A stretch of 64,000 nt of DNA from Arthrobacter zhangbolii (GTDB taxonomy: Bacteria; Actinomycetota; Actinomycetes; Actinomycetales; Micrococcaceae), in NCBI RefSeq assembly GCF_022869865.1, contig NZ_CP094984.1:2666001-2730000 (forward strand), read 5' to 3'. Below are positions 1 through 64,000 of this stretch, piece by piece. Position 1 is the first letter of the stretch, and every line of letters begins with the position of its first letter. The position numbers and the translations under genes are program-made. Under the pieces are notes generated by a model. It had not been told where the DNA came from, searched no databases, and saw nothing but the letters and a program-made list of their open reading frames with translations.

Positions 1-1334
1 CGCAGCCGTCCGGTGAGCTCGGTGCGGTCGGTAATGCTGTCCAGGACGCTGCGCTTGAGCCGCACGGTCGTGGCCGGGGCAGGATTCATGGACGTCAGTT
101 CAGCCAGGGACTGCATGGCCTGGTACGGCGAGCATCCCCACCGCCGGCGGACGTTGTGCAGGCTCTTAACATGGTCCCGCAGCTGGTGGCGGTTCTCCTG
201 CAGGACTTTGTGCAGGCCGGCCAGTTCGGGTGCCTTCGCCTTTTCGTTCCGGACAATGGCCCGGACCAGCTGGTCCTTGAGCTGCTGGCGGGTGAGCCCG
301 GCGTTGACCTGCAGCACAAGCGAGCCAAGCTGCAGGGCGTCAAGTTCAGAGACGAACTGGTTCAGGGTGCCGCGGCGTTCAGCTACCACCAGCACGGATT
401 TGCCGGCATTGGCCAGCGACGCGACGGCGTTCAGCGCCGTCTGGGTCTGTCCGGTGCCCGCGGGGGCGGAAACCACCAGGGACTGCCCGGCGTTGATGAG
501 ATCCAGCACTTCCTGCTGCTGCCGGTCCGCATCCAGGATCAGCAGTTCATCCGCCGGGTCCCGGTCATCCAGCGGCGGCAGGTCCAGGGCCCGGGCGGCC
601 GGAGGTTCGGCCGAACCGTCACGGGCGGCATCGATCAGGGCGCGGAGGATCGGATGGGCGGGATCCAGTGCGGGATCCTCTGAGAGGTCGGCGAGGTCGG
701 CGAAGGTGGATACCAGCAGGCGGTGTTCGATGTTGATGCCGCGCACGCTGCCGGTGACGGCGCGGAGCTTCTCCAGCACCGGGTGCGGGTCGAAGCGGGC
801 GGTGCCGTAGGCCAGCCGGGTCAGGGCATCGACGTCGATCTCCAGACCCTGCTCCTGCTGCAGATGGCGGACCAGGGCCGGGTTGAGCGCGGCCTTTTCG
901 GTCAGCTGAAGCTCATAGTCGTCCTGGGATGCGTGGACGGTGAGGGCCACCGGGGTGAGCAGGACGGGGGCAGTCAGCGACTCGGGGCGCAGTGCCTCAT
1001 CCGAGGCGTAGCGCCAGGACGCGGTCCCGGCAGCAATGTAGCCGACGTCGATGCCGCGGTCGGTGCCGAGTTCGTAGATTTTGGCGCGGAGCAGGCGCCC
1101 GGCCTTCATCGCGGCGCCGTACTGGTCCGGATCACGCAGCAGGGTGGAGAGCCTCGTCCGGCGACCGGCGAGCAGCTGGGCCAGGCCGGAGGGATGCGCG
1201 TGCGTGAGGTCAATGCTGTTGGCAGCGGACGGGGTGAAATGCAGCAGGGTGTCCGTTCCGGCGTGCTGTCCCAATTGTCCCAGCCACGGCAGCAGGAAGT
1301 CCGAGGGATTCTCCCCGGTATTCTGCTCAGACAC
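1..1334 (-). CDS. Superfamily 1 helicase-like ATPase, N-terminal part (runs off window)
   Basis: The N-terminal 444 residues of a larger protein whose frame stays open to base 1. I chose the GTG at 1334 because AGAGGG lies five bases upstream on the minus strand. The first 230 or so residues carry no motif I can name. Around residues 270-300 there is a glutamine-rich lead-in (LDADRQQQ) and a P-loop (APAGTGQTQT), followed by VVAERRGTLNQFV. This resembles motifs I and Ia of the large Upf1/DNA2-like helicases annotated as DUF4011 or AAA proteins in actinobacteria. The usual Walker A lysine is glutamine at residue 296 (bases 447-449). Motifs II-VI lie outside the window, so helicase function is inferred from the fold only. 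A DNA/RNA repair or defence role is possible but not shown. Confidence 0.7.
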   Translation of the reverse strand, partial: MSEQNTGENPSDFLLPWLGQLGQHAGTDTLLHFTPSAANSIDLTHAHPSGLAQLLAGRRTRLSTLLRDPDQYGAAMKAGRLLRAKIYELGTDRGIDVGYIAAGTASWRYASDEALRPESLTAPVLLTPVALTVHASQDDYELQLTEKAALNPALVRHLQQEQGLEIDVDALTRLAYGTARFDPHPVLEKLRAVTGSVRGINIEHRLLVSTFADLADLSEDPALDPAHPILRALIDAARDGSAEPPAARALDLPPLDDRDPADELLILDADRQQQEVLDLINAGQSLVVSAPAGTGQTQTALNAVASLANAGKSVLVVAERRGTLNQFVSELDALQLGSLVLQVNAGLTRQQLKDQLVRAIVRNEKAKAPELAGLHKVLQENRHQLRDHVKSLHNVRRRWGCSPYQAMQSLAELTSMNPAPATTVRLKRSVLDSITDRTELTGRL

Positions 1335-1440
1335 TAGTGCCCTCTTTTCTGCACTTCCGCGCGTTTTTGACCAAATTGGCATACGTTCAAAACTATCGCG
1401 TCGGACCCGGTTTCCCGAACATAGCAACGCGGGGAACGGC

Positions 1441-1471
1441 AAAGGGGACGGCCGAAACGGCCGTCCCCTTT
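1441..1471 (-). terminator. Hairpin terminator downstream of guaA
   Basis: A perfect 14-bp inverted repeat (AAAGGGGACGGCCG with its complement) around a three-base AAA loop, ten bases past the guaA stop. The stem closes with A/T pairs, so RNA read from guaA ends its hairpin in CCCCUUU. It also insulates the helicase-like gene, whose start lies at 1334. Confidence 0.8.
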
Positions 1472-1480
1472 ATCCTTACG

Positions 1481-3070
1481 CTATTCCCACTCGATTGTTC
1501 CCGGCGGCTTGCTGGTTACGTCCAGCACCACGCGGTTGATTCCATCCACCTCGTTGGTGATCCGGTTGGAAATCCGGGCCAGCAGATCGTACGGCAGGCG
1601 TGACCAGTCGGCCGTCATGGCGTCCTCGCTGGACACCGGGCGGAGCACAATGGGGTGTCCGTAGGTCCGGCCGTCACCCTGGACGCCCACGCTGCGGACA
1701 TCGGCCAGCAGGACCACCGGCATCTGCCAGACTTCGTCGTCCAGGCCTGCTGCGGTCAGCTCGGCCCGGGCAATCGCGTCGGCGCGGCGCAGCAGGTCCA
1801 GGCGTTCCTGGTTGACCTCGCCGACAATGCGGATTCCGAGTCCGGGGCCGGGGAAGGGCTGGCGGCCGACAATTTCGGCCGGCAGGCCCAGCTCGGCACC
1901 GACTGCGCGGACCTCGTCCTTGAAGAGCGCCCGGAGCGGCTCCACGAGTTCGAACTTCATGTCCTCGGGCAGGCCGCCCACGTTGTGGTGGCTCTTGATG
2001 TTGGCTGCGCCTTCACCACCGCCGGATTCCACAACGTCCGGGTACAGGGTGCCCTGGACCAGGAAGCGGATGGGCTCACCCTCTGCTTCAGCCTTGGCCA
2101 TGATGGCCCGCTCTGCTTCCTCAAAGGCACGGATGAATTCACGGCCGATGATTTTGCGCTTGGTTTCCGGGTCCGAGACGCCGGCCAGGGCGCTGAGGAA
2201 ACGTTCCTGCTCGTTGGCAACGTACAGGTTGACGCCGGTCGCCGCCACGAAGTCGCGTTCAACCTGTTCCGCTTCGCCCTCGCGCAGCAGTCCGTGGTCA
2301 ACGAAGACACAGGTCAGCTGGTCGCCCACCGCGCGCTGCACCAGTGCTGCAGCAACAGCGGAGTCCACCCCGCCGGAGAGCCCGCAGATGACCCGGGAGG
2401 AACCCACCTGGGCACGGATGCGGGCAACCTGCTCTTCGACAATGTTGCCGGTGGTCCAGCTGCGTTCAATCCGGGCGCCCTTGAACAGGAAGTTCTCCAG
2501 GACGGCCTGGCCGTGCGCTGAGTGCTTAACCTCGGGGTGCCACTGGACGCCGTAGAGGCCCTTTTCCTCGTTGGCGAAGGCGGCAACGGGCGCTCCTGCG
2601 GTGCTGGCCAGCACATCGAAGCCTTCAGGGGCTTCCTGCACGCTGTCGCCATGGCTCATCCAGGTGTTCTGTTCATCCGGAGTTCCCTCCAGGATGGAAC
2701 GGGCGCCGCCGACGACGCGTGCGTCGGTGGATCCGTACTCCCGCAGGCCGGTCTTGGCTACCTTGCCGCCGAGGGCGGCGGCCATGGCCTGGAAGCCGTA
2801 GCAGATGCCGAGTACCGGCACGCCGGCCTCAAACAGATCCGTGTGGACCTTGGGGGCACCTTCGGCGTACACGCTGGAAGGTCCGCCGGAAAGGATAATG
2901 GCAGCCGGGTTCTTCGCCAGCAGCTGCTCAGTGCTGTAGGTGTGGGGAACCACCTCGGAGTAAACGTCTGCTTCGCGCACCCGGCGGGCAATTAGCTGGG
3001 CGTACTGCGCTCCGTAGTCCACAACGAGGACGGGCCGCTCTTCAATGGGGTCAGTCGCGGGATTAGTCAC
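1481..3070 (-). CDS. guaA: GMP synthase (glutamine-hydrolysing)
   Basis: Converts XMP to GMP using glutamine and ATP, the last step of guanine nucleotide synthesis. The class I glutamine amidotransferase domain comes first, with nucleophile Cys90 in GICYGF and the later His/Glu pair in QWHPEV. The ATP-pyrophosphatase domain follows with its PP-loop LSGGVDSAV. The protein ends in the C-terminal dimerisation domain and the typical PPGTIEWE. A frame extension to 3106 exists, but the GTG at 3070 gives 529 residues, close to other actinobacterial GuaA proteins, and the amidotransferase domain begins soon after it. No strong Shine-Dalgarno is visible, so the exact start is uncertain. It has its own terminator and is not overlapped by neighbours. 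guaB and guaB3 lie 4-5 kb away on the same strand. Confidence 0.97.
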
Positions 3071-3119
3071 GTTCCAAGGATAGTCGTCCCGCCACCGGCC
3101 GTGCACACCCGGTTCAAGA

Positions 3120-3143
3120 CGCCTGCGGCGGGACCCGCAGGCG
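3120..3143 (-). terminator. Hairpin after the DUF3817 gene
   Basis: Perfect 9-bp inverted repeat CGCCTGCGG/CCGCAGGCG with a six-base loop, 11 bases past the DUF3817 stop and upstream of guaA. There is no clear T-run, so this is a probable weak terminator or RNA-stabilising hairpin. Confidence 0.5.
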
Positions 3144-3154
3144 CCAGCCTTCGC

Positions 3155-3571
3155 TTAGTAGCGCTTCGCCGCTTCAGGATGGGCTTCCAGCTCCGCTACT
3201 ACCTGCTTGTGCACGCGGCCCTCGACAATAAAGGAGAGGAAGGGCACACAGCCGCCCAGTGCCAGGATGATGAATTTGGAGAACGGCCACCGCATCAGCT
3301 GCCACAGGCGGAAGTCAGCCAGCAGGTACACCACGTAGATCCAGCCGTGCAGGATCAGGACACCCACGGACAGATTGACGCCGCCCACAATAACCTCGGT
3401 GCCGAAGCCGTACTTGACGATCATCTGCACCACCAGGGCCAGCAGCAGGAAGCCGGTGACGTAGGCGAAGACCTTGTAGAAGGTCAGCGCCGAGCGGATC
3501 TGCGCATGGGTGCCGCCAAACCGGCGCTTCTTTTTCCTCGGTGCCTTGGCGGTGCTGGTGGAATCGCTCAC
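3155..3571 (-). CDS. DUF3817 family membrane protein
   Basis: A 138-residue integral membrane protein. A basic, Lys/Arg-rich cytoplasmic N-terminus (residues 9-17) is followed by three hydrophobic segments at roughly 34-54, 63-84 and 97-115. The family, DUF3817, is common in actinobacteria, often near cytochrome oxidase assembly genes, and has no established biochemical role. Its start overlaps the end of the SURF1 gene by four bases (ATGA), so the two are translationally coupled. A role in respiratory complex assembly is inferred from this pairing alone. Confidence 0.85.
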   Translation of the reverse strand: MSDSTSTAKAPRKKKRRFGGTHAQIRSALTFYKVFAYVTGFLLLALVVQMIVKYGFGTEVIVGGVNLSVGVLILHGWIYVVYLLADFRLWQLMRWPFSKFIILALGGCVPFLSFIVEGRVHKQVVAELEAHPEAAKRY

Positions 3572-4386
3572 TTGGTTACCTCGCTGCTGGGATGTTCGGT
3601 ATCGGGTTCGGTTGCCTCGTCGTAGCCGTCTTCATAGTCGTCTTCGTACTCGTCCTCTTCGAGGCTGCGGCGGTACTCGTCGGCGACCAGCCGCCACCAG
3701 AGGAAGACGGAGAAGCCCGCGAAGATGATCCATTCAAGGGCGTAGAAAATGTTCAGCCAGTTGACCGGGGTTTCCTCCGGCTGGCCGGCCACCGTCACGG
3801 TCTGCATGTCACCGGAGTCGGGGGCGGCGCCGTCCACCGTGATCTCTTCGGCGGTAACGAACGCGGAGTATGAGGTGACGTCCCAGATATTGATCAGTTC
3901 GGCGGCGGAGAGCGAGGGAAGGATCCCGTTCTCATGCGGTTCGGGCAGCGGCGCCTCGGACGGCAGCAGGCGTCCGACGACGGCGGCTGTTCCGGCCTGC
4001 GCGGGCACGGCATCCCCGGGATCCTCAACCCATCCGCGGACCACGGGAATGTAGGCGTCCCCGGGGGCGCCGTCGACCTGGAACGCGGTCACCACCCAGT
4101 AGCCCTGCTCGCCGTCCTGGAGCCGCTCGTCAACGAGCACGGTTTTGTCCGGGTCGAAGGAGCCGGTCATGGAGACCATCTGATCGGCTTCGGTCTCATA
4201 CATGGGCTTGCCCGGAACGAACGCATCGGTCAGCGGCCGGACGGTTTCCGTGGCTTCCGGATCCGTGGCCTTCTCCGATTCGGCGCTGGAGAACTGCCAT
4301 TGGCTCAACAGCACAAAGACCGTTGAGATTGCTAGGGCGAAAAGCAGGCCGGCGATCCAGCGCGGCTTCAGGGCAGTTTTGAGCAC
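3568..4386 (-). CDS. SURF1 family cytochrome oxidase assembly protein
   Basis: A 272-residue SURF1-type protein, known from the family to act in cytochrome c oxidase (haem-copper oxidase) assembly. The expected layout is visible: an N-terminal transmembrane helix (about residues 12-30), a long extracytoplasmic domain containing the family-type stretches GEQGYWVVTAF and VRGWV, and a second helix near residues 215-235. After that comes a strongly acidic Asp/Glu-rich cytoplasmic tail (EEDEYEDDYEDGYDEATEPD) longer than usual for the family. It is first in a two-gene unit with the DUF3817 gene. The oxidase subunits themselves are not in the window. Confidence 0.88.
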   Translation of the reverse strand: MLKTALKPRWIAGLLFALAISTVFVLLSQWQFSSAESEKATDPEATETVRPLTDAFVPGKPMYETEADQMVSMTGSFDPDKTVLVDERLQDGEQGYWVVTAFQVDGAPGDAYIPVVRGWVEDPGDAVPAQAGTAAVVGRLLPSEAPLPEPHENGILPSLSAAELINIWDVTSYSAFVTAEEITVDGAAPDSGDMQTVTVAGQPEETPVNWLNIFYALEWIIFAGFSVFLWWRLVADEYRRSLEEDEYEDDYEDGYDEATEPDTEHPSSEVTK

Positions 4387-4441
4387 GGGTTAACGGTACT
4401 TCGTCCGGCTGTAGAAAACCCAATGCCGGGGCGCCGCAGTC

Positions 4442-4936
4442 CTAGTGGTCGAAGAACACGAGGGAGGAATTAATGAGTTCCGCGATGACCTCGGCGTCGT
4501 TCGCTCGGCGCAGGGAGTCGCGGAACGACGGGCGGAACAGGGACCTGGCGATCGTGGCCAGGACCTCCAGGTGCTGGGAAAAGGAAGCGGCCGGGGTGGC
4601 AATGAGCAGTATCACGGTGGCCGGACCGTCGGAGGCTCCGAAGTCCACGCTGTGACCGTAGCGGGTGATGCCGACGGCAATGGAGGTTTCCCGCACAAAC
4701 TCGCTGCGCGCATGGGGCAGCCCGATCCCGCCGGGCAGCCCGGTGGCCATCTGGTGCTCGCGCGCGCTGACCTGCTCGAGGAACCCCGCCAGGTTGGTGA
4801 TGCGGCCGGCCCGATGCATCCGTTCGGCCAGCTGCGTGGCGGCGTCGTACCGGTCAGCGGCCTCCATTTCGAGGATTACCAGGTCCGGTTCGGTGAGGAC
4901 CGCGCCGGTTTCGCTCAGGGACAGTTCTTCGGTCAC
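4442..4936 (-). CDS. PTS EIIA domain protein (fructose/mannitol type)
   Basis: A single-domain 164-residue EIIA protein of the fructose/mannitol PTS family. The phosphorylatable histidine is His75 in GIGLPHARS, and the surrounding pattern (ATGLPGGIGLPHAR) is typical. No EIIB, EIIC, HPr or EI gene is nearby, so it is an orphan EIIA. Its own carbohydrate partner cannot be named. It lies 40 bases downstream of glpD on the same strand, so it may be cotranscribed with it. A regulatory role, as for PtsN-like EIIA proteins, is possible but unproven. Confidence 0.88.
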   Translation of the reverse strand: MTEELSLSETGAVLTEPDLVILEMEAADRYDAATQLAERMHRAGRITNLAGFLEQVSAREHQMATGLPGGIGLPHARSEFVRETSIAVGITRYGHSVDFGASDGPATVILLIATPAASFSQHLEVLATIARSLFRPSFRDSLRRANDAEVIAELINSSLVFFDH

Positions 4937-4976
4937 TGCTGTTCTTCACTCACTGGTTTGTCGGGGATCCGGTTCA

Positions 4977-6701
4977 TCAGATCCTGGGGGTAATGTCTTC
5001 GGCGGCCAGCCGGGCACTGTCGGCACTCTTGTCGTCGGGCTGCTCCTGGCTGAGCCGTTCGGCTTCCACCCTGGCCAGATAGTGGGCCACTTCGCTTTCC
5101 ACCCGTGCCGGGTCCCAGTTCAGCAGCGGGGCCATCAGTTCCGCTGCCACCGGTGCCGCGGAGACACCCCGGTCCCAGGTCTCGATGGAAATGCGGGTCC
5201 GCCGGGCCAGGACGTCCTCGACGTGCCGGGCCCCCTCATGGGTGGTGGCGTAGACAACTTCGGCCCGCAGGTAGTCATCCGCGCCGGGCAGCGGCTCGGC
5301 CAGGGACTGATCGGATTTAATCAGGTCCAGCACGTCATAGGCCATGGATCCGTACCGGTTCAGCAGGTGCTCCACCCGGGCCACGTGTACCCCGTACTCG
5401 TCGGCGGTGCGGTGCCGCCGGTTCCAGGCTGCCTTGTACCCCACTGCGCCCAGCAGCGGAATGGTGGAGGTGCAGCTTTCGGGCACCTTTTCGTCCAGGG
5501 CCCGCGCTGCCTCGTCCACGGCGTCCTTGGCCATCACCCGGTAGGTGGTCCACTTGCCGCCGGCGACGACGACGAGTCCCGGCACCGGGTGCGCCACCAC
5601 ATGTTCGCGGGAGAGCTTGGCGGTGGAGTCGTTTTCCCCGGCGAGCAGCGGCCGCAGGCCTGCATAGACTCCTTCAACGTCCTCCCGGGTCAGCGGCGTC
5701 TTCAGCACCAGGTTTACGTGCTCCAGGATGTAGTCGATGTCCGCCGAGGTGGCAGCCGGATGCGCCTTGTCCAGGTTCCAGTCGGTGTCCGTGGTGCCGA
5801 TGATCCAGTGCCGTCCCCACGGGATGACAAACAGCACCGACTTTTCGGTCCGCAGGATCATGCCCACGGTGGACTGGATCCGGTCCTTCGGGACCACCAG
5901 GTGCACGCCCTTGGAGGCCCGGACCTTCAGCTGGCCGCGGTCGGTGACCATGGCCTGGGTTTCATCGGTCCAGACACCGGTCGCGTTCACCACCTGGCTG
6001 GCGGCGATATCGAACTCGTCGCCGGTTTCCTGGTCCCGCACGCGCGCCCCGACCACCCGCTCCCCCTCGCGCAGGAAGTCCACCACGGCCAGCCGGTTGG
6101 CCACCGCGGCGCCGTAGTGGGCCGCGGTCCTGGCCATGGTGGCCACATACCGGGCGTCGTCGACCTGGCCGTCGTAATAGCGGATGGCGCCGACCATGGC
6201 GTCGTCCTTGAGGCTGGGTGCCATGCGCAGGGTCTGCTTGCGGGTCAGGTGCTTTTGCATGGGCACCCCGCGTGAGTTGCCCGAGGTCATGCCCATGGTG
6301 TCGTAGAGGAAAATGCCCGCACCCACGTACGGCCGCTCAATAAACCGCTTGGTCAGCGGATACAGGAAGGCCACGGGCTTCACCAGATGCGGGGCAATAC
6401 GCTGGAGCAGCAGGCCGCGCTCCTTCAACGCCTCCTGTACCAGGGCAAAGTCCAGCATTTCCAGATAGCGCAGGCCGCCGTGAATGAGTTTCGAGGACCG
6501 TGAGGAGGTCCCTGACGCCCAGTCCCGGGCCTCCACCATGCCCACTTTCAGTCCGCGGGTCACCGCGTCCAGGGCTGCCCCGGCACCTACTACCCCACCC
6601 CCGACAATCAGGATGTCCAGCTCGTTGCCGGGCTTGGTGGTGGCCCGGAGCCGATCCATCGCTTCGTTCCGGTACTCGGGGCTCAGGGCGTCTGCAGACA
6701 T
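4977..6701 (-). CDS. glpD: Glycerol-3-phosphate dehydrogenase (aerobic, FAD)
   Basis: Oxidises sn-glycerol 3-phosphate to dihydroxyacetone phosphate at the membrane, passing electrons to quinone. The 574-residue protein has the N-terminal FAD-binding Rossmann motif (ILIVGGGVVGAGAALDA), the DAO fold with SSKLIHGGLRYLE, the family segment GRHWIIGTTDTDW, and the C-terminal DAO_C domain. The Shine-Dalgarno AGAGGAA precedes the ATG at 6701. glpF and glpK are not adjacent, unlike in many glp operons. The next gene is an orphan PTS EIIA protein, 40 bases downstream. Confidence 0.96.
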   Translation of the reverse strand: MSADALSPEYRNEAMDRLRATTKPGNELDILIVGGGVVGAGAALDAVTRGLKVGMVEARDWASGTSSRSSKLIHGGLRYLEMLDFALVQEALKERGLLLQRIAPHLVKPVAFLYPLTKRFIERPYVGAGIFLYDTMGMTSGNSRGVPMQKHLTRKQTLRMAPSLKDDAMVGAIRYYDGQVDDARYVATMARTAAHYGAAVANRLAVVDFLREGERVVGARVRDQETGDEFDIAASQVVNATGVWTDETQAMVTDRGQLKVRASKGVHLVVPKDRIQSTVGMILRTEKSVLFVIPWGRHWIIGTTDTDWNLDKAHPAATSADIDYILEHVNLVLKTPLTREDVEGVYAGLRPLLAGENDSTAKLSREHVVAHPVPGLVVVAGGKWTTYRVMAKDAVDEAARALDEKVPESCTSTIPLLGAVGYKAAWNRRHRTADEYGVHVARVEHLLNRYGSMAYDVLDLIKSDQSLAEPLPGADDYLRAEVVYATTHEGARHVEDVLARRTRISIETWDRGVSAAPVAAELMAPLLNWDPARVESEVAHYLARVEAERLSQEQPDDKSADSARLAAEDITPRI

Positions 6702-6765
6702 GGTCGGGGTTCCTCTCTAGGGTCCTGCCGTAGCTGCGTCCACTCTAGGCAATCCGCGCAGGTTA

Positions 6766-7905
6766 TTACAGGTTGTACTGGTAGGGGGACACCAATACCT
6801 CAATACGCTGGAACGCCTTGAGGTCCGAATACCCGGTGGTGGCCATGGCCCGGCGCAGCGCACCCATCAGGTTGGACGTTCCGTTCGTGTGGTGCGAGGG
6901 CCCCCACAGGACTTCCTTCAGCGACCCGACGGTATCCAGGCGGACCCTGTCGCCGCGGGGAAGCTCGCTGTGGTGCGCTTCCTGGCCCCAGTGCCACCCC
7001 TGCCCGGGAGCCTCTTCGGCGCGGGCCAGTGCGGAACCGAGCATCACGGCGTCGGCGCCCATGGCCACGGCCTTGATGATGTCACCGCTGGTGCCCATGC
7101 CGCCGTCGGCGATCACGTGCACGTACCGGCCGCCGGACTCATCCATGTAGTCCCGGCGGGCTTCGGCAATGTCGGAGATGGCGGTGGCCATGGGTGCGTG
7201 GATGCCCAGGGCACGGCGGGTGGTGGTGGTCGCGCCGCCGCCGAAGCCCACCAGGACGCCTGCGGCACCGGTACGCATCAGGTGCAGGGCCGGGGTGTAG
7301 CCTGCCGCTCCGCCAACAATAACGGGGACGTCCAGTTCGTAGATGAACTGCTTCAGGTTCAGCGGCTCCACGGTCTTGGACACGTGCTCGGCGGACACCG
7401 TGGTGCCGCGGATAACGAAGACGTCGACGCCGGCGGCCAGGACGGTCTTGTAGAACTCCTGGGTACGCTGCGGGGTGAGTGAACCGGCGACGGTCACACC
7501 GGCCTCGCGCATTTCGGCCAGGCGGGAGCTGATCAGCTCGGCACGGATGGGTGCGTCGTAGATTTCCTGCAGCCGGCGGGTGGCGGCGGGATTGAAGTTG
7601 TCACGGCTGAGCTGGGCAATTTCGTCCAGCAGGGGCTGCGGATCCTCGTACCGGGTCCACAGGCCTTCCAGGTTCAGGACACCCAGTCCGCCAAGTTTGC
7701 CCAGCGCGATGGCGGAGGCCGGGGACATAACGGAGTCCATGGGAGCGCCGATGACGGGCATCTCAAACTGGTATGCGTCTATCTGCCAGTTGATCGAGAC
7801 ATCCTGCGGGTCGCGGGTACGCCGCGAGGGCACAATTGCCACGTCGTCCAGGGAGTAGGCTCTGCGCCCTTGCTTGCCACGGCCAATTTCAATCTCGTTA
7901 CTCAC
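6766..7905 (-). CDS. guaB3: GuaB3 family IMP dehydrogenase-related protein
   Basis: A 379-residue TIM-barrel paralogue of IMP dehydrogenase, lacking the CBS domains. I start it at the GTG at 7905, preceded by AGGGAG, although the frame extends to 7938. It keeps phosphate-binding and flap-region features (HVIADGGMGTSGD, GADAVMLGSALA). However, the segment equivalent to the catalytic loop GPGSICTTR of guaB reads GFGGGATTTTRR, with no cysteine. No cysteine occurs anywhere after the chosen start. This is the usual state of actinobacterial GuaB3, whose role is unsettled. It sits immediately downstream of guaB on the same strand. Confidence 0.92.
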   Translation of the reverse strand: MSNEIEIGRGKQGRRAYSLDDVAIVPSRRTRDPQDVSINWQIDAYQFEMPVIGAPMDSVMSPASAIALGKLGGLGVLNLEGLWTRYEDPQPLLDEIAQLSRDNFNPAATRRLQEIYDAPIRAELISSRLAEMREAGVTVAGSLTPQRTQEFYKTVLAAGVDVFVIRGTTVSAEHVSKTVEPLNLKQFIYELDVPVIVGGAAGYTPALHLMRTGAAGVLVGFGGGATTTTRRALGIHAPMATAISDIAEARRDYMDESGGRYVHVIADGGMGTSGDIIKAVAMGADAVMLGSALARAEEAPGQGWHWGQEAHHSELPRGDRVRLDTVGSLKEVLWGPSHHTNGTSNLMGALRRAMATTGYSDLKAFQRIEVLVSPYQYNL

Positions 7906-8011
7906 GCTCCCTAGGTTATCCCAGCAGGCGCCGGGCACATGAAAGCTGCCGGTAACCGTAACCTTCCGCAGCAGGTAAATGTCCTGTCCGCACGGGTGGT
8001 TAAAGACCGGA

Positions 8012-8042
8012 GGCAGCTCCTGCGATGTCTGCAGGAGCTGCC
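8012..8042 (-). terminator. Hairpin terminator downstream of guaB
   Basis: Perfect 12-bp inverted repeat GGCAGCTCCTGC/GCAGGAGCTGCC with a seven-base loop, about 20 bases past the guaB stop. On the minus strand a short T-containing tail (TCCGGTCTTT) follows. It separates guaB from guaB3 transcription. Confidence 0.72.
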
Positions 8043-8062
8043 CCTTGGCCGGAAAACGGGTC

Positions 8063-9664
<1,602 letters not shown>

Positions 9665-10003
9665 CTATTCCGCCGGTTCGTATCCCTTTGCCTTCACCGG
9701 TATGCCCGCCCGTCCGGTGCAAGCCAGGATCCGCAGGGACAGCGCCCCGCCGTAGTCAGCAGACCCGCAGACAGGTCCTCCCCGGATGGTCGCCTGCCCT
9801 TTAAACAGGCATGTTTCCAGGATTCCCGGCAGCCGTCCGCGCTGCCCGGCGTCGGCAAAGGACAGCACGCCTTCCTCCTGACCGGGGACCGGTTTCCCGT
9901 CCGGAGAGCTTTCGCGTGTGAGCGAAGCCACGGCAAAACCGTCGGGTGCGGTGCCCGGCAGGTACTGCGCCGTGGCGGCGTTCGCCTTCCCGTCCGGACA
10001 CAC
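9665..10003 (-). CDS. Possible small hypothetical protein (doubtful)
   Basis: A 112-codon frame between groEL and guaB. Its third codon positions are mostly G or C, as in the real genes here, and it has five cysteines. I do not recognise the product and see no signal peptide or membrane segment. The only upstream start, a GTG at 10003, falls on the T-tail of the groEL terminator and has no clear Shine-Dalgarno, and the frame stays open upstream into groEL. This could be a small exported or cytoplasmic protein with a later start, the decayed 3' end of a former gene, or chance. Confidence 0.3.
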   Translation of the reverse strand: MCPDGKANAATAQYLPGTAPDGFAVASLTRESSPDGKPVPGQEEGVLSFADAGQRGRLPGILETCLFKGQATIRGGPVCGSADYGGALSLRILACTGRAGIPVKAKGYEPAE

Positions 10004-10005
10004 AA

Positions 10006-10045
10006 AAGGCCCCGTCCGCGGAACGGTGTCCGCGGGCGGGGCCTT
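10006..10045 (-). terminator. groEL rho-independent terminator
   Basis: A 16-bp inverted repeat with one mismatch (AAGGCCCCGTCCGCGG against its near-complement) and an eight-base loop. It begins 24 bases past the groEL stop and is followed on the minus strand by TTTTGTGT. Confidence 0.85.
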
Positions 10046-10068
10046 CGCGTGAAGCGAGGGGTTACCGG

Positions 10069-11751
<1,683 letters not shown>

Positions 11752-11761
11752 TCAAGGGGAA

Positions 11762-12058
11762 CTACTTTACGACGACGGCCAGCACGTCGCGGGCGGACAG
11801 CACCAGGTATTCCTGGCCGCCGTGCTTGACTTCGGTTCCACCGTACTTGGAGTAGATGACAACGTCGCCTTCGGCAACGTCAACCGGAACGCGGTTGCCG
11901 TTGTCGTCAACGCGGCCGGGTCCAACTGCAACTACTTCGCCCTCCTGGGGCTTTTCCTTGGCAGTGTCCGGGATAACGAGGCCGGAAGCAGTGGTCTGCT
12001 CAGCTTCGAGCGGGCGGACAACAATACGATCCTCAAGCGGCTTAATAGAGACCGACAC
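11762..12058 (-). CDS. groS: Co-chaperonin GroES
   Basis: A 98-residue 10-kDa lid of the GroEL chamber. The sequence begins [15 protein letters not shown] and carries the family segments [13 protein letters not shown] and the C-terminal [13 protein letters not shown]. The length is normal. It is the first gene of the groES-groEL operon. The leader between 12058 and 12225 carries two CIRCE-type inverted repeats, so the operon is probably repressed by HrcA and induced by heat. Confidence 0.97.
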
Positions 12059-12152
12059 TCGGGCTCTCCTTTGCGTAGTTTCTAACGGGTTTGGGGCCGT
12101 CGGTTGGCGCTGGCCGTCGTCGCGGTGCCGGTTCGCGCTTCCCTTCGGGGAG

Positions 12153-12179
12153 TTAGCACCCTCACGTGCGGAGTGCTAA
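12153..12179 (-). promoter_or_regulatory. CIRCE operator 1 (HrcA site) upstream of groES
   Basis: TTAGCACCC, nine bases, then GAGTGCTAA. This matches the CIRCE consensus TTAGCACTC-N9-GAGTGCTAA with one mismatch in the left arm. It lies about 95 bases upstream of groES. CIRCE is the established binding site of the heat-shock repressor HrcA. Confidence 0.92.
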
Positions 12180-12198
12180 GTCAGACTTTATGCATTGG

Positions 12199-12225
12199 TT
12201 AGCACTCGGTCAAGGTGAGTGCCAG
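12199..12225 (-). promoter_or_regulatory. CIRCE operator 2 (degenerate) upstream of groES
   Basis: TTAGCACTC, nine bases, then GAGTGCCAG. The left arm matches the consensus exactly and the right arm in seven of nine positions. It begins 46 bases from the start of operator 1, so the two may bind HrcA side by side. Tandem CIRCE sites upstream of groES are known in actinobacteria. Confidence 0.82.
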
Positions 12226-12284
12226 AGCTGCGTGGATCACGCGCACAGGATTACGCCTCCGGGGTACCAATGACGTAAACCGAA

Positions 12285-12303
12285 TTTGCTTAGGCTTACC
12301 TAA
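12285..12303 (+). promoter_or_regulatory. Iron box (IdeR/DtxR/DmdR-like) upstream of siderophore operon
   Basis: The 19 bases contain TTAGGCTTACCTAA and match 16 of 19 positions of the IdeR/DtxR consensus (TTAGGTTAGGCTAACCTAA). It ends 88 bases before the substrate-binding protein start. In actinobacteria such boxes repress siderophore uptake when iron is plentiful, so the operon downstream is predicted to be induced by iron starvation. Confidence 0.82.
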
Positions 12304-12391
12304 CGGGATAGTTTTCATCTGCGCGCACCATTAGAAAACATTTCTGTGTCCTATTCCTGCGGTAGGCACATCGACTCTCACCGGAGCCCCC

Positions 12392-13336
12392 ATGATCACC
12401 AAGTCCCGCCTGCTGGCCGGAACCGCCCTCGTGTCCCTCCTTGCGCTCAGCGCCTGCTCCACCGAAGCAGCAGAAGCCGACGCCGACTCGACCTCCGACT
12501 CGACCGTTACGGTTGAGCATACACAGGGCAGCACCGATGTTCCGGTCAACCCGGAGACCGTCTACACCTTCGACCTCGGCGCACTCGACACCCTGGATGC
12601 CCTCGACATTGACGTTGACGGTGTCCCGGCCGCAAACTTCCCGGAAAGCCTCTCCAAGTACGGCTCGGATGACTACGCCAAGATCGGCAGCATGAAGGAA
12701 CCCGATTTCGAGGCCATCAATGCCGGCGCTCCGGACCTGATCATCATGTCCGGCCGCACTGCCGATTACTACGATGAGTTCTCCAAGATCGCCCCCACGA
12801 TCAACCTCAGCACCGATGCCGCGGATCCGTGGAACTCCTTCATCTCCAACACCGAAATCATCGGGGAAATCTTCGGCAAGGAAGCCGAGGTCGAGGACAA
12901 GCTCGCCGCCCTGGACGCCAAGGTCGAAGAGACCAAGGCAACCGCGGCGGACGCCGGCAACGGCCTCATCATTATGACCAGCGGCGGCGAGCTGACCGCC
13001 TACGGAGCGGGTTCGCGCTTCGGCCTGGTGCACGACGTCCTCGGCGTTGCCACCGCGGCTGACATCAAGTCCGAAGCCCAGCACGGCGAACGCGTGGGCT
13101 TTGAATACATCGCGGAAAAAAACCCGGACAACCTCTTCGTGATTGACCGCGACGTCGCCGTCGGCAACGCAGGCGAGGTCGCCTCCGCTGTCCTGGACAA
13201 CGAGCTTGTGCAGGGAACCGCAGCAGCGCGCAATGACCGCATCACCATGCTGGATTCCTCCAGCTGGTACCTCGTGGGCTACGGCCTGAACAACGTCGAC
13301 GCCATGGTCAGCGCAGTTCAGGACGGCATTTCCTAA
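12392..13336 (+). CDS. Siderophore ABC transporter, substrate-binding lipoprotein
   Basis: A 314-residue extracytoplasmic lipoprotein that captures a ferric siderophore. The lipobox is LSAC with Cys22 after a hydrophobic leader, so the mature protein is membrane-anchored. An Asp/Ser/Thr-rich linker follows, then the periplasmic-binding fold with the FatB/CeuE/YclQ-type pattern (VYTFDLGALDTLDAL, GAPDLIIMSGR). The start ATG has CGGAG just upstream. It heads a four-gene importer with two FecCD permeases and one ATPase. Homologues in this subgroup carry catecholate or mixed siderophores such as petrobactin, but the ligand cannot be read from sequence. No siderophore synthesis genes are in the window. 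Confidence 0.93.
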   Translation: MITKSRLLAGTALVSLLALSACSTEAAEADADSTSDSTVTVEHTQGSTDVPVNPETVYTFDLGALDTLDALDIDVDGVPAANFPESLSKYGSDDYAKIGSMKEPDFEAINAGAPDLIIMSGRTADYYDEFSKIAPTINLSTDAADPWNSFISNTEIIGEIFGKEAEVEDKLAALDAKVEETKATAADAGNGLIIMTSGGELTAYGAGSRFGLVHDVLGVATAADIKSEAQHGERVGFEYIAEKNPDNLFVIDRDVAVGNAGEVASAVLDNELVQGTAAARNDRITMLDSSSWYLVGYGLNNVDAMVSAVQDGIS

Positions 13337-13367
13337 CCCGCTTCCACGCTCCTGCTAAATCCTCGCC

Positions 13368-13397
13368 GGCCGGCCTCCCGCATCAGGGAGGCCGGCC
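13368..13397 (+). terminator. Intercistronic hairpin in the siderophore operon
   Basis: Perfect 12-bp inverted repeat GGCCGGCCTCCC/GGGAGGCCGGCC with a six-base loop, 31 bases after the substrate-binding protein stop and 25 before the first permease. No T-run follows, so partial termination or 3'-end protection of the upstream mRNA is more likely than full termination. Confidence 0.6.
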
Positions 13398-13421
13398 TGG
13401 TGCGGAAGATGGAAAAGCAAC

Positions 13422-14453
13422 ATGACTGCAATCCTCTCCCCTCCGGCTCCGGCACCTGCCGGAGCTGCCGGCGTTGGCCGGCGGCGTCCCGGCCCCGGGG
13501 CAATGCTGATAGTGGGCGGAACCGCCGTCCTGGTGCTTGCCGTTGTGTCCATGTTTGTCGGTGTCAGCGACGTGTCCCTGCCCGCCCTGCTTGCCGGGGA
13601 TGAACATGCCTGGCACATTTTCTGGATCAGCCGCCTCCCGCGGACCCTGAGCATCATCCTGGCCGGCATGGCCCTCAGCGTCGCCGGCCTCATCATGCAG
13701 CTGATGGCCCGCAACAAGTTCGTTGAACCGTCTACCGTGGGCACCGTGGAATCCGCATCCCTCGGCATCCTGGTGGTGACGGTGTTTATCCCCGGCGCCT
13801 CACTGCTGGCCAAAATGTCCACTGCCACGGTGTTCGCCATTGCCGGAACCGCACTCTTCCTGCTGGTCCTGCGCCGGATCCCGCTGCGGAACACGCTGAT
13901 CGTGCCGCTGGTGGGCATTATGCTCGGCGGCGTGATTGCTGCCGTCACCACGTTCTTCGCCTACCGGTTCGATCTGCTGCAGACCCTGAACAGCTGGATG
14001 GTCGGCGACTTCTCCGGCGTACTGCGGGGTCGTTATGAACTGCTCTGGATTGTCGGCGCGCTGACCCTCATCGGATACCTGGCTGCTGACCGCTTCACCG
14101 TCGCGGGCATGGGCCAGGATTTCACCACCAACCTCGGCCTGAACTACAACCGCGTGATGACACTGGGGCTGATCATTGTGTCCCTGATCAGCGCCGTTGT
14201 GGTTGTCAGTGTCGGCTCGGTGCCGTTCCTCGGCCTGATCGTGCCCAACCTGGTCTCGCTGATGATCGGGGACAATGTACGCCGGGCCATCCCCTGGGTC
14301 GCCATCTTCGGGGCGGGGTTTGTCCTCGCCTGCGACATCATCGGCCGGACCATCCGCTACCCCTACGAAATCCCGGTGGGGGTCATTGTCTCGGCCATCG
14401 GCAGCGCCCTGTTCCTTTACCTGCTCCTGAGAAAGCGCTCCGCCAGTGCCTAG
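13422..14453 (+). CDS. Siderophore ABC transporter permease 1 (FecCD family)
   Basis: A 343-residue polytopic membrane protein of the FecCD/BtuC family. After a Pro/Ala-rich cytoplasmic N-terminus the first helix lies near residues 27-48. Further hydrophobic segments follow regularly, with the family pattern HIFWISRLPRTLSIILAGMALSVAG split across the first loop and helix. The conserved GSVPFLGLIVPNLVSL segment near residue 265 contributes to the ATPase-coupling region. It overlaps permease 2 by eight bases. The two permeases should form the heterodimeric channel. Confidence 0.92.
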   Translation: MTAILSPPAPAPAGAAGVGRRRPGPGAMLIVGGTAVLVLAVVSMFVGVSDVSLPALLAGDEHAWHIFWISRLPRTLSIILAGMALSVAGLIMQLMARNKFVEPSTVGTVESASLGILVVTVFIPGASLLAKMSTATVFAIAGTALFLLVLRRIPLRNTLIVPLVGIMLGGVIAAVTTFFAYRFDLLQTLNSWMVGDFSGVLRGRYELLWIVGALTLIGYLAADRFTVAGMGQDFTTNLGLNYNRVMTLGLIIVSLISAVVVVSVGSVPFLGLIVPNLVSLMIGDNVRRAIPWVAIFGAGFVLACDIIGRTIRYPYEIPVGVIVSAIGSALFLYLLLRKRSASA

Positions 14454-15462
14454 CAGTCCCGCCAGCGTCCTTCCCTCCGCCCTTACCGTGCGGCGCCGCC
14501 GTCCGGTGCGGAGCCTCTCCCCCCGTTTCTGGCTCATCCTGCTTTCGGTTCTGGCAGCAGCCCTGGTCACTGTATTCATGACCATCGAGCTGCGCGGGAA
14601 CATCGGTTATGTCCTGCCTCGCCGGGCCATCAAGGTGGGTTCGATGATCCTGGTGGCGTACGCCGTCGGCGTCTCCACCGTGCTGTTCCAGACGGTAACG
14701 GCCAACCGGATCCTGACGCCGTCCATCATGGGTTTTGATGCCCTGTACGTGCTCATCCAGACGCTCCTGGTCTTCGCCTTCGGCGGCGGCGTGGTGCTCG
14801 CCATGTCCGGCCCGCTGCGCTACGGCATGGAGGTGGCCCTAATGGTGGGCTTCTCCTTCCTGCTGTACCGATGGCTCTTTACCGGCGGCGGCAAATCCCT
14901 GCACCTGATGCTGCTGGTCGGCATTGTGCTGGGCACGCTTTTCCGCGGCATTTCTTCCCTGCTGCAGCTGCTGATCGATCCCAGCGAGTTCATCATCCTG
15001 CAGGACCTGTTCTTCGCCAGCTTCAACAACGTGGACGGCAAGCTGCTCGCCTACTCGCTGATCGCCGCGGCAGCCGTGAGTATTCCGGCCTGGCGCCTGA
15101 GGCACCAGCTCGATGTCCTGTCCCTGGGCCGGGAGACCTCGATCAACCTGGGCATCAACCACAAACGCACCGTGACCCTGGTGCTGGTGATCTGCTCGGT
15201 GCTGGTGGCCGTCTCCACCGCACTGGTGGGGCCGGTGACCTTCTTCGGCCTGCTGGTCGCGTCCCTGGCCTATCAGCTCTGTTCACACTTCCGGCATGCC
15301 GCCGTTGTTCCAATCGCCGTCCTGCTCGGCATCATCGCCCTGGTGGGCGGCCAGCTCGTGCTCGAACGCGTCTTCGCGTTTGATACCGCACTGAGCATCG
15401 TCATTGAATTTGTAGGCGGGATCGTCTTTCTGATCCTGCTCCTGAAAGGCTCCGTCAAATGA
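14446..15462 (+). CDS. Siderophore ABC transporter permease 2 (FecCD family)
   Basis: A 338-residue FecCD-type membrane subunit, partner of the preceding gene. It starts at a GTG inside the end of permease 1, an eight-base overlap that suggests translational coupling. It has about nine or ten hydrophobic helices, the family segment VTANRILTPSIMG, and the coupling-region motif GPVTFFGLLVASLAY. It ends four bases into the ATPase gene. Similarity is to the FatC/CeuC/YclO side of this importer type. Confidence 0.92.
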   Translation: MPSSPASVLPSALTVRRRRPVRSLSPRFWLILLSVLAAALVTVFMTIELRGNIGYVLPRRAIKVGSMILVAYAVGVSTVLFQTVTANRILTPSIMGFDALYVLIQTLLVFAFGGGVVLAMSGPLRYGMEVALMVGFSFLLYRWLFTGGGKSLHLMLLVGIVLGTLFRGISSLLQLLIDPSEFIILQDLFFASFNNVDGKLLAYSLIAAAAVSIPAWRLRHQLDVLSLGRETSINLGINHKRTVTLVLVICSVLVAVSTALVGPVTFFGLLVASLAYQLCSHFRHAAVVPIAVLLGIIALVGGQLVLERVFAFDTALSIVIEFVGGIVFLILLLKGSVK

Positions 15463-16217
15463 TCCAGGCAACCGGCGTCACCAAAAAGTACGCCGCCACC
15501 ACGGTTGTGGACGGGGTGAGCTGCACCATCAAGGATGGCGGAATCACCTCGATCATCGGCCCCAACGGCGCCGGCAAATCCACCTTCCTGTCCATGATCA
15601 GCCGGCTGCTGGGGATGGACGCCGGAACGGTTTCCGTGGACGGGCTCGACGTCGTCTCCACCCCGGGCCGGGACCTGGCCCGGAAGATGGCTATCCTGCG
15701 CCAGGACAACCAGCTGACTGTCCGCCTGACCGTCCGGGACCTGGTGGGATTCGGGCGCTACCCGCATAACGGCGGGCGGCCCGGACCCGACGATAAAGCG
15801 CACATTGACCAGGCCATGGCGTACCTGGACCTGACCGCGCTGGCAGACAAGTTCGTGGACGAGCTTTCCGGCGGACAGCGCCAGCGTGCCTTCATCGCCA
15901 TGGTGCTGGCCCAGGACACGGACTATCTGCTGCTCGATGAGCCCCTGAACAACCTGGACATGAAGCACTCCGTGGAAATGATGCGGCTGCTGCGCCGGCT
16001 CACTGACGATTTCGGCAAGACCGTGGTCCTGGTCATCCACGACATCAACTTTGCCTCCTGCTACTCGGACGACATCATCGCCATGTGCAACGGACGGCTG
16101 ATCCATCAGGGCCCGCCGGCGGACATCATGCGCCCCGAAATCCTGCGTGACATTTACGAGATCGACATCCGGATTGAAGAGATCGACGGCAACCGGATCG
16201 GCGTGTATTTCGCCTAA
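15459..16217 (+). CDS. Siderophore ABC transporter ATP-binding protein
   Basis: A 252-residue ABC ATPase that powers the importer. Walker A is GPNGAGKST, the signature is LSGGQRQRAFIAM, Walker B is YLLLDEPLNNLD, and the switch histidine lies in VLVIHDINFA. The start overlaps permease 2 by four bases (ATGA). The sequence is of the FatE/CeuD/YclP type. This completes a substrate-binding protein, permease, permease, ATPase operon. Confidence 0.95.
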   Translation: MIQATGVTKKYAATTVVDGVSCTIKDGGITSIIGPNGAGKSTFLSMISRLLGMDAGTVSVDGLDVVSTPGRDLARKMAILRQDNQLTVRLTVRDLVGFGRYPHNGGRPGPDDKAHIDQAMAYLDLTALADKFVDELSGGQRQRAFIAMVLAQDTDYLLLDEPLNNLDMKHSVEMMRLLRRLTDDFGKTVVLVIHDINFASCYSDDIIAMCNGRLIHQGPPADIMRPEILRDIYEIDIRIEEIDGNRIGVYFA

Positions 16218-16353
16218 GCAGGCAATCCGGTACCGCGCCCGTTCGGGCTGGCCGGAACGCGGACCCGCACCCCGTTCGGGTACGAAGTAGCCCCCTGCAG
16301 GACCGGAAATCGCCAATGTGCATTGCACCACGCCGCAGCCCTCTCCTAGGTTG

Positions 16354-16376
16354 AAAGACCCACATATCCGGTCTTT
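16354..16376 (+). promoter_or_regulatory. Inverted repeat in the leader of the STAS-like gene
   Basis: A 7-bp inverted repeat AAAGACC/GGTCTTT with a nine-base spacer, ending 15 bases before the ATG at 16392. A smaller palindrome, GTGCATTGCAC, lies at 16318-16328. They may be an operator or a leader hairpin close to the ribosome-binding site. No regulator is known. Confidence 0.4.
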
Positions 16377-16391
16377 CGGGAAGGGCTTGCC

Positions 16392-16697
16392 ATGGAGGAG
16401 TCGAAGCTGCGCGTGGCGGTCCGGCTTGATCTGAACGCCCGGCAGGCACGCCTGGTGGTGCGCGGGCGGGTCACCGAGCAGAACAGCAAGGTGCTGTACG
16501 TGCTGGCCCGGCGGGCCAATGCCGCGCTTCCCGGCCTTGCGGTGGTGCTGGACCTTCGGAAGGCGTCGGCCACGGAGGAAGCGCTGGCTGGCCTGCTGCG
16601 CAGTTCGGAAACGGGTGCCCTGCCGGTGCTGGCCGGCCGCACCGCACCTCAGTCACTGGCGCCGCGGCAGCTGAGTATCCTGGCGCCTGCCGCGTAG
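16392..16697 (+). CDS. Small hypothetical protein, STAS-like
   Basis: A 101-residue soluble protein with good actinobacterial codon use and a clear Shine-Dalgarno (GGAAGGG) before the ATG. The pattern of beta strand, acidic residues and VVLDLRKASATEEALAGLL resembles the STAS fold of anti-sigma-factor antagonists and related small regulators. The conserved phosphorylatable serine of SpoIIAA proteins is not obvious. Function is unknown. It stands alone after the siderophore operon and carries its own leader with an inverted repeat. Confidence 0.7.
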   Translation: MEESKLRVAVRLDLNARQARLVVRGRVTEQNSKVLYVLARRANAALPGLAVVLDLRKASATEEALAGLLRSSETGALPVLAGRTAPQSLAPRQLSILAPAA

Positions 16698-16783
16698 CTC
16701 TGCAGCGCCGCAGCTCCCGTGGCAGCAGCCCTTCCGCTGCGCAAGCTGCACCTCCCGTCCGTGCGTTTATCGCGCCCCGGCGT

Positions 16784-17941
16784 TTATCGCGCGGGCGGCG
16801 TCACCGCAGCCAGCCGCCTCACCGCCTCGGTGAGGACCTCGGGTGAGCAGGCAAAATTGAGCCGGGCGAAACCCGCTCCCTGCCGGCCGAAGCGAACCCC
16901 CGGTTCCAGGGCAACCCGTGCCTGGTCCAGGGCAAGGGCTGCCGGGGCGTCGCCCCAGCCCGCCGGGCCGAAGTCCAGCCAGGCCAGGTAGCCAGCGGCC
17001 GGCCGGAGGTACCCGACTCCGGGCAGGTGTTCCGCCAGCAGATTCCCCAGCAGCTCCCGGTTCGCGGCCAGTGATTCCATCACGCCGGACAGCCAGGGAC
17101 CGCCGTCGTTGTAGGCTGCCACGGATGCGTGCAGCCCCAGGATGCTGGTCCGGGCCTGGACCTCCTCCGGCATCGATGCCAGCTGCAGTCTGGTCCGGCT
17201 GCTCTGCGCCACCATCACCGCGCACTTGGTGCCGGCGATGTTCCATGCCTTGCTGGCTGCGGTGACCGTAATCCCATAGTCGCGGGCATTCTCCGAGACG
17301 GAGAGGTACGGAGTGAAGGAGCCGGGGGAATAAGCCAGCGGGGCATGGATCTCATCGCTGATGACCGCCACACCGTACTTCACCGACAGGTCCGCGAGCG
17401 CCCGGAGCGTTTCGGCGGAGTGGCAAAGGCCCAGCGGATTGTGCGGATTGCACAGCAGCAGCGCATCCGCGCCCCGGATGAATGCCCGTTCGATACCCGC
17501 CAGGTCCAGCGCCCAGCCCTCATCGGCCGCGAGCAGGGGCACTTCCACCACGGAGGCGTCCGCTTCCACGGGCAGCTCGAAGAACGGCGGATACACCGGA
17601 GGGGTGATCACCACGCTGCCGTCCACGGGCACTACCTGGCGCAGGGACTCCACAATTGCCACACTCACATCCGTGGTGCACCCCACGTCCTCCGCGGCGA
17701 CGGCCCAATTCCAGGTCCGGGACGCGAAGCCGGCAAAGGCTTCGGCCACCGGCCCGGGGCCGGCGACGTACCCGGTATCGGACGCCAGTACCCGGCTGAT
17801 CACGGCCTGCTGCACGGGCTCGGCCAGCGGATAATCCATCTCCGCGACGAACAGCGGCAAAACGTCCGCGGGATAGGTCTGCCATTTGTAGCTGGTCCGG
17901 GACCGCAGTGCGGCCAGCGGCTCGGCGGAGATCCTCGTCAT
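16784..17941 (-). CDS. MalY/PatB family PLP-dependent aminotransferase or cystathionine beta-lyase
   Basis: A 385-residue fold-type I PLP enzyme. The early segment LPLFVAEMDYPLAEPV is typical of MalY/PatB C-S lyases. The PLP site shows CNPHNPLG, the aspartate in VISDEIHAPL, and the Schiff-base lysine in TAASKAWNIAG. Family members cleave cystathionine or cysteine conjugates, and MalY itself also modulates a regulator. The precise substrate here is unknown. The frame extends to 18262 but that part lies over the divergent methyltransferase, so I chose the ATG at 17941. It is divergent from that gene with a 54-base shared promoter region. Confidence 0.9.
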   Translation of the reverse strand: MTRISAEPLAALRSRTSYKWQTYPADVLPLFVAEMDYPLAEPVQQAVISRVLASDTGYVAGPGPVAEAFAGFASRTWNWAVAAEDVGCTTDVSVAIVESLRQVVPVDGSVVITPPVYPPFFELPVEADASVVEVPLLAADEGWALDLAGIERAFIRGADALLLCNPHNPLGLCHSAETLRALADLSVKYGVAVISDEIHAPLAYSPGSFTPYLSVSENARDYGITVTAASKAWNIAGTKCAVMVAQSSRTRLQLASMPEEVQARTSILGLHASVAAYNDGGPWLSGVMESLAANRELLGNLLAEHLPGVGYLRPAAGYLAWLDFGPAGWGDAPAALALDQARVALEPGVRFGRQGAGFARLNFACSPEVLTEAVRRLAAVTPPAR

Positions 17942-17995
17942 GCCGCCCAACCTACAGCTAACGTGCAGGTGCGCAGAAGAACTAGGCTGGAGGGC

Positions 17996-19225
17996 ATGCC
18001 TGATACTTCCCTTGCACATGTTCTGAGCCCCGAGGGATGGCAGCTGCTGAACTCGCTTCCGCCGTACCTCGAATCCGAGTCCCTGAAGCTGAACACGGAC
18101 CTGCGCAAGGCAGGGCACTCCCCCGAGCTGGTGGCTGCCGTCCTGACCCAGGCAAAGCTGCGGATGAAGGCGCGGGCCAAGTTCGGCCCGTTCGCCGAAC
18201 ACATGGTGTTTACCGCCCCCGGCCTGGAGCAGGCCACCCGGCTCAATGTGGCGGCCCTGCACGCCCGCCGGTACCAGGAGGCAGGGCTGGAGAAGGTGGC
18301 GGACCTGGGCTGCGGCATCGGCGCCGACTCCCTGGCGCTGGCCACCCTGGACCGACAGGTGACCGCCGTTGAACTAGATGAGATCACCGCAGCCGCGGCG
18401 ACCATCAACCTGATGCCGTGGCCCGAAGCGACCGTGGTCCAGGGCAGGGCCGAGGAGTTCGACCTGACCGGGTTCGACGGCGTGTGGCTGGATCCGGCGC
18501 GGCGGACCACGTCCACCTCCGGTACCACCCGCATTTTCGATCCGGAGGCCTTCTCACCGCCGCTGTCCTTTGTGGAGTCACTGGCGGACTCCGGGCTGCC
18601 CGTGGGCGTGAAGATGGGGCCGGGCATCCCGCATGAGGCGCTGCCGGCGAACTGCGAGGCACAGTGGGTCTCCGTGGACGGAGACGTCACCGAGGCTACC
18701 CTCTGGTTCAACACGCTGCGCCGCGAAAACGTCCGGCGGGCGGCACTGGTGATCGGTTCCGGCGGCGCCGCTGAACTCACCTCACCGGTGGATTACGACG
18801 CCGGGGCCCAGGACGTGGAGCTGGGGCCGGCCGAGGGGTACCTCTATGAGCCTGACGGCGCCGTGATCCGGGCCGGGCTGGTGGCCGATGTTGCGCGCAC
18901 CTTGGACGGGCACCTGCTGGATCCCCACATTGCCTACATCTGCGCCCCCGAACTGCGTGAGACGCCCTTTGCCCGGGCGTACCGGATCCTGGAGGTTCGC
19001 CCGTACAACGTCAAGGCGCTCAGGTCCTGGGTGAAGGAGAACCACATCGGCGTGCTGGACATCAAAAAGCGGGGTATGTCCGTTACGCCGGAGGAACTGC
19101 GCAAGGCCCTGCTCACCGGCACCGGCAAGGGCGGAGCCAAGGGGCAGAACAAGGCAACCCTGGTCCTCACCCGGATCGGCGAGGACCGCGTGGCACTGGT
19201 GGTTGAGCCGGTTCCGGAGTCCTGA
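17996..19225 (+). CDS. SAM-dependent methyltransferase with THUMP-like domain
   Basis: A 409-residue class I methyltransferase. The SAM-binding motif is VADLGCGIGADSLAL near residue 100, followed by the acidic residue in VTAVELDE and a motif IV-like segment GVWLDPARR. The C-terminal region belongs to the THUMP-like domain found in actinobacterial proteins of this type, suggesting an RNA substrate. The basic, Gly/Lys-rich stretch GTGKGGAKGQNK near the end fits nucleic-acid contact. The ATG at 17996 has GGAGGG upstream. A longer frame reaching 17129 lies opposite the MalY gene and is rejected. The modified position cannot be inferred. Confidence 0.9.
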   Translation: MPDTSLAHVLSPEGWQLLNSLPPYLESESLKLNTDLRKAGHSPELVAAVLTQAKLRMKARAKFGPFAEHMVFTAPGLEQATRLNVAALHARRYQEAGLEKVADLGCGIGADSLALATLDRQVTAVELDEITAAAATINLMPWPEATVVQGRAEEFDLTGFDGVWLDPARRTTSTSGTTRIFDPEAFSPPLSFVESLADSGLPVGVKMGPGIPHEALPANCEAQWVSVDGDVTEATLWFNTLRRENVRRAALVIGSGGAAELTSPVDYDAGAQDVELGPAEGYLYEPDGAVIRAGLVADVARTLDGHLLDPHIAYICAPELRETPFARAYRILEVRPYNVKALRSWVKENHIGVLDIKKRGMSVTPEELRKALLTGTGKGGAKGQNKATLVLTRIGEDRVALVVEPVPES

Positions 19226-19276
19226 CGGCACCGCCGCGCGGATGCGGCACCGGCCCGTCAGCCGGCGGCTGGCCGG

Positions 19277-20089
19277 TCAGGCGCGGGAGAACTCGCTGGC
19301 CGCCCGGACCTGCTCGGGTGTGGGCCGCACCCCGGTGTAGAGCACAAACTGTTCCTCCGCCTGGATGGCAATCACTTCGGCGCCGGTGATGACCTGCTTT
19401 TCCGCCTTCCGGGCAGCGGCTATCAGCGGCGTCTCAGCGGGCAGCGCGACGACGTCGAACACCACCTTGGCGGCAGCCACGGCGTCGTCGGTGAAGGACT
19501 GCACGGACTCATCGGTGCCCGCCATGCCCAGCGGGGTCACGTTGATCAGCAGATCCGCCGTGGAGGTGCCCGGCTCGGCCTGCCAGCTGAAGTCGTACAG
19601 ATCCGCCAGGGCCCGCCCGGTTCCCTCGTTGCGGGCCACCACCGTGACGTCGGAGAAGCCTGCATCCCGCAGCGCTGCGGCCACCGCTTTGGCCATGCCG
19701 CCGGATCCGCGCAGCAGCACCGAGTGCGAGGCAGGCACGCTGTGGTCCCGCAGCAGCCGGGCGATGGCCAGGTAGTCCGTGTTGTAGGCCGTCAGCACGC
19801 CGTCGTCGTTCACGATGGTGTTCACCGAATCGATGGCCCGGGCGGAGGGATCCATCCGGTCCACCAGGGCAATCACATCCTCCTTGTACGGCATGGACAC
19901 CGCCGCGCCGCGGATGGGCAGCCCGCGCACCCCGGCAATCGCCTGCGCCAGGTCAGCCGGCGCAAACGCTTTGTATACGTAGTTCAGGCCCAGCTGGTCA
20001 TAAAGGTAGTTATGGAAGCGCGTCCCGATGTTGCTGGGCCGGGCGGCCAGCGAGATGCACAGGGTCATGTCTTTGTTCAGGATCGGCAT
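19277..20089 (-). CDS. Shikimate 5-dehydrogenase-like oxidoreductase
   Basis: A 270-residue AroE-superfamily enzyme. It keeps the shikimate-site lysine (SMPYKEDV, Lys69) and aspartate (NTDYLA), and an NADP Rossmann motif modified to GSGGMAKAVAAAL. The overall pattern, beginning LCISLAARPSNIGTRFHNYLY, is closer to the HI0607-like shikimate dehydrogenase-like group than to the canonical aroE of the shikimate pathway. Members of that group have weak shikimate activity and an unclear main substrate. It is convergent with the methyltransferase and divergent from the carboxylate-amine ligase. Confidence 0.88.
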   Translation of the reverse strand: MPILNKDMTLCISLAARPSNIGTRFHNYLYDQLGLNYVYKAFAPADLAQAIAGVRGLPIRGAAVSMPYKEDVIALVDRMDPSARAIDSVNTIVNDDGVLTAYNTDYLAIARLLRDHSVPASHSVLLRGSGGMAKAVAAALRDAGFSDVTVVARNEGTGRALADLYDFSWQAEPGTSTADLLINVTPLGMAGTDESVQSFTDDAVAAAKVVFDVVALPAETPLIAAARKAEKQVITGAEVIAIQAEEQFVLYTGVRPTPEQVRAASEFSRA

Positions 20090-20250
20090 CTACCCATTAT
20101 GGCCGTGCCCGGCCGGTGGCCCGGCACCCGGACGGGTTTTCGCCGGCGGTTCGCCCGGACCCGCGGCGGTTATAGGATTGTGAAGGTTCTCAAGCGCAAA
20201 GATGCGGGTCCGGGCGCTGTTATTTGGTATTGCATGAAGCAGGAGACAGT

Positions 20251-21396
20251 TTGGAAATCGAGTTCGCCAAGTCCGCGCAGTCAACCCTGGGAGTCGAGTG
20301 GGAACTCGCCCTGGTGGACGGCCGCACGGGTGACCTGGTCTCCGTGGCAGACCAGGTGCTGTCCGGTGTCAACGCCAACGATCCGGCGATGCGCGCGGAT
20401 GAGGAGCACCCGCACATCAAGCAGGAGCTGTTGGAGAACACCGTGGAGCTGGTGACCGGGGTGTGCACCACCGTGGCCGAGGCGAAGGCGGATCTGACCC
20501 GCTCCCTCGAAGCCGTCCGCCGGGTCACTGACCCCATGGGCGTGGAGCTTTTCTGCTCCGGCTCCCACCCGTTCAGCGCGCCGAGGTCACAGCCGGTGAC
20601 GGACAAGGAACGGTACGCAAAGCTCATTGACCGCACCCAGTGGTGGGGCCAGCAGATGCTCATTTACGGTGTGCACGTCCACGTGGGACTGGACAGCCGG
20701 GACAAGGTCCTCCCCGTCCTGGACGGACTGGTGAACTACTTCCCGCACTTCCAGGCGCTCTCCGCCTCGTCGCCGTTCTGGTCCGGGGAGGACACCGGGT
20801 ACGCCTCGCAGCGGGCCATGATGTTCCAGCAGCTGCCCACGTCCGGGCTGCCTTTCCAGTTCGCATCCTGGGCGGAGTACGAGTCCTACGTGGCGGACAT
20901 GCTCACCACCGGCGTGATTGACTCCATCAGCGAAATCCGCTGGGACATCCGGCCGGTTCCGGGGCTGGGCACCATCGAGATGCGGGTCTGCGACGGTCTG
21001 GCAAGCCTGCAGGACATCGGCGCGGTGGCAGCGCTGACCCAGTGCCTGGTCCACGAGTTCTCCTCGATCATCGACGCGGGCGGCACCATCCCCACCATGC
21101 CGCCGTGGCACGTGCAGGAAAATAAATGGCGGGCTGCCCGCTACGGGCTCGAAGCCATTGTTATTCTCGACGCCGCGGGCAACGAAAAGCTGGTTACCGA
21201 GCATCTGCTCGAAGATGTCCTGCCCCGGCTTGAGCCCATTGCGGAGCAGCTGGGCTGCAGCAACGAGCTGAACGACGTCCGCACCATTATTGAACGGGGC
21301 GCCGGCTACCACCGCCAGCGCCGTGTCGCCGCGGAGAACGACGGCGACCTGCGCGCCGTCGTCCTGGACGGCATCGCCCAGCTGCGCGGGGCCTGA
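20251..21396 (+). CDS. Carboxylate-amine ligase, glutamate-cysteine ligase family 2 (YbdK-like)
   Basis: A 381-residue ATP-dependent ligase of the GCS2 family. The N-terminal GVEWELALVD carries the first metal-binding glutamate, followed by QELLENTVEL, YGVHVHVGLD, and the EMRVCD segment. These enzymes join glutamate or another carboxylate to an amine such as cysteine. For actinobacterial members the real substrate is mostly undetermined. I start at the TTG at 20251 because AGGAG lies five bases upstream. The frame extends nine codons further to 20224. A TATAGG sequence around 20171 may be a -10 element. It has no operon partner. Confidence 0.9.
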   Translation: MEIEFAKSAQSTLGVEWELALVDGRTGDLVSVADQVLSGVNANDPAMRADEEHPHIKQELLENTVELVTGVCTTVAEAKADLTRSLEAVRRVTDPMGVELFCSGSHPFSAPRSQPVTDKERYAKLIDRTQWWGQQMLIYGVHVHVGLDSRDKVLPVLDGLVNYFPHFQALSASSPFWSGEDTGYASQRAMMFQQLPTSGLPFQFASWAEYESYVADMLTTGVIDSISEIRWDIRPVPGLGTIEMRVCDGLASLQDIGAVAALTQCLVHEFSSIIDAGGTIPTMPPWHVQENKWRAARYGLEAIVILDAAGNEKLVTEHLLEDVLPRLEPIAEQLGCSNELNDVRTIIERGAGYHRQRRVAAENDGDLRAVVLDGIAQLRGA

Positions 21397-21422
21397 TCCG
21401 GCGGAGTCTGCCAAAAAGCATG

Positions 21423-21455
21423 AAGGGCCCCGGCGGGATAACCGCCGGGGCCCTT
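21423..21455 (-). terminator. Terminator shared by the carboxylate-amine ligase and tsaD
   Basis: Perfect 14-bp inverted repeat AAGGGCCCCGGCGG/CCGCCGGGGCCCTT with a five-base loop, between two convergent genes. On the minus strand CATGCTTTTT follows, so it is best placed as the end of the tsaD operon. It could also stop the opposing transcript. Confidence 0.85.
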
Positions 21456-21507
21456 CTGCCAGGACTGAAGTTGCGGGGCGCGGATGCGCCGTCTGCCGTC
21501 TGCCGTC

Positions 21508-21541
21508 GAACGCTACGCGCCGGCGAACGCTACGCGCCGGC
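21508..21541. repeat. 17-bp perfect tandem duplication at the tsaD stop codon
   Basis: GAACGCTACGCGCCGGC occurs twice back to back. The tsaD reading frame ends within the second (right-hand) copy, where the TAG stop lies at 21530-21532. The first copy repeats the last codons and the stop in the 3' untranslated region. It looks like a simple slippage duplication. Confidence 0.85.
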
Positions 21542-22612
21542 GGGAGCCAGATGGATGCTGGTCACGGGCAGGGACGGGTCCGTGCCGAAACCGATGCCGG
21601 AGGGTTCCCCGCCGGCCATTACCACCTGCGCGCCCAGGGCAGCCACCATGGCGCCGTTGTCCGTGCACAGGGAGATGGGCGGGACGCGCAGCGTGATTCC
21701 TGCGGCGGCGCAGCGTTCCCCGGTCAGCTCCCGCAGCCGGGAATTCGCCGCCACTCCCCCGCCGAGCAGCAGATTGGTGATGCCGTGCTCGGTGCAGGCC
21801 AGGACGGCCTTGGCGGTGATGACGTCCACTACTGCCTCCTGGAAGGACGCGGCGATGTCCGCCACCGGCAGCTCCTGCCCGGCGGCCTCGTACTGCTCCA
21901 CGCAGCGGGCCACGGCCGTCTTGAGGCCGGAGAAGGACCAGTCGTAGCGGTGCGGGCCCGGGGCCTCGGCGGTGCCCATGTACTTGGGCTGGGTCAGGCC
22001 GCGCGGGAAGCGGATGGCTTTCGGGTTCCCTTCACGGGCCAGCCGGTCAATGGCCGGCCCGCCCGGGTAGCCCAGCCCCAGGATGCGTGCCACCTTGTCA
22101 TAGGCCTCGCCCGCGGCGTCGTCAATGGTGGAGCCAAGCAGTTCAACATCACTGGTGAGGGAGGCAACGCGCAGGATTTCCGTGTGTCCGCCGGAGACCA
22201 GCAGCGCACCGAGGTTATCCGGCAGCGCGCCGCCGTCGAGCACGCCCACTCCCACGTGCGCCACCAAATGGTTGATCGCGTACAGCGGCTTGCCGGTGGC
22301 CAGGGCCAGTGCCTTTGCGGCGCTGACGCCCACCATCAACGCGCCGGAGAGCCCGGGCCCGGAGGTGACGGCGATGGCGTCCAGGTCCGCGAGGCTGACG
22401 CCCGCATCGGCCAGGGCCGCCTGCAGGGCCGGCACCACGGCATCAAGATGGGCGCGGGAGGCGATTTCCGGGATCACCCCGCCAAACCGCACATGTTCCT
22501 CCATGGAGGAGGACACCGTGTTGGTCAGCAGCTGCGTGCCCCGGACAATGCCGACGCCGGTCTCATCGCAGGAGGATTCGATGCCAAGCACCAGCGGGTC
22601 GGTGCGGTTCAT
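21530..22612 (-). CDS. tsaD: tRNA N6-adenosine threonylcarbamoyltransferase
   Basis: Transfers the threonylcarbamoyl group to A37 of ANN-decoding tRNAs, forming t6A, working with TsaB and TsaE. The 360-residue ASKHA-fold protein begins [17 protein letters not shown] and has the metal-binding histidine pair in NHLVAH, the loop SGGHTEIL, and VASFQ-type segments ([13 protein letters not shown]). Its ATG overlaps the rimI stop by four bases. Length is normal. It is last in the alr-tsaE-tsaB-rimI-tsaD unit and is followed by the terminator at 21423-21455. Confidence 0.96.
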
Positions 22613-23124
22613 TTGCTGTCCTTTTGCTGTTGTTCGGATGCTGCGGGGCCGGGCGCCCCGGTCCAGGCGGCCAGCGGCAGGCGCATGATGAGTGCGGAAG
22701 CGCCGTCGCGGTAGTAGCGCGGGCGGATGTGGATCTGTTCGAAGCCGAACCAGCGGTACAGCCGCTGGGCACGGGGATTGTCATCCCGCACCTCCAGCAG
22801 CACGTCTTCGGCGCCGCGCTGTTTCGCCTCCTCCACGAGTATGGCCAGCAGCCGGGAACCGATGCCGGATCCCTCATTTTCGGGCACAACCGCGATGGTC
22901 TGGACGTCCGCGATGGGCAGGACACACATGAGGCCGGCGTAGCCGATTACCGTGCCCGCCGGATCTTCCGCCACGTAGTAGGAGCGGGTGTCCGTCTGGG
23001 CGAGTTCATCGTGGAACATCTGCAGCGGCCACGCGTCGACGGGAAAAAGCCTGCGCTCCAAAGCATCCACCGCGGGGATGTCCTCGGTGGTCATGGGACG
23101 GATGGAGATGGCCGTGTTGCTCAC
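22609..23124 (-). CDS. rimI: Ribosomal protein S18 alanine N-acetyltransferase
   Basis: A 171-residue GNAT-fold enzyme. The acetyl-CoA loop reads [18 protein letters not shown], preceded by the strand VQTIAV, and the C-terminal part has the RimI pattern [19 protein letters not shown]. RimI acetylates the N-terminal alanine of S18 and, in some bacteria, other proteins. It starts at a GTG overlapping the tsaB stop by four bases and ends overlapping tsaD. Linkage of rimI to tsaB and tsaD is conserved in many bacteria and supports the name. Confidence 0.92.
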
Positions 23125-23798
23125 AGGGCACGCTTCCGGGGGCCCGGGACCTTGGCATCGGATTCGCGCAGGTACAGCGGGGTGCTGGGCAACAGCGGCA
23201 GGCCACGCACCAGGCGGGCGGCCGCGGTGCGGCCGAGGGCCTCAGCGGTGGGCTGGGCGTTGGCGAAATCCTTTACGGCGTGCAGGACCTCCGGGTAAAG
23301 GCCCGCACCGGCGCCGTAGACCGGCAGGGCCGGAACCTGCGCCGGATCAGAGACATGCGGACCGTCGAGAAGCTCGGGTGTCCCGCCGGTGCTGCGGTAG
23401 GCAGCCCAGTAGACCTCCTTGCGCCGGGCATCGGTGGCGACGGCAAACTCGTCAATCCCCAGCCGCCAGGCGTCCAGGGCCGCATCCACGGCTATGGCGT
23501 CCAGGCTCATGACCCCGTGCAGCGGCTTGTCCCAGGCGAAAGCCAAGGTGCGGGCGGTCGCGATGCCGGCGCGCAGGCCGGTGAACGGCCCGGGGCCGAC
23601 ACCGGTCACCACGGCATCAAGGTCCGCACCGGTCACGCCTGCCCCGGCCAGCAGCCCGGCGATGCCCGGCGCGAGGACCTCGGCGTGGGAGCGGGTGTCT
23701 TCGGTGGCGAAGGACGCAATTACTTCCCCCTCCCCGGTGAGCAGTGCCGCGCTGGCTATGGCGGAGGTATCAATGGAGAGGATAAGCACGGTTTCCAT
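23121..23798 (-). CDS. tsaB: tRNA threonylcarbamoyladenosine biosynthesis protein TsaB
   Basis: A 225-residue partner and scaffold of TsaD for t6A synthesis. It begins [16 protein letters not shown] and has the conserved region [10 protein letters not shown] and [16 protein letters not shown]. The open frame continues upstream to 23993 over non-coding sequence and the 3' end of tsaE. The ATG at 23798 fits the family N-terminus. A GTG three codons later is another possible start. It lies 49 bases after tsaE. Confidence 0.93.
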
Positions 23799-23847
23799 TC
23801 TACGGCGCGTGCCGTGGTGCCCGTGGTGCGGGACCCGGCCTGCCCCC

Positions 23848-24387
23848 TCAGCGCAGGTCCGGTGCGTCCTGCCAGCGCGGACCGTAGCCGGCGAGCCGGA
23901 GGACGCGCTCCTCATCGGCGTCGTCGTCTGAAAAGTCGGTCCCCGGCGCGGTCCCGGCGGCCAGGGGGCGATCCCCTCCGACCTCCCGGACAAGGGTTAT
24001 CTCCAGCCGGCTGTCCGCCAGGTGTTCCACCAGGCCGTGGCCCCACTCGACCACGGTGACGGCGCGGTCCATCGACGCTTCGAGATCAATATCATCAACT
24101 TCGCCTTCGGAGGCCAGCCGGTAGGCGTCCACATGGACCAGGTCCGGACCGTCGCCGAGGTTGGGGTGTTCCCGAACCAGCACGAAGGTGGGCGAGATGA
24201 TCCCGGGCCGCACTCCGAGGCCTTCGCCCAGGCCCTGGGTGAAGGTGGTTTTACCCGCACCCAGTTCCCCGGTGAGCAGCACCAGATCCCCGCGGCGGAG
24301 GGTCCGGGCAAGACGGGCGGCCAGGGTCTTGGTCTCTTCGGCTCCGCGGGTCCGGTATTCAGCTTCCCACTGTGCAGACTGCGTCAC
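23848..24387 (-). CDS. tsaE: tRNA threonylcarbamoyladenosine biosynthesis ATPase TsaE
   Basis: A 179-residue ATPase that drives the TsaB-TsaD cycle. The Walker A motif is [16 protein letters not shown] at about residues 38-53, followed by the switch region [10 protein letters not shown] and the conserved HVDAYRL and [11 protein letters not shown] segments. The C-terminal 50 residues extend beyond the short family core with an Asp-rich linker. The GTG start overlaps the alr stop by four bases (GTGA), so it is coupled to alanine racemase. Confidence 0.94.
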
Positions 24388-25691
24388 TGTGCCCGGACCG
24401 CCTCGGCCCCGTTTGCTTCCGCGGTTCCGCCCGGCACGTCACCGGACGGCGCTACACCGGACGGCACTTCACCGGACGGCGCTTCGGGGACGGCTTCCAG
24501 CGCAATGGGCCCGGTTCCGGATGCTTCGGCGGTTCCTGCGGCGCTGTCGATGTAGGTGCGGGAAACCCGCTCACTGATCCGGGTGATGATTTCATAATTG
24601 ATGCTGCCGGCGGCCGAAGCCCATTCGTCCACCCCGGGCAGGCCTTCGCCGCCGAAGAGAACCGCTTCCCTGCCGACCAGGGAATCCTCGGTACCGGCGA
24701 TGCCGGTGCGGCCCAGGTCAATGACCATCTGGTCCATGGCGATCCGTCCGACCACCGGATACACCTGCCCGTCCACCTGGACGGGACCGCCGGTGGCTAC
24801 GCGGGGGACGCCGTCGGCGTAGCCCAGCGGCACCAGGGCCAGCGTGGTGGGTTCCTGGGTGCGGTAGTGCAGCCCGTAGGAGACTCCCTGCCCGGCGGGG
24901 ACCTCCTTGCAGGCGGAGATGGTTGTTTTCAGCGTCATGGCCGGGCGCAGTCCCAGCTCGGCCGGGGTCTGTCCGGCAAACGGAGACAGGCCGTACATGC
25001 CCAGCCCGATTCGGACCAGGTCGAAATGGGCGTCGGGGCGGGAGAGGGCGCCCGGGGTATTGGCAATGTGCCGCACCTCGCGGTCCACACCGGCGTCCTC
25101 GGCCACGGCGACGGCGATGCGGAACTTCTCCAGCTGCTGATCGGTTTCCGGCCGGTGCGGTTCGTCAGCCACGGCGAAGTGGGAAAAGATGCCCACCACC
25201 CGCAGCAGTCCCTCTTCCTGGTAGGCCAGCGCACGGCCCACGAAGGCTTCCCAGAGTTCCTCCGGGCAGCCGTTGCGGCCCAGGCCGGTGTCGATTTTCA
25301 GGTGCACCCGTGCCGGGATTTCCAGTTCGCGGGCGGCAGCCACCACCGCGTCCAGGTCCCAGCCGGATACTCCGACGTCGATGTTCTCCCGGATGGCTTC
25401 GTCGAACTTCGTCTGGTGCGTGTGCAGCCAGGCGAGCACCGGCGCGGTAATTCCGGCGGCACGCAGTTCCAGCGCCTCGCTGATGTGTGCCACTCCCAGC
25501 CAGGCTGCGCCTGCCTCAAGTGCGGCCCGGGCGGTCTGCACGGCACCGTGACCGTAGGCATCCGCCTTCACCACGGCCATGACCCGGGCGGGACTGACAA
25601 TGTGGGAGAGGTGGCGGACGTTGTGCCGGATGGCGGCCAGGTCGATGACGGCGGCACGTTCTGCCGGGGAAGGGAATTCAGGGTAGTTCAC
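24384..25691 (-). CDS. alr: Alanine racemase with repeat-bearing C-terminal tail
   Basis: Interconverts L- and D-alanine for peptidoglycan. The PLP lysine is Lys42 in VVKADAYGHG, and the second active-site region includes VSYGLHYRTQ and LVPLGYADGVPR. The normal enzyme would end near residue 383 (RVSRTYIDSA). Here about 50 more residues follow, rich in Ala, Pro, Gly, Ser and Glu. Part of this tail (PSGEVPSGVAPSGDV) is encoded by three 15-bp repeats at 24439-24483. The tail is probably disordered. alr is first in an operon with tsaE, tsaB, rimI and tsaD. A clear start ATG lies at 25691. Confidence 0.94.
   Translation of the reverse strand: MNYPEFPSPAERAAVIDLAAIRHNVRHLSHIVSPARVMAVVKADAYGHGAVQTARAALEAGAAWLGVAHISEALELRAAGITAPVLAWLHTHQTKFDEAIRENIDVGVSGWDLDAVVAAARELEIPARVHLKIDTGLGRNGCPEELWEAFVGRALAYQEEGLLRVVGIFSHFAVADEPHRPETDQQLEKFRIAVAVAEDAGVDREVRHIANTPGALSRPDAHFDLVRIGLGMYGLSPFAGQTPAELGLRPAMTLKTTISACKEVPAGQGVSYGLHYRTQEPTTLALVPLGYADGVPRVATGGPVQVDGQVYPVVGRIAMDQMVIDLGRTGIAGTEDSLVGREAVLFGGEGLPGVDEWASAAGSINYEIITRISERVSRTYIDSAAGTAEASGTGPIALEAVPEAPSGEVPSGVAPSGDVPGGTAEANGAEAVRAQ
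24439..24483. repeat. 15-bp in-frame tandem repeats in the 3' end of alr
   Basis: Three consecutive units of CACCGGACGGCGCTA with one to three differences. Being a multiple of three, they keep the frame and encode a five-residue motif of the form Ser-Gly-x-Val/Ala-Pro in the alanine racemase tail. Confidence 0.8.
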
Positions 25692-25703
25692 GTCCCTATT
25701 CTT

Positions 25704-26246
25704 TCACTCCCGCACGCTTTCGCCGTCCCGGTCCGGCGCCGTTTCACCCTCTGTCAGCGAACGGTGCATGATGTGCAGTCCGGTCAGGCCGTGCCGCGGG
25801 TGCCGGAATGCCTCCGGCACGGTGGCGAGGATCCGGAAACCCAGCGACTGCCACAACCGCACTGCCCGGGTGTTGGTTTCCACCACGGCGTTGAACTGCA
25901 TGGACCGGTAACCGCGGCGGGCTGCCTCGGCCAGCACATGCTCGGCAAGCGCACGGGCGATGCCGCGTCCGGTGAACGCCGTCCCGGTCATAAACGACGC
26001 GTTGGCCACGTGGCTGCCGTTGCCGGGGCGGTTTGGGTGCAGCTGGGCCGTGCCCGCTACGGTTCCGTCCAGTTCAGCGACGAACACGACGGCCGGGGCA
26101 GGCTCCAGCCAGAGGGGCCGTGCTGCGTCCTCCGAAGCGGTGGTGTCCCAGCAGTAGGTCTCCCCGGACCGAAGCACCGGTTCCATGATGGCCCAGAGGC
26201 CCGGCCAGTCTCCCGGCCGGGCCTCCCGGATGTGCAGTCCCTCCAC
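25704..26246 (-). CDS. GNAT family N-acetyltransferase
   Basis: A 180-residue acetyltransferase. The core fold shows HIREARPGDWPGLWAI, the substrate-side WLEP and VAELDGTVAGTAQLHPN, and an acetyl-CoA region with TGRGIARALAEHVL. The substrate is unknown; phosphinothricin acetyltransferase-like and similar detoxification members look alike. The GTG at 26246 overlaps the stop codon of the aldo/keto reductase (TAGTG), implying coupling. A longer frame to 26270 is rejected for that reason. It is the last gene of the leftward hexuronate unit, but a role in it is not evident. Confidence 0.85.
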   Translation of the reverse strand: MEGLHIREARPGDWPGLWAIMEPVLRSGETYCWDTTASEDAARPLWLEPAPAVVFVAELDGTVAGTAQLHPNRPGNGSHVANASFMTGTAFTGRGIARALAEHVLAEAARRGYRSMQFNAVVETNTRAVRLWQSLGFRILATVPEAFRHPRHGLTGLHIMHRSLTEGETAPDRDGESVRE

Positions 26247-27292
26247 TACGCCTCGAGGGCGGCGGCCCACAGGTTGATCTTGGAATCCACTGCGTAGTCG
26301 TCGATCCGGCGCAGCTCGTCGTCGCTGAATTCGAGGTTGTTCACGGCGGCCAGGGAGTCCTCCAGCTGCTTGACGCTGGAGGCTCCGATCAGGGCGGAGG
26401 TGATGGCGGAGCCGTCCGGCTGAGTACGCAGGACCCAGGCGATGGCCATCTGCGCCAGGGTCTGGCCCCGGGATTCCGCAATGCTGTTCAGCCCCCGAAC
26501 CCGCTCCAGGTTCTGATCCGACAGCTGCGAGGGGTCCAGCGACTTGCCGGCGGCGGCCCGGGAATTATCCGGCACCCCGCCCAGGTACTTGTTGGTGAGC
26601 AGGCCCTGGGCCAGCGGTGAGAACGCGATGGATCCCGCGCCGACCTCACGCAGCGCCGCGAAGAGGTTGGGGTCCCCCTGTTCCACCCAGCGGTTGAGCA
26701 TGGAGTAGGAGGGCTGGTGGATCAGCAGCGGGGTGCCCATCTCCCGCAGGATCCGTGCCGCCTCGAGCGTCTTCTCCGGCGAATAGGAGGAAATACCCGC
26801 GTACAGGGCACGGCCGGAGCGTACGGCGGTATCCAGGGCCCCCATGGTTTCCTCCAGCGGGGTGTCCGGGTCCGGACGGTGGCTGTAGAAGATGTCCACG
26901 TAATCCAGCCCCATGCGTTCCAGTGACTGGTCCAGGCTGGAGAGCAGGTACTTGCGCGATCCCCAGTTGCCGTAGGGGCCCGGCCACATGTCATAGCCCG
27001 CCTTGCTGGAGATCACCAGCTGGTCCCGGTACGGGCGGAAGTCATCGCGCAGGTGGCGGCCGAAGTTGGTTTCCGCGGAACCGTAGGGCGGTCCGTAGTT
27101 GTTGGCCAGGTCAAAGTGCGTGACGCCCAGGTCGAAGGCACGGCGAAGAATGGCCCGCTGGGTGTCAAAGTCCTTGTCGTCGCCAAAGTTGTGCCAGAGC
27201 CCCAGCGAGACGGCCGGCAGTTTCAGCCCGCTCTCGCCAACCCGGCGGTACGGCATGGAATCGTATCGGTTTTCCGCAGCTTCATAAGTCAT
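26246..27292 (-). CDS. Aldo/keto reductase, YghZ (AKR14) type
   Basis: A 348-residue NADPH-dependent TIM-barrel oxidoreductase. The catalytic tyrosine lies in NNYGPPYGSAE and the lysine in VISSKAGYDMWPGPYG, the latter segment being typical of the YghZ/L-glyceraldehyde-3-phosphate reductase group. The C-terminal cofactor site includes SALIGASSVKQLEDSL. The frame extends to 27319; I prefer the ATG at 27292 but the start is not certain. It lies 49 bases after the altronate dehydratase and may handle an aldehyde sugar or a by-product of hexuronate breakdown. That role is inferred from position. Confidence 0.88.
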   Translation of the reverse strand: MTYEAAENRYDSMPYRRVGESGLKLPAVSLGLWHNFGDDKDFDTQRAILRRAFDLGVTHFDLANNYGPPYGSAETNFGRHLRDDFRPYRDQLVISSKAGYDMWPGPYGNWGSRKYLLSSLDQSLERMGLDYVDIFYSHRPDPDTPLEETMGALDTAVRSGRALYAGISSYSPEKTLEAARILREMGTPLLIHQPSYSMLNRWVEQGDPNLFAALREVGAGSIAFSPLAQGLLTNKYLGGVPDNSRAAAGKSLDPSQLSDQNLERVRGLNSIAESRGQTLAQMAIAWVLRTQPDGSAITSALIGASSVKQLEDSLAAVNNLEFSDDELRRIDDYAVDSKINLWAAALEA

Positions 27293-27341
27293 GGCCCCCA
27301 TAATGCCACCGTGCCCCACGCGGCGCTGCGTGCGGGTCCGC

Positions 27342-28967
27342 TCATGTCACGGCTCCCAGCTGCCACGGGACAAACTCATCCTCTCCGAGTTCCAGTTCCT
27401 CACTCACGGTCTGCCGGCCCGAGGCGGTGGCCAGGATCCGGTGGAAGATCCGCTCCCCCATCTCCTGCAGGTCGGTTCCGCCGTCAATGATTTCGCCGCA
27501 GTTGATGTCGATGTCTTCCGCCATCCGGCGGTACAGCTCCGTGTTGGTGCCCAGTTTGATGCTGGGCACCGGGCGGCAGCCCAGCACCGAACCGCGTCCG
27601 GTGGTGAAACACACCACCGTGGCCCCGCCAGCCACAATTCCGGTGACGGATACCGGGTCATAGCCCGGTGTATCCATAAAAACGAGCCCGGGCCCGCGGA
27701 TCCGGTCCGCATAGCCAATGACATCGGTGAGCTCGGCACGGCCTGCCTTGGCAACGGCGCCCAGCGACTTTTCCAGGATGGTGGTCAGTCCGCCCGCCTT
27801 GTTGCCCGGCGACGGGTTATTGTCCAGGCTGCCTCCGCCGCGGAGCGCGTACTCCTGCCACCAGCCCAGCCGGTCCAGCAGCCGCTCCCCCACAGTGCGG
27901 GTTACCGCCCGGGCGGCAAGGAGGTGTTCCGCACCGAAAACTTCCGGTGTTTCAGCCAGGACGGAAGTGCCGCCCCAGCCGACCAGCCGGTCCGAGGCCA
28001 CGCCCAGTGCCGGATTGGCGGTGATGCCGGAGTAGCCGTCCGATCCGCCGCAGTTCATCCCCAGGACCAGCTCCGAGACATCGATCGGTTCGCGCCGGCA
28101 TTCGTTCAGCACCGGCAGCATGCGCCGGACTGCCTCCACGCCGGCACGTACCGATGCCCGCACCCCGCCGGATTCCTGGATGACCAGCCGCTCAACCAGC
28201 TCGGCGGATATCTCCGCATCGATCAGGCGGTCGGCCTGCAGCATTTCGCAGCCCAGCCCCACCACCAGCAGTCCGGCGAAGTTCGGATGGTGGGAATAGC
28301 CGGACAGGGTCCGGAAGAGAATCTCTGCACCTTCACTGCCAGCCACCAGGCCGCAGCCGGAGGAATGCGTCAGTGCCATCACGCCGTCGATATTGGGGAA
28401 GGCATCAAGGACCGGGCCGCGGAACTGGTCCGCGATCATCCGGGCGGTGCTCGCGGAGCAGTTGACGGAGGTCAGGATTCCGATGTAATTCCGCGTCCCG
28501 GCACGCCCGTTGCGCCGTCGGTAGCCCTGGAAGACCGGCCGCGGACCGTCCGGCGCCGGCGGCTGGAAGCGTGCCGTGCCGAACTCAATGTCCTGCCCGG
28601 CTTCTGCCATCGCCAGGTTGTGGCTGTGGACATGGTCTCCGGCGGTAATCGGTGTGGTGGCCTGCCCAATGACCTGCCCGTATTTGTGTACCCGGTCTCC
28701 CGCGGCGATATCCGCCAGCGCCAACTTGTGCCCCTGCGGAATGTTGGCGGCGGGAACCAGGACGGACCCTCCGGGCCCCTCCACCGGCTCCCCTGCCGGG
28801 AGCAGGCGCAGGGCTACGCCTACTTCGTCCCCGTCAGCGAGGCGCAGCACGGCGGTGTGCCGTGCGGGTCCGCTCTGCGGGTTTTCGCTGTGCGGGCTGT
28901 CGCTGTGCGGGCTTTCGCTGTGCGGCTCGGCGGTACTGCCCGCCGGCGCTCCGGGAAGGCTGCTCAC
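27342..28967 (-). CDS. uxaA: Altronate dehydratase family protein (UxaA-like)
   Basis: Dehydrates D-altronate to 2-keto-3-deoxygluconate in galacturonate breakdown; galactarate dehydratase is the close alternative. The 541-residue protein has an N-terminal SAF-like domain (about residues 36-120) and the UxaA catalytic domain with [30 protein letters not shown] and [12 protein letters not shown], whose cysteines suit the iron-dependent enzyme. Before the SAF domain lies a 35-residue extension with [15 protein letters not shown] repeats coded by 15-bp units. The start overlaps the manD stop by four bases. Confidence 0.88.
28873..28932. repeat. 15-bp in-frame tandem repeats in the 5' end of uxaA
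   Basis: Three units of CTGTGCGGGCTTTCG with small changes, plus a fourth more degenerate one, read on the plus strand. On the coding strand they encode repeats of His-Ser-Glu/Asp-x-Pro. Period and frame are preserved, pointing to slippage growth of a flexible N-terminal tail. Confidence 0.82.
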
Positions 28968-30190
28968 CAGTCGTGCACCGTCCCGTCCAGCAGCCGGTTG
29001 ACCGGCAGGTACGCAGGTGTGTAGTCAAAGGATTTGGCGGCCTCGTCGTCGTAATCCACGCCCAGTCCCGGAGCCTCCCCGGGGTGCAGGAGCCCGTCCC
29101 TGAAGCTGTAGCCGGTGCGGAAGACGCGCAGGGTGTCCTCGGAGTGTTTCATGTACTCCTGGATCCCGAAGTTGTGCAGCGCCAGGCCCAGGTGCAGCTG
29201 GGCGGCCTGGCCCACCGGGGAAATATCCGTGGGTCCGTGGAACCCGGATTTGATCGAGTAAACGGCCGCGAAGTCCATCAGCTTCCGCAGCGCGGTGATG
29301 CCGCCGGTGTGGGTGACGGCCGAGCGGACATAGTCAATCAGCTGCTCGGTAATGAGTGTCTGATAGTCGTACACACTGTTGAACACTTCCCCGATGGCCA
29401 GCGGAACCGTGGTCTGCGAGCGCACGCGGCGCAGCGCCTCCTGGTTTTCCCCCGGTGTGCAGTCCTCCAGCCAGAACAGGTCATAGGGTTCCAGCGACTT
29501 TCCGAGCCCGGCAGCCTGGTTGGGGGTCATCCGGTGATGGCCGTCATGCAGCAGGACCAGTTCCGGACCGAACTCAGCCCGGACATCGGCGAAGACCTGG
29601 GGAATGTGGCGAAGATACGCCCGCGTGTCCCAGGCTTCCTCGGCGGGCAGCGGAGCCCGCAGCGCTGGTTCGTAGTCGTAGCGCTGTCCGGGCCGCTGGT
29701 CCGCGGCGACCCCGTAGATCTGGCCCAGTCCGGGGACTCCCGTCTGGACCCGGATGGCCCGGAAGCCCTGGTCCAGGTGATTGCGGATGGAGGTGAAGAG
29801 TGAATCCCGGTCGCTGCCCGAGGCATGGCCGTAGGCCAGGCAGCCCGTGCGTGACGCCCCGCCCAGCAGCCGGTAGAGCGGCAGCCCGGCCTCCTTGGCC
29901 AGGATGTCCCAGAGCGCGACGTCGACGGCGGCAATCGCTGCCATGGTGATCGGGCCGCGGCGCCAGTACGCCCCGCGGTACAGGTACTGCCAGGTGTCCT
30001 CGATCCGGCGTTCATCCCGGCCGATCAGCAGCGGCACCACGTGTTCCTTCAGGTAGGCGGCCACCGCCAGTTCACGGCCGTTGACGGTGGCATCGCCCAG
30101 CCCGACCACCCCGGAATCGGTGGTCAGCCTGAGCGTGACGAAGTTGCGGCCGGGGCTGGTGACCAGCACTTCTGCCGAGCGGATTGCCAT
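28964..30190 (-). CDS. manD: D-mannonate dehydratase-like enolase superfamily enzyme (ManD/RspA type)
   Basis: Predicted to dehydrate D-mannonate to 2-keto-3-deoxygluconate. The 408-residue protein has the enolase-superfamily capping domain and a C-terminal barrel with the metal ligands in [15 protein letters not shown] and IGEVFN, and the ManD/RspA-type ending [17 protein letters not shown]. ManD is unrelated to UxuA, the E. coli mannonate dehydratase. AAGGAG precedes the ATG. The family contains members with little or no mannonate activity, so the placement next to uxaC and a reductase is the main support for function. Confidence 0.85.
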
Positions 30191-30201
30191 GGTCTCTCCT
30201 T

Positions 30202-30274
30202 GGTAGGGGTGGTGCTGATAGGGGCGGTGCCGGTAGGGGTGGCTGACAGGTGTGGCGCCGGTAGGGGTGGAACT
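30202..30274. repeat. Degenerate 15-bp tandem repeats between uxaC and manD
   Basis: Units close to GGTAGGGGTGGTGCT at 30202, 30217, 30232 and 30260, with a 13-base degenerate unit at 30247. They fill most of the spacer between the uxaC stop (30309) and the manD start (30190). As RNA they would be C-rich on the transcribed strand. Confidence 0.72.
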
Positions 30275-30308
30275 GAGCGGGATGAAACCGTGCGCCCGGT
30301 CGCGGTTT

Positions 30309-31739
30309 TCAGGGCCGGGGCGCGTAGGACTGCAACGGAAGGTTGTAGGCGAGGTCTATTCCGGTCTCCACGGCCTCTGCCGCCGCCAGCCTGCCTTCCG
30401 CGACCAGACGGGCCAGGAAACCCGCATCGATCCTTCGGGCCAGGTCATGCCGGGCGGGGATGGACGCCAGCGCACGGGTGTCGTCAACGAAACCGCTGGT
30501 GTTGTAAAAGCCCGCGGTCTCCACCGCCGATTCGCGGAACCGGCGCATCTGTTCGGGGCTGTCCAGGAACCACCAGGGCGCACCAAGCCGCAGGGCGGGA
30601 TAGGCGCCGGCCAGGGGCGCCAGCTCCCGGGAGTACACCGTTTCGTCAGTCGTGAAGACAATCATCCGGAAACCCGGATCCATGCCGAAGCTGTTCAGCA
30701 GGGGCTGCAGCGCACGGGTGAATTCCACCCGCACCGGAATATCGAACCCCTTGTCGGTTCCATAGCGGCTGCGGACGGCACTGCTGTGGTTGCGCAGCAC
30801 CCCCGGATGCAGCTGCATCACCAACCCGTCCTCGGCGGACATGCGCGCCATTTCATACAGCATTCCGCCGGCGAAGGCTTCGGCTGCCGCCGCATCGGAC
30901 TCACCGCGCAGCGCGGCGGCAAAGATGCTCCGGGCGTCGGCCGGATCCAACGGCTCGGCCGACGCGCTGAGATGTCCGTGGTCCGTGGCCCTGGCACCCG
31001 CCTGCAGGAACGCTGCCCGGCGTTGCCGCAGGGCCAGCAGGAACGAGTCGTAATCCCCCGCTTCGATGCCGGAGACTTCCGAGAGCCGGCGGACGTCGGC
31101 CGCCCAGCCGGGCCTGCGGATGTGCAGCAGGTCATCGGGACGGAACGTGGGCAGGATCCGCTGGCGCCCTTCCTGCTCTGCAAGCTTCCGGTGCCCTGCA
31201 AGGCCGGAGGCGGCAGAGTCGGTGGTGGCCAGCAGTTCCACGTTGAAGCGGTCCAGCAGCGCCCTGGGGCGGGACTCGTCCCGGGCCAGCCGGTCAAGAA
31301 GAAAATCGTAAAGCCCGTCGGCGGTTTCCTCCGAGGGAGGTGCAGGAGCCTCGAAGACCACCGCCAGTTCGTGTTCCAGCCAGTAGCGGGTGGGGGTTCC
31401 CCGGAAGAGTTTCCAGTTGCGGCAGAACCGGCGCCAGACCTCGCGGGGATCCGTCTCGTACGGGGATCCGTCCTGTGTGGGGATACCCAGTGCTGCGGGG
31501 CTTTCCCCCTGCGAGACGAGCATACGCACGAGGTAGTGGTCCGGGATCACGAACATCTCGGCGGGATTGGCAAAGGGCTCGTCCTGCACCAGCAGGTCCA
31601 CGTCCACGTGCCCGTGCATCGACACAATGGGCAGTGCGGCGGTGGAGGCGTAGATTTCGCGGGCCAGGGCCCGGACGCCGGGCTCGGCCGGCAGGGCCCG
31701 ATCCGGGTCCAGCTGCCAGGCGGTGCGCTGTTCAGTCAC
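30309..31739 (-). CDS. uxaC: Glucuronate/galacturonate isomerase
   Basis: Isomerises D-glucuronate to D-fructuronate and D-galacturonate to D-tagaturonate, the entry step for both branches. The 476-residue amidohydrolase-fold protein has the metal-site segment [12 protein letters not shown] and the UxaC pattern [32 protein letters not shown], and [14 protein letters not shown]-type C-terminal residues ([16 protein letters not shown]). I start at the GTG at 31739 because AAAGGAGAGG lies seven bases upstream; the open frame to 31970 runs into the divergent promoter region. It is the first gene of the leftward hexuronate unit. Confidence 0.94.
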
Positions 31740-31766
31740 GTTGATGCCTCTCCTTTGAAACACGAC

Positions 31767-31774
31767 GTTTGCAA
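31767..31774 (-). promoter_or_regulatory. Operator half-site near uxaC
   Basis: GTTTGCAA just upstream of uxaC. The same eight bases begin the stronger palindrome at 31895. The right half is not a good match, so it is a candidate secondary LacI-type site only. Confidence 0.3.
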
Positions 31775-31886
31775 CAAATGCCACGCCCTGCACGGCCTGG
31801 TGCACTCCAATATGCGGGTGAATGCCTGAGAAGGCAAGGCCTTTCCGGGAGCGAATCAGCTTTGGAAAATCCGAACGGCGAAAGTA

Positions 31887-31915
31887 TTGACACGGTTTGC
31901 AAACGATTGCATTGT
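31887..31915 (+). promoter_or_regulatory. LacI-type operator overlapping a promoter, uxaC/lacI intergenic region
   Basis: TTGACA at 31887-31892 is a consensus -35 box; 17 bases later CATTGT is a weak -10. Between and overlapping them, 31898-31911 reads TGCAAACGATTGCA, a palindrome with the central CG typical of LacI-family operators. A repressor bound here would block RNA polymerase on the rightward unit and could also affect the leftward uxaC promoter. The LacI-type gene starting at 31970 is the obvious candidate regulator. Confidence 0.8.
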
Positions 31916-31969
31916 GTGGTGTACGCCACACTCCGGTGGCCGCGACAACGAGGTGAGGCGGGTCCTGCA

Positions 31970-33028
31970 ATGGCGGGTGCGGTAACTGTCAGGGATGTAG
32001 CGAGACTGGCCAGCGTCTCCGCATCAACGGTTTCACGTGCCCTCTCAGCATCGAACCTGGTCGCCCCGCACACCCGCGACCGCATCCTCGCCGCCGCAGC
32101 CCAGCTCGGGTACAGCGTGAACACCTCCGCACGCGGCCTGATCACCGGACGCACCAGCAACTTCGGCCTGGTGGTGCCGGATCTGGAAAACCCGTACTTC
32201 GCCTCAGTCACCAAGGGTGTGCAGGGCCGGGCCCTCAGCGAGGGCTACGCCGTTTTCGTGGCGGACTCGGACGAGGACGTGCGTGCGGAAATCGAGCTCG
32301 TACGGAAACTGGCCTCCCAGGTCGACGGGCTGATTCTCTGCTCTCCGCGCATGTCGGATGAGGATCTCGGGCAGATCGCCCGGGACACCACCATGGTGCT
32401 GATCAACCGGCGGCTGCCGCAGGTGGACAGCATCACTGTCGATGACACCGAGATTGTCCGCCAGGCGCTGGGACACCTTTACGCCCTGGGGCACCGTACG
32501 GTGTCCTACGCCGGCGGACCGGCGACGTCGTGGTCGGACAGCCAGCGTCGGAACGGCATCCGCCTGGCCCTCACCGATCTGCCGGGGCTTGAGGTGGTCA
32601 GCATCGGCTCCTTCCCGCCGGTTTTCGACGGCGGACTCTCCGCAGCTGACCTGGCGGCGGCGTCGGGCGCAACCGCGGTGCTGGCCTACAACGACCTCAT
32701 GGCACTTGGCATCCTCTCGCGCCTGCAGGCGCGGGGCATACGCGTACCGGAGCAGATGAGCGTGGTGGGCATCGATGACGTCAGCGCCGCCACCCTGGTC
32801 TCGCCGGCGCTCACTACCGTCCGCGCTCCCCTGCGCAAGGTCGGAACCGCGGCCGTGGACGCGCTGATCGACCGCATTCTTCCCGAACGCCGGGATCTGC
32901 CGCCCGAGGCCCTGCCCATCCACCTGATGATCCGCGATTCAACATCCGTTCCCCACCGTTCAGCAGTGCCCCTCACGTCCCGCGAAGACGCAGGACTCAA
33001 TGAAAGGTCAAGCAATGCGAAACAGTAA
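31970..33028 (+). CDS. LacI family transcriptional regulator
   Basis: A 352-residue repressor or activator. The helix-turn-helix and hinge are clear: VTVRDVARLASVSASTVSRAL at residues 5-25, then LAAAAQLGYSVNTSARGL. The remaining part is the periplasmic-binding-fold effector domain (FGLVVPDLENPYFASV, and VVGIDDVSAATLVSPALTTV near the end). The ATG at 31970 has GAGGTGAGG upstream; the frame extends left through the operator and is rejected. Its stop lies inside the first codons of the transport protein, so regulator and transporter are cotranscribed. The effector is probably a uronate or a pathway intermediate. Confidence 0.95.
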   Translation: MAGAVTVRDVARLASVSASTVSRALSASNLVAPHTRDRILAAAAQLGYSVNTSARGLITGRTSNFGLVVPDLENPYFASVTKGVQGRALSEGYAVFVADSDEDVRAEIELVRKLASQVDGLILCSPRMSDEDLGQIARDTTMVLINRRLPQVDSITVDDTEIVRQALGHLYALGHRTVSYAGGPATSWSDSQRRNGIRLALTDLPGLEVVSIGSFPPVFDGGLSAADLAAASGATAVLAYNDLMALGILSRLQARGIRVPEQMSVVGIDDVSAATLVSPALTTVRAPLRKVGTAAVDALIDRILPERRDLPPEALPIHLMIRDSTSVPHRSAVPLTSREDAGLNERSSNAKQ

Positions 33029-34238
33029 GAAATTGCAGATGGTTTCAGTCTTCGCGGCGACTGCGATGCTCGCAGCAGCCTGCGGGGCGCCCGGAGGAAA
33101 TGCCGGCGGGGAAGAGCTCGCCACGAGCGACGTTCCCGATGCCCCGTCAGAGGCGGTGACGCTGAACATTCTCGACGTTGCCGGCAACAAACAGCTGACC
33201 GAAGGGATCTTCGACTCCTTTGTCAGCGAGCACCCCGATGTTGTCTCGGGAGTTACGTGGGAAACTGCGGGTGCACCGGATATGGCGGGGAAGGTCAAGG
33301 CCCAGCAGCAGGCAGGGAACCTGCAGATTGACCTGGTGCTCACCGGAACCGACGGCCTGTCCGCAGGGATCAGCGAGGATCTCTTTGTCCCCATCGCCGC
33401 GGACTACAAGGACCGGCTCTCGAATATGGACAACTACCAGGAGCCTGCAGCGGAAATGCAGAAACTGGCCGAGGACAAGGGGGTGGCCCTGACGTACTAC
33501 CCCTCGGGTCCGCTGTTGGAGTACAACCCCGAGAAGGTTCCCAACCCGCCCACCACGGCCGAGGAACTGCTGACCTGGACCCAGGAGAATCCCGGCCGGT
33601 TCGGGTACGCGCGCCCGGCAAACTCAGGTCCCGGCCGCACCTTCCTGATGGGGCTGCCCTACATCCTTGGCGACGACGATCCCAAGGACCCGGCGAACGG
33701 CTGGACGAAAACGTGGGACTACCTCCAGCAGCTGAACCAGAACATCAGCTCCTACCCCACCGGCACCGGCGTCACCATGAACAACCTGAAAAACGGGACC
33801 TGGGACATGGCACTGACCACCACCGGCTGGGACATCAATCCGAGGGCACTTGAGCAGGTGCCGGCCAACTTCGAGGTGCAGGCGCTGGAAGGCTTTACCT
33901 GGGTGACAGATGCCCAGTACGCGGTTGTCCCCAAGGGCGTGTCTGCGGACAAGATGTCGGCCATCCTGCAGGTCCTGCAGTATGCCCTGACCCCTGAGCA
34001 GCAGGCGAAAACCTATGACAGCGGCTATTTCTACCCGGGTCCGGCCGTTGAAGGCGTGACCCTGGACATGGCCCCGCAGAGCAGCCAGGACGTCATCGCC
34101 AAATTCGGCCGTCCTGAATACGACGCCCTCATTGAGGACAACCCCAAGGCAACCCCGATCAGTGCCGAGGATCTGGTCACGGCCTTTAACACCTGGGATA
34201 CCGACGTGGCGAGCGGAAAGATCGAAGAAAAGAAATGA
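33015..34238 (+). CDS. ABC transporter substrate-binding lipoprotein (Fe3+/polyamine type)
   Basis: A 407-residue extracytoplasmic binding protein. The signal peptide ends in the lipobox AAAC with Cys23, giving a membrane-anchored lipoprotein. The mature part is an extracellular solute-binding fold of the PotD/AfuA-like kind (GVTWETAGAPDMAGKVKA, then WDMALTTTGWDINPRAL). I start at the ATG at 33015 with AAAGG upstream, overlapping the regulator gene by 14 bases. The family label suggests iron or polyamines, but the operon is with uronate enzymes, so a uronate or oligo-uronide is the more likely ligand. Confidence 0.92.
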   Translation: MRNSKKLQMVSVFAATAMLAAACGAPGGNAGGEELATSDVPDAPSEAVTLNILDVAGNKQLTEGIFDSFVSEHPDVVSGVTWETAGAPDMAGKVKAQQQAGNLQIDLVLTGTDGLSAGISEDLFVPIAADYKDRLSNMDNYQEPAAEMQKLAEDKGVALTYYPSGPLLEYNPEKVPNPPTTAEELLTWTQENPGRFGYARPANSGPGRTFLMGLPYILGDDDPKDPANGWTKTWDYLQQLNQNISSYPTGTGVTMNNLKNGTWDMALTTTGWDINPRALEQVPANFEVQALEGFTWVTDAQYAVVPKGVSADKMSAILQVLQYALTPEQQAKTYDSGYFYPGPAVEGVTLDMAPQSSQDVIAKFGRPEYDALIEDNPKATPISAEDLVTAFNTWDTDVASGKIEEKK

Positions 34239-35365
34239 GCATCCAGGCAACTTCCTTCAAGACACTGGAGCTCGAGCACGTCGCCAGGAATTTCGGCGGA
34301 CAGGCGGCTCTGAGCGACCTGAACCTGAATATCCGCAGCGGCGAATTTATCGCCCTGCTCGGACCCTCCGGCTGCGGAAAGTCCACGGCGCTGAACTGCC
34401 TGGCCGGGCTGCTGCCCCTCACCGGCGGACGCATCCTCATGGACGGCCGCCAAATAGACCGGTTGGTGCCGGAAAAACGGGGCTTCGGCATGGTATTCCA
34501 GAACTATGCGTTGTTTCCGCACCTGAGCGTGGAGAAAAACATCGCGTTCGGGCTGGAAATGCGCAGGATCCCCCGGGCCGAGATCAAAACCAGGGTGGCG
34601 GAGGCCATCGAGCTGGTCCAGCTCGGCCCGCATGCCAGGAAACTCCCCGGGCAGATGTCCGGCGGACAGCAGCAGCGGGTCGCCATCGCGCGCGCCGTAG
34701 TGCTGCGTCCCCCGCTGGTGCTGATGGATGAACCGCTCTCGAACCTGGATGCGAAGCTCCGGCTGGAGATGCGGACCGAAATCCGCCGCCTGCACCAGTC
34801 CCTCGGCCTGACCACGATCTACGTCACCCATGACCAGGAGGAAGCACTGTCCCTCGCTGACCGCCTGGTGGTGCTGCGCCAGGGCGAAGTCCAGCAGGTG
34901 GGCACGCCCCAGGACCTGCATGAGCACCCCGCCAACTGGCACGTTGCCGACTTCATGGGGTACCGGAACCTGCTCGACGGCGTCGTGGAGCATACGCGCG
35001 GCGGCATGGCCACTGTCTCCGTAGCGGGCACGGGCATCACCGGCGCCACCCGGGATCCGCTTGCCCCGGGAGACGCAGTGAAAGTGGGGATCCGCCCCGA
35101 GGACTTCGAAATCACCGATGCTAGCGGCCCGGACGCCGGCCATACCCGGCTCGAAGCGGTGGTCGAAGTGGTCGAATACCAGGGCCGGGAATTCGCGGTC
35201 GAAGCCCGGACCGACACCGGCCAGGCACTCCACATCCGGACCCACCGCACGGCCGAAGCAGGGCAGCGGATCACGGTCTCGGCGCCCCACGAACGGGTCC
35301 TTGTTTTTGCTTCAGCCCTGACGGCTGCGGCGCCCGTCCCGGAGCTGCAGGAGGCCACGCCATGA
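34235..35365 (+). CDS. ABC transporter ATP-binding protein (PotA/UgpC-like)
   Basis: A 376-residue ATPase for the neighbouring importer. Walker A is GPSGCGKST, the signature MSGGQQQRVAIARA, Walker B VLMDEPLSNLD, and the switch histidine lies in YVTHDQEEAL. The C-terminal 120 residues form a TOBE-type domain (KVGIRPEDFEI). Start and stop both overlap the neighbours by four bases. The type fits both polyamine/iron importers and CUT1 sugar importers, so it does not decide the substrate. Confidence 0.95.
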   Translation: MSIQATSFKTLELEHVARNFGGQAALSDLNLNIRSGEFIALLGPSGCGKSTALNCLAGLLPLTGGRILMDGRQIDRLVPEKRGFGMVFQNYALFPHLSVEKNIAFGLEMRRIPRAEIKTRVAEAIELVQLGPHARKLPGQMSGGQQQRVAIARAVVLRPPLVLMDEPLSNLDAKLRLEMRTEIRRLHQSLGLTTIYVTHDQEEALSLADRLVVLRQGEVQQVGTPQDLHEHPANWHVADFMGYRNLLDGVVEHTRGGMATVSVAGTGITGATRDPLAPGDAVKVGIRPEDFEITDASGPDAGHTRLEAVVEVVEYQGREFAVEARTDTGQALHIRTHRTAEAGQRITVSAPHERVLVFASALTAAAPVPELQEATP

Positions 35366-36288
35366 CCCAGGCGCCCGGGAGGTCCCGCAGCGCCGCCCCG
35401 GAAAAACCCGGAACCCGCCCCGCACTCTCCCACCGGCTTGCCGAGCGCGGCATTGACCGGCTGCTCCTGCTGCTGGTGCCGGCCCTGCTGTTCGCCCTGG
35501 TGCTGTTTGTGTATCCGTTTGTCTACGGCCTCGGGCTGTCCTTCCAGCCGCGTGAAGGCGGCCTGTTCGGCGCCTACGTCAAGTTCTTCACGGATCCCTC
35601 CATGCGGGGACTGGAATCCATCTGGATCACGCTGAAGCTCGCAGTCCCGGCCGCCGTCTTTAACGTTGCCGCCTCAATTCCCATCGCCTACAAGATGCGG
35701 GGAAAGTTCCGCGGCAAGCGGGCGCTGACCACCGTTCTGGTCATTCCGATTACCCTCGGCACCGTGCTGACGGCCGAAGGGCTGCTGAACTTCTTCGGCC
35801 AGCGCGGCTGGCTCAACCGGTTCCTGGAGATTTTCGGTTTCGGTCCCCTGGACCTGGTGCAGAACTACTGGGGAGTGCTGTGGTCCCTGATCATCTCGGG
35901 GTTTCCTTTCGCCTTCCTGCTGATCCTCTCCTACCTCTCCGGAATCGACCCCTCATTGGAGGCCGCCGCACAGACGCTGGGCGCGGATTGGAAGCAGAGG
36001 TTCCGGAAGATCACGCTGCCGCTCCTGGCTCCCGGCCTGGCCATCACCTTCTGCCTGACCTTTGTCCTGGCCTTCAGCGTTTTTCCGTCGGCCATCCTGG
36101 TGGGTGACCCGTCCGGCTCCACCCGGGTGATCGCCTACGTTGCCTACAACGCCTGGGGGCAGCAGTTCGACTATCCCCTGGCATCTGCCGCCGCAATTGT
36201 CATGGGTGCGGTGGAACTACTCGTCATTATCCTGGTGCTGCTGTGGCGGTCCCGGATGTACAAGGGAAGCACCGGAGGCAAAGGCTGA
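35362..36288 (+). CDS. ABC transporter permease 1 (PotB-like)
   Basis: A 308-residue membrane subunit of the binding-protein-dependent transport type. After a basic Pro/Arg-rich N-terminus come six hydrophobic helices. The coupling EAA motif is EAAAQTLGADWKQRFRKITLPL near residue 200. The shape, with a longer first loop after the first helix and single-domain form, is that of PotB/PotH-like permeases. It overlaps the ATPase gene by four bases and its TGA shares bases with the next ATG (TGATG). Confidence 0.93.
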   Translation: MTQAPGRSRSAAPEKPGTRPALSHRLAERGIDRLLLLLVPALLFALVLFVYPFVYGLGLSFQPREGGLFGAYVKFFTDPSMRGLESIWITLKLAVPAAVFNVAASIPIAYKMRGKFRGKRALTTVLVIPITLGTVLTAEGLLNFFGQRGWLNRFLEIFGFGPLDLVQNYWGVLWSLIISGFPFAFLLILSYLSGIDPSLEAAAQTLGADWKQRFRKITLPLLAPGLAITFCLTFVLAFSVFPSAILVGDPSGSTRVIAYVAYNAWGQQFDYPLASAAAIVMGAVELLVIILVLLWRSRMYKGSTGGKG

Positions 36289-37172
36289 TGAGCGCAACCA
36301 CCCTCAAGGACACCGAGGCACCGCCGGTACCGGAGCCCGGACGGCGGCAGTTGAAGGCCACCCCCGGAACGTTCCTGGTCTGGGGCGGCATGGCCCTGTT
36401 CCTGATTCTCCTTTTCGGCGTTGTCGCCTCCGTGGTGGTGAACTCCTTCGCCGGCCAGTGGTTCGACTCCTGGTTCCCCTCCGGCTATACAACCGCCTGG
36501 TACGGGGAAGCCTGGCAGCAGTACGATCTCACCCAGGTGGTCAGCACCACCGTGATTGTCGCCGTGGCCGTCGTCGGCATTTCGGTCCTCATCGGTGCGC
36601 CCGCCTCCTATGTCCTTGCCCGGCGCAGTTTCCCCGGCAAGAACATAGTCATGCTGGTCTTCCTCCTGCCGATCATGATGCCGCCGATCACGTACGGCAT
36701 TCCGCTGGCGACACTGCTGACCTACTACCATCTGGCACCTGGCCTGACCGGGGTCATCCTGGCCAACCTGGTGCCTTCGGTACCGTTCGTCATCCTGACC
36801 ATGACGCCGTTCATTGAACAGATCAACCCGTCCATCGAGTCCGCCGCGCGCATGTGCGGAGCCAATATGACACGGTTGTTTACCCGGATCCTTGCACCGC
36901 TGCTGATTCCGGGGGTGCTGGCCGCGGCTGTGCTGGTCCTGGTGCGCACCGTCGGAATGTTTGAACTGACCTTCCTCACCTCCAATTCAAGTTCCGACAC
37001 CCTGGTGGTGGCACTCTTCACGGCGATGACGGGGGCCGGCATCCGGGCACAGCAGTCGGTGGACGCCATGGCCGTGATTTACATGCTCATGATGATGGTG
37101 CTCCTGGTGGTTGCGCTCCGGTTCGTGAATCCCACGCAGCTGGTTTCCCAGGTGCGTGAAGATGTGGACTGA
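36288..37172 (+). CDS. ABC transporter permease 2 (PotC-like)
   Basis: A 294-residue partner permease. Six helices are visible and the EAA motif is ESAARMCGANMTRLFTRILAPL. The ATG at 36288 overlaps the stop of permease 1. A frame extension upstream to 36243 lies inside that gene and is rejected. Together with the binding protein and ATPase this makes a complete four-gene importer. The end overlaps the reductase gene by 11 bases or more. Confidence 0.93.
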   Translation: MSATTLKDTEAPPVPEPGRRQLKATPGTFLVWGGMALFLILLFGVVASVVVNSFAGQWFDSWFPSGYTTAWYGEAWQQYDLTQVVSTTVIVAVAVVGISVLIGAPASYVLARRSFPGKNIVMLVFLLPIMMPPITYGIPLATLLTYYHLAPGLTGVILANLVPSVPFVILTMTPFIEQINPSIESAARMCGANMTRLFTRILAPLLIPGVLAAAVLVLVRTVGMFELTFLTSNSSSDTLVVALFTAMTGAGIRAQQSVDAMAVIYMLMMMVLLVVALRFVNPTQLVSQVREDVD

Positions 37173-38706
37173 GACCGGCCCGCAGATCCCTCCTGCCGGG
37201 AAAGCGGCTCCGCGGTTGAGCCGGGCGTCCCTTGCGTCCGCCGGATGCGGTTCCGCGCTCGGTCCCGCGGTGGATCCGGGCAGCCTGCGGACCGGAATGG
37301 TCCATCTGGGGCTGGGGGCCTTCCACCGGGCACACCAGGCGGTGTACACCGAAGACGCTGCCGCTGCCACCGGCGACACCGGCTGGGGAATCCTGGGTGT
37401 GACCGGCAGGAGCGCCCGGGTGGCCGACACGCTGAAACCGCAGGACGGGCTGTACACGGTGCTGACGAAAGCGCAGCCCGGTGCGGGCAGTGCGGCAGAT
37501 GCATCACTTCGGATCATCGGATCGCTGCGCGGCGCTGTGTTTCCCGGCCGTGACACACCACTGCTGCTCCGGGCACTGGCAGAACCGGACACCCGGGTGC
37601 TGACCCTGACGGTGACGGAGAAGGGCTATCCCCGGGATGCCTCAGGACATCTGGCCATGGCCGACGGCGTGGCAGCGGACCGGGCCGCCCTTGCTGCTGA
37701 CAGCCGGCAGCGCCCGGCGTCCTCCGACGTCGCCGCCCGCACCCCGCTGGGCCTGCTGGCACGCGGCCTGTTTGCACGCTACCGCTCATCGGGTGCCCCG
37801 CTCAGCGTGGTGTCCTGCGACAACCTCATCAGCAACGGTGCCCTGACGCGAACACTGGTCACGGAGCTCGCGGAAGCCGGGGGCACCGGCTTTTGTGCCT
37901 GGCTGCAGGAATCGGTGGCGTTCCCCTCCACCATGGTGGACCGGATTGTCCCGGCAGCCACGGAAGCAGACCGGCAGCTGGGCAGTGGCATACTCGGGCT
38001 CCGGGACGAGGCACTCGTGGTGGCGGAGCCCTTCGGCCAGTGGATTCTGGAGGATGCCTTCGCCGCCGCCCGCCCGGCCTGGGAACTGGCCGGGGCGGTC
38101 CTGACCCCTGACGTGGCCCCCTTCGAAGCAGCGAAGCTGCGCCTGCTCAACGGCACCCACTCACTGCTGGCATACCTGGGTGCACTGAAGGGCCATGCCA
38201 CCATCGCCGACGCGGCAGCGGATGAGGACCTCGCCGCTGACGCGTCCGCGCTGCAGGCGGAGGCCATCCGCACCCTGGTTCCGCCCCCGGGGGTGGACCT
38301 GCAGGAATACTCGGCTTCCATCCTGGCCCGGTTCCGTAATCCGGCCCTCGGCCACACCACACTCCAGGTGGCCATGGACGGTTCCCAGAAGCTTCCGGTC
38401 CGCGCCCTGGCGACGGTGGCGGACCTGTTGGCTCTGGGTACGGTTCCGGAGGCCCTGGCCCGGCTGGTGGCCGCGTGGATGGTGTTCGTTTACCGGCAGC
38501 GGAATGTCCACGGTTCCGTGCTGCCGCTGGAGGACCCGTTACGGGAAACCCTGGCCGCACAGGCTGCCGGCCCGGAATCCGGGCTTGTCGACAGGCTCCT
38601 GGACCTCTCCGCGGTGTTCCCGCCCCCGGTGGCCGGCCACCCCGGTTTCCGTGCAGCCGTCAAGGTCCATGCCGCTGAGCTGCTCGCCGCGGTTCCGGGG
38701 CGCTAG
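37162..38706 (+). CDS. uxuB: Mannitol dehydrogenase family protein, fructuronate reductase-like
   Basis: NAD(P)-dependent long-chain polyol dehydrogenase, probably reducing D-fructuronate to D-mannonate (UxuB), or tagaturonate to altronate (UxaB). The 514-residue protein has the Rossmann region MVHLGLGAFHRAHQA, the family TVTEKGY, VVSCDNLISNG, FPSTMVDRIVPA, and the catalytic KLRLLNGTHSLLAYLG (lysine in AAKLRLLNG). The ATG at 37162 is preferred, although a GTG two codons earlier is possible. It overlaps the permease gene and is the last gene of the rightward operon. It is the only uronate reductase in the locus. Confidence 0.9.
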   Translation: MWTETGPQIPPAGKAAPRLSRASLASAGCGSALGPAVDPGSLRTGMVHLGLGAFHRAHQAVYTEDAAAATGDTGWGILGVTGRSARVADTLKPQDGLYTVLTKAQPGAGSAADASLRIIGSLRGAVFPGRDTPLLLRALAEPDTRVLTLTVTEKGYPRDASGHLAMADGVAADRAALAADSRQRPASSDVAARTPLGLLARGLFARYRSSGAPLSVVSCDNLISNGALTRTLVTELAEAGGTGFCAWLQESVAFPSTMVDRIVPAATEADRQLGSGILGLRDEALVVAEPFGQWILEDAFAAARPAWELAGAVLTPDVAPFEAAKLRLLNGTHSLLAYLGALKGHATIADAAADEDLAADASALQAEAIRTLVPPPGVDLQEYSASILARFRNPALGHTTLQVAMDGSQKLPVRALATVADLLALGTVPEALARLVAAWMVFVYRQRNVHGSVLPLEDPLRETLAAQAAGPESGLVDRLLDLSAVFPPPVAGHPGFRAAVKVHAAELLAAVPGR

Positions 38707-39086
38707 GGCCGTGTTGCGTGCCCGGTCCACATGCCGAAGGACACCCCGGTTGGATCTCGAAAAATGCCGAACCACCGATCGGCGCCACCCAAAGCAACCC
38801 GGGATCGCTCTACCAGGCCGCCGAGCGCTGCAACACGGTCGAGCCCTGCCTCAAGGTCATCGACCGCCACATACAACCGCGGTCCTGCAGACGGAGGAGG
38901 TGCCGACGGGTCCGCCCGCTGAAGCCCGCCTATTCCGCGATCGCCTGCCTTGATGATCCAGTAGTCCGCTCCGAGCTCCGTGTCCTCGAAGGCAGGCTCA
39001 AAAGACCAGCCTGAGAGCGCCGCGTGGAACTGCTGAAAAAGCTCCGGATCTGTCGTCTCGACTTCCCACCACACCACCTTGTCCAT
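38703..39086 (-). CDS. VOC family (glyoxalase-like) protein
   Basis: A 127-residue vicinal-oxygen-chelate protein built of two beta-alpha-beta repeats: VWWEVETTDPELFQQFHAALSGW at the start and LYVAVDDLEAGLDRVAALGG in the second half, ending with the FRDPTGVSFGMW segment. VOC members include glyoxalase I and various metal-dependent isomerases, dioxygenases and resistance proteins. The substrate is unknown. It converges on uxuB with a four-base overlap of the ends. Confidence 0.88.
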   Translation of the reverse strand: MDKVVWWEVETTDPELFQQFHAALSGWSFEPAFEDTELGADYWIIKAGDRGIGGLQRADPSAPPPSAGPRLYVAVDDLEAGLDRVAALGGLVERSRVALGGADRWFGIFRDPTGVSFGMWTGHATRP

Positions 39087-39209
39087 GGCCTCATGCTATG
39101 GACTAGCGGACTGGCCACGTTCCTCAACACGCCCTGGCGGTTCCCGAAGGCCAGGCAGGCCGCCGGGCAGCACGCGCCCGGGGACACCGCAGGAGCCCGA
39201 TACGGCGAA

Positions 39210-39247
39210 GGCCGGCGGCGCAGGGCTTTTGCCCCGCACCGCCGGCC
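39210..39247 (-). terminator. Terminator of the trehalose operon
   Basis: A 17-bp imperfect inverted repeat (two mismatches) beginning GGCCGGCGG, with a TTTT loop on the plus strand, about 40 bases past the treZ stop. Confidence 0.65.
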
Positions 39248-39284
39248 CACGGATCCGGTGTAGTGCGCCGGTGCCCGCAGGCCG

Positions 39285-41036
39285 TCAGTTCCCTGCTGCG
39301 CCCAGCACTGCAGCGCCGTAGCCGGGCAGCTGCAGTGCGTCGCCGTAAAGCTCCGACGGGCCCGTCTCAAGCAGGACCTGCGCTGCTGTACCCAGGGGAA
39401 CCGGAACTTCCCGCGCCGTATCGGCGAAGTTCAGCGCCACGGCGGTGTCTCCGCGCCGGAACACCAGCCAGCGTCCCACCTCGTCGAAGTCCACACTCGT
39501 AGCGTCCATATCCGGGTCGGTCAGGTCCGGACGGTTCCGGCGCAGGTCCAGGAGTTGCCGGTACAACCCCAGCAGCCGGCCGTGGCCATCACCTTCAGCT
39601 TCGGACCAGTCCAGCTTCGAATTGGCGAAGGTCTGCGGGTCCTGCGGATTCGGTACGGTGTCCGGATCCCATCCCATCCGTTCGAATTCCCGCAGCCGTC
39701 CTTCCGCCGTCGCCTTGCCCAGCTCAGGTTCCGGATGCGAGGTAAAGAACTGCCAGGGAGTGGACGCCCCGAATTCCTCGCCCATAAAGATCATGGGCGT
39801 AAACGGCGACGTCAGGTTCAGCACGGCCGCCAGCGCCAGCTGCGGGTAGTCCAGGCTCGCGCTGAGCCGGTCCCCTGCCGCCCGGTTGCCGATCTGGTCA
39901 TGGTTCTGGGTGCAGACCACCAGCTGCCGGGCGGAAACCCGGTCCTTGTCGATGGGCCGTCCGTGGGTTCGTCCGCGGAAGGATGAAAAGGTGCCGTTGT
40001 GGAAGAAGCCTTCCTGCAGCACCTTCGCCAGGGCTTCGACGGAATCGAAGTCCTCGTAGTAGCCCCCGTTTTCCCCGGTGAGGTTGGTGTGCGCGGCGTG
40101 ATGGAAGTCATCGGACCACTGCCCGGCCAGGCCGTAGCCGTTCACGTTCCGCGGCGTGATCAGCCGGGGGTTGTTCAGGTCGGATTCGGCAATCAGGAAC
40201 AGCGGTTTGCCGAGTGTTTCCGCGCACTCATCGGTGGCGGCAGCAATCTCTTCGAGGATGTGCACCGCCCGTTCGTCGTGCAGTGCGTGGACGGCGTCCA
40301 GGCGCAGCCCGTCCACGTGGTAGTCGCGGAACCACATCAGCACGTTCTCCACGATGTACTCGCGAACGGTGTCCGACAGCGGTCCGTCCAGGTTCACCGA
40401 ATCCCCCCAGGTGTTGGCTTTCCCTTCCGTGAGGTAGGGGCCGAACATGGGCAGGTAGTTGCCGCTGGGACCAAGGTGGTTATAGACCACGTCCTGGATA
40501 ACGCCCAGGCCCGCCCGGTGCGCGGCGTCGACAAAGCGCTGGTAGGCCTCGGGCCCGCCGTAGGTTTCCTGCACGGAATACCACAGCACGCCGTCGTAGC
40601 CCCAGTTGTGTGTCCCGTTGAAGGAGTTCACCGGAAGCAGCTCCACGTACCGCACGCCCAGCTCCGCCAGGTAGCCCAGCCGCTCGATGGCTGCATCCAG
40701 GGTTCCCTCGGGGGTGAAGGTGCCAACATGCATCTCGTAGATGGCCCCGCCGTCGAGCCCCGGAGACACCCAGTCCCCGTCCTGCCAGTCGAAGAGCTCC
40801 GGGTCAAACGTCCGGGACAGCTCATGCACGCCCGCCGGCTGCCGGCGGGAGCGCGGATCAGGCACCGGAGTCCCGGCGTCGTCAATGAGATAGCCGTAGT
40901 CAATGTCCTCGAGCAGCTCGGCATGCTGGGCGTGCCACCAGCCGTTCTCACCCCGGCTCATGGACAGGCGGCGCCCGTCCGCCAGCAGGGTCATGGTGTT
41001 GGCTTTGGGAGCCCACACATCGAAGTTCGTCCTCAC
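39285..41036 (-). CDS. treZ: Malto-oligosyltrehalose trehalohydrolase
   Basis: Releases trehalose from maltooligosyl-trehalose, the last step of the TreY/TreZ route. The 583-residue GH13 enzyme has an N-terminal beta domain ([17 protein letters not shown]), the (beta/alpha)8 barrel with nucleophile Asp in [10 protein letters not shown] and acid Glu in LIAESDLN, and the [13 protein letters not shown] and [10 protein letters not shown] segments typical of TreZ. It is last in glgX-treY-treZ and overlaps treY by four bases. Confidence 0.96.
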
Positions 41037-43366
41037 TCGCCGTCCTCCCGAACCAGCAGCGCCACCGGGTAGCTGCCGAACAGATCTGCGACGGCCACCC
41101 GGCCGTCGCTTGTATGGGTAGTTCCCGTAATGACGTCGCGGTAGGTTCCCGCGGGCAGCAACACACCGGTTTCCTGCCAGCCGCCCTGCACCTGCAGCCC
41201 CACCGGGAGGCGGGTCACCAGGGTCACTGCTCCGCCGCGGTCAAAACCGAAAAGGTGCCGGGCTGCCGGGCCCTCCGCTGTGACGGGAACGTAGCCGCTG
41301 AAGAGCTCGGGCCGGCCGCGCTTGAGCTGGAGCGCGCGGGTGGTGATCAGCAGTTTTGCCGCTGCGTCCTCATCAACTTCCGGGGCTCCGGTTCCGGCGA
41401 ACGACGCCGCCACGTCCCGGCGGCGCTGGAAGTCCACCTCGCGCCGGTTGTCCGGGTCCACGAGGGACCGGTCCCAGAATTCCGTGCCCTGGTAGACATC
41501 CGGAACGCCGGGCATGGTCAGTTGCAGCAGCTTGGCCGAGAGCGAGTTGGAGTATCCCGCGGTGCGGATCCGCTCCACCAGGGAGGTAACCAGGGTATTC
41601 ACCTCGGCGTCGTCAAACGCGGCGTCGATCGCGGCGTGCATCCGGGCTTCGAACGCTGCGTCGGGGGCCGTCCAGGTGGTGCTGGCAGATGCCTCCCGTG
41701 AGGCTTTTTCCGCGTACGCATGTGCACGGTCCCGGCTGAGCGGCCAGGCGCCGATGACGGCCTGCCAGAGCAGGTTCGCCATCGGCTCGTCACCCATGGG
41801 CGCCAGTGCCTGCAGTTTCCCGAAGGCGGCTGCCCACTCGTCGGGGATTTCCGAGAGAACGGAAATCCGGGCGCGGGTGTCTTCGCTGCGCTTGGTGTCA
41901 TGCGTGGTCAGGGCTGTCATGGCGGCGGGCTGTTCCAGCTGCCGCCGAAGCAGCCTGGCATGCAGCTCAAACGGCGTGACGGCGAAGTGCGCCGGATCGG
42001 CACCCACTTCGTTCAGGGAGGTCAGGCGTGAGTAGCGGTAGAACGCGGTGTCCTCCACGCCTTTCGCCATCACCATCCCGGAGGTCTGCTGGAACCGGAC
42101 CGCGAGTTCTCCGAGGTCAGCCAGCGGGACAGTGGACGTCTCCCCTGCCGGCAGCGGGTTCAGCAGCCGGTGCAGGATGTGCAGGGCACCGGCAAGGTCC
42201 GGCCGACGAACGGTCGCGGCAACCACGGCGTCCGTGAGGTATTCACTCCCCTCGGGCAAGTAGCTGCGGTAGACCGGGAAGCAGGCCAGCAGCTCCGCCA
42301 GGGCGTCCGCTGCGGTTGCCGGATCCAGCCCTGAGTCCGCGGGCAGGAGCCGCACCAGCCGCTGCACCTCCGAGTTCAGCAGCTGATCCGCGATGCCGCG
42401 CTTGGTGCCGTGGATCATGTCGGCGTAGGGCTCGGTAGGCACGAGGGCGGTGAGTGTCTCCTCGCCGGCCGGGTCGGTGAAGAGACGGTCGACGTCGGCG
42501 AGCGCGTCGTAGCCTGTGGTGCCTTCGGTTTCCCAGTCCCGGGGCAGGGACTCTCCCGGTTCCAGAATCTTTTCAACCAGGATGTAGGCGCCGCCGGTAA
42601 GTTCCCGCAGCCGGGCGAGGTAGCCCTTGGGGTCCGCGAGTCCGTCCGGGTGGTCGATCCGCAGTCCGTCCACGAGCGACTCGTCGAACCACCGTCGGAT
42701 CTCGGCGTGGGCCTCGTCGAACACCCAGGGCTCCTCCACGCGGATGCCTGCCAGGGTGTTGACGCCGAAGAACCGGCGGTAGTTCAGCTCGCTGTCGGCC
42801 CGCCGCCAGTTCACCAGTTCATAGTGCTGACGTGCGTGGACCTCCTGTGCCGAATCCCCGTCCCGCGCCGTGCCGGGAGCCACCGGGTAGCGGTTCTCGT
42901 AGTAGTGCAACTCACCGTTGACCAGCTTGAGCTGCTCCAGTTCGTTGTCGCCGTCGCCCAGGACGGGAAGGCGCAGCTTTCCGCCACCCGCTTCCCAGTC
43001 AATGTCGAAGGCCTCCGCGTACCGGGAGCCGCGGCCGTGTTCGAGTACCGACCACCACCATTTGTTCCGGGCAGGCGTGGCGACGCCCATGTGGTTGGGC
43101 ACAATGTCCACCAGCACCCCCATCCCGGCTGCGTGGGCGGCCTCCGAGAGTGCCTTGAGCCCGTCAGCTCCGCCCCTGGCCGGATCGACGGCGGAGGGGT
43201 CAACCACGTCGTAGCCGTGGTCGGAGCCCTCCTCCGCTGTCAGGATCGGCGAGAGGTAGACCCAGTCCACGCCGAGGTCCGCCAGGTACGGGACCAGGGC
43301 GGCGGCGTCGTGGAGGGTGAACGACGGGCGGATCTGCAGGCGGTACGTGGACAGCGGGGTCCTCAT
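41033..43366 (-). CDS. treY: Malto-oligosyltrehalose synthase
   Basis: Converts the reducing end of maltodextrins to an alpha,alpha-1,1 linkage. The 777-residue GH13 enzyme begins [12 protein letters not shown], has the early substrate region PNHMGV, nucleophile Asp in [10 protein letters not shown], the acid Glu in [11 protein letters not shown], and the TreY-specific [15 protein letters not shown] and [11 protein letters not shown]. Overlaps glgX and treZ by four bases each, so the three are translationally coupled. Confidence 0.96.
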
Positions 43367-45555
43367 TCGGCCGTCCCGGGGTTCTGCTGTGCCTTCGACC
43401 CGGCCAGTGCCGCGAGCGAAGCGGCCACGGAGTGGTCGTGTTCCTCTTCTTCGGCATGGGCCCGCAGCACCGCCATGGATTTGGCAGCCACACTCAGCTG
43501 GCTGTCCGCCGGTACCGGGTCCGCATCAGCATATTCACCGGCAGTGTCAATGACTACATCCCACATGGGGGCGTACTCCTTGGCCGGGACGGTGACCTTC
43601 ACGGCCTCGTCGTGCGCGTTGAAGTAGAGCAGGAAGTTCGCGTCGGTGATCCGCTGTCCGCGGGCGTCCTTGCCGCGGATTCCCTGCCCGTTGAGGAACA
43701 CGCCCAGGGACCGGCTGACCGGGGTGTCCCAGTCATCCGGAGACATGGGGGTGCCGTCCTCGGTGAGCCAGACGATGTCCGGCAGCGCTTCGCCCTCGCC
43801 GCGCCGCACGGGCCGTCCGTCGAAGAAGCGGCGCCGGCGGAACGTGGGATGTTCGGCGCGCAGCGTGTTGACCGCAGCAGTGAACTCCATGAGCGGGGCG
43901 TCCATGGAATCCCAGTTGATCCAGCTCAGCTCGGAGTCCTGGGCATAGGTGTTGTTGTTGCCCTGCTGGGTCCGGCCCAGCTCGTCGCCGTGCGCGATCA
44001 TGGGCACGCCCTGGGAGAGCAGCAGCGTGGCAAGGAAGTTTCTCTGCTGCCGGGCGCGCAGGGAGAGCACGTTGGGATCGTCGGTGGGTCCCTCGGCTCC
44101 ACAGTTCCAGGACCGGTTGTGGGACTCGCCGTCGTTGTTGTCCTCACCGTTGGCTTCGTTGTGTTTCTCGTTGTAGGACACCAGGTCTTGCAGCGTGAAA
44201 CCGTCGTGGGCGGTAACGAAGTTGATGGAGGCAACGGGCCGGCGGGCCGAGGACTCGTAGAGGTCGGCGGACCCGGTGATGCGGGAGGCGAATTCGCCAA
44301 GGGTGGATGGCTCGCCGCGCCAGAAGTCGCGGACCGTGTCGCGGTACTTGCCGTTCCACTCGGTCCACTGGGGCGGGAAGTTGCCCACCTGGTAGCCGCC
44401 GGGTCCGATGTCCCAGGGCTCGGCAATCAGCTTCACCTGGGAAACTACCGGGTCCTGCTGCACCAGTTCGAAGAACGTGGACAGCTTGTCCACATCGTAG
44501 AACTCGCGGGCCAGAGTGGAGGCGAGGTCGAAGCGGAAACCGTCAACGTGCATTTCCGTCACCCAGTACCGCAGCGAGTCCATGATCAGCTGCAGGGAGT
44601 GCGGGTTGCCGACATTCAGCGAGTTGCCGGTGCCGGTGTAGTCCATGTAGTACCGCTTGTCATCGTCCACCAGACGGTAGTAGGACGCGTTGTCGATACC
44701 GCGGAAGGAGAGGGTGGGGCCCAGGTGGTTGCCCTCGGCCGTGTGGTTGTAAACCACGTCCAGAATCACTTCGATGCCCGCAAGGTGCAGTGCGCGCACC
44801 ATTGCCTTGAATTCCTGGACCTGCTGCCCGTGGTCGCCCGTGGCGCTGTAGACGTTGTGCGGTGCGAAGAAGCCGATGGTGTTGTAACCCCAGTAGTTGG
44901 ACAGCCCCTTCTCCTGCAGGGTCGAGTCATTCACGAACTGGTGGACCGGCATAAGTTCAATCGCGGTGATGCCCAGTTTCTGCAGATGGGCGATCACCGA
45001 GGGGTGTGCGACGCCGGCGTACGTGCCGCGCTGCTCTTCCGGAACGTCGGGGTGCAGTTCCGTCAGGCCCTTGACGTGGGCCTCGTAGATCACTGACTGG
45101 TGGTACGGGGTCTTGGGCTTCCGGTCCCCGTCCCAGTCGAAGAACGGGTTGATCACCACGCCCATCATCATGTGCGGTGCCGAATCCTCGTCATTGCGTG
45201 AGTTTTCGTCACCGAAGTTGTAGCCAAACAGCGCCTGGTCCCAGTCGATTTCCCCGGCCACGGCCTTGGCATACGGGTCCAGCAGCAGCTTGTTGGGGTT
45301 GCACCGGTTCCCGTTCTCGGGATCATTCGGTCCGTCGACACGGAACCCGTATTTCTGCCCCGGCATAACCTGCGGCAGGTAACAGTGCCAGACGTATCCA
45401 TCCACCTCGCTCAGGCGGATCTGTTCCTCATTGCCGTCCTCATCGAACAGACACAGCGTTACGGAGTCCGCCACTTCGCTGTAGAGCGCGAAGTTAGTGC
45501 CGTTTCCGTCGTAGGTTGCACCCAGCGGATAGGCATCTCCCGGCCAAACTTCCAT
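43363..45555 (-). CDS. glgX: Glycogen debranching enzyme
   Basis: Cleaves alpha-1,6 branches of glycogen (GlgX/TreX), supplying linear maltodextrins for TreY. The 730-residue protein has an N-terminal CBM48 domain ([25 protein letters not shown]), the GH13 barrel with [27 protein letters not shown], and [20 protein letters not shown] good Shine-Dalgarno (CAGGAG) precedes the ATG. The C-terminal tail of about 30 residues is low-complexity and acidic/Ala-rich. It starts the trehalose operon. Confidence 0.96.
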
Positions 45556-45603
45556 GTAGAGCTCCTGACTAGTTCAGTGACAACACCAAATTGATATGTC
45601 TGC

Positions 45604-47163
45604 TTACTTTTCTACCCCAGACTTGGAGCTTACTTGAATTCCCGGCCCCGGATGGGCGGTGAATTCCGCGACAAGCGATCGGATCTGCGGGTCAAGGCGG
45701 GATGGGGCCACCGGGCCGGCGGCTGCTGCGAGGCTGCCGGCCCGGCCGTGCAGGCTCGCAGCTGCTGCGGCCAGACGGGCGTAATGACCGGGTCCGCGCC
45801 GGTCCGCAGGCGTGCGGTCCGTGGCGAGCAGGGCGCCAAGGATGCCCGAGAGCGTGTCGCCGCTGCCCGCCGTCGCCAGCCACGGTGTTGCCTCGGCCTG
45901 GCTGTACAGCTCTCCGGTGGGCGCTGCTGCCAGCGTGGCCCAGCCCTTGAGCAGGACGGTGGCACCGGTGCGTTGGGCAGCGAGCCGGGCAAAGCGGACC
46001 GGGTCGCCCTCAATATCGGTGCGTGAGACCTCCTCCCCCATGCTGCGGAGCAGGGCGGTGAGTTCCCCGGCATGGGGGGTCAGCACGACGGCGGGATGAA
46101 GTCCCGGACCCGCGGCGGCCACTGCGTCGGCGTCGATCACTGCGGGCAGGCCCGAAGCCATGGCGTCCACGGCGCGGCGACGCTGCTCTTCGTCATCCCC
46201 GGCTCCCGGCCCGGCAAGCCAGGCCTGGACATGGGTTCCGTTGACCGTGCCGGTGCTGCACACAGCTTCCGGATGGGCCAGGTTGATCAGCCGGGCCACA
46301 CCCTCCGGGCCCAGATAGCGGACCATTCCGACGCCGGTCGCCAGGGCTGCGCCGGTGGCCATCAGCGCCGCGCCGGGGTAAGCGGAGGAACCTGCGGCGA
46401 TGCCAAGGACACCGCGGCTGTATTTGTGGTCAGCCCGGTCCGGGACCGGCAGGATACGGGCCAGCTCCGCCTCCTGCAGCCGGTAGGCGTCCGGGGTGCC
46501 AAGGTAGTCTCCGAGGCCGATGTCGATGCAATGGATGGATCCGGCGGCCACGGCGCCGGGGCCGGCCAGGAGCCCGGTTTTGACCGCGCCGAAGGTCACT
46601 GTCATATCAGCGTGCAGGCAGGTTCCCGGCATCCGCCCGGTGTCTGCGTCCACACCGCTGGGCAGGTCGCAGGCAATTACCAGCGGGCCGGCACCCCGCT
46701 CCCGTGCGGCGTTGAGCTCTTCGGCAAGCGCCCGGACCGGGCTCCGCAGTCCGCCGGATCCTCCGGTGCCCAGGACCCCGTCCAGCACTGCGTCCGCCGC
46801 CAAACACGCTGCCGCACACTCTGCGGCGTTTACTTCGGTCAGCTCCCGGACCGTACCACCCTGCGTGCGAAAGGCGGCCAGTGCCTCCGGATGCGCTGTC
46901 GGCGCGGTGAGCACTGCTTCTGCCGCTACTCCGCGCGCGGCCAGCCGGGCGGCTGCGTAGAGGGCATCGCCTCCGTTGTTACCGCTGCCGGCCAGCACCA
47001 CGAGGCGGGCGCCGTAGAGCCGTCCCCTGCGGGTTTTGAGGGCGGACGCAGCAGCAGCGTGCAGCCCGTAGGCTGCACGCTGCATAAGTTCTGCTCCGCG
47101 CCCCTCCGCAAGCAGCGGGGCCTCGGCACGGCGGACGGCGGTTCCGGTATAGGCACTGATCAT
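45604..47163 (-). CDS. nnr: Bifunctional NAD(P)H-hydrate epimerase/dehydratase
   Basis: Repairs damaged NAD(P)H hydrates. The 519-residue fusion has the epimerase domain first (SGNNGGDALYAAARLAARG, ACDLPSGVDADTG) and the ADP/ATP-dependent dehydratase second (LTPHAGELTALL, AGSGDTLSGILGALLA). It starts 11 bases past the acpS stop on the same strand, as often seen in actinobacteria. The ends and length are normal. Confidence 0.95.
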   Translation of the reverse strand: MISAYTGTAVRRAEAPLLAEGRGAELMQRAAYGLHAAAASALKTRRGRLYGARLVVLAGSGNNGGDALYAAARLAARGVAAEAVLTAPTAHPEALAAFRTQGGTVRELTEVNAAECAAACLAADAVLDGVLGTGGSGGLRSPVRALAEELNAARERGAGPLVIACDLPSGVDADTGRMPGTCLHADMTVTFGAVKTGLLAGPGAVAAGSIHCIDIGLGDYLGTPDAYRLQEAELARILPVPDRADHKYSRGVLGIAAGSSAYPGAALMATGAALATGVGMVRYLGPEGVARLINLAHPEAVCSTGTVNGTHVQAWLAGPGAGDDEEQRRRAVDAMASGLPAVIDADAVAAAGPGLHPAVVLTPHAGELTALLRSMGEEVSRTDIEGDPVRFARLAAQRTGATVLLKGWATLAAAPTGELYSQAEATPWLATAGSGDTLSGILGALLATDRTPADRRGPGHYARLAAAAASLHGRAGSLAAAAGPVAPSRLDPQIRSLVAEFTAHPGPGIQVSSKSGVEK

Positions 47164-47173
47164 GCGCTACACC

Positions 47174-47524
47174 TTAGCCCTCGGCGACGACCATTGCTGT
47201 AGCTACATCCCCGTCATGACTGAGGGACAGGTGCCAGACCTGCACGCCCTTCCCGGCGGCCACGGCCGCTACCGTTCCATCGATCTGCAGCTGCGGCGCT
47301 CCGGCGGGATCCAGCCGGACCTGGCAGTCCTGCCAGTTCATTCCCGCAGGGGCTCCCAGGGCCTTGGCCACGGCTTCCTTGGCAGCAAACCGCGCTGCAA
47401 GGGAGCGCAGGTTCAGTTCCCGCTCCGCCGGGGCGAACAGGCGCGCCCGCAGGCCGGGGGTGCGTTCCAGCTGCCGCCCGAAGCGCGGTACGTCCACTAC
47501 ATCGACGCCGATCCCGATGATCAT
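47174..47524 (-). CDS. acpS: Holo-[acyl-carrier-protein] synthase
   Basis: Attaches 4'-phosphopantetheine to acyl carrier protein. The 116-residue protein has the Mg-binding aspartate in [14 protein letters not shown], the second motif [17 protein letters not shown], and the terminal [10 protein letters not shown]. The frame extends to 47587 inside glmS; I use the ATG at 47524, with AGGAAG upstream, 13 bases after the glmS stop. It belongs to a glmS-acpS-nnr unit. Confidence 0.95.
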
Positions 47525-47537
47525 CTGCGGCCGCTTC

Positions 47538-49445
<1,908 letters not shown>

Positions 49446-49569
49446 ACCACTAAGCGTACCGGCCAGCGGCCCGGCTTACCGAAACCTGCCTGCCGGCGGC
49501 GGTGCCATGCCGCGCTCTGCGCGGGCACACCGTTTGGGATTGCCGCCGCTACAGGGCAGAATTCCTAGG

Positions 49570-50550
49570 GTGTCAGAACGCCATATGAAGTCCTCCGGGG
49601 CCCAGTCGCCTGAGAGCAGCTTCACGCCTTTTGTGGAGCTCGACCGGAAGACCTGGTCGCGGCTCTCCCATGAGATCCGTTCTCCGCTCAACCAGGAGGA
49701 CATCCTGCGGCTGCGCGGGCTCGGTGACCAGCTGAACCTGGACGAGATCCGGGAGGTCTATCTGCCGCTGTCGCGGCTGCTAAACCTGTATGTCGCTGCA
49801 GCGGGCCGCCTGCACAGCGCCACCACCACGTTCCTGGGTGAGAAAACCACGCGTACCCCGTTTGTCATCGGTGTGGCCGGTTCCGTGGCGGTGGGCAAAT
49901 CCACCACCGCGCGTGTGCTGCGAGAGATGCTGCGCCGCTGGCCGGACACACCCAATGTCGAACTGATTACCACTGACGGTTTCCTCTACCCCAACGCCGA
50001 ACTCGAGCGCCGCGGGCTGATGCAGCGAAAAGGCTTCCCTGAGTCCTATGACCGGCGCCGGCTCCTGCGCTTTGTCAGCGAGGTGAAAAGCGGCGCCGAG
50101 GAAGTCCGTGCTCCCCGGTACTCCCACCTCACCTACGACATTGTTCCGGGCGAGGAGATTGTGGTGCACCGTCCGGATGTGCTCATTGTCGAAGGGCTGA
50201 ACGTCCTGGCACCGGCCCGCCCGCGCGCGGACGGGCGCTCCGGCCTGGCCCTGAGCGACTTCTTCGACTTTTCCATCTATGTGGACGCCCGGACCTCCTA
50301 CATCGAGGAATGGTACGTCCAGCGGTTCCAGTCCCTGCGCAGCGGCGCCTTCGCTGATCCGGCGTCGTACTTCCACCGGTACGCCGATCTCACGGATGAG
50401 GAAGCCCGGGCCACTGCCCTGGACATCTGGAAACGCATCAATGAACCCAACCTGGTGACCAATGTCCTGCCCACGAGGGGCCGCGCCCAGCTGGTGCTGA
50501 CCAAGGACGCGGACCACTCGGTGACGAGGATGCTGCTGCGCAAGACGTAG
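49570..50550 (+). CDS. coaA: Pantothenate kinase (type I)
   Basis: Phosphorylates pantothenate, the first step to coenzyme A. The 326-residue CoaA-type kinase has [13 protein letters not shown] early, the P-loop [47 protein letters not shown], and the C-terminal [12 protein letters not shown]. The GTG at 49570 is preferred, but no clear Shine-Dalgarno stands before it, and an ATG five codons later is possible. Longer frames to 49012 overlap glmS and are rejected. Confidence 0.95.
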
Positions 50551-50562
50551 CAGCGGGCGGGA

Positions 50563-51933
50563 TCAGACCGAAGCCCCTGCCTCAGCGTTGAGCGCCAGGT
50601 TTCCTTCAACGGCTGCGGCCAGCGTGCGGGCCGTGGATGCGGCCGTCTCCATGTCTGCGGCCTCTACCATCACCCGGACTACCGGTTCGGTGCCGGAGGG
50701 ACGCAGCAGTACGCGGCCGGTTTCCCCCAAGGCTGCCTGTGCCTGTTCCACGGCCTGGCGGACCGGCTCGTTGGTCTGCACACCGGCCTTGTCCACGCCC
50801 TTGACGTTGATGAGCACCTGCGGGAGTTTCTGCATGACACCCGAGAGCTGCTTCAGGGTGCTTCCGGTGCGGGCCACCTGTGCGGCCAGCTGGAGCCCGG
50901 TCAGCACGCCGTCGCCGGTGGTGGCGTATTCGGAGAAAATTACGTGTCCTGACTGTTCGCCGCCGAGGCTGTAGCCGCCGGAGCGCATGCCTTCCAGGAC
51001 GTAGCGGTCCCCCACTCCGGTTTCAATCAGATTGATGCCCGCCTCCCGGAGGGCCAGCTTCAGCCCGAGGTTGCTCATCACGGTGGCTACGAGGGCGTTG
51101 TCCTTCAGCTTGCCGGCGTCCTTCATGGCTATCGCCATGATCGCCATGATCTGGTCACCGTCAACGACGTTGCCCTCGTGGTCCACGGCCAGGCAGCGGT
51201 CGGCGTCGCCGTCATGCGCAATGCCCAGGTCTGCGCCATGGGCCACCACGGCGGCCTGCAGTGCCTCCAGATGGGTCGAACCGTAGCCGTCATTGATGTT
51301 GATCCCGTCCGGTTCCGCACCAATGACCACTACCTCGGCCCCGGCGTCGGCGAATACCTGCGGGGAACAGCCGCTGGCCGCGCCGTGTGCACAGTCCAGG
51401 ACTACCTTAAGGCCTTCAATCCGGTTGGGGAGGGTCTGCAGCAAATGCACCACGTACCGGTCTTCGGCGTCGGCAAAGCGGTGGATCCGTCCCACGTCGC
51501 TTCCGGTGGGCCGGAGGCCGGGGCGTGACATTTCGGCTTCGATCGCGTCTTCGACGGCGTCGTCGAGCTTCTGCCCGCCGCGTGCCAGGAACTTGATCCC
51601 GTTGTCCGGGGCAGCGTTGTGGGATGCGGAAATGACGACGCCGAAATCGGCGTCCAGGTCGGCTACGAGGAACGCAGCCGCCGGAGTGGGCAGGACGCCG
51701 GCGTCGAAGACGTCAACACCGGAACTGGCCAGGCCTGCTTCCATGGCCGCAGAAATGAAGTCTCCGCTGATCCTGGGGTCCCGTGCCACAACGGCGACCG
51801 GCCGGCGGCCGTTCTCCACGCGGTTGTGGCCCAGTACCACGGCGGCGGCCTGGGCAAGGCCGAGGGCGACTTCGGCGGTGATCAGCCCGTTGGCCAGTCC
51901 ACGGACGCCGTCCGTTCCAAATAATCTTGTCAT
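50563..51933 (-). CDS. glmM: Phosphoglucosamine mutase
   Basis: Interconverts glucosamine 6-phosphate and glucosamine 1-phosphate. The 456-residue protein begins LFGTDGVRG and has the phosphoserine loop [14 protein letters not shown] with Ser104, the metal site [10 protein letters not shown] and the sugar-site segment [13 protein letters not shown]. It is 410 bases downstream of the rpsI stop. It converges on coaA. Confidence 0.97.
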
Positions 51934-52114
51934 TGCGCATCCTCAAGCAGGTTGTGGCCACAGCGGAGTACCGCTAAACGGGCAACTTACTGGCCCATTC
52001 TGCCACCGCTTCCCCCGTCCCTCCGAAACGGGTGGGTCAAAACTATGCGGAGGGCAGCCAAATCGGCATCCGTGGGTGTGTCCAACGTGACGCTTACCGG
52101 GCCGCTTAACGCCA

Positions 52115-52146
52115 AAAAAGGCACCCGCCGAAGCGACTGCCTTTTT
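52115..52146 (-). terminator. Rho-independent terminator of the rplM-rpsI operon
   Basis: A 9-bp stem AAAAAGGCA/TGCCTTTTT with a 14-base loop. On the minus strand it reads GGCA, loop, TGCCTTTTTT, a classic T-tailed terminator. It is about 200 bases past the rpsI stop and before glmM. Confidence 0.8.
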
Positions 52147-52166
52147 GAACCAAGCACCGATCCGGC

Positions 52167-52290
52167 ACCGCCAAATTAGCGCTTGTGAACCCAACCGCCA
52201 AATTAGCGCTTGTGAACCCAACCGCCAAATTAGCGCTTGTGGAGCCAAGCGCCCGATTAGCGCTTGTGGAGCCAAGCGCCAATTCAGTGC
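52167..52290. repeat. 27-bp tandem repeats between rpsI and its terminator
   Basis: Four full 27-bp units at 52167-52193, 52194-52220, 52221-52247 and 52248-52274, with a degenerate partial unit following. Each contains ATTAGCGCTTGTG (minus strand CACAAGCGCTAAT). That core matches the last codons and stop of rpsI (AAGCGCTAA), so the array seems to have grown from the 3' end of that gene. No spacers and no coding frame are supported. Confidence 0.88.
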
Positions 52291-52296
52291 GAGGGC

Positions 52297-52332
52297 CCCA
52301 TGGTGCATTCGCTCCAGCGAATGCACCATGGG
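52297..52332 (-). terminator. Perfect 17-bp hairpin just after rpsI
   Basis: CCCATGGTGCATTCGCT, two bases, then its exact complement. It begins ten bases past the rpsI stop. Having no T-tail and a two-base loop, it is more likely an mRNA 3'-end or processing hairpin than an intrinsic terminator. Confidence 0.7.
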
Positions 52333-52342
52333 AAGCGCTGAA

Positions 52343-52840
52343 TTAGCGCTTGGAGTACTGCGGAGCCTTGCGTGCCTTCTTGAGACCGGCCTTCTTGCGC
52401 TCGATGACGCGGGCGTCACGGGTCAGGAAGCCTGCCTTCTTCAGGGCGGGGCGGTTGTTCTCGCGGTCGATCTCGTTCAGCGAACGGGCGACACCGAGAC
52501 GCAGTGCACCGGCCTGGCCGGAGGGGCCACCACCGTGGATGCGGGCGATGACGTCGTAGGCGCCTTCGAGTTCAAGAAGCTTGAACGGCTCGTTGACTTC
52601 CTGCTGGTGCAGCTTGTTCGGGAAGTAGTCTTCGAGCTCGCGGTCGTTGACGATCCACTTGCCGGTACCCGGAACAACGCGCACGCGGGCGATGGCCTGC
52701 TTGCGGCGGCCGACGGCGGAGCCGGCGACGGTCAGGGCGGGGCGTTCCTTGACTGCGGTCTGTGCCGAGTCAGAGGATTCCGAGGTGTAGCTGGTGAGCT
52801 CCTCGGTGTTTTCATTCAGCTCTTCAGTGTTCTGAGCCAC
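52343..52840 (-). CDS. rpsI: 30S ribosomal protein S9
   Basis: A 165-residue S9. The conserved core begins [15 protein letters not shown] near residue 44 and ends in the family tail [12 protein letters not shown], where the terminal Lys-Arg contacts the P-site tRNA. The N-terminal 40 residues are an acidic Glu/Ser/Thr-rich extension typical of actinobacteria. It follows rplM by 39 bases in a two-gene operon. Confidence 0.97.
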
Positions 52841-52879
52841 GATTCTCCTTGAATTAATTCTTTAGTTGGCGGGCCAGAA

Positions 52880-53323
52880 CTACTGGGCGACCTGGGTGAT
52901 TTCGAAGGTCTTGGGCTGCTGCGCGGCGTGCGGGTGCTCTGCACCGCGGTACACCTTCAGCTTGCTGATCTGGTCAGCAGCCAGGGAGTTCTTGGGCAGC
53001 ATGCCGCGGATGGCCTTCTCAACTGCGCGCACCGGGTTCTTCTCCAGCAGTTCGGCGTAGTTGACGGAGGACAGGCCGCCCGGGTAACCCGAGTGGCGGT
53101 AGGCACGCTTCTGTTCGAGCTTGGCGCCGGTGAGGGCAACCTTCTCAGCGTTGATGATGATGACGAAATCGCCCATGTCCATGTGGGGAGCAAAGGTCGG
53201 CTTGTGCTTTCCGCGCAGCAGTGTTGCGGTCTGGCTGGCAAGACGGCCTAGGACAACGTCGGTGGCGTCAATGACGTGCCACTGGCGGTTGATGTCGCCG
53301 GGCTTCGGGGTGTACGTACGCAC
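52880..53323 (-). CDS. rplM: 50S ribosomal protein L13
   Basis: A 147-residue L13 with [45 protein letters not shown] and the C-terminal [13 protein letters not shown]. It starts at GTG 53323 with AAGG upstream. A strong promoter lies about 216 bases upstream, leaving a long leader. Confidence 0.97.
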
Positions 53324-53538
53324 GGTTTTTGCCTTCGTTTCTTCTTCTTAGGTGGCGCGCTGTCCATGGATGCCATGGTCAGTGCAGCTTCTCTATGCGT
53401 TACCGGATGGTCAGGTGAGGACTGAATTAACCAGTGGTCCTGAGATCTCGGCTATTTCCCCGGGGCCAGGTGGCTCTGCAACTGAGCCGCTCCCGTGGGC
53501 ATAGGCCTATCGAGGTAGGACACGCACAACGACTATAA
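53324..53538 (-). promoter_or_regulatory. Long 5' leader of rplM-rpsI
   Basis: About 210 bases from the predicted start of transcription to rplM. It holds a GGCTC/GAGCC hairpin and other short inverted repeats, and no supported gene. L13 leaders are autoregulatory in some bacteria, but I do not recognise a specific known fold here. Feedback by L13 or S9 is an inference. Confidence 0.45.
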
Positions 53539-53567
53539 ACAATAGCCTGCTTGCGGGGTCAGGTCAA
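53539..53567 (-). promoter_or_regulatory. rplM-rpsI promoter
   Basis: On the minus strand: -35 TTGACC (53562-53567), 17 bases, -10 TATTGT (53539-53544). Near-consensus spacing and boxes for the housekeeping sigma factor. Transcription would begin near 53532. Confidence 0.8.
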
Positions 53568-53653
53568 AAGCTGTCGCAGCAGCTGTTCGTTTCAACAGCC
53601 GCGGGCACCGGTATTCGATTTGCCTTCATTTTATGCCGCGACGTTCCATCGCG

Positions 53654-54592
53654 CTATCCGCGGTGCGCCCGGGTGAGGTCGGCGCGGTCCTGCAGGCCGG
53701 CGTCGGCGGGATACCTGACCTCTTCCAGCACCAGAGGATGGGGCGGCGCAAGGATGGATTTGGAGTCCCGGATCATGGCCGCGAGCCGCTCGGCCAGCCA
53801 CTGGGGCCGGCGCTCCCCCGCACCCACCAGCAGTGACCCTCCCACCAGGGAACGCACCATGTTATGGCAGAAGGCGTCAGCCTGGATGTGGGTGGCTATG
53901 ATGCCGTCGCTGCCTCTGGCAAAGCTGAACTCCTGCAGCTCCCTGATGGTGGTGGATCCGGTCCGTGGCTTGCAGTAGGACAGGAAGTCCCGGATGCCCA
54001 GCACACCCTCCGCCGCCTCGTTCATCCGGTCCGTGTCCAGCGGTGCCTTGTACCAGAGTGTGGTGTGACGGGAGAGCGGGTCGCGGGTTTCGGGCAGGTC
54101 GGCTATGCGGTAACTGTAGCGCCGCCACAGGGCCGAGAACCGTGCATCGAAGCCGTCAGGGGCGGGAGCGGCCGAACGGATTTCAATGGCTCCCCCCAGG
54201 GCATCCACTACCCGTCGCTGGCGTCCTTCGCGTCGGCCGGGGGCGGTGAGTTCCTTGTTCAGCACCCCGTGCAGGCGGCGGCGCAGTGAAACCCCCGGGT
54301 CCAGGTCCCGGCCGCGGGCCAGTGCGTCCCATTCGGCCCGGGTGAGGTCAAAGTGCACCACCTGCCCGCGGGCATGGACGCCGGCGTCTGTCCGCCCGGC
54401 GACCGTGAGGCGGACCGGGCGGCGCAGCAGTACGGCCAGGGCGTCCTCCACCATCCCCTGCACAGTCAGCAGGCCGGGCTGGGCAGCCCAGCCAGAGAAC
54501 GGTGCGCCGTCGTAGGCGAGGTCCATCCGGACGCGGAAAGGCCCGCCGTCCATTTCCGGGACAGCGGGCCTTTCAATAGTCATAGCACCCAT
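53654..54592 (-). CDS. truA: tRNA pseudouridine synthase A
   Basis: Makes pseudouridine at positions 38-40 of tRNA. The 312-residue enzyme has the N-terminal RVRMDLAYDGAPFSGWA, the catalytic Asp in AGRTDAGVHARGQVVHFD (Asp69), RRYSYRI and the C-terminal FCHNMVRSLVG. Start at 54592 or three codons later; neither has a strong Shine-Dalgarno. It follows rplQ, the usual actinobacterial order. Confidence 0.96.
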   Translation of the reverse strand: MGAMTIERPAVPEMDGGPFRVRMDLAYDGAPFSGWAAQPGLLTVQGMVEDALAVLLRRPVRLTVAGRTDAGVHARGQVVHFDLTRAEWDALARGRDLDPGVSLRRRLHGVLNKELTAPGRREGRQRRVVDALGGAIEIRSAAPAPDGFDARFSALWRRYSYRIADLPETRDPLSRHTTLWYKAPLDTDRMNEAAEGVLGIRDFLSYCKPRTGSTTIRELQEFSFARGSDGIIATHIQADAFCHNMVRSLVGGSLLVGAGERRPQWLAERLAAMIRDSKSILAPPHPLVLEEVRYPADAGLQDRADLTRAHRG

Positions 54593-54621
54593 ATTAAGGG
54601 CACCGGGACGTCAGCGAAGAA

Positions 54622-55167
54622 TTACTTCTTCTCTTCGGTCTCCACGACTGCCTCATCAGCGGAATCAGCTGATTCAGCGGAGTCGGCCGACTCTGCGGAG
54701 TCAGCGGAATCTGCCGAATCGGCGGAGTCAGCGGACTCTGCAACCGGAGCCGGTGCGGCTGCGGCAGCTGCGGTGTTGGCCTCGGCCACTACCGACTGCT
54801 TGGCAGACAGCGGTTCCAGGACCAGTTCGATGACTGCCATGGGGGCGTTGTCGCCCTTGCGGTTGCCGATCTTGGTGATACGGGTGTAACCGCCGTCGCG
54901 CTTCTCGACTGCCGGAGCAATGTCGGTGAAGAGCTCGTGAACGATGCCCTTGTCGGAGATCAGGGCGAGGACGCGGCGGCGGGAGGACAGGTCCCCGCGC
55001 TTGGCGAACGTGATCAGGCGCTCTGCGTAGGGACGCAGACGCTTGGCCTTGGTCACCGTGGTGGTGATCTGCTTGTGCTCGAACAGCTGCGCGGCAAGGT
55101 TCGCCAGCATCAGGCGCTGGTGTGCCGGGCTGCCTCCGAGGCGCTTACCCTTGGTGGGTGTAGGCAT
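54622..55167 (-). CDS. rplQ: 50S ribosomal protein L17 with acidic repeat tail
   Basis: The first 120 residues are a normal L17 ([26 protein letters not shown] split at the start, [22 protein letters not shown]). After an Ala-rich hinge there is a roughly 40-residue tail of repeated Ser-Ala-Asp/Glu triplets. The tail is coded by 9-bp repeats at about 54655-54740. Actinobacterial L17 often has an acidic tail; the repeat regularity here is marked. Confidence 0.96.
54655..54740. repeat. 9-bp Ser-Ala-Asp/Glu codon repeats in rplQ
   Basis: Repeated units close to TCGGCGGAG/TCAGCGGAT on the plus strand complement encode SAD and SAE triplets at the C-terminus of L17. Period is nine, so length changes keep the frame. 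Confidence 0.75.
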
Positions 55168-55232
55168 TACTTTTTCTCCTCAAACGGTGCCGTGCGGTGC
55201 ATCAAATGCCCGACGGCAAGAATTTGCTTCAG

Positions 55233-56249
55233 TTAGAGCTCGTCGTCCGAGTATTCGGACTCGTCCTCTTCAATAGCTGCGGCGTGGGCGGCCAGATCAA
55301 ACCCGGGAGGGGAATCCTTCAGGGACAGACCCAGTTCAACCAGCTTTGCCTTCACCTCGTCGATGGACTTCGCACCGAAGTTACGGATGTCCATCAGGTC
55401 AGCCTCGGAGCGGGCTACGAGTTCACCCACCGTGTGGATGCCTTCGCGCTTGAGGCAGTTGTACGAACGCACAGTCAGCTCGAGGTCTTCGATCGGCAGG
55501 GCCATGTCGGCTGCCAGTGCGGCATCCGTGGGGCTCGGACCGATTTCGATACCTTCAGCGGCGGTGTTGAGTTCGCGTGCCAGGCCGAACAGCTCGACCA
55601 GGGTGGTGCCGGCAGACGCGACGGCGTCGCGCGGTGCAATGGCATCCTTGGTCTCGACGTCGACGATCAGGCGGTCGAAGTCGGTGCGCTGTTCAACACG
55701 GGTGGCCTCCACGCGGAAGGTCACCTTCAGGACCGGCGAGTAGATGGAGTCAACCGGAATACGGCCGATCTCCTGGTCACCGGACTTGTTCTGGCTGGCG
55801 GACACGTAGCCGCGGCCGCGCTCGATGGTCAGTTCGAGTTCGAACTTGCCCTTCGAGTTGAGCGTGGCGATGTGCAGGTCGGGGTTGTGGAACTCCACGC
55901 CGGCCGGCGGAGCGATGTCCGCAGCCGTAACCACGCCGGGGCCCTGCTTGCGCAGGTACGCCACAACGGGCTCGTCGTGCTCGGAGGAAACCGAGAGGTT
56001 CTTGACGTTCAGGATGATCTCAGTGACATCTTCCTTGACGCCGGGAACCGTCGTGAACTCGTGCAGCACGCCGTCAATCCGGATGCTGGTGACAGCAGCA
56101 CCGGGAATGGAGGAGAGCAGGGTACGACGGAGGGAGTTACCAAGGGTGTAGCCGAAACCGGGCTCCAGCGGTTCAATGATGAACCGTGAGCGGTTGTCGG
56201 CTACGACTTCTTCAGTGAGGGTGGGGCGCTGTGCAATGAGCACTTGCAT
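55233..56249 (-). CDS. rpoA: DNA-directed RNA polymerase subunit alpha
   Basis: A 338-residue alpha subunit. The N-terminal dimerisation domain (residues 1-230) has [23 protein letters not shown] and the C-terminal domain has the helix-hairpin-helix [14 protein letters not shown]. The tail is acidic. rpsD, which sits before rpoA in many bacteria, is absent here. A large hairpin separates it from rpsK. Confidence 0.98.
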
Positions 56250-56351
56250 TTCCTTTCAGCGAGCATCCGCTATATGACGCAACACAAATGGTGGAAACGA
56301 CGACGACGGGTCTTCCGCGGGCGTCTTGGACGGCTAACAGCCAGCCCGGGA

Positions 56352-56407
56352 CCGGATCCCTCCGGCGGGCAGGCCACCGAAGTGGAGTGCCCGCCGGAGG
56401 GATCCGG
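56352..56407 (-). promoter_or_regulatory. 20-bp perfect stem-loop between rpsK and rpoA
   Basis: CCGGATCCCTCCGGCGGGCA and its exact complement, separated by 16 bases that contain a smaller CCAC-CGAA-GTGG hairpin. It lies 15 bases past the rpsK stop and about 100 bases before rpoA. No T-run follows on the minus strand. An attenuator, RNase cleavage site or 3'-end protecting hairpin is likely. Confidence 0.75.
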
Positions 56408-56421
56408 AACCGCAGTGCTGC

Positions 56422-56823
56422 TTATACGCGGCGGCGCTTCGGGGGACGGCAGCCGTTGTGTGCGCTCGGGGTGACGTCCTGAATGGAGCCAACCTCCAGG
56501 CCGGTGGCCTGCAGCGAACGGATAGCGGTCTCGCGACCCGAGCCCGGACCCTTCACGAAGACGTCGACCTTGCGGACGCCGTGCTCCTGTGCGCGCTTGG
56601 CGGCAGCTTCAGCAGCCATCTGAGCAGCGAACGGGGTGGACTTGCGGGAGCCCTTGAAGCCAACCTCACCGGCGGAAGCCCATGAGATAACAGCACCGGA
56701 CGGGTCCGTGATGGACACGATGGTGTTGTTGAAGGTGCTCTTGATATGCGCCTGGCCGAGCGCGATATTCTTCTTATCCTTGCGACGCGGTTTGCGGACC
56801 GCTCCACGAGTCTTGGGGGGCAT
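56422..56823 (-). CDS. rpsK: 30S ribosomal protein S11
   Basis: A 133-residue S11 with [23 protein letters not shown] in the middle, [15 protein letters not shown] and the C-terminal [18 protein letters not shown]. It is 66 bases after rpsM in the alpha operon. Confidence 0.98.
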
Positions 56824-56889
56824 TACTTCTCCTACAAAGAGTTTGGTTTAGGTGGCCCGGATTCGGGCCTTGGCCGTAGGACCGCTTAT

Positions 56890-57267
56890 TTAGCGGCCGG
56901 CCTTCTTCTTACCGGCAACGGTACGCTTCGGGCCCTTGCGGGTACGAGCGTTGGTCTTCGTGCGCTGACCGTGGACGGGCATGCCGCGGCGGTGCCGGAT
57001 GCCCTGGTAGCTGCCGATCTCGACCTTGCGGCGGATGTCGGCGGCCACCTCACGGCGGAGGTCACCCTCAACCTTGAAGTTGCCCTCGATGTAGTCACGC
57101 AGCTGAACGAGTTCAGCGTCGGTGAGGTCCTTGACGCGAGTTTCCGGGCTGATGCCGGTCTCCACAAGGGTCTGCTCTGCACGGGTCTTGCCCACGCCGT
57201 AGATGTAGGTAAGCGCAATCACTACCCGCTTTTCGCGGGGAATGTCAACGCCAGCGAGACGTGCCAT
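56890..57267 (-). CDS. rpsM: 30S ribosomal protein S13
   Basis: A 125-residue S13 with the start [20 protein letters not shown] (helix-two-turn-helix region), [15 protein letters not shown] and the basic C-terminus [12 protein letters not shown]. First of the rpsM-rpsK group; 201 bases follow to the rpmJ stop with no supported gene. Confidence 0.98.
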
Positions 57268-57468
57268 ATCGGCGGTTCTCCTTTGGTTATTACCGGAGGT
57301 CTGAAGCAGTGCGTCCCTGTTGCCAGGTCCCCGGCCTCCGTACCGGGGGTGTGCGTCACGCGTATTGACGCTGCACTGCCATATTCAATTAACTACGCGT
57401 GGGCTGTTCCCTGGTGTCAGGGGCCCTCTATCCGGTGCCCGTAAGGACCCCGGCGTTAGAGCGGCTGA

Positions 57469-57582
57469 TTAGCCCTGGCGCTGCTTGTGGCGCGGGTTCT
57501 CGCAGATCACCATGACTCGACCGTTACGGCGAATCACCTTGCACTTATCGCAGATCTGCTTGACGCTCGGCTGGACCTTCAT
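57469..57582 (-). CDS. rpmJ: 50S ribosomal protein L36
   Basis: A 37-residue L36. It reads [19 protein letters not shown], then [18 protein letters not shown], so all three cysteines and the histidine of the zinc-binding form are present. It follows infA by 84 bases. Short genes of this size are often missed. Confidence 0.95.
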
Positions 57583-57666
57583 GGTTTTCCTTTGCGTGGT
57601 TGCAGGGTTGAGCTTCAACGGGCGGCCAACCGGCAGTGCCGGCTGGCTTTCCGTCTTTGCAGCGGT

Positions 57667-57888
57667 TTATTTGTAGCGGTAGACGATCCGACCCCGGGTG
57701 AGGTCGTACGGGCTAAGTTCCACTACAACGCGGTCTCCTGGGAGGATGCGAATGTAGTGTTGACGCATCTTTCCCGAGATGTGTGCGAGCACAATGTGGC
57801 CGTTGGCCAGCTCAACGCGGAACATCGCGTTGGGCAGGGCTTCGTTGACCGAGCCCTCGATCTCAATGACGCCGTCTTTCTTGGCCAT
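57667..57888 (-). CDS. infA: Translation initiation factor IF-1
   Basis: A 73-residue IF-1 (OB fold) with [47 protein letters not shown] split in the centre, and RGRIVYRYK at the end. It heads infA-rpmJ. A 298-base gap separates it from map upstream. Confidence 0.97.
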
Positions 57889-58125
57889 ATCCTCCGCTAA
57901 CGTCTGTGTCCCCGGCTAAGACCGGAAACGGTTTTCGATTGTGGCTTTCCCTGCCGTATCCGCCCGCCGATCCCGGGGCACAAGCCATCGAGATCGGTCA
58001 ATCAGGGCACAAACGTAGAGACAACCAACAGATAACTCTACGGGAAGAGGCCGCATAAGTTAAATCGCTGCCGCTGTCCAGTTTCCCAGGTACCGTTTTG
58101 CACCGCAGTTGCAATGGCGGAAAAG
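57889..58125. other. Intergenic region between map and infA
   Basis: Roughly 240 bases besides the map terminator. The infA promoter is expected here on the minus strand, but I see only weak -35 candidates (TTGTCT, TTGACC) with no well-spaced -10 box. No small ORF or RNA gene is supported. Confidence 0.5.
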
Positions 58126-58165
58126 ACTGCAGGCCCCGCTCCCCAAAGGGAACGGAGCCTGCAGT
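58126..58165 (-). terminator. Terminator after map
   Basis: An 18-bp inverted repeat with two mismatches (ACTGCAGGC ... GCCTGCAGT), CAAA loop, followed on the minus strand by CTTTT. It lies 20 bases past the map stop and ends the secY-adk-map unit. Confidence 0.82.
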
Positions 58166-58185
58166 CCTTGTCCGGTATCCGGCTG

Positions 58186-59010
58186 CTAGGGAATCGGGAC
58201 CGGTGTGACACCGAGCGGTTCGAGCCGGGAGGCCCCGCCGTCCGGAGCCGTCAGCACCCAGATTCCCTTTTCATGGATGGCCACCGAGTGCTCCCACTGG
58301 CTGGACCGGCTGCCGTCAACCGTGATGACCGTCCAGTCATCCTCAAGGGTTTTGGTTTCGATCCCGCCACGCACGAGCATGGGCTCAATGGCCAGGCACA
58401 GCCCGGGCCGCAGCTTCGGTCCGCGATGGCTGGTGCGGTAGTTCAGGACGTCCGGCGCCTGGTGCATTTCGGTTCCGATGCCGTGTCCGACATAGTCCTC
58501 GAGGATGCCCAGCCGCTTGCCCGGCACGGAGCTGACATAGTCATCAACCGCCGCACCGATATCGCCCACGAATTTACCCTTGGCTGCGGCGGCAATACCG
58601 TGCCACATGGCGTTTTCGGTGACATCCGAGAGACGCTGGTCCTCGGGGTCGGGCGTGCCCACGATCACCGTGCGTGCCGAGTCCGAATGCCAGCCGCGGA
58701 CTACTGCGCCCCCGTCAATGGAAATGATGTCGCCCTCCTGCAGCACCCGGTCCCCCGGGATGCCGTGGACAACTTCCTCATTCACCGAAGTGCAGACCGT
58801 TGCGGGGTAGTCGTAATAGCCAAGGAAATTGGAGGTGGCTCCGGCTTCCTTCAGCACCCCGGCGAAAACCGCGTCGATTTCCCGCGTGCTGACTCCTACC
58901 TCTGCGGATTTCACGGCCGCGTCGAGTGCGGAGATCAGCACCAGGCCGGCTTCGCGCATGATGCGCATCTGCTCGTTGGTTTTGTATTGGATTCGAGGCT
59001 GGCCGAACAT
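58186..59010 (-). CDS. map: Methionine aminopeptidase, type I
   Basis: Removes the initiator methionine. The 274-residue enzyme has the metal ligands in SIDGGAVVRGWHSDSAR, YVGHGIGTEMHQ and the glutamates in CLAIEPML. It has no N-terminal zinc-finger extension. It follows adk by 29 bases. Confidence 0.96.
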   Translation of the reverse strand: MFGQPRIQYKTNEQMRIMREAGLVLISALDAAVKSAEVGVSTREIDAVFAGVLKEAGATSNFLGYYDYPATVCTSVNEEVVHGIPGDRVLQEGDIISIDGGAVVRGWHSDSARTVIVGTPDPEDQRLSDVTENAMWHGIAAAAKGKFVGDIGAAVDDYVSSVPGKRLGILEDYVGHGIGTEMHQAPDVLNYRTSHRGPKLRPGLCLAIEPMLVRGGIETKTLEDDWTVITVDGSRSSQWEHSVAIHEKGIWVLTAPDGGASRLEPLGVTPVPIP

Positions 59011-59039
59011 GTGTCTTCTAACTTTCTGGCGGATAACTT

Positions 59040-59612
59040 TTAGCGCAGGTCCTTCAGTGCTTCCATCACGCGCTCGGTGACTTCGTCGATGCCGCCCAGT
59101 CCGTCGACGCGGGTCACGATGCCGCGGTCCTGATAGCGGGAGACGACGTCGGCCGTCTGCTGCTTGTAGAGGTCCAGCCGGTGCCGGATGACGTCTTCGG
59201 TGTCGTCGCTGCGGCCCTCGAGTTCGGCGCGCTTGAGCAGGCGGGCAACCAGTTCGTCGTCGTCGGCGGTGAGCAGCAGCACGGCGTCGAGCTTCTGGCC
59301 CTTGCCGGCCAGGATGTCGTCGAGTTCATCGACCTGTGCCACGGTGCGCGGGTAGCCGTCCAGCAGGAAGCCGGGCTCGACGTCGTTGTCCTGCAGCCGG
59401 CTGCGGACCATGCTGTTGGTAACGCTGTCCGGAACAAAGTTGCCGGCATCGATGTACTTCTTGGCCTCCACGCCCAGGGGCGTGAGTTCCTTGACGTTGG
59501 AGCGGAAGATGTCGCCGGTCGATATTGCCGTGACGCCGAGGCGCTCCGAAATGCGGGCGGCCTGAGTTCCTTTACCGGCACCGGGAGGCCCGATAATGAG
59601 CATTCTTGTCAT
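59040..59612 (-). CDS. adk: Adenylate kinase
   Basis: A 190-residue kinase lacking the zinc-type LID insert (short form), with P-loop IIGPPGAGKGTQAARI, FLLDGYPRTVAQ and the LID region starting RAELEGRSDDTEDVIRHRL. The ATG overlaps the secY stop by four bases, so it is coupled to the translocase gene. Confidence 0.97.
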   Translation of the reverse strand: MTRMLIIGPPGAGKGTQAARISERLGVTAISTGDIFRSNVKELTPLGVEAKKYIDAGNFVPDSVTNSMVRSRLQDNDVEPGFLLDGYPRTVAQVDELDDILAGKGQKLDAVLLLTADDDELVARLLKRAELEGRSDDTEDVIRHRLDLYKQQTADVVSRYQDRGIVTRVDGLGGIDEVTERVMEALKDLR

Positions 59613-60919
59613 CGCAATAACCCTTCGTAGTGACGTTGCTGGAGCTGTGCGTCAATCTGTTTGACCGTTTCCAGTCCCACACCAACCATGATGAGGATTG
59701 ACGTTCCGCCGAACGGGAAGTTCTGGTTAGCTCCAACCAACACCAGAGCAATCAGCGGGATCAGGGCGACGAAGCCCAGGTACAGGGCGCCGGGCAGCGT
59801 GATCCGTGAGAGCACATACTGCAGGTATTCGGCGGTGGGGCGGCCGGCCCGGATGCCGGGAATGAAGCCGCCGTACTTCTTCATGTTCTCCGAGACCTCG
59901 TCCGGGTTGAACGTGATGGAGACGTAGAAGTAGGTGAAGAAGACGATCAGGAGGAAGTACACCAGCATGTACAGCGGGTGGTCGCCGCTGACCAGGTAGT
60001 TGTTGATCCAGACCACCCATTCCGGCGGCGTGCCGGTGGCGGGGGTATTGAACTGGGCCAGCAGGCTGGGCAGGTACAGCATGGAGGAAGCGAAGATCAC
60101 GGGGATCACGCCTGCCATGTTCACCTTGATCGGGATGTAGGTGTTCGTCCCGCCGACGGTGCGCCGGCCGACCATGCGCTTGGCATACTGCACGGGCACG
60201 CGCCGCTGCGACTGTTCCACGAAGATCACCAGTGTCACGGTGAGGACACCCACGGCAAGGACGGCCAGGAAGATGGTCCAGCCCTGTGCGGTGAGGATGG
60301 CGCCGAGGGCGCTGGGGAAGGAAGCGGCGATGGAGGTGAAGATGAGCAGCGACATGCCGTTGCCCACGCCCTTCTCCGTGACCAGTTCGCCCATCCACAT
60401 GATGACGCCGGTGCCGGCGGTCAGGGTGATGATGAGCAGGAGGATGGTGACCAGGCTGTCATCGGGGATGACGGGCAGCGCGCACTGGTTGTTGAACAGT
60501 GCCCCGGAGCGGGCCAGGGAGACCACTGTGGTGGCGTTGAGCAGGCCAAGCGCAATGGTGAGGTAGCGCGTGTACTGCGTGAGCTTGGACTGGCCCTGCG
60601 CTCCTTCTTCATGGAGTGCCTGGAAGTGCGGGATCACCACGCGCAGCAGCTGGACGATGATGCTGGCCGTAATGTACGGCATGATGCCCAGGGCAAAGAT
60701 GGAAACCTGCAGCAGGGCGCCGCCGCTAAAAAGATTGACGAATTCGTATATGCCACCCGAAGTGGCACCCAGAGCCAAGCACTGCTGCACATTGCCGTAG
60801 TCAACACCCGGGGCCGGGATAAAAGCACCCATGCGGAAGATAGTGATGATACCCAGCGTAAACAACAGCTTGCGTCGCAGGTCTGGCGTCCGGAAAGCCC
60901 GGCCAATAGCGCTAAGCAA
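59609..60919 (-). CDS. secY: Preprotein translocase subunit SecY
   Basis: The channel-forming subunit of the Sec translocon. The 436-residue protein has ten predicted membrane helices, with the plug region (YEFVNLFSGGAL) after helix 1 and family segments GMSLLIFTSI and FFTYFYVSITFNP. The start is TTG at 60919, with AGGAGG four bases upstream, so initiation on a non-AUG codon is likely. It is separated from rplO by a hairpin and 250 bases. Confidence 0.97.
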   Translation of the reverse strand: MLSAIGRAFRTPDLRRKLLFTLGIITIFRMGAFIPAPGVDYGNVQQCLALGATSGGIYEFVNLFSGGALLQVSIFALGIMPYITASIIVQLLRVVIPHFQALHEEGAQGQSKLTQYTRYLTIALGLLNATTVVSLARSGALFNNQCALPVIPDDSLVTILLLIITLTAGTGVIMWMGELVTEKGVGNGMSLLIFTSIAASFPSALGAILTAQGWTIFLAVLAVGVLTVTLVIFVEQSQRRVPVQYAKRMVGRRTVGGTNTYIPIKVNMAGVIPVIFASSMLYLPSLLAQFNTPATGTPPEWVVWINNYLVSGDHPLYMLVYFLLIVFFTYFYVSITFNPDEVSENMKKYGGFIPGIRAGRPTAEYLQYVLSRITLPGALYLGFVALIPLIALVLVGANQNFPFGGTSILIMVGVGLETVKQIDAQLQQRHYEGLLR

Positions 60920-60968
60920 GCGTCCTCCTGAAGTTTGAAAGTCCCATGCGGACTTGTGACAGAAACAG

Positions 60969-60974
60969 AGTCTA
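60969..60974 (-). promoter_or_regulatory. Candidate secY promoter -10 box
   Basis: On the minus strand TAGACT, about 50 bases upstream of secY and downstream of the rplO hairpin. No strong -35 is visible. It suggests secY can be transcribed separately from the ribosomal genes. Confidence 0.4.
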
Positions 60975-61034
60975 GCCGCTCGGACCCCGTACTGCGTTAA
61001 CGGCGTACGGGCGGCGGTAGTTGCGTTAAACGAA

Positions 61035-61080
61035 ACTGAACTCCTGCCAGACCGTTCTATCGGTCCGCCAGGAGTTCAGT
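61035..61080 (-). terminator. Terminator-like hairpin between rplO and secY
   Basis: A 20-bp inverted repeat with 18 matches (ACTGAACTCCTG outermost) and a TTCTAT loop, followed on the minus strand by TTTCGTTT. A second GC-rich stem (CCCCGCCG/CGGCGGGG, 61110-61140) precedes it. Together they likely reduce read-through into secY. Confidence 0.75.
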
Positions 61081-61166
61081 CACTTCACACGGGGAGTCGC
61101 ACGCCCCTCCCCCGCCGTCCGCTCAGGGCGTCCGGCGGGGAAAGGAGGCTGATCCGCCACAAGGTT

Positions 61167-61622
61167 CTAGACCTCGGTGGTGGATCCGCCCGCTGCGGCG
61201 ATCTTCTCAGCTGCGCTGGCGGAGAAGGCGTTGGCCTGCACATCAACCTTGACGGTGATGTCGCCGGATCCAAGAACCTTCACGGGCTGGTTCTTGCGAA
61301 CCGCACCCTTGGCAACCAGTGCTTCGATGGTCACGGCGCCGCCTTCGGGGAACAGCTCCGAGATCTTGTCCAGGTTTACAACCTGGAACTCGACCCGGAA
61401 CGGGTTCTTGAAGCCGCGCAGCTTCGGCAGGCGCATGTGCAGCGGAAGCTGCCCGCCTGCGAAACCGGCCTTGACCTGGTAGCGGGCAGCCGTACCCTTG
61501 GTACCGCGGCCTGCCGTCTTACCCTTGGAACCTTCACCGCGGCCTACGCGGGTCTTGGCCGTCTTGGCACCGGGTGCCGGACGCAGGTGATGAACCTTCA
61601 GAGCTTTGTTATCTTCGGGCAT
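61167..61622 (-). CDS. rplO: 50S ribosomal protein L15
   Basis: A 151-residue L15. It begins [32 protein letters not shown] in two parts and has the [19 protein letters not shown] region. The ATG at 61622 has GGAGG upstream and is one base past the rpmD stop; the frame extends slightly further. Confidence 0.97.
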
Positions 61623-61623
61623 G

Positions 61624-61836
61624 TTACTTCGCCTCCTCAACCTTCACGAGGTGCGGAACCGTGTTGATCATGCCAACGGTCACTGCATCGGCAGTACGGA
61701 CGACGGAGTCGCCGATGTGCTTCAGGCCCAGTGAACGCAGCGTGTCGCGCTGATTCTGCTTACCACCGATGGTGGACTTAATCTGAGTGATTTCCAGCCG
61801 TGCCGAGCTAACGGCAACGTTCTTCGGAGTCGACAT
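61624..61836 (-). CDS. rpmD: 50S ribosomal protein L30
   Basis: A 70-residue L30 with [34 protein letters not shown] across the protein (in shorter segments: [21 protein letters not shown]). It starts at the ATG at 61836, overlapping the rpsE stop (TGATG). The longer frame to 62025 lies inside rpsE. Confidence 0.96.
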
Positions 61837-62546
61837 CAGGCACCTGCCTTCTGCATGTTGCGGAGCATCGCGGCGGGAACAACCTCGTCGAGCGGAAGAC
61901 CGCGGCGTGCAGCCACAGCCTGGGGCTCTTCGAGACGCTTCAGCGCATCCACCGTGGCGTGCACGATGTTGATGGCGTTGGAGGACCCGAGCGACTTGGA
62001 CAGCACGTCGTGGATACCGGCGCATTCGAGGATGGCGCGAACCGGACCGCCGGCGATAACGCCGGTACCGGGGGAAGCCGGACGCAGCAGGACAACGCCT
62101 GCAGCTGCTTCACCCTGGACGAGGTGCGGAACGGTTCCACCGATGCGGGGGACGCGGAAGAAGGACTTCTTGGCTTCTTCAACGGCCTTCGCGATAGCGG
62201 AGGGAACTTCCTTTGCCTTGCCGTAGCCAACGCCGACCATGCCGTTGCCGTCACCGACAACTACGAGGGCGGTGAAGCTGAAGCGACGGCCACCCTTGAC
62301 CACCTTGGCAACACGGTTGATGGTAACGACGCGTTCAATGAACTTGTCCTTATCATCGTTGCGTCCGCCATCGCGGCCACCGCGGCCACCGCGTTCGCCG
62401 CGGCCTCCACGGTCGGAGCGCTGCTCGCCGCGACGTCCGCCGCGGCGGTCGTCGGTACCGGTGGCTGCGGCTTCCTTGGTCTCAGTTGCCTCAGCAGCTG
62501 TAGCTTCAGTCACCTGATTTTCCTTTTCCTTGTTTACCTCGGTCAC
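61836..62546 (-). CDS. rpsE: 30S ribosomal protein S5 with Arg/Gly-rich N-terminal extension
   Basis: A 236-residue S5. The normal protein begins near residue 68 ([24 protein letters not shown]). Ahead of it are about 30 acidic Ala/Thr/Glu residues and then an Arg/Gly-rich stretch, [20 protein letters not shown] followed by [11 protein letters not shown], that resembles an RGG RNA-binding box. The GTG start overlaps rplR by four bases. Actinobacterial S5 is often extended; the RGG repeats here are unusually regular. Confidence 0.96.
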
Positions 62547-62926
62547 AGTGCCAGCCCACCTTCACGTGCGCCGTCTGCAACTGCAGCAATACGGCCGTGG
62601 TAGCGGTTGCCGCCGCGGTCAAAGACAACGGCTTCGACGCCGGCGGCCTTGGACCGCTCAGCGACGAGTTCGCCGACGCGCTTGGCCTTGGCAGTCTTGT
62701 CGCCGTCCAGTGCACGCAGATCCGCTTCCATGGTGGAGGCGGATGCCACGGTTACGCCGCGGGTGTCATCGACAACCTGGACGAATACGTGGCGGGAGGA
62801 GCGGTTGACCACGAGGCGCGGACGAGCCGTGGTCCCGGAAATCCGCTTGCGGATACGCAGCTGGCGACGGCTGCGGAGGGCAGCCTTGCTCTTGCTGTTT
62901 CGCTTCTTATTGATGCTGATGGCCAT
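62543..62926 (-). CDS. rplR: 50S ribosomal protein L18
   Basis: A 127-residue L18 with a basic N-terminus ([20 protein letters not shown]), [20 protein letters not shown] and [21 protein letters not shown] at the end. It is two bases after rplF and overlaps rpsE by four. Confidence 0.97.
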
Positions 62927-62928
62927 GG

Positions 62929-63465
62929 TTACTTACCAGCCTTTCCGACCTTGCGGCGGACAATCTCGCCGGCGTAACGAATACCCTTGCCCTTGTAGGG
63001 GTCGGGCTTACGCAGCTTGCGGATGTTGGCGGAAACCTCGCCCACCTGCTGCTTGTCGATACCGGACACGGTGACCTTCGTCGGGCCGACCACGGTAAGC
63101 GTGATGCCTTCCGGGGCGGTGACGGGGACCGGGTGGCTGTAGCCCAGGGCGAACTCGAGGTCCGCTCCCTTGGCGACAACGCGGTAACCGGTACCAACGA
63201 TTTCCAGATCCTTCTTGTAGCCTTCGGTCACACCGGTGATCATGTTGCTGATCAGGGTGCGGGTCAGGCCGTGGAGGGAGCGGGATTCACGCTCGTCGTT
63301 CGGGCGGGTAACGGTAATGATGCCGTCTTCCAGGGAAGCCGTGATCGGGCTGGGCACAGTGTGGCTCAGCTCGCCCTTGGCGCCCTTGACGGACACAACG
63401 TTTCCGTTGATGGCGATATCTACTCCGGCAGGAACCGGGATGGGCAGACGTCCAATACGTGACAT
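62929..63465 (-). CDS. rplF: 50S ribosomal protein L6
   Basis: A 178-residue L6 made of two similar domains, with [18 protein letters not shown] at the start and [22 protein letters not shown] at the end. It is 18 bases after rpsH. Confidence 0.98.
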
Positions 63466-63483
63466 TTTTCTTTCCCTTCCCTG

Positions 63484-63882
63484 CTACCAGACGTAGGCGA
63501 GGACTTCCCCACCTACACCCTTCTTGGCGGCCTGGCGGTCGGTCAGGAGACCTGACGACGTCGACAGGATTGCGATACCCAGACCACCGAGCACGCGCGG
63601 CAGGTTGGTGGACTTTGCGTAAACGCGCAGACCGGGCTTGGAGATGCGGCGAACGCCGGCGATGGAACGCTCGCGGTTCGGACCGAACTTGAGGTCCAGG
63701 GTCAGCTTCTTGCCGACCTCGGCTTCTTCTTCCTTCCAGCCGGCGATGTAGCCTTCGGCCTTCAGGATGTCAGCAACGCGCGCCTTGAGCTTGCTGTAGG
63801 GCATAGACACGGAGTCGTGGTATGCCGAGTTTGCATTGCGCAGACGCGTGAGCATATCTGCGACAGGATCTGTCATTGTCAT
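63484..63882 (-). CDS. rpsH: 30S ribosomal protein S8
   Basis: A 132-residue S8 with [18 protein letters not shown] early and [20 protein letters not shown] near the C-terminus, ending GGEVLAYVW. It starts at an ATG ninety bases past the rplE stop, with no rpsN between them. Confidence 0.98.
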
Positions 63883-63972
63883 TTGGGCTCTTGCCCTCCC
63901 TCGTAACGGTTTCCTGCAGGATTCCCGTGCGGCGTCGCCTCACGGATGTCCGTCGGACCTGTTACGTAGTAA

Positions 63973-64000
63973 TTAATCTTCGGATTTGAACGGGAAGCCG
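63973..64000 (-). CDS. rplE: 50S ribosomal protein L5, C-terminal end (partial)
   Basis: The window ends inside this gene. Reading leftward from 64000, the last codons give GFPFKSED and TAA at 63973-63975. GFPF near the end is typical of L5, and rplE normally precedes rpsH/rpsN in the spc operon. Only about nine codons are visible, so the call rests on position and this short tail. Confidence 0.7.

Follow-up and report, generated by a model that had tools for sequence, protein, structure and literature searches.

What does an ABC importer carry when its genes lie among those of hexuronate catabolism, although its family is not usually linked to the uptake of glucuronate or galacturonate? The question is raised by a locus in the window, the whole stretch of 64,000 nucleotides of DNA that was analysed from Arthrobacter zhangbolii, a soil-type actinobacterium.

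Gene content and layout of the locus

Open reading frames and Pfam/NCBIfam profile matches confirmed ten genes within 26246..38706, at the coordinates first noted (Table 1). The domain and family profiles agree with the initial annotation on UxaC, ManD, a UxuB-like reductase, a LacI regulator and a complete ABC importer. The order on the plus strand is lacI, the lipoprotein binding protein, the ATPase, two permeases and the fructuronate-reductase-like gene, and the divergent group consists of uxaC, manD, the galactarate/altronate-type dehydratase and an aldo-keto reductase, which by position is the last gene of the uxaC operon.

Table 1. Features of the hexuronate locus, with positions in the window.
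Feature	Position	Strand	Evidence
Aldo-keto reductase (L-glyceraldehyde-3-phosphate reductase-like)	26246..27319	-	PF00248 E 2e-66; NF007388 489 bits, cut-off 448
Galactarate/altronate-type dehydratase, GD_AH family with SAF domain	27342..28967	-	PF20629 E 7e-101; PF04295; SAF
D-mannonate dehydratase ManD	28964..30190	-	NF043051 674 bits, cut-off 550
Glucuronate/galacturonate isomerase UxaC	30309..31739	-	NF002794 487 bits, cut-off 387
LacI-type operator TGCAAACGATTGCA between divergent operons	31898..31911	no strand	Sole exact genome match of TGCAANCGNTTGCA
LacI-family regulator	31970..33028	+	PF00356, PF13377
YnjB-type lipoprotein solute-binding protein	33000..34238	+	PF13416 (SBP_bac_8) E 5e-28; hhalign to YnjB
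ABC importer ATPase with TOBE_2 domain	34235..35365	+	PF00005, PF08402; 44% to PotA
ABC importer permease 1	35362..36288	+	PF00528 (BPD_transp_1) E 1e-12
ABC importer permease 2	36288..37172	+	PF00528 (BPD_transp_1) E 2e-11
UxuB-like fructuronate (perhaps also tagaturonate) reductase	37156..38706	+	PF01232, PF08125 (Mannitol_dh)

On the plus strand, lacI and the binding-protein gene overlap by up to 29 bases, the binding-protein and ATPase genes by 4, the ATPase and first permease genes by 4, the two permease genes by 1 base (the start of permease 2 lies on the stop of permease 1), and the second permease and uxuB-like genes by 11 or 17. The lipoprotein binding protein, ATPase and permeases are thus co-encoded in overlapping genes, as in a binding-protein-dependent ABC importer. 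The coupling by overlaps to lacI that had been described for the whole locus holds for the plus-strand genes but not for the uxaC operon, which is divergent and contains gaps (118 bases between uxaC and manD, 22 between the dehydratase and aldo-keto reductase genes). The probable start of uxaC at 31739, a GTG with an AAAGGAG ribosome site ahead, was chosen in our analysis, the mechanical ORF extending to 31970; between it and the lacI start at 31970, 230 bases separate the divergent starts.

The sequence TGCAANCGNTTGCA has a single exact match in the genome, at 31898 between the divergent operons. At up to one mismatch, the genome has 2 matches to the operator and equally 2 to the reversed sequence used as a control. 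The operator is conserved in related loci, with 18 sites counted over 29 loci, where five control palindromes had between 0 and 3. The LacI gene adjoins the importer in most related loci. No wider operator regulon was found; the sole other genome site within one mismatch, at 585692, is just upstream of an alpha-amylase-family gene, which is followed by another LacI gene.

Catabolic enzymes

ManD aligns along its full length with solved ManD structures. The dehydratase scored 396 bits against TIGR03248, under the cut-off of 731, and compared with E. coli proteins it is 40% identical to GarD (323 bits) and 38% to UxaA (295 bits). These matches do not separate UxaA from GarD, so the description "UxaA-like" would fit either; this GD_AH dehydratase is probably an altronate dehydratase. 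For the reductase, the best NCBIfam match was fructuronate reductase PRK15037 (306 bits, under the cut-off of 603), and the motif patterns tried for it had no match in its sequence. The aldo-keto reductase is found in the same order in only one (L025) of 26 actinobacterial loci. Relatives of KDG kinase and KDPG aldolase are encoded elsewhere in the same genome.

The ten genes of the locus include no glycoside hydrolase, and a genome-wide search for two families, PF07470 (GH88/105) and PF00544 (pectate lyase), gave no match, so pectin breakdown by either family was rejected. These results lend no support, for this locus, to the oligo-uronide substrate that had been suggested earlier. A second uronide-type locus in the same genome carries a TRAP carrier, with its genes at 720-728 kb, leaving room for a uronate importer besides the ABC system.

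Family of the importer proteins

The binding protein was aligned by hhalign with E. coli YnjB at a probability of 97 (24% identity across 234 columns) and with E. coli PotD at 53. Its Pfam scores were 99 bits for SBP_bac_8 versus 28 bits for SBP_bac_1. Its score with PRK11622, which we take to be the NCBIfam YnjB model, was 45 bits, short of the cut-off of 203, and its relatives matched this model at E <=0.01 in 26 of 26 cases; the PotD model was absent from its NCBIfam matches. Cys28 is invariant in all 26 binding proteins of the alignment (A2, from which L042 and L057 were omitted); R213 and R282 are invariant as well. No significant relative of the binding protein was found in the PDB. Phage records gave no relative. 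The ATPase is PotA-like with 44% identity, while the permeases resemble PotB and PotC only remotely (26-27%), and an EAA-loop pattern of guessed form matched neither of them. The iron/polyamine-type label (PotABCD/AfuABC-like) of the initial annotation is better replaced by YnjB-type, the binding protein being nearer to YnjB than to PotD.

Among known systems, E. coli YnjBCD is annotated as a putative ABC transporter, and of the two E. coli proteins compared YnjB is nearer to the binding protein than PotD. However, it has a single long permease, YnjC, with a short ATPase, YnjD, whereas the Arthrobacter locus encodes a pair of permeases with a long, PotA-like ATPase, and ynjBCD is adjoined by no uronate genes. 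The spermidine importer PotABCD is similar in its ATPase and permeases at the identities given above, but differs in the binding protein, and the context in Arthrobacter is uronate catabolism. AfuABC of Actinobacillus, which first received its name as an iron system, is reported to import hexose phosphates (PMC4546632); it thus proved to carry anionic sugars, its ligands being sugar phosphates.

Linkage to hexuronate genes in two phyla

The initial annotation had proposed looking for the same gene set in other actinobacteria, and it recurs there: of 26 actinobacterial loci that encode a strong relative of the binding protein, 15 have UxaC, ManD, the dehydratase or UxuB nearby, and the other 11 have none of the four within the stretch examined. 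The linked loci include variants consistent with the pathway, namely UxuA replacing ManD, KduI with GH115, and a PfkB kinase with KDPG aldolase; in one locus (L047) a GH115 alpha-glucuronidase gene adjoins uxaC. Amidase and aminotransferase genes are neighbours at three related loci.

In an order-wide sample, UxaC was present in 17 of 17 importer genomes compared with 112 of the 280 other genomes (Fisher P 3.7e-7), and per genus in 11 of 11 importer genera compared with 51 of 94 genera overall (P 7e-4), both P values being optimistic since the sampled genomes are related to each other. Binding-protein relatives at 26-30% identity (L051-L053) were excluded from the 26-locus and 17-genome counts; the excluded genomes of the order sample (G358, G459) carry UxaC too. 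Once further importer genomes were added, UxaC was present in 22 of 23, the exception (G676) having an importer relative without UxaC. L028, at 28% identity, forms a long branch in the UxaC tree, and no meaning attaches to its position. Such a conserved association is that expected of a hexuronate importer, and chance adjacency is rejected by the linkage, the co-occurrence with UxaC and the operator.

Among Alphaproteobacteria, the importer stands directly behind uxaC in Aureimonas and in two Sinorhizobium records, where the order is uxuA-GntR-uxaC-SBP-ATPase-permease-permease-mannitol dehydrogenase. This place is held by TRAP carriers in Rhodobacter sp. CZR27, S. meliloti and P. yeei. TRAP carriers are an unrelated transporter class, driven by ion gradients and not by ATP, and take small acids. 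Among 40 surveyed actinobacterial uxaC loci, which were hand-picked, mostly from list tops, and non-random (20 of 59 family genomes and 20 of 129 order genomes), TRAP genes occur at 8, and GPH-type (MFS_2) and CUT1-type (SBP_bac_1) systems, of families other than the YnjB-type importer, at 10 and 8; in four of the genomes so surveyed (G359, G422, G330, G439) the importer lies at another site.

Some relatives adjoin other sugar genes, so the importer family may be broader. Relatives in Roseomonas and Phyllobacterium adjoin NagA/NagB-like genes and one in Gemmobacter an oxidative set with L-arabinonate dehydratase; among relatives at 46-58% identity, the neighbours are genes of these two kinds or MR/MLE dehydratases. 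Because of these and the amidase neighbours, we do not claim that every member of the family is strictly specific for uronates.

Proposed function and alternatives

That the importer serves uronate catabolism, as initially suggested, is well supported by the linkage in two phyla, the co-occurrence with UxaC, the shared operator and the place behind uxaC that TRAP carriers otherwise hold. Judged from sequence, the locus is likely to be a cassette for hexuronate uptake and catabolism, whose YnjB-type importer would bring in monomeric hexuronate. The lipoprotein would capture this hexuronate, D-glucuronate, D-galacturonate or both, for the permease pair to move inwards, with ATP spent by the PotA-like ATPase. 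UxaC would then isomerise it to fructuronate or tagaturonate, which the UxuB-like enzyme is predicted to reduce, and ManD, acting on mannonate, or the GD_AH dehydratase, probably acting on altronate, would yield 2-keto-3-deoxygluconate; the KDG kinase and KDPG aldolase relatives could complete the route. The LacI protein would repress both divergent operons from the one operator and probably be released by a pathway intermediate. On the best reading, the importer, with monomeric hexuronate as its presumed substrate, probably stands in as a non-orthologous system for carriers of the TRAP, GPH or CUT1 type.

Alternatively, the importer might take up a uronic-acid glycoside (an aldobiouronic acid, glucuronide or di-galacturonide), whose intracellular hydrolysis would feed the same pathway. 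Binding-protein systems often carry oligosaccharides, and the GH115 gene beside uxaC in L047 fits this reading, which is nevertheless unlikely given a locus without glycoside hydrolase, a genome without PF07470 or PF00544 and relatives in which small-acid TRAP carriers hold the same place. Transport of a different sugar acid or of a broader set of sugars (for instance mannonate, altronate, aldonates or amino sugars), with uronates at most one substrate, also seems improbable to us: the neighbours of the relatives at 46-58% identity and the 11 loci without the four enzymes point that way, but UxaC, which uronates require and aldonates do not, occurs in 22 of the 23 importer genomes and lies inside the importer operon in the three alphaproteobacterial records.

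A ferric iron or polyamine importer, placed among uronate genes by accident, is very improbable. The ATPase is 44% identical to PotA, and the permeases belong to the same broad superfamily; against this, the importer genes overlap the LacI and UxuB-like genes, linkage and co-occurrence extend across two phyla, PotD was the poorer match of the two binding proteins tested, and AfuABC is a precedent for an iron-named importer of hexose phosphates (PMC4546632). This reading does not lead because the binding protein is not PotD-like and the uronate context is found in two phyla.

Returning to hexuronate uptake, other actinobacteria and rhizobia show the same pairing of importer and uronate genes, and the locus therefore probably encodes a uronate importer of a kind not described before; word-match searching of the open-access literature found no description of one. 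We give about even chances to the wider proposal that it represents an undescribed family of hexuronate ABC importers, kept with its catabolic genes as an exchangeable cassette in Actinomycetota and Pseudomonadota and replacing TRAP, GPH and CUT1 carriers, and that, by extension, orphan YnjB-type binding proteins, among them that of E. coli, may serve as receptors for sugar acids. If true, this would add one more transporter class for uronate uptake, correct iron or polyamine annotations within the importer family, and provide a testable ligand class for the uncharacterised YnjB group. It would also aid in predicting which soil and plant bacteria use sugar acids derived from pectin and hemicellulose.

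Gene layout and family of the importer

The source genome is a single contig of 3.46 Mb. On the + strand of the window, lacI, the lipoprotein binding protein, the ATPase, two permeases and the UxuB-like reductase (a Mannitol_dh protein) form a single run of overlapping genes, and uxaC, manD, the GD_AH (galactarate/altronate-type) dehydratase and an aldo-keto reductase lie in the opposite direction as a second operon predicted from spacing. Families were assigned with Pfam and NCBIfam, and these, together with the gene order, bear out the gene set described in the initial annotation. ManD and UxaC exceeded the curated NCBIfam cut-offs; the UxuB-like reductase and the GD_AH dehydratase scored below them, and their exact substrates are therefore assigned by similarity. 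The 118-base uxaC-manD gap is largely occupied by imperfect direct repeats.

The ATPase is PotA-like (44%), whereas the permeases are only remote relatives of PotB and PotC (26-27%). The binding protein is a better match to YnjB, an uncharacterised E. coli protein, than to PotD of the spermidine importer (hhalign probability 97 versus 53). YnjB-type is thus a better family label than the iron/polyamine type proposed earlier. The closest named relative of the binding protein is a protein of Arthrobacter sp. zg-Y238 (93% identical), pointing to an Arthrobacter-like host. NCBIfam PRK11622, which we take to be the YnjB model, was matched by all 26 aligned relatives at E 0.01 or better, with the window protein well under the model's cut-off. 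Comparison of the binding protein with solved structures brought up no convincing relative; the lowest E-values were 0.19 and 0.48 (a thiamine-binding protein). Cys28, N208-R213 and R282 were invariant in 26/26, and the latter two elements may form the ligand site.

Features of the window, related loci and plasmid records
Feature	Location	Description
lacI	window 31970 (start), + strand	
uxaC	window ~31739 (start), - strand	
Operator TGCAANCGNTTGCA	window 31898-31911	single exact copy in genome
Putative TTGACA	window 31887-31892	our reading; spacer would contain operator
Half-site TGCAAACG alone	window 31766-31773, - strand	27 bases before uxaC start
Direct repeats	window 30199-30281	spacing 15 and 28 bases
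Three large ORFs in succession	window 39285-45555, - strand	resemble trehalose/glycogen enzymes TreZ, TreY, GlgX (by eye only)
Second uronide-type locus	G000:C1:720232-728378 (L163, 9232-17378)	PfkB kinase, KDPG aldolase, SDR, zinc alcohol dehydrogenase, IclR, KduI, TRAP carrier
uxaC locus of G422	L141 11022-11035	exact operator copy
Two binding-protein copies	L046 8722-9987 and 11408-12643	flank lacI
Binding-protein relatives	L177, L178, ~7100-10100	directly after NagB/NagA-like genes; ATPase and permeases not adjacent
Aureimonas, two Sinorhizobium records		uxuA-GntR-uxaC-SBP-ATPase-permease-permease-mannitol dehydrogenase
R. grahamii		uxuA-GntR-SBP-ATPase-permeases
Ancylobacter		importer-uxuA-mannitol dehydrogenase-GntR-altronate dehydratase
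Azospirillum		importer-GntR-mannitol dehydrogenase
Roseomonas, Phyllobacterium		binding protein adjoining NagA/NagB-like genes
Gemmobacter		oxidative set: L-arabinonate dehydratase, lactonase-family protein, SDR
Bosea		MR/MLE enzymes
Caballeronia		short match to altronate dehydratase only
Streptomyces		LacI gene and importer; no match to pathway queries

Linkage to hexuronate genes in actinobacteria

Strong binding-protein relatives were present in 3/197 genomes of the family sample, 17/297 of the order sample (19 if two weak relatives are counted) and 6/296 of the class sample, and at 4 loci in named genomes. Among the 26 actinobacterial loci with strong relatives, to which the linkage count is confined, 15 carried at least one of UxaC, ManD, GD_AH dehydratase and UxuB within the examined stretch, and all four were absent from it in 11. 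Enzyme variation among the linked loci follows the uronate pathway: UxuA adjoins uxaC in L036, KduI is found in L055 and GH115 in L047, and the operon of L025 includes a PfkB kinase and a KDPG aldolase, with blast relatives in 5 and 2 further loci, respectively. In the binding-protein tree, uronate-linked members occur on every main branch with the unlinked ones nested among them, and the linkage label needs 6 changes versus a mean of 10.5 when shuffled. At L035, L038 and L039, importer and LacI genes adjoin those for an amidase, a zinc alcohol dehydrogenase and an aminotransferase, an arrangement conserved across the three genomes.

UxaC, encoded by 129/297 genomes of the order sample, was present in all 17 importer genomes versus 112 of the 280 others (Fisher P = 3.7e-7), and per genus in 11/11 importer genera versus 51/94 overall (P = 7e-4), values that are optimistic because the genomes are related to one another. 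When importer genomes of the family and class samples were added, 22 of 23 had UxaC, the exception being G676.

A quick tree of 50 UxaCs required 3 changes for the label "adjoins importer", versus a shuffled mean of ~11 (0/500 shuffles as low). The window UxaC clustered with importer-linked UxaCs, including that of Flexivirga (95*), in a 13-row group (support 89) with 10 importer-linked and 3 other members; two of the three come from genomes with the importer elsewhere (G422 and G439), and the order-sample search found no importer in the third (G319). All 20 importer-free UxaCs of the host family are 44-49% identical to the window UxaC; 19 form a separate starred group and the twentieth, L121, is unplaced. 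This pattern fits a cassette that may have moved as one unit. The importer's binding protein was absent from all 40 other uxaC loci examined, where TRAP (8), MFS_2 (10), SBP_bac_1 (8) or SBP_bac_5 (5) genes or none of these (16) were found, some loci holding two kinds and the Pfam check covering one member per cluster. In one importer-free genome of the host genus (G172, L112), a GH2 enzyme and an ABC system of the SBP_bac_5 type are encoded close to a more distant uxaC.

A conserved operator

The operator TGCAANCGNTTGCA precedes lacI by 58 bases and uxaC by 158. At one mismatch it occurred at two places in the genome, equal to the reversed control, and at two mismatches its count in the window was not above chance; the weight of this evidence therefore rests on conservation. 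With up to one mismatch, 18 sites (7 exact) were found in 29 loci (534 kb, three weak-relative loci included), whereas five control palindromes gave 0 to 3 sites each. All 18 lie within 160 bases of the called, and rough, start of lacI, uxaC or the binding-protein gene. A sigma-70 scan gave no promoter at threshold. The copy at the uxaC locus of G422, whose importer is elsewhere, suggests regulation in trans. In L036, L037 and L044, another site, almost complete, lies near uxaC.

Carriers behind uxaC in a second phylum

Among plasmid records, a protein search detected binding-protein relatives (identity up to 58%) in 24, of which 22 are proteobacterial by name. Gene neighbourhoods were examined for 12, and 6 had hexuronate-type enzymes (see table); the Gemmobacter set may serve uronate or pentose. 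The slot behind uxaC is occupied by a TRAP carrier in Rhodobacter sp. CZR27, S. meliloti and P. yeei, three examples hand-picked from 133 records with a uxaC match. Because two unrelated carriers alternate in one operon slot, both would be expected to take the same kind of substrate, and we consider this the strongest single argument for a common substrate type. In R. sphaeroides, a GntR protein represses uxaC, transport genes RSP_0487-3 and kduID-uxuB, the accessible part of the source naming no transporter type (PMC4344238).

Predicted substrate

The second uronide-type locus contains adjacent genes for relatives of the L025 aldolase (57%) and kinase (55%), at ~G000:C1:720-722 kb. Since this locus also has a TRAP carrier, which may serve unsaturated uronates, the genome holds two candidate uronate uptake systems. 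A genome search for PF07470 and PF00544 gave no match in either family; this fits the use of free monomers and makes the oligo-uronide option of the initial annotation less likely. An Actinobacillus vitamin B6 importer has reportedly been studied. No account of this importer turned up in the open-access literature, which was searched for uronate ABC importers and the gene set (most subscription journals being outside its scope): the accessible part of PMC9007349 does not mention the system, nor does that of PMC4052901, which covers the glucuronate/galacturonate regulators ExuR, KdgR, UxaR and UxuR, mention Arthrobacter. Comparative genomics gives good support to the proposed uronate importer, with uronate as the predicted ligand.
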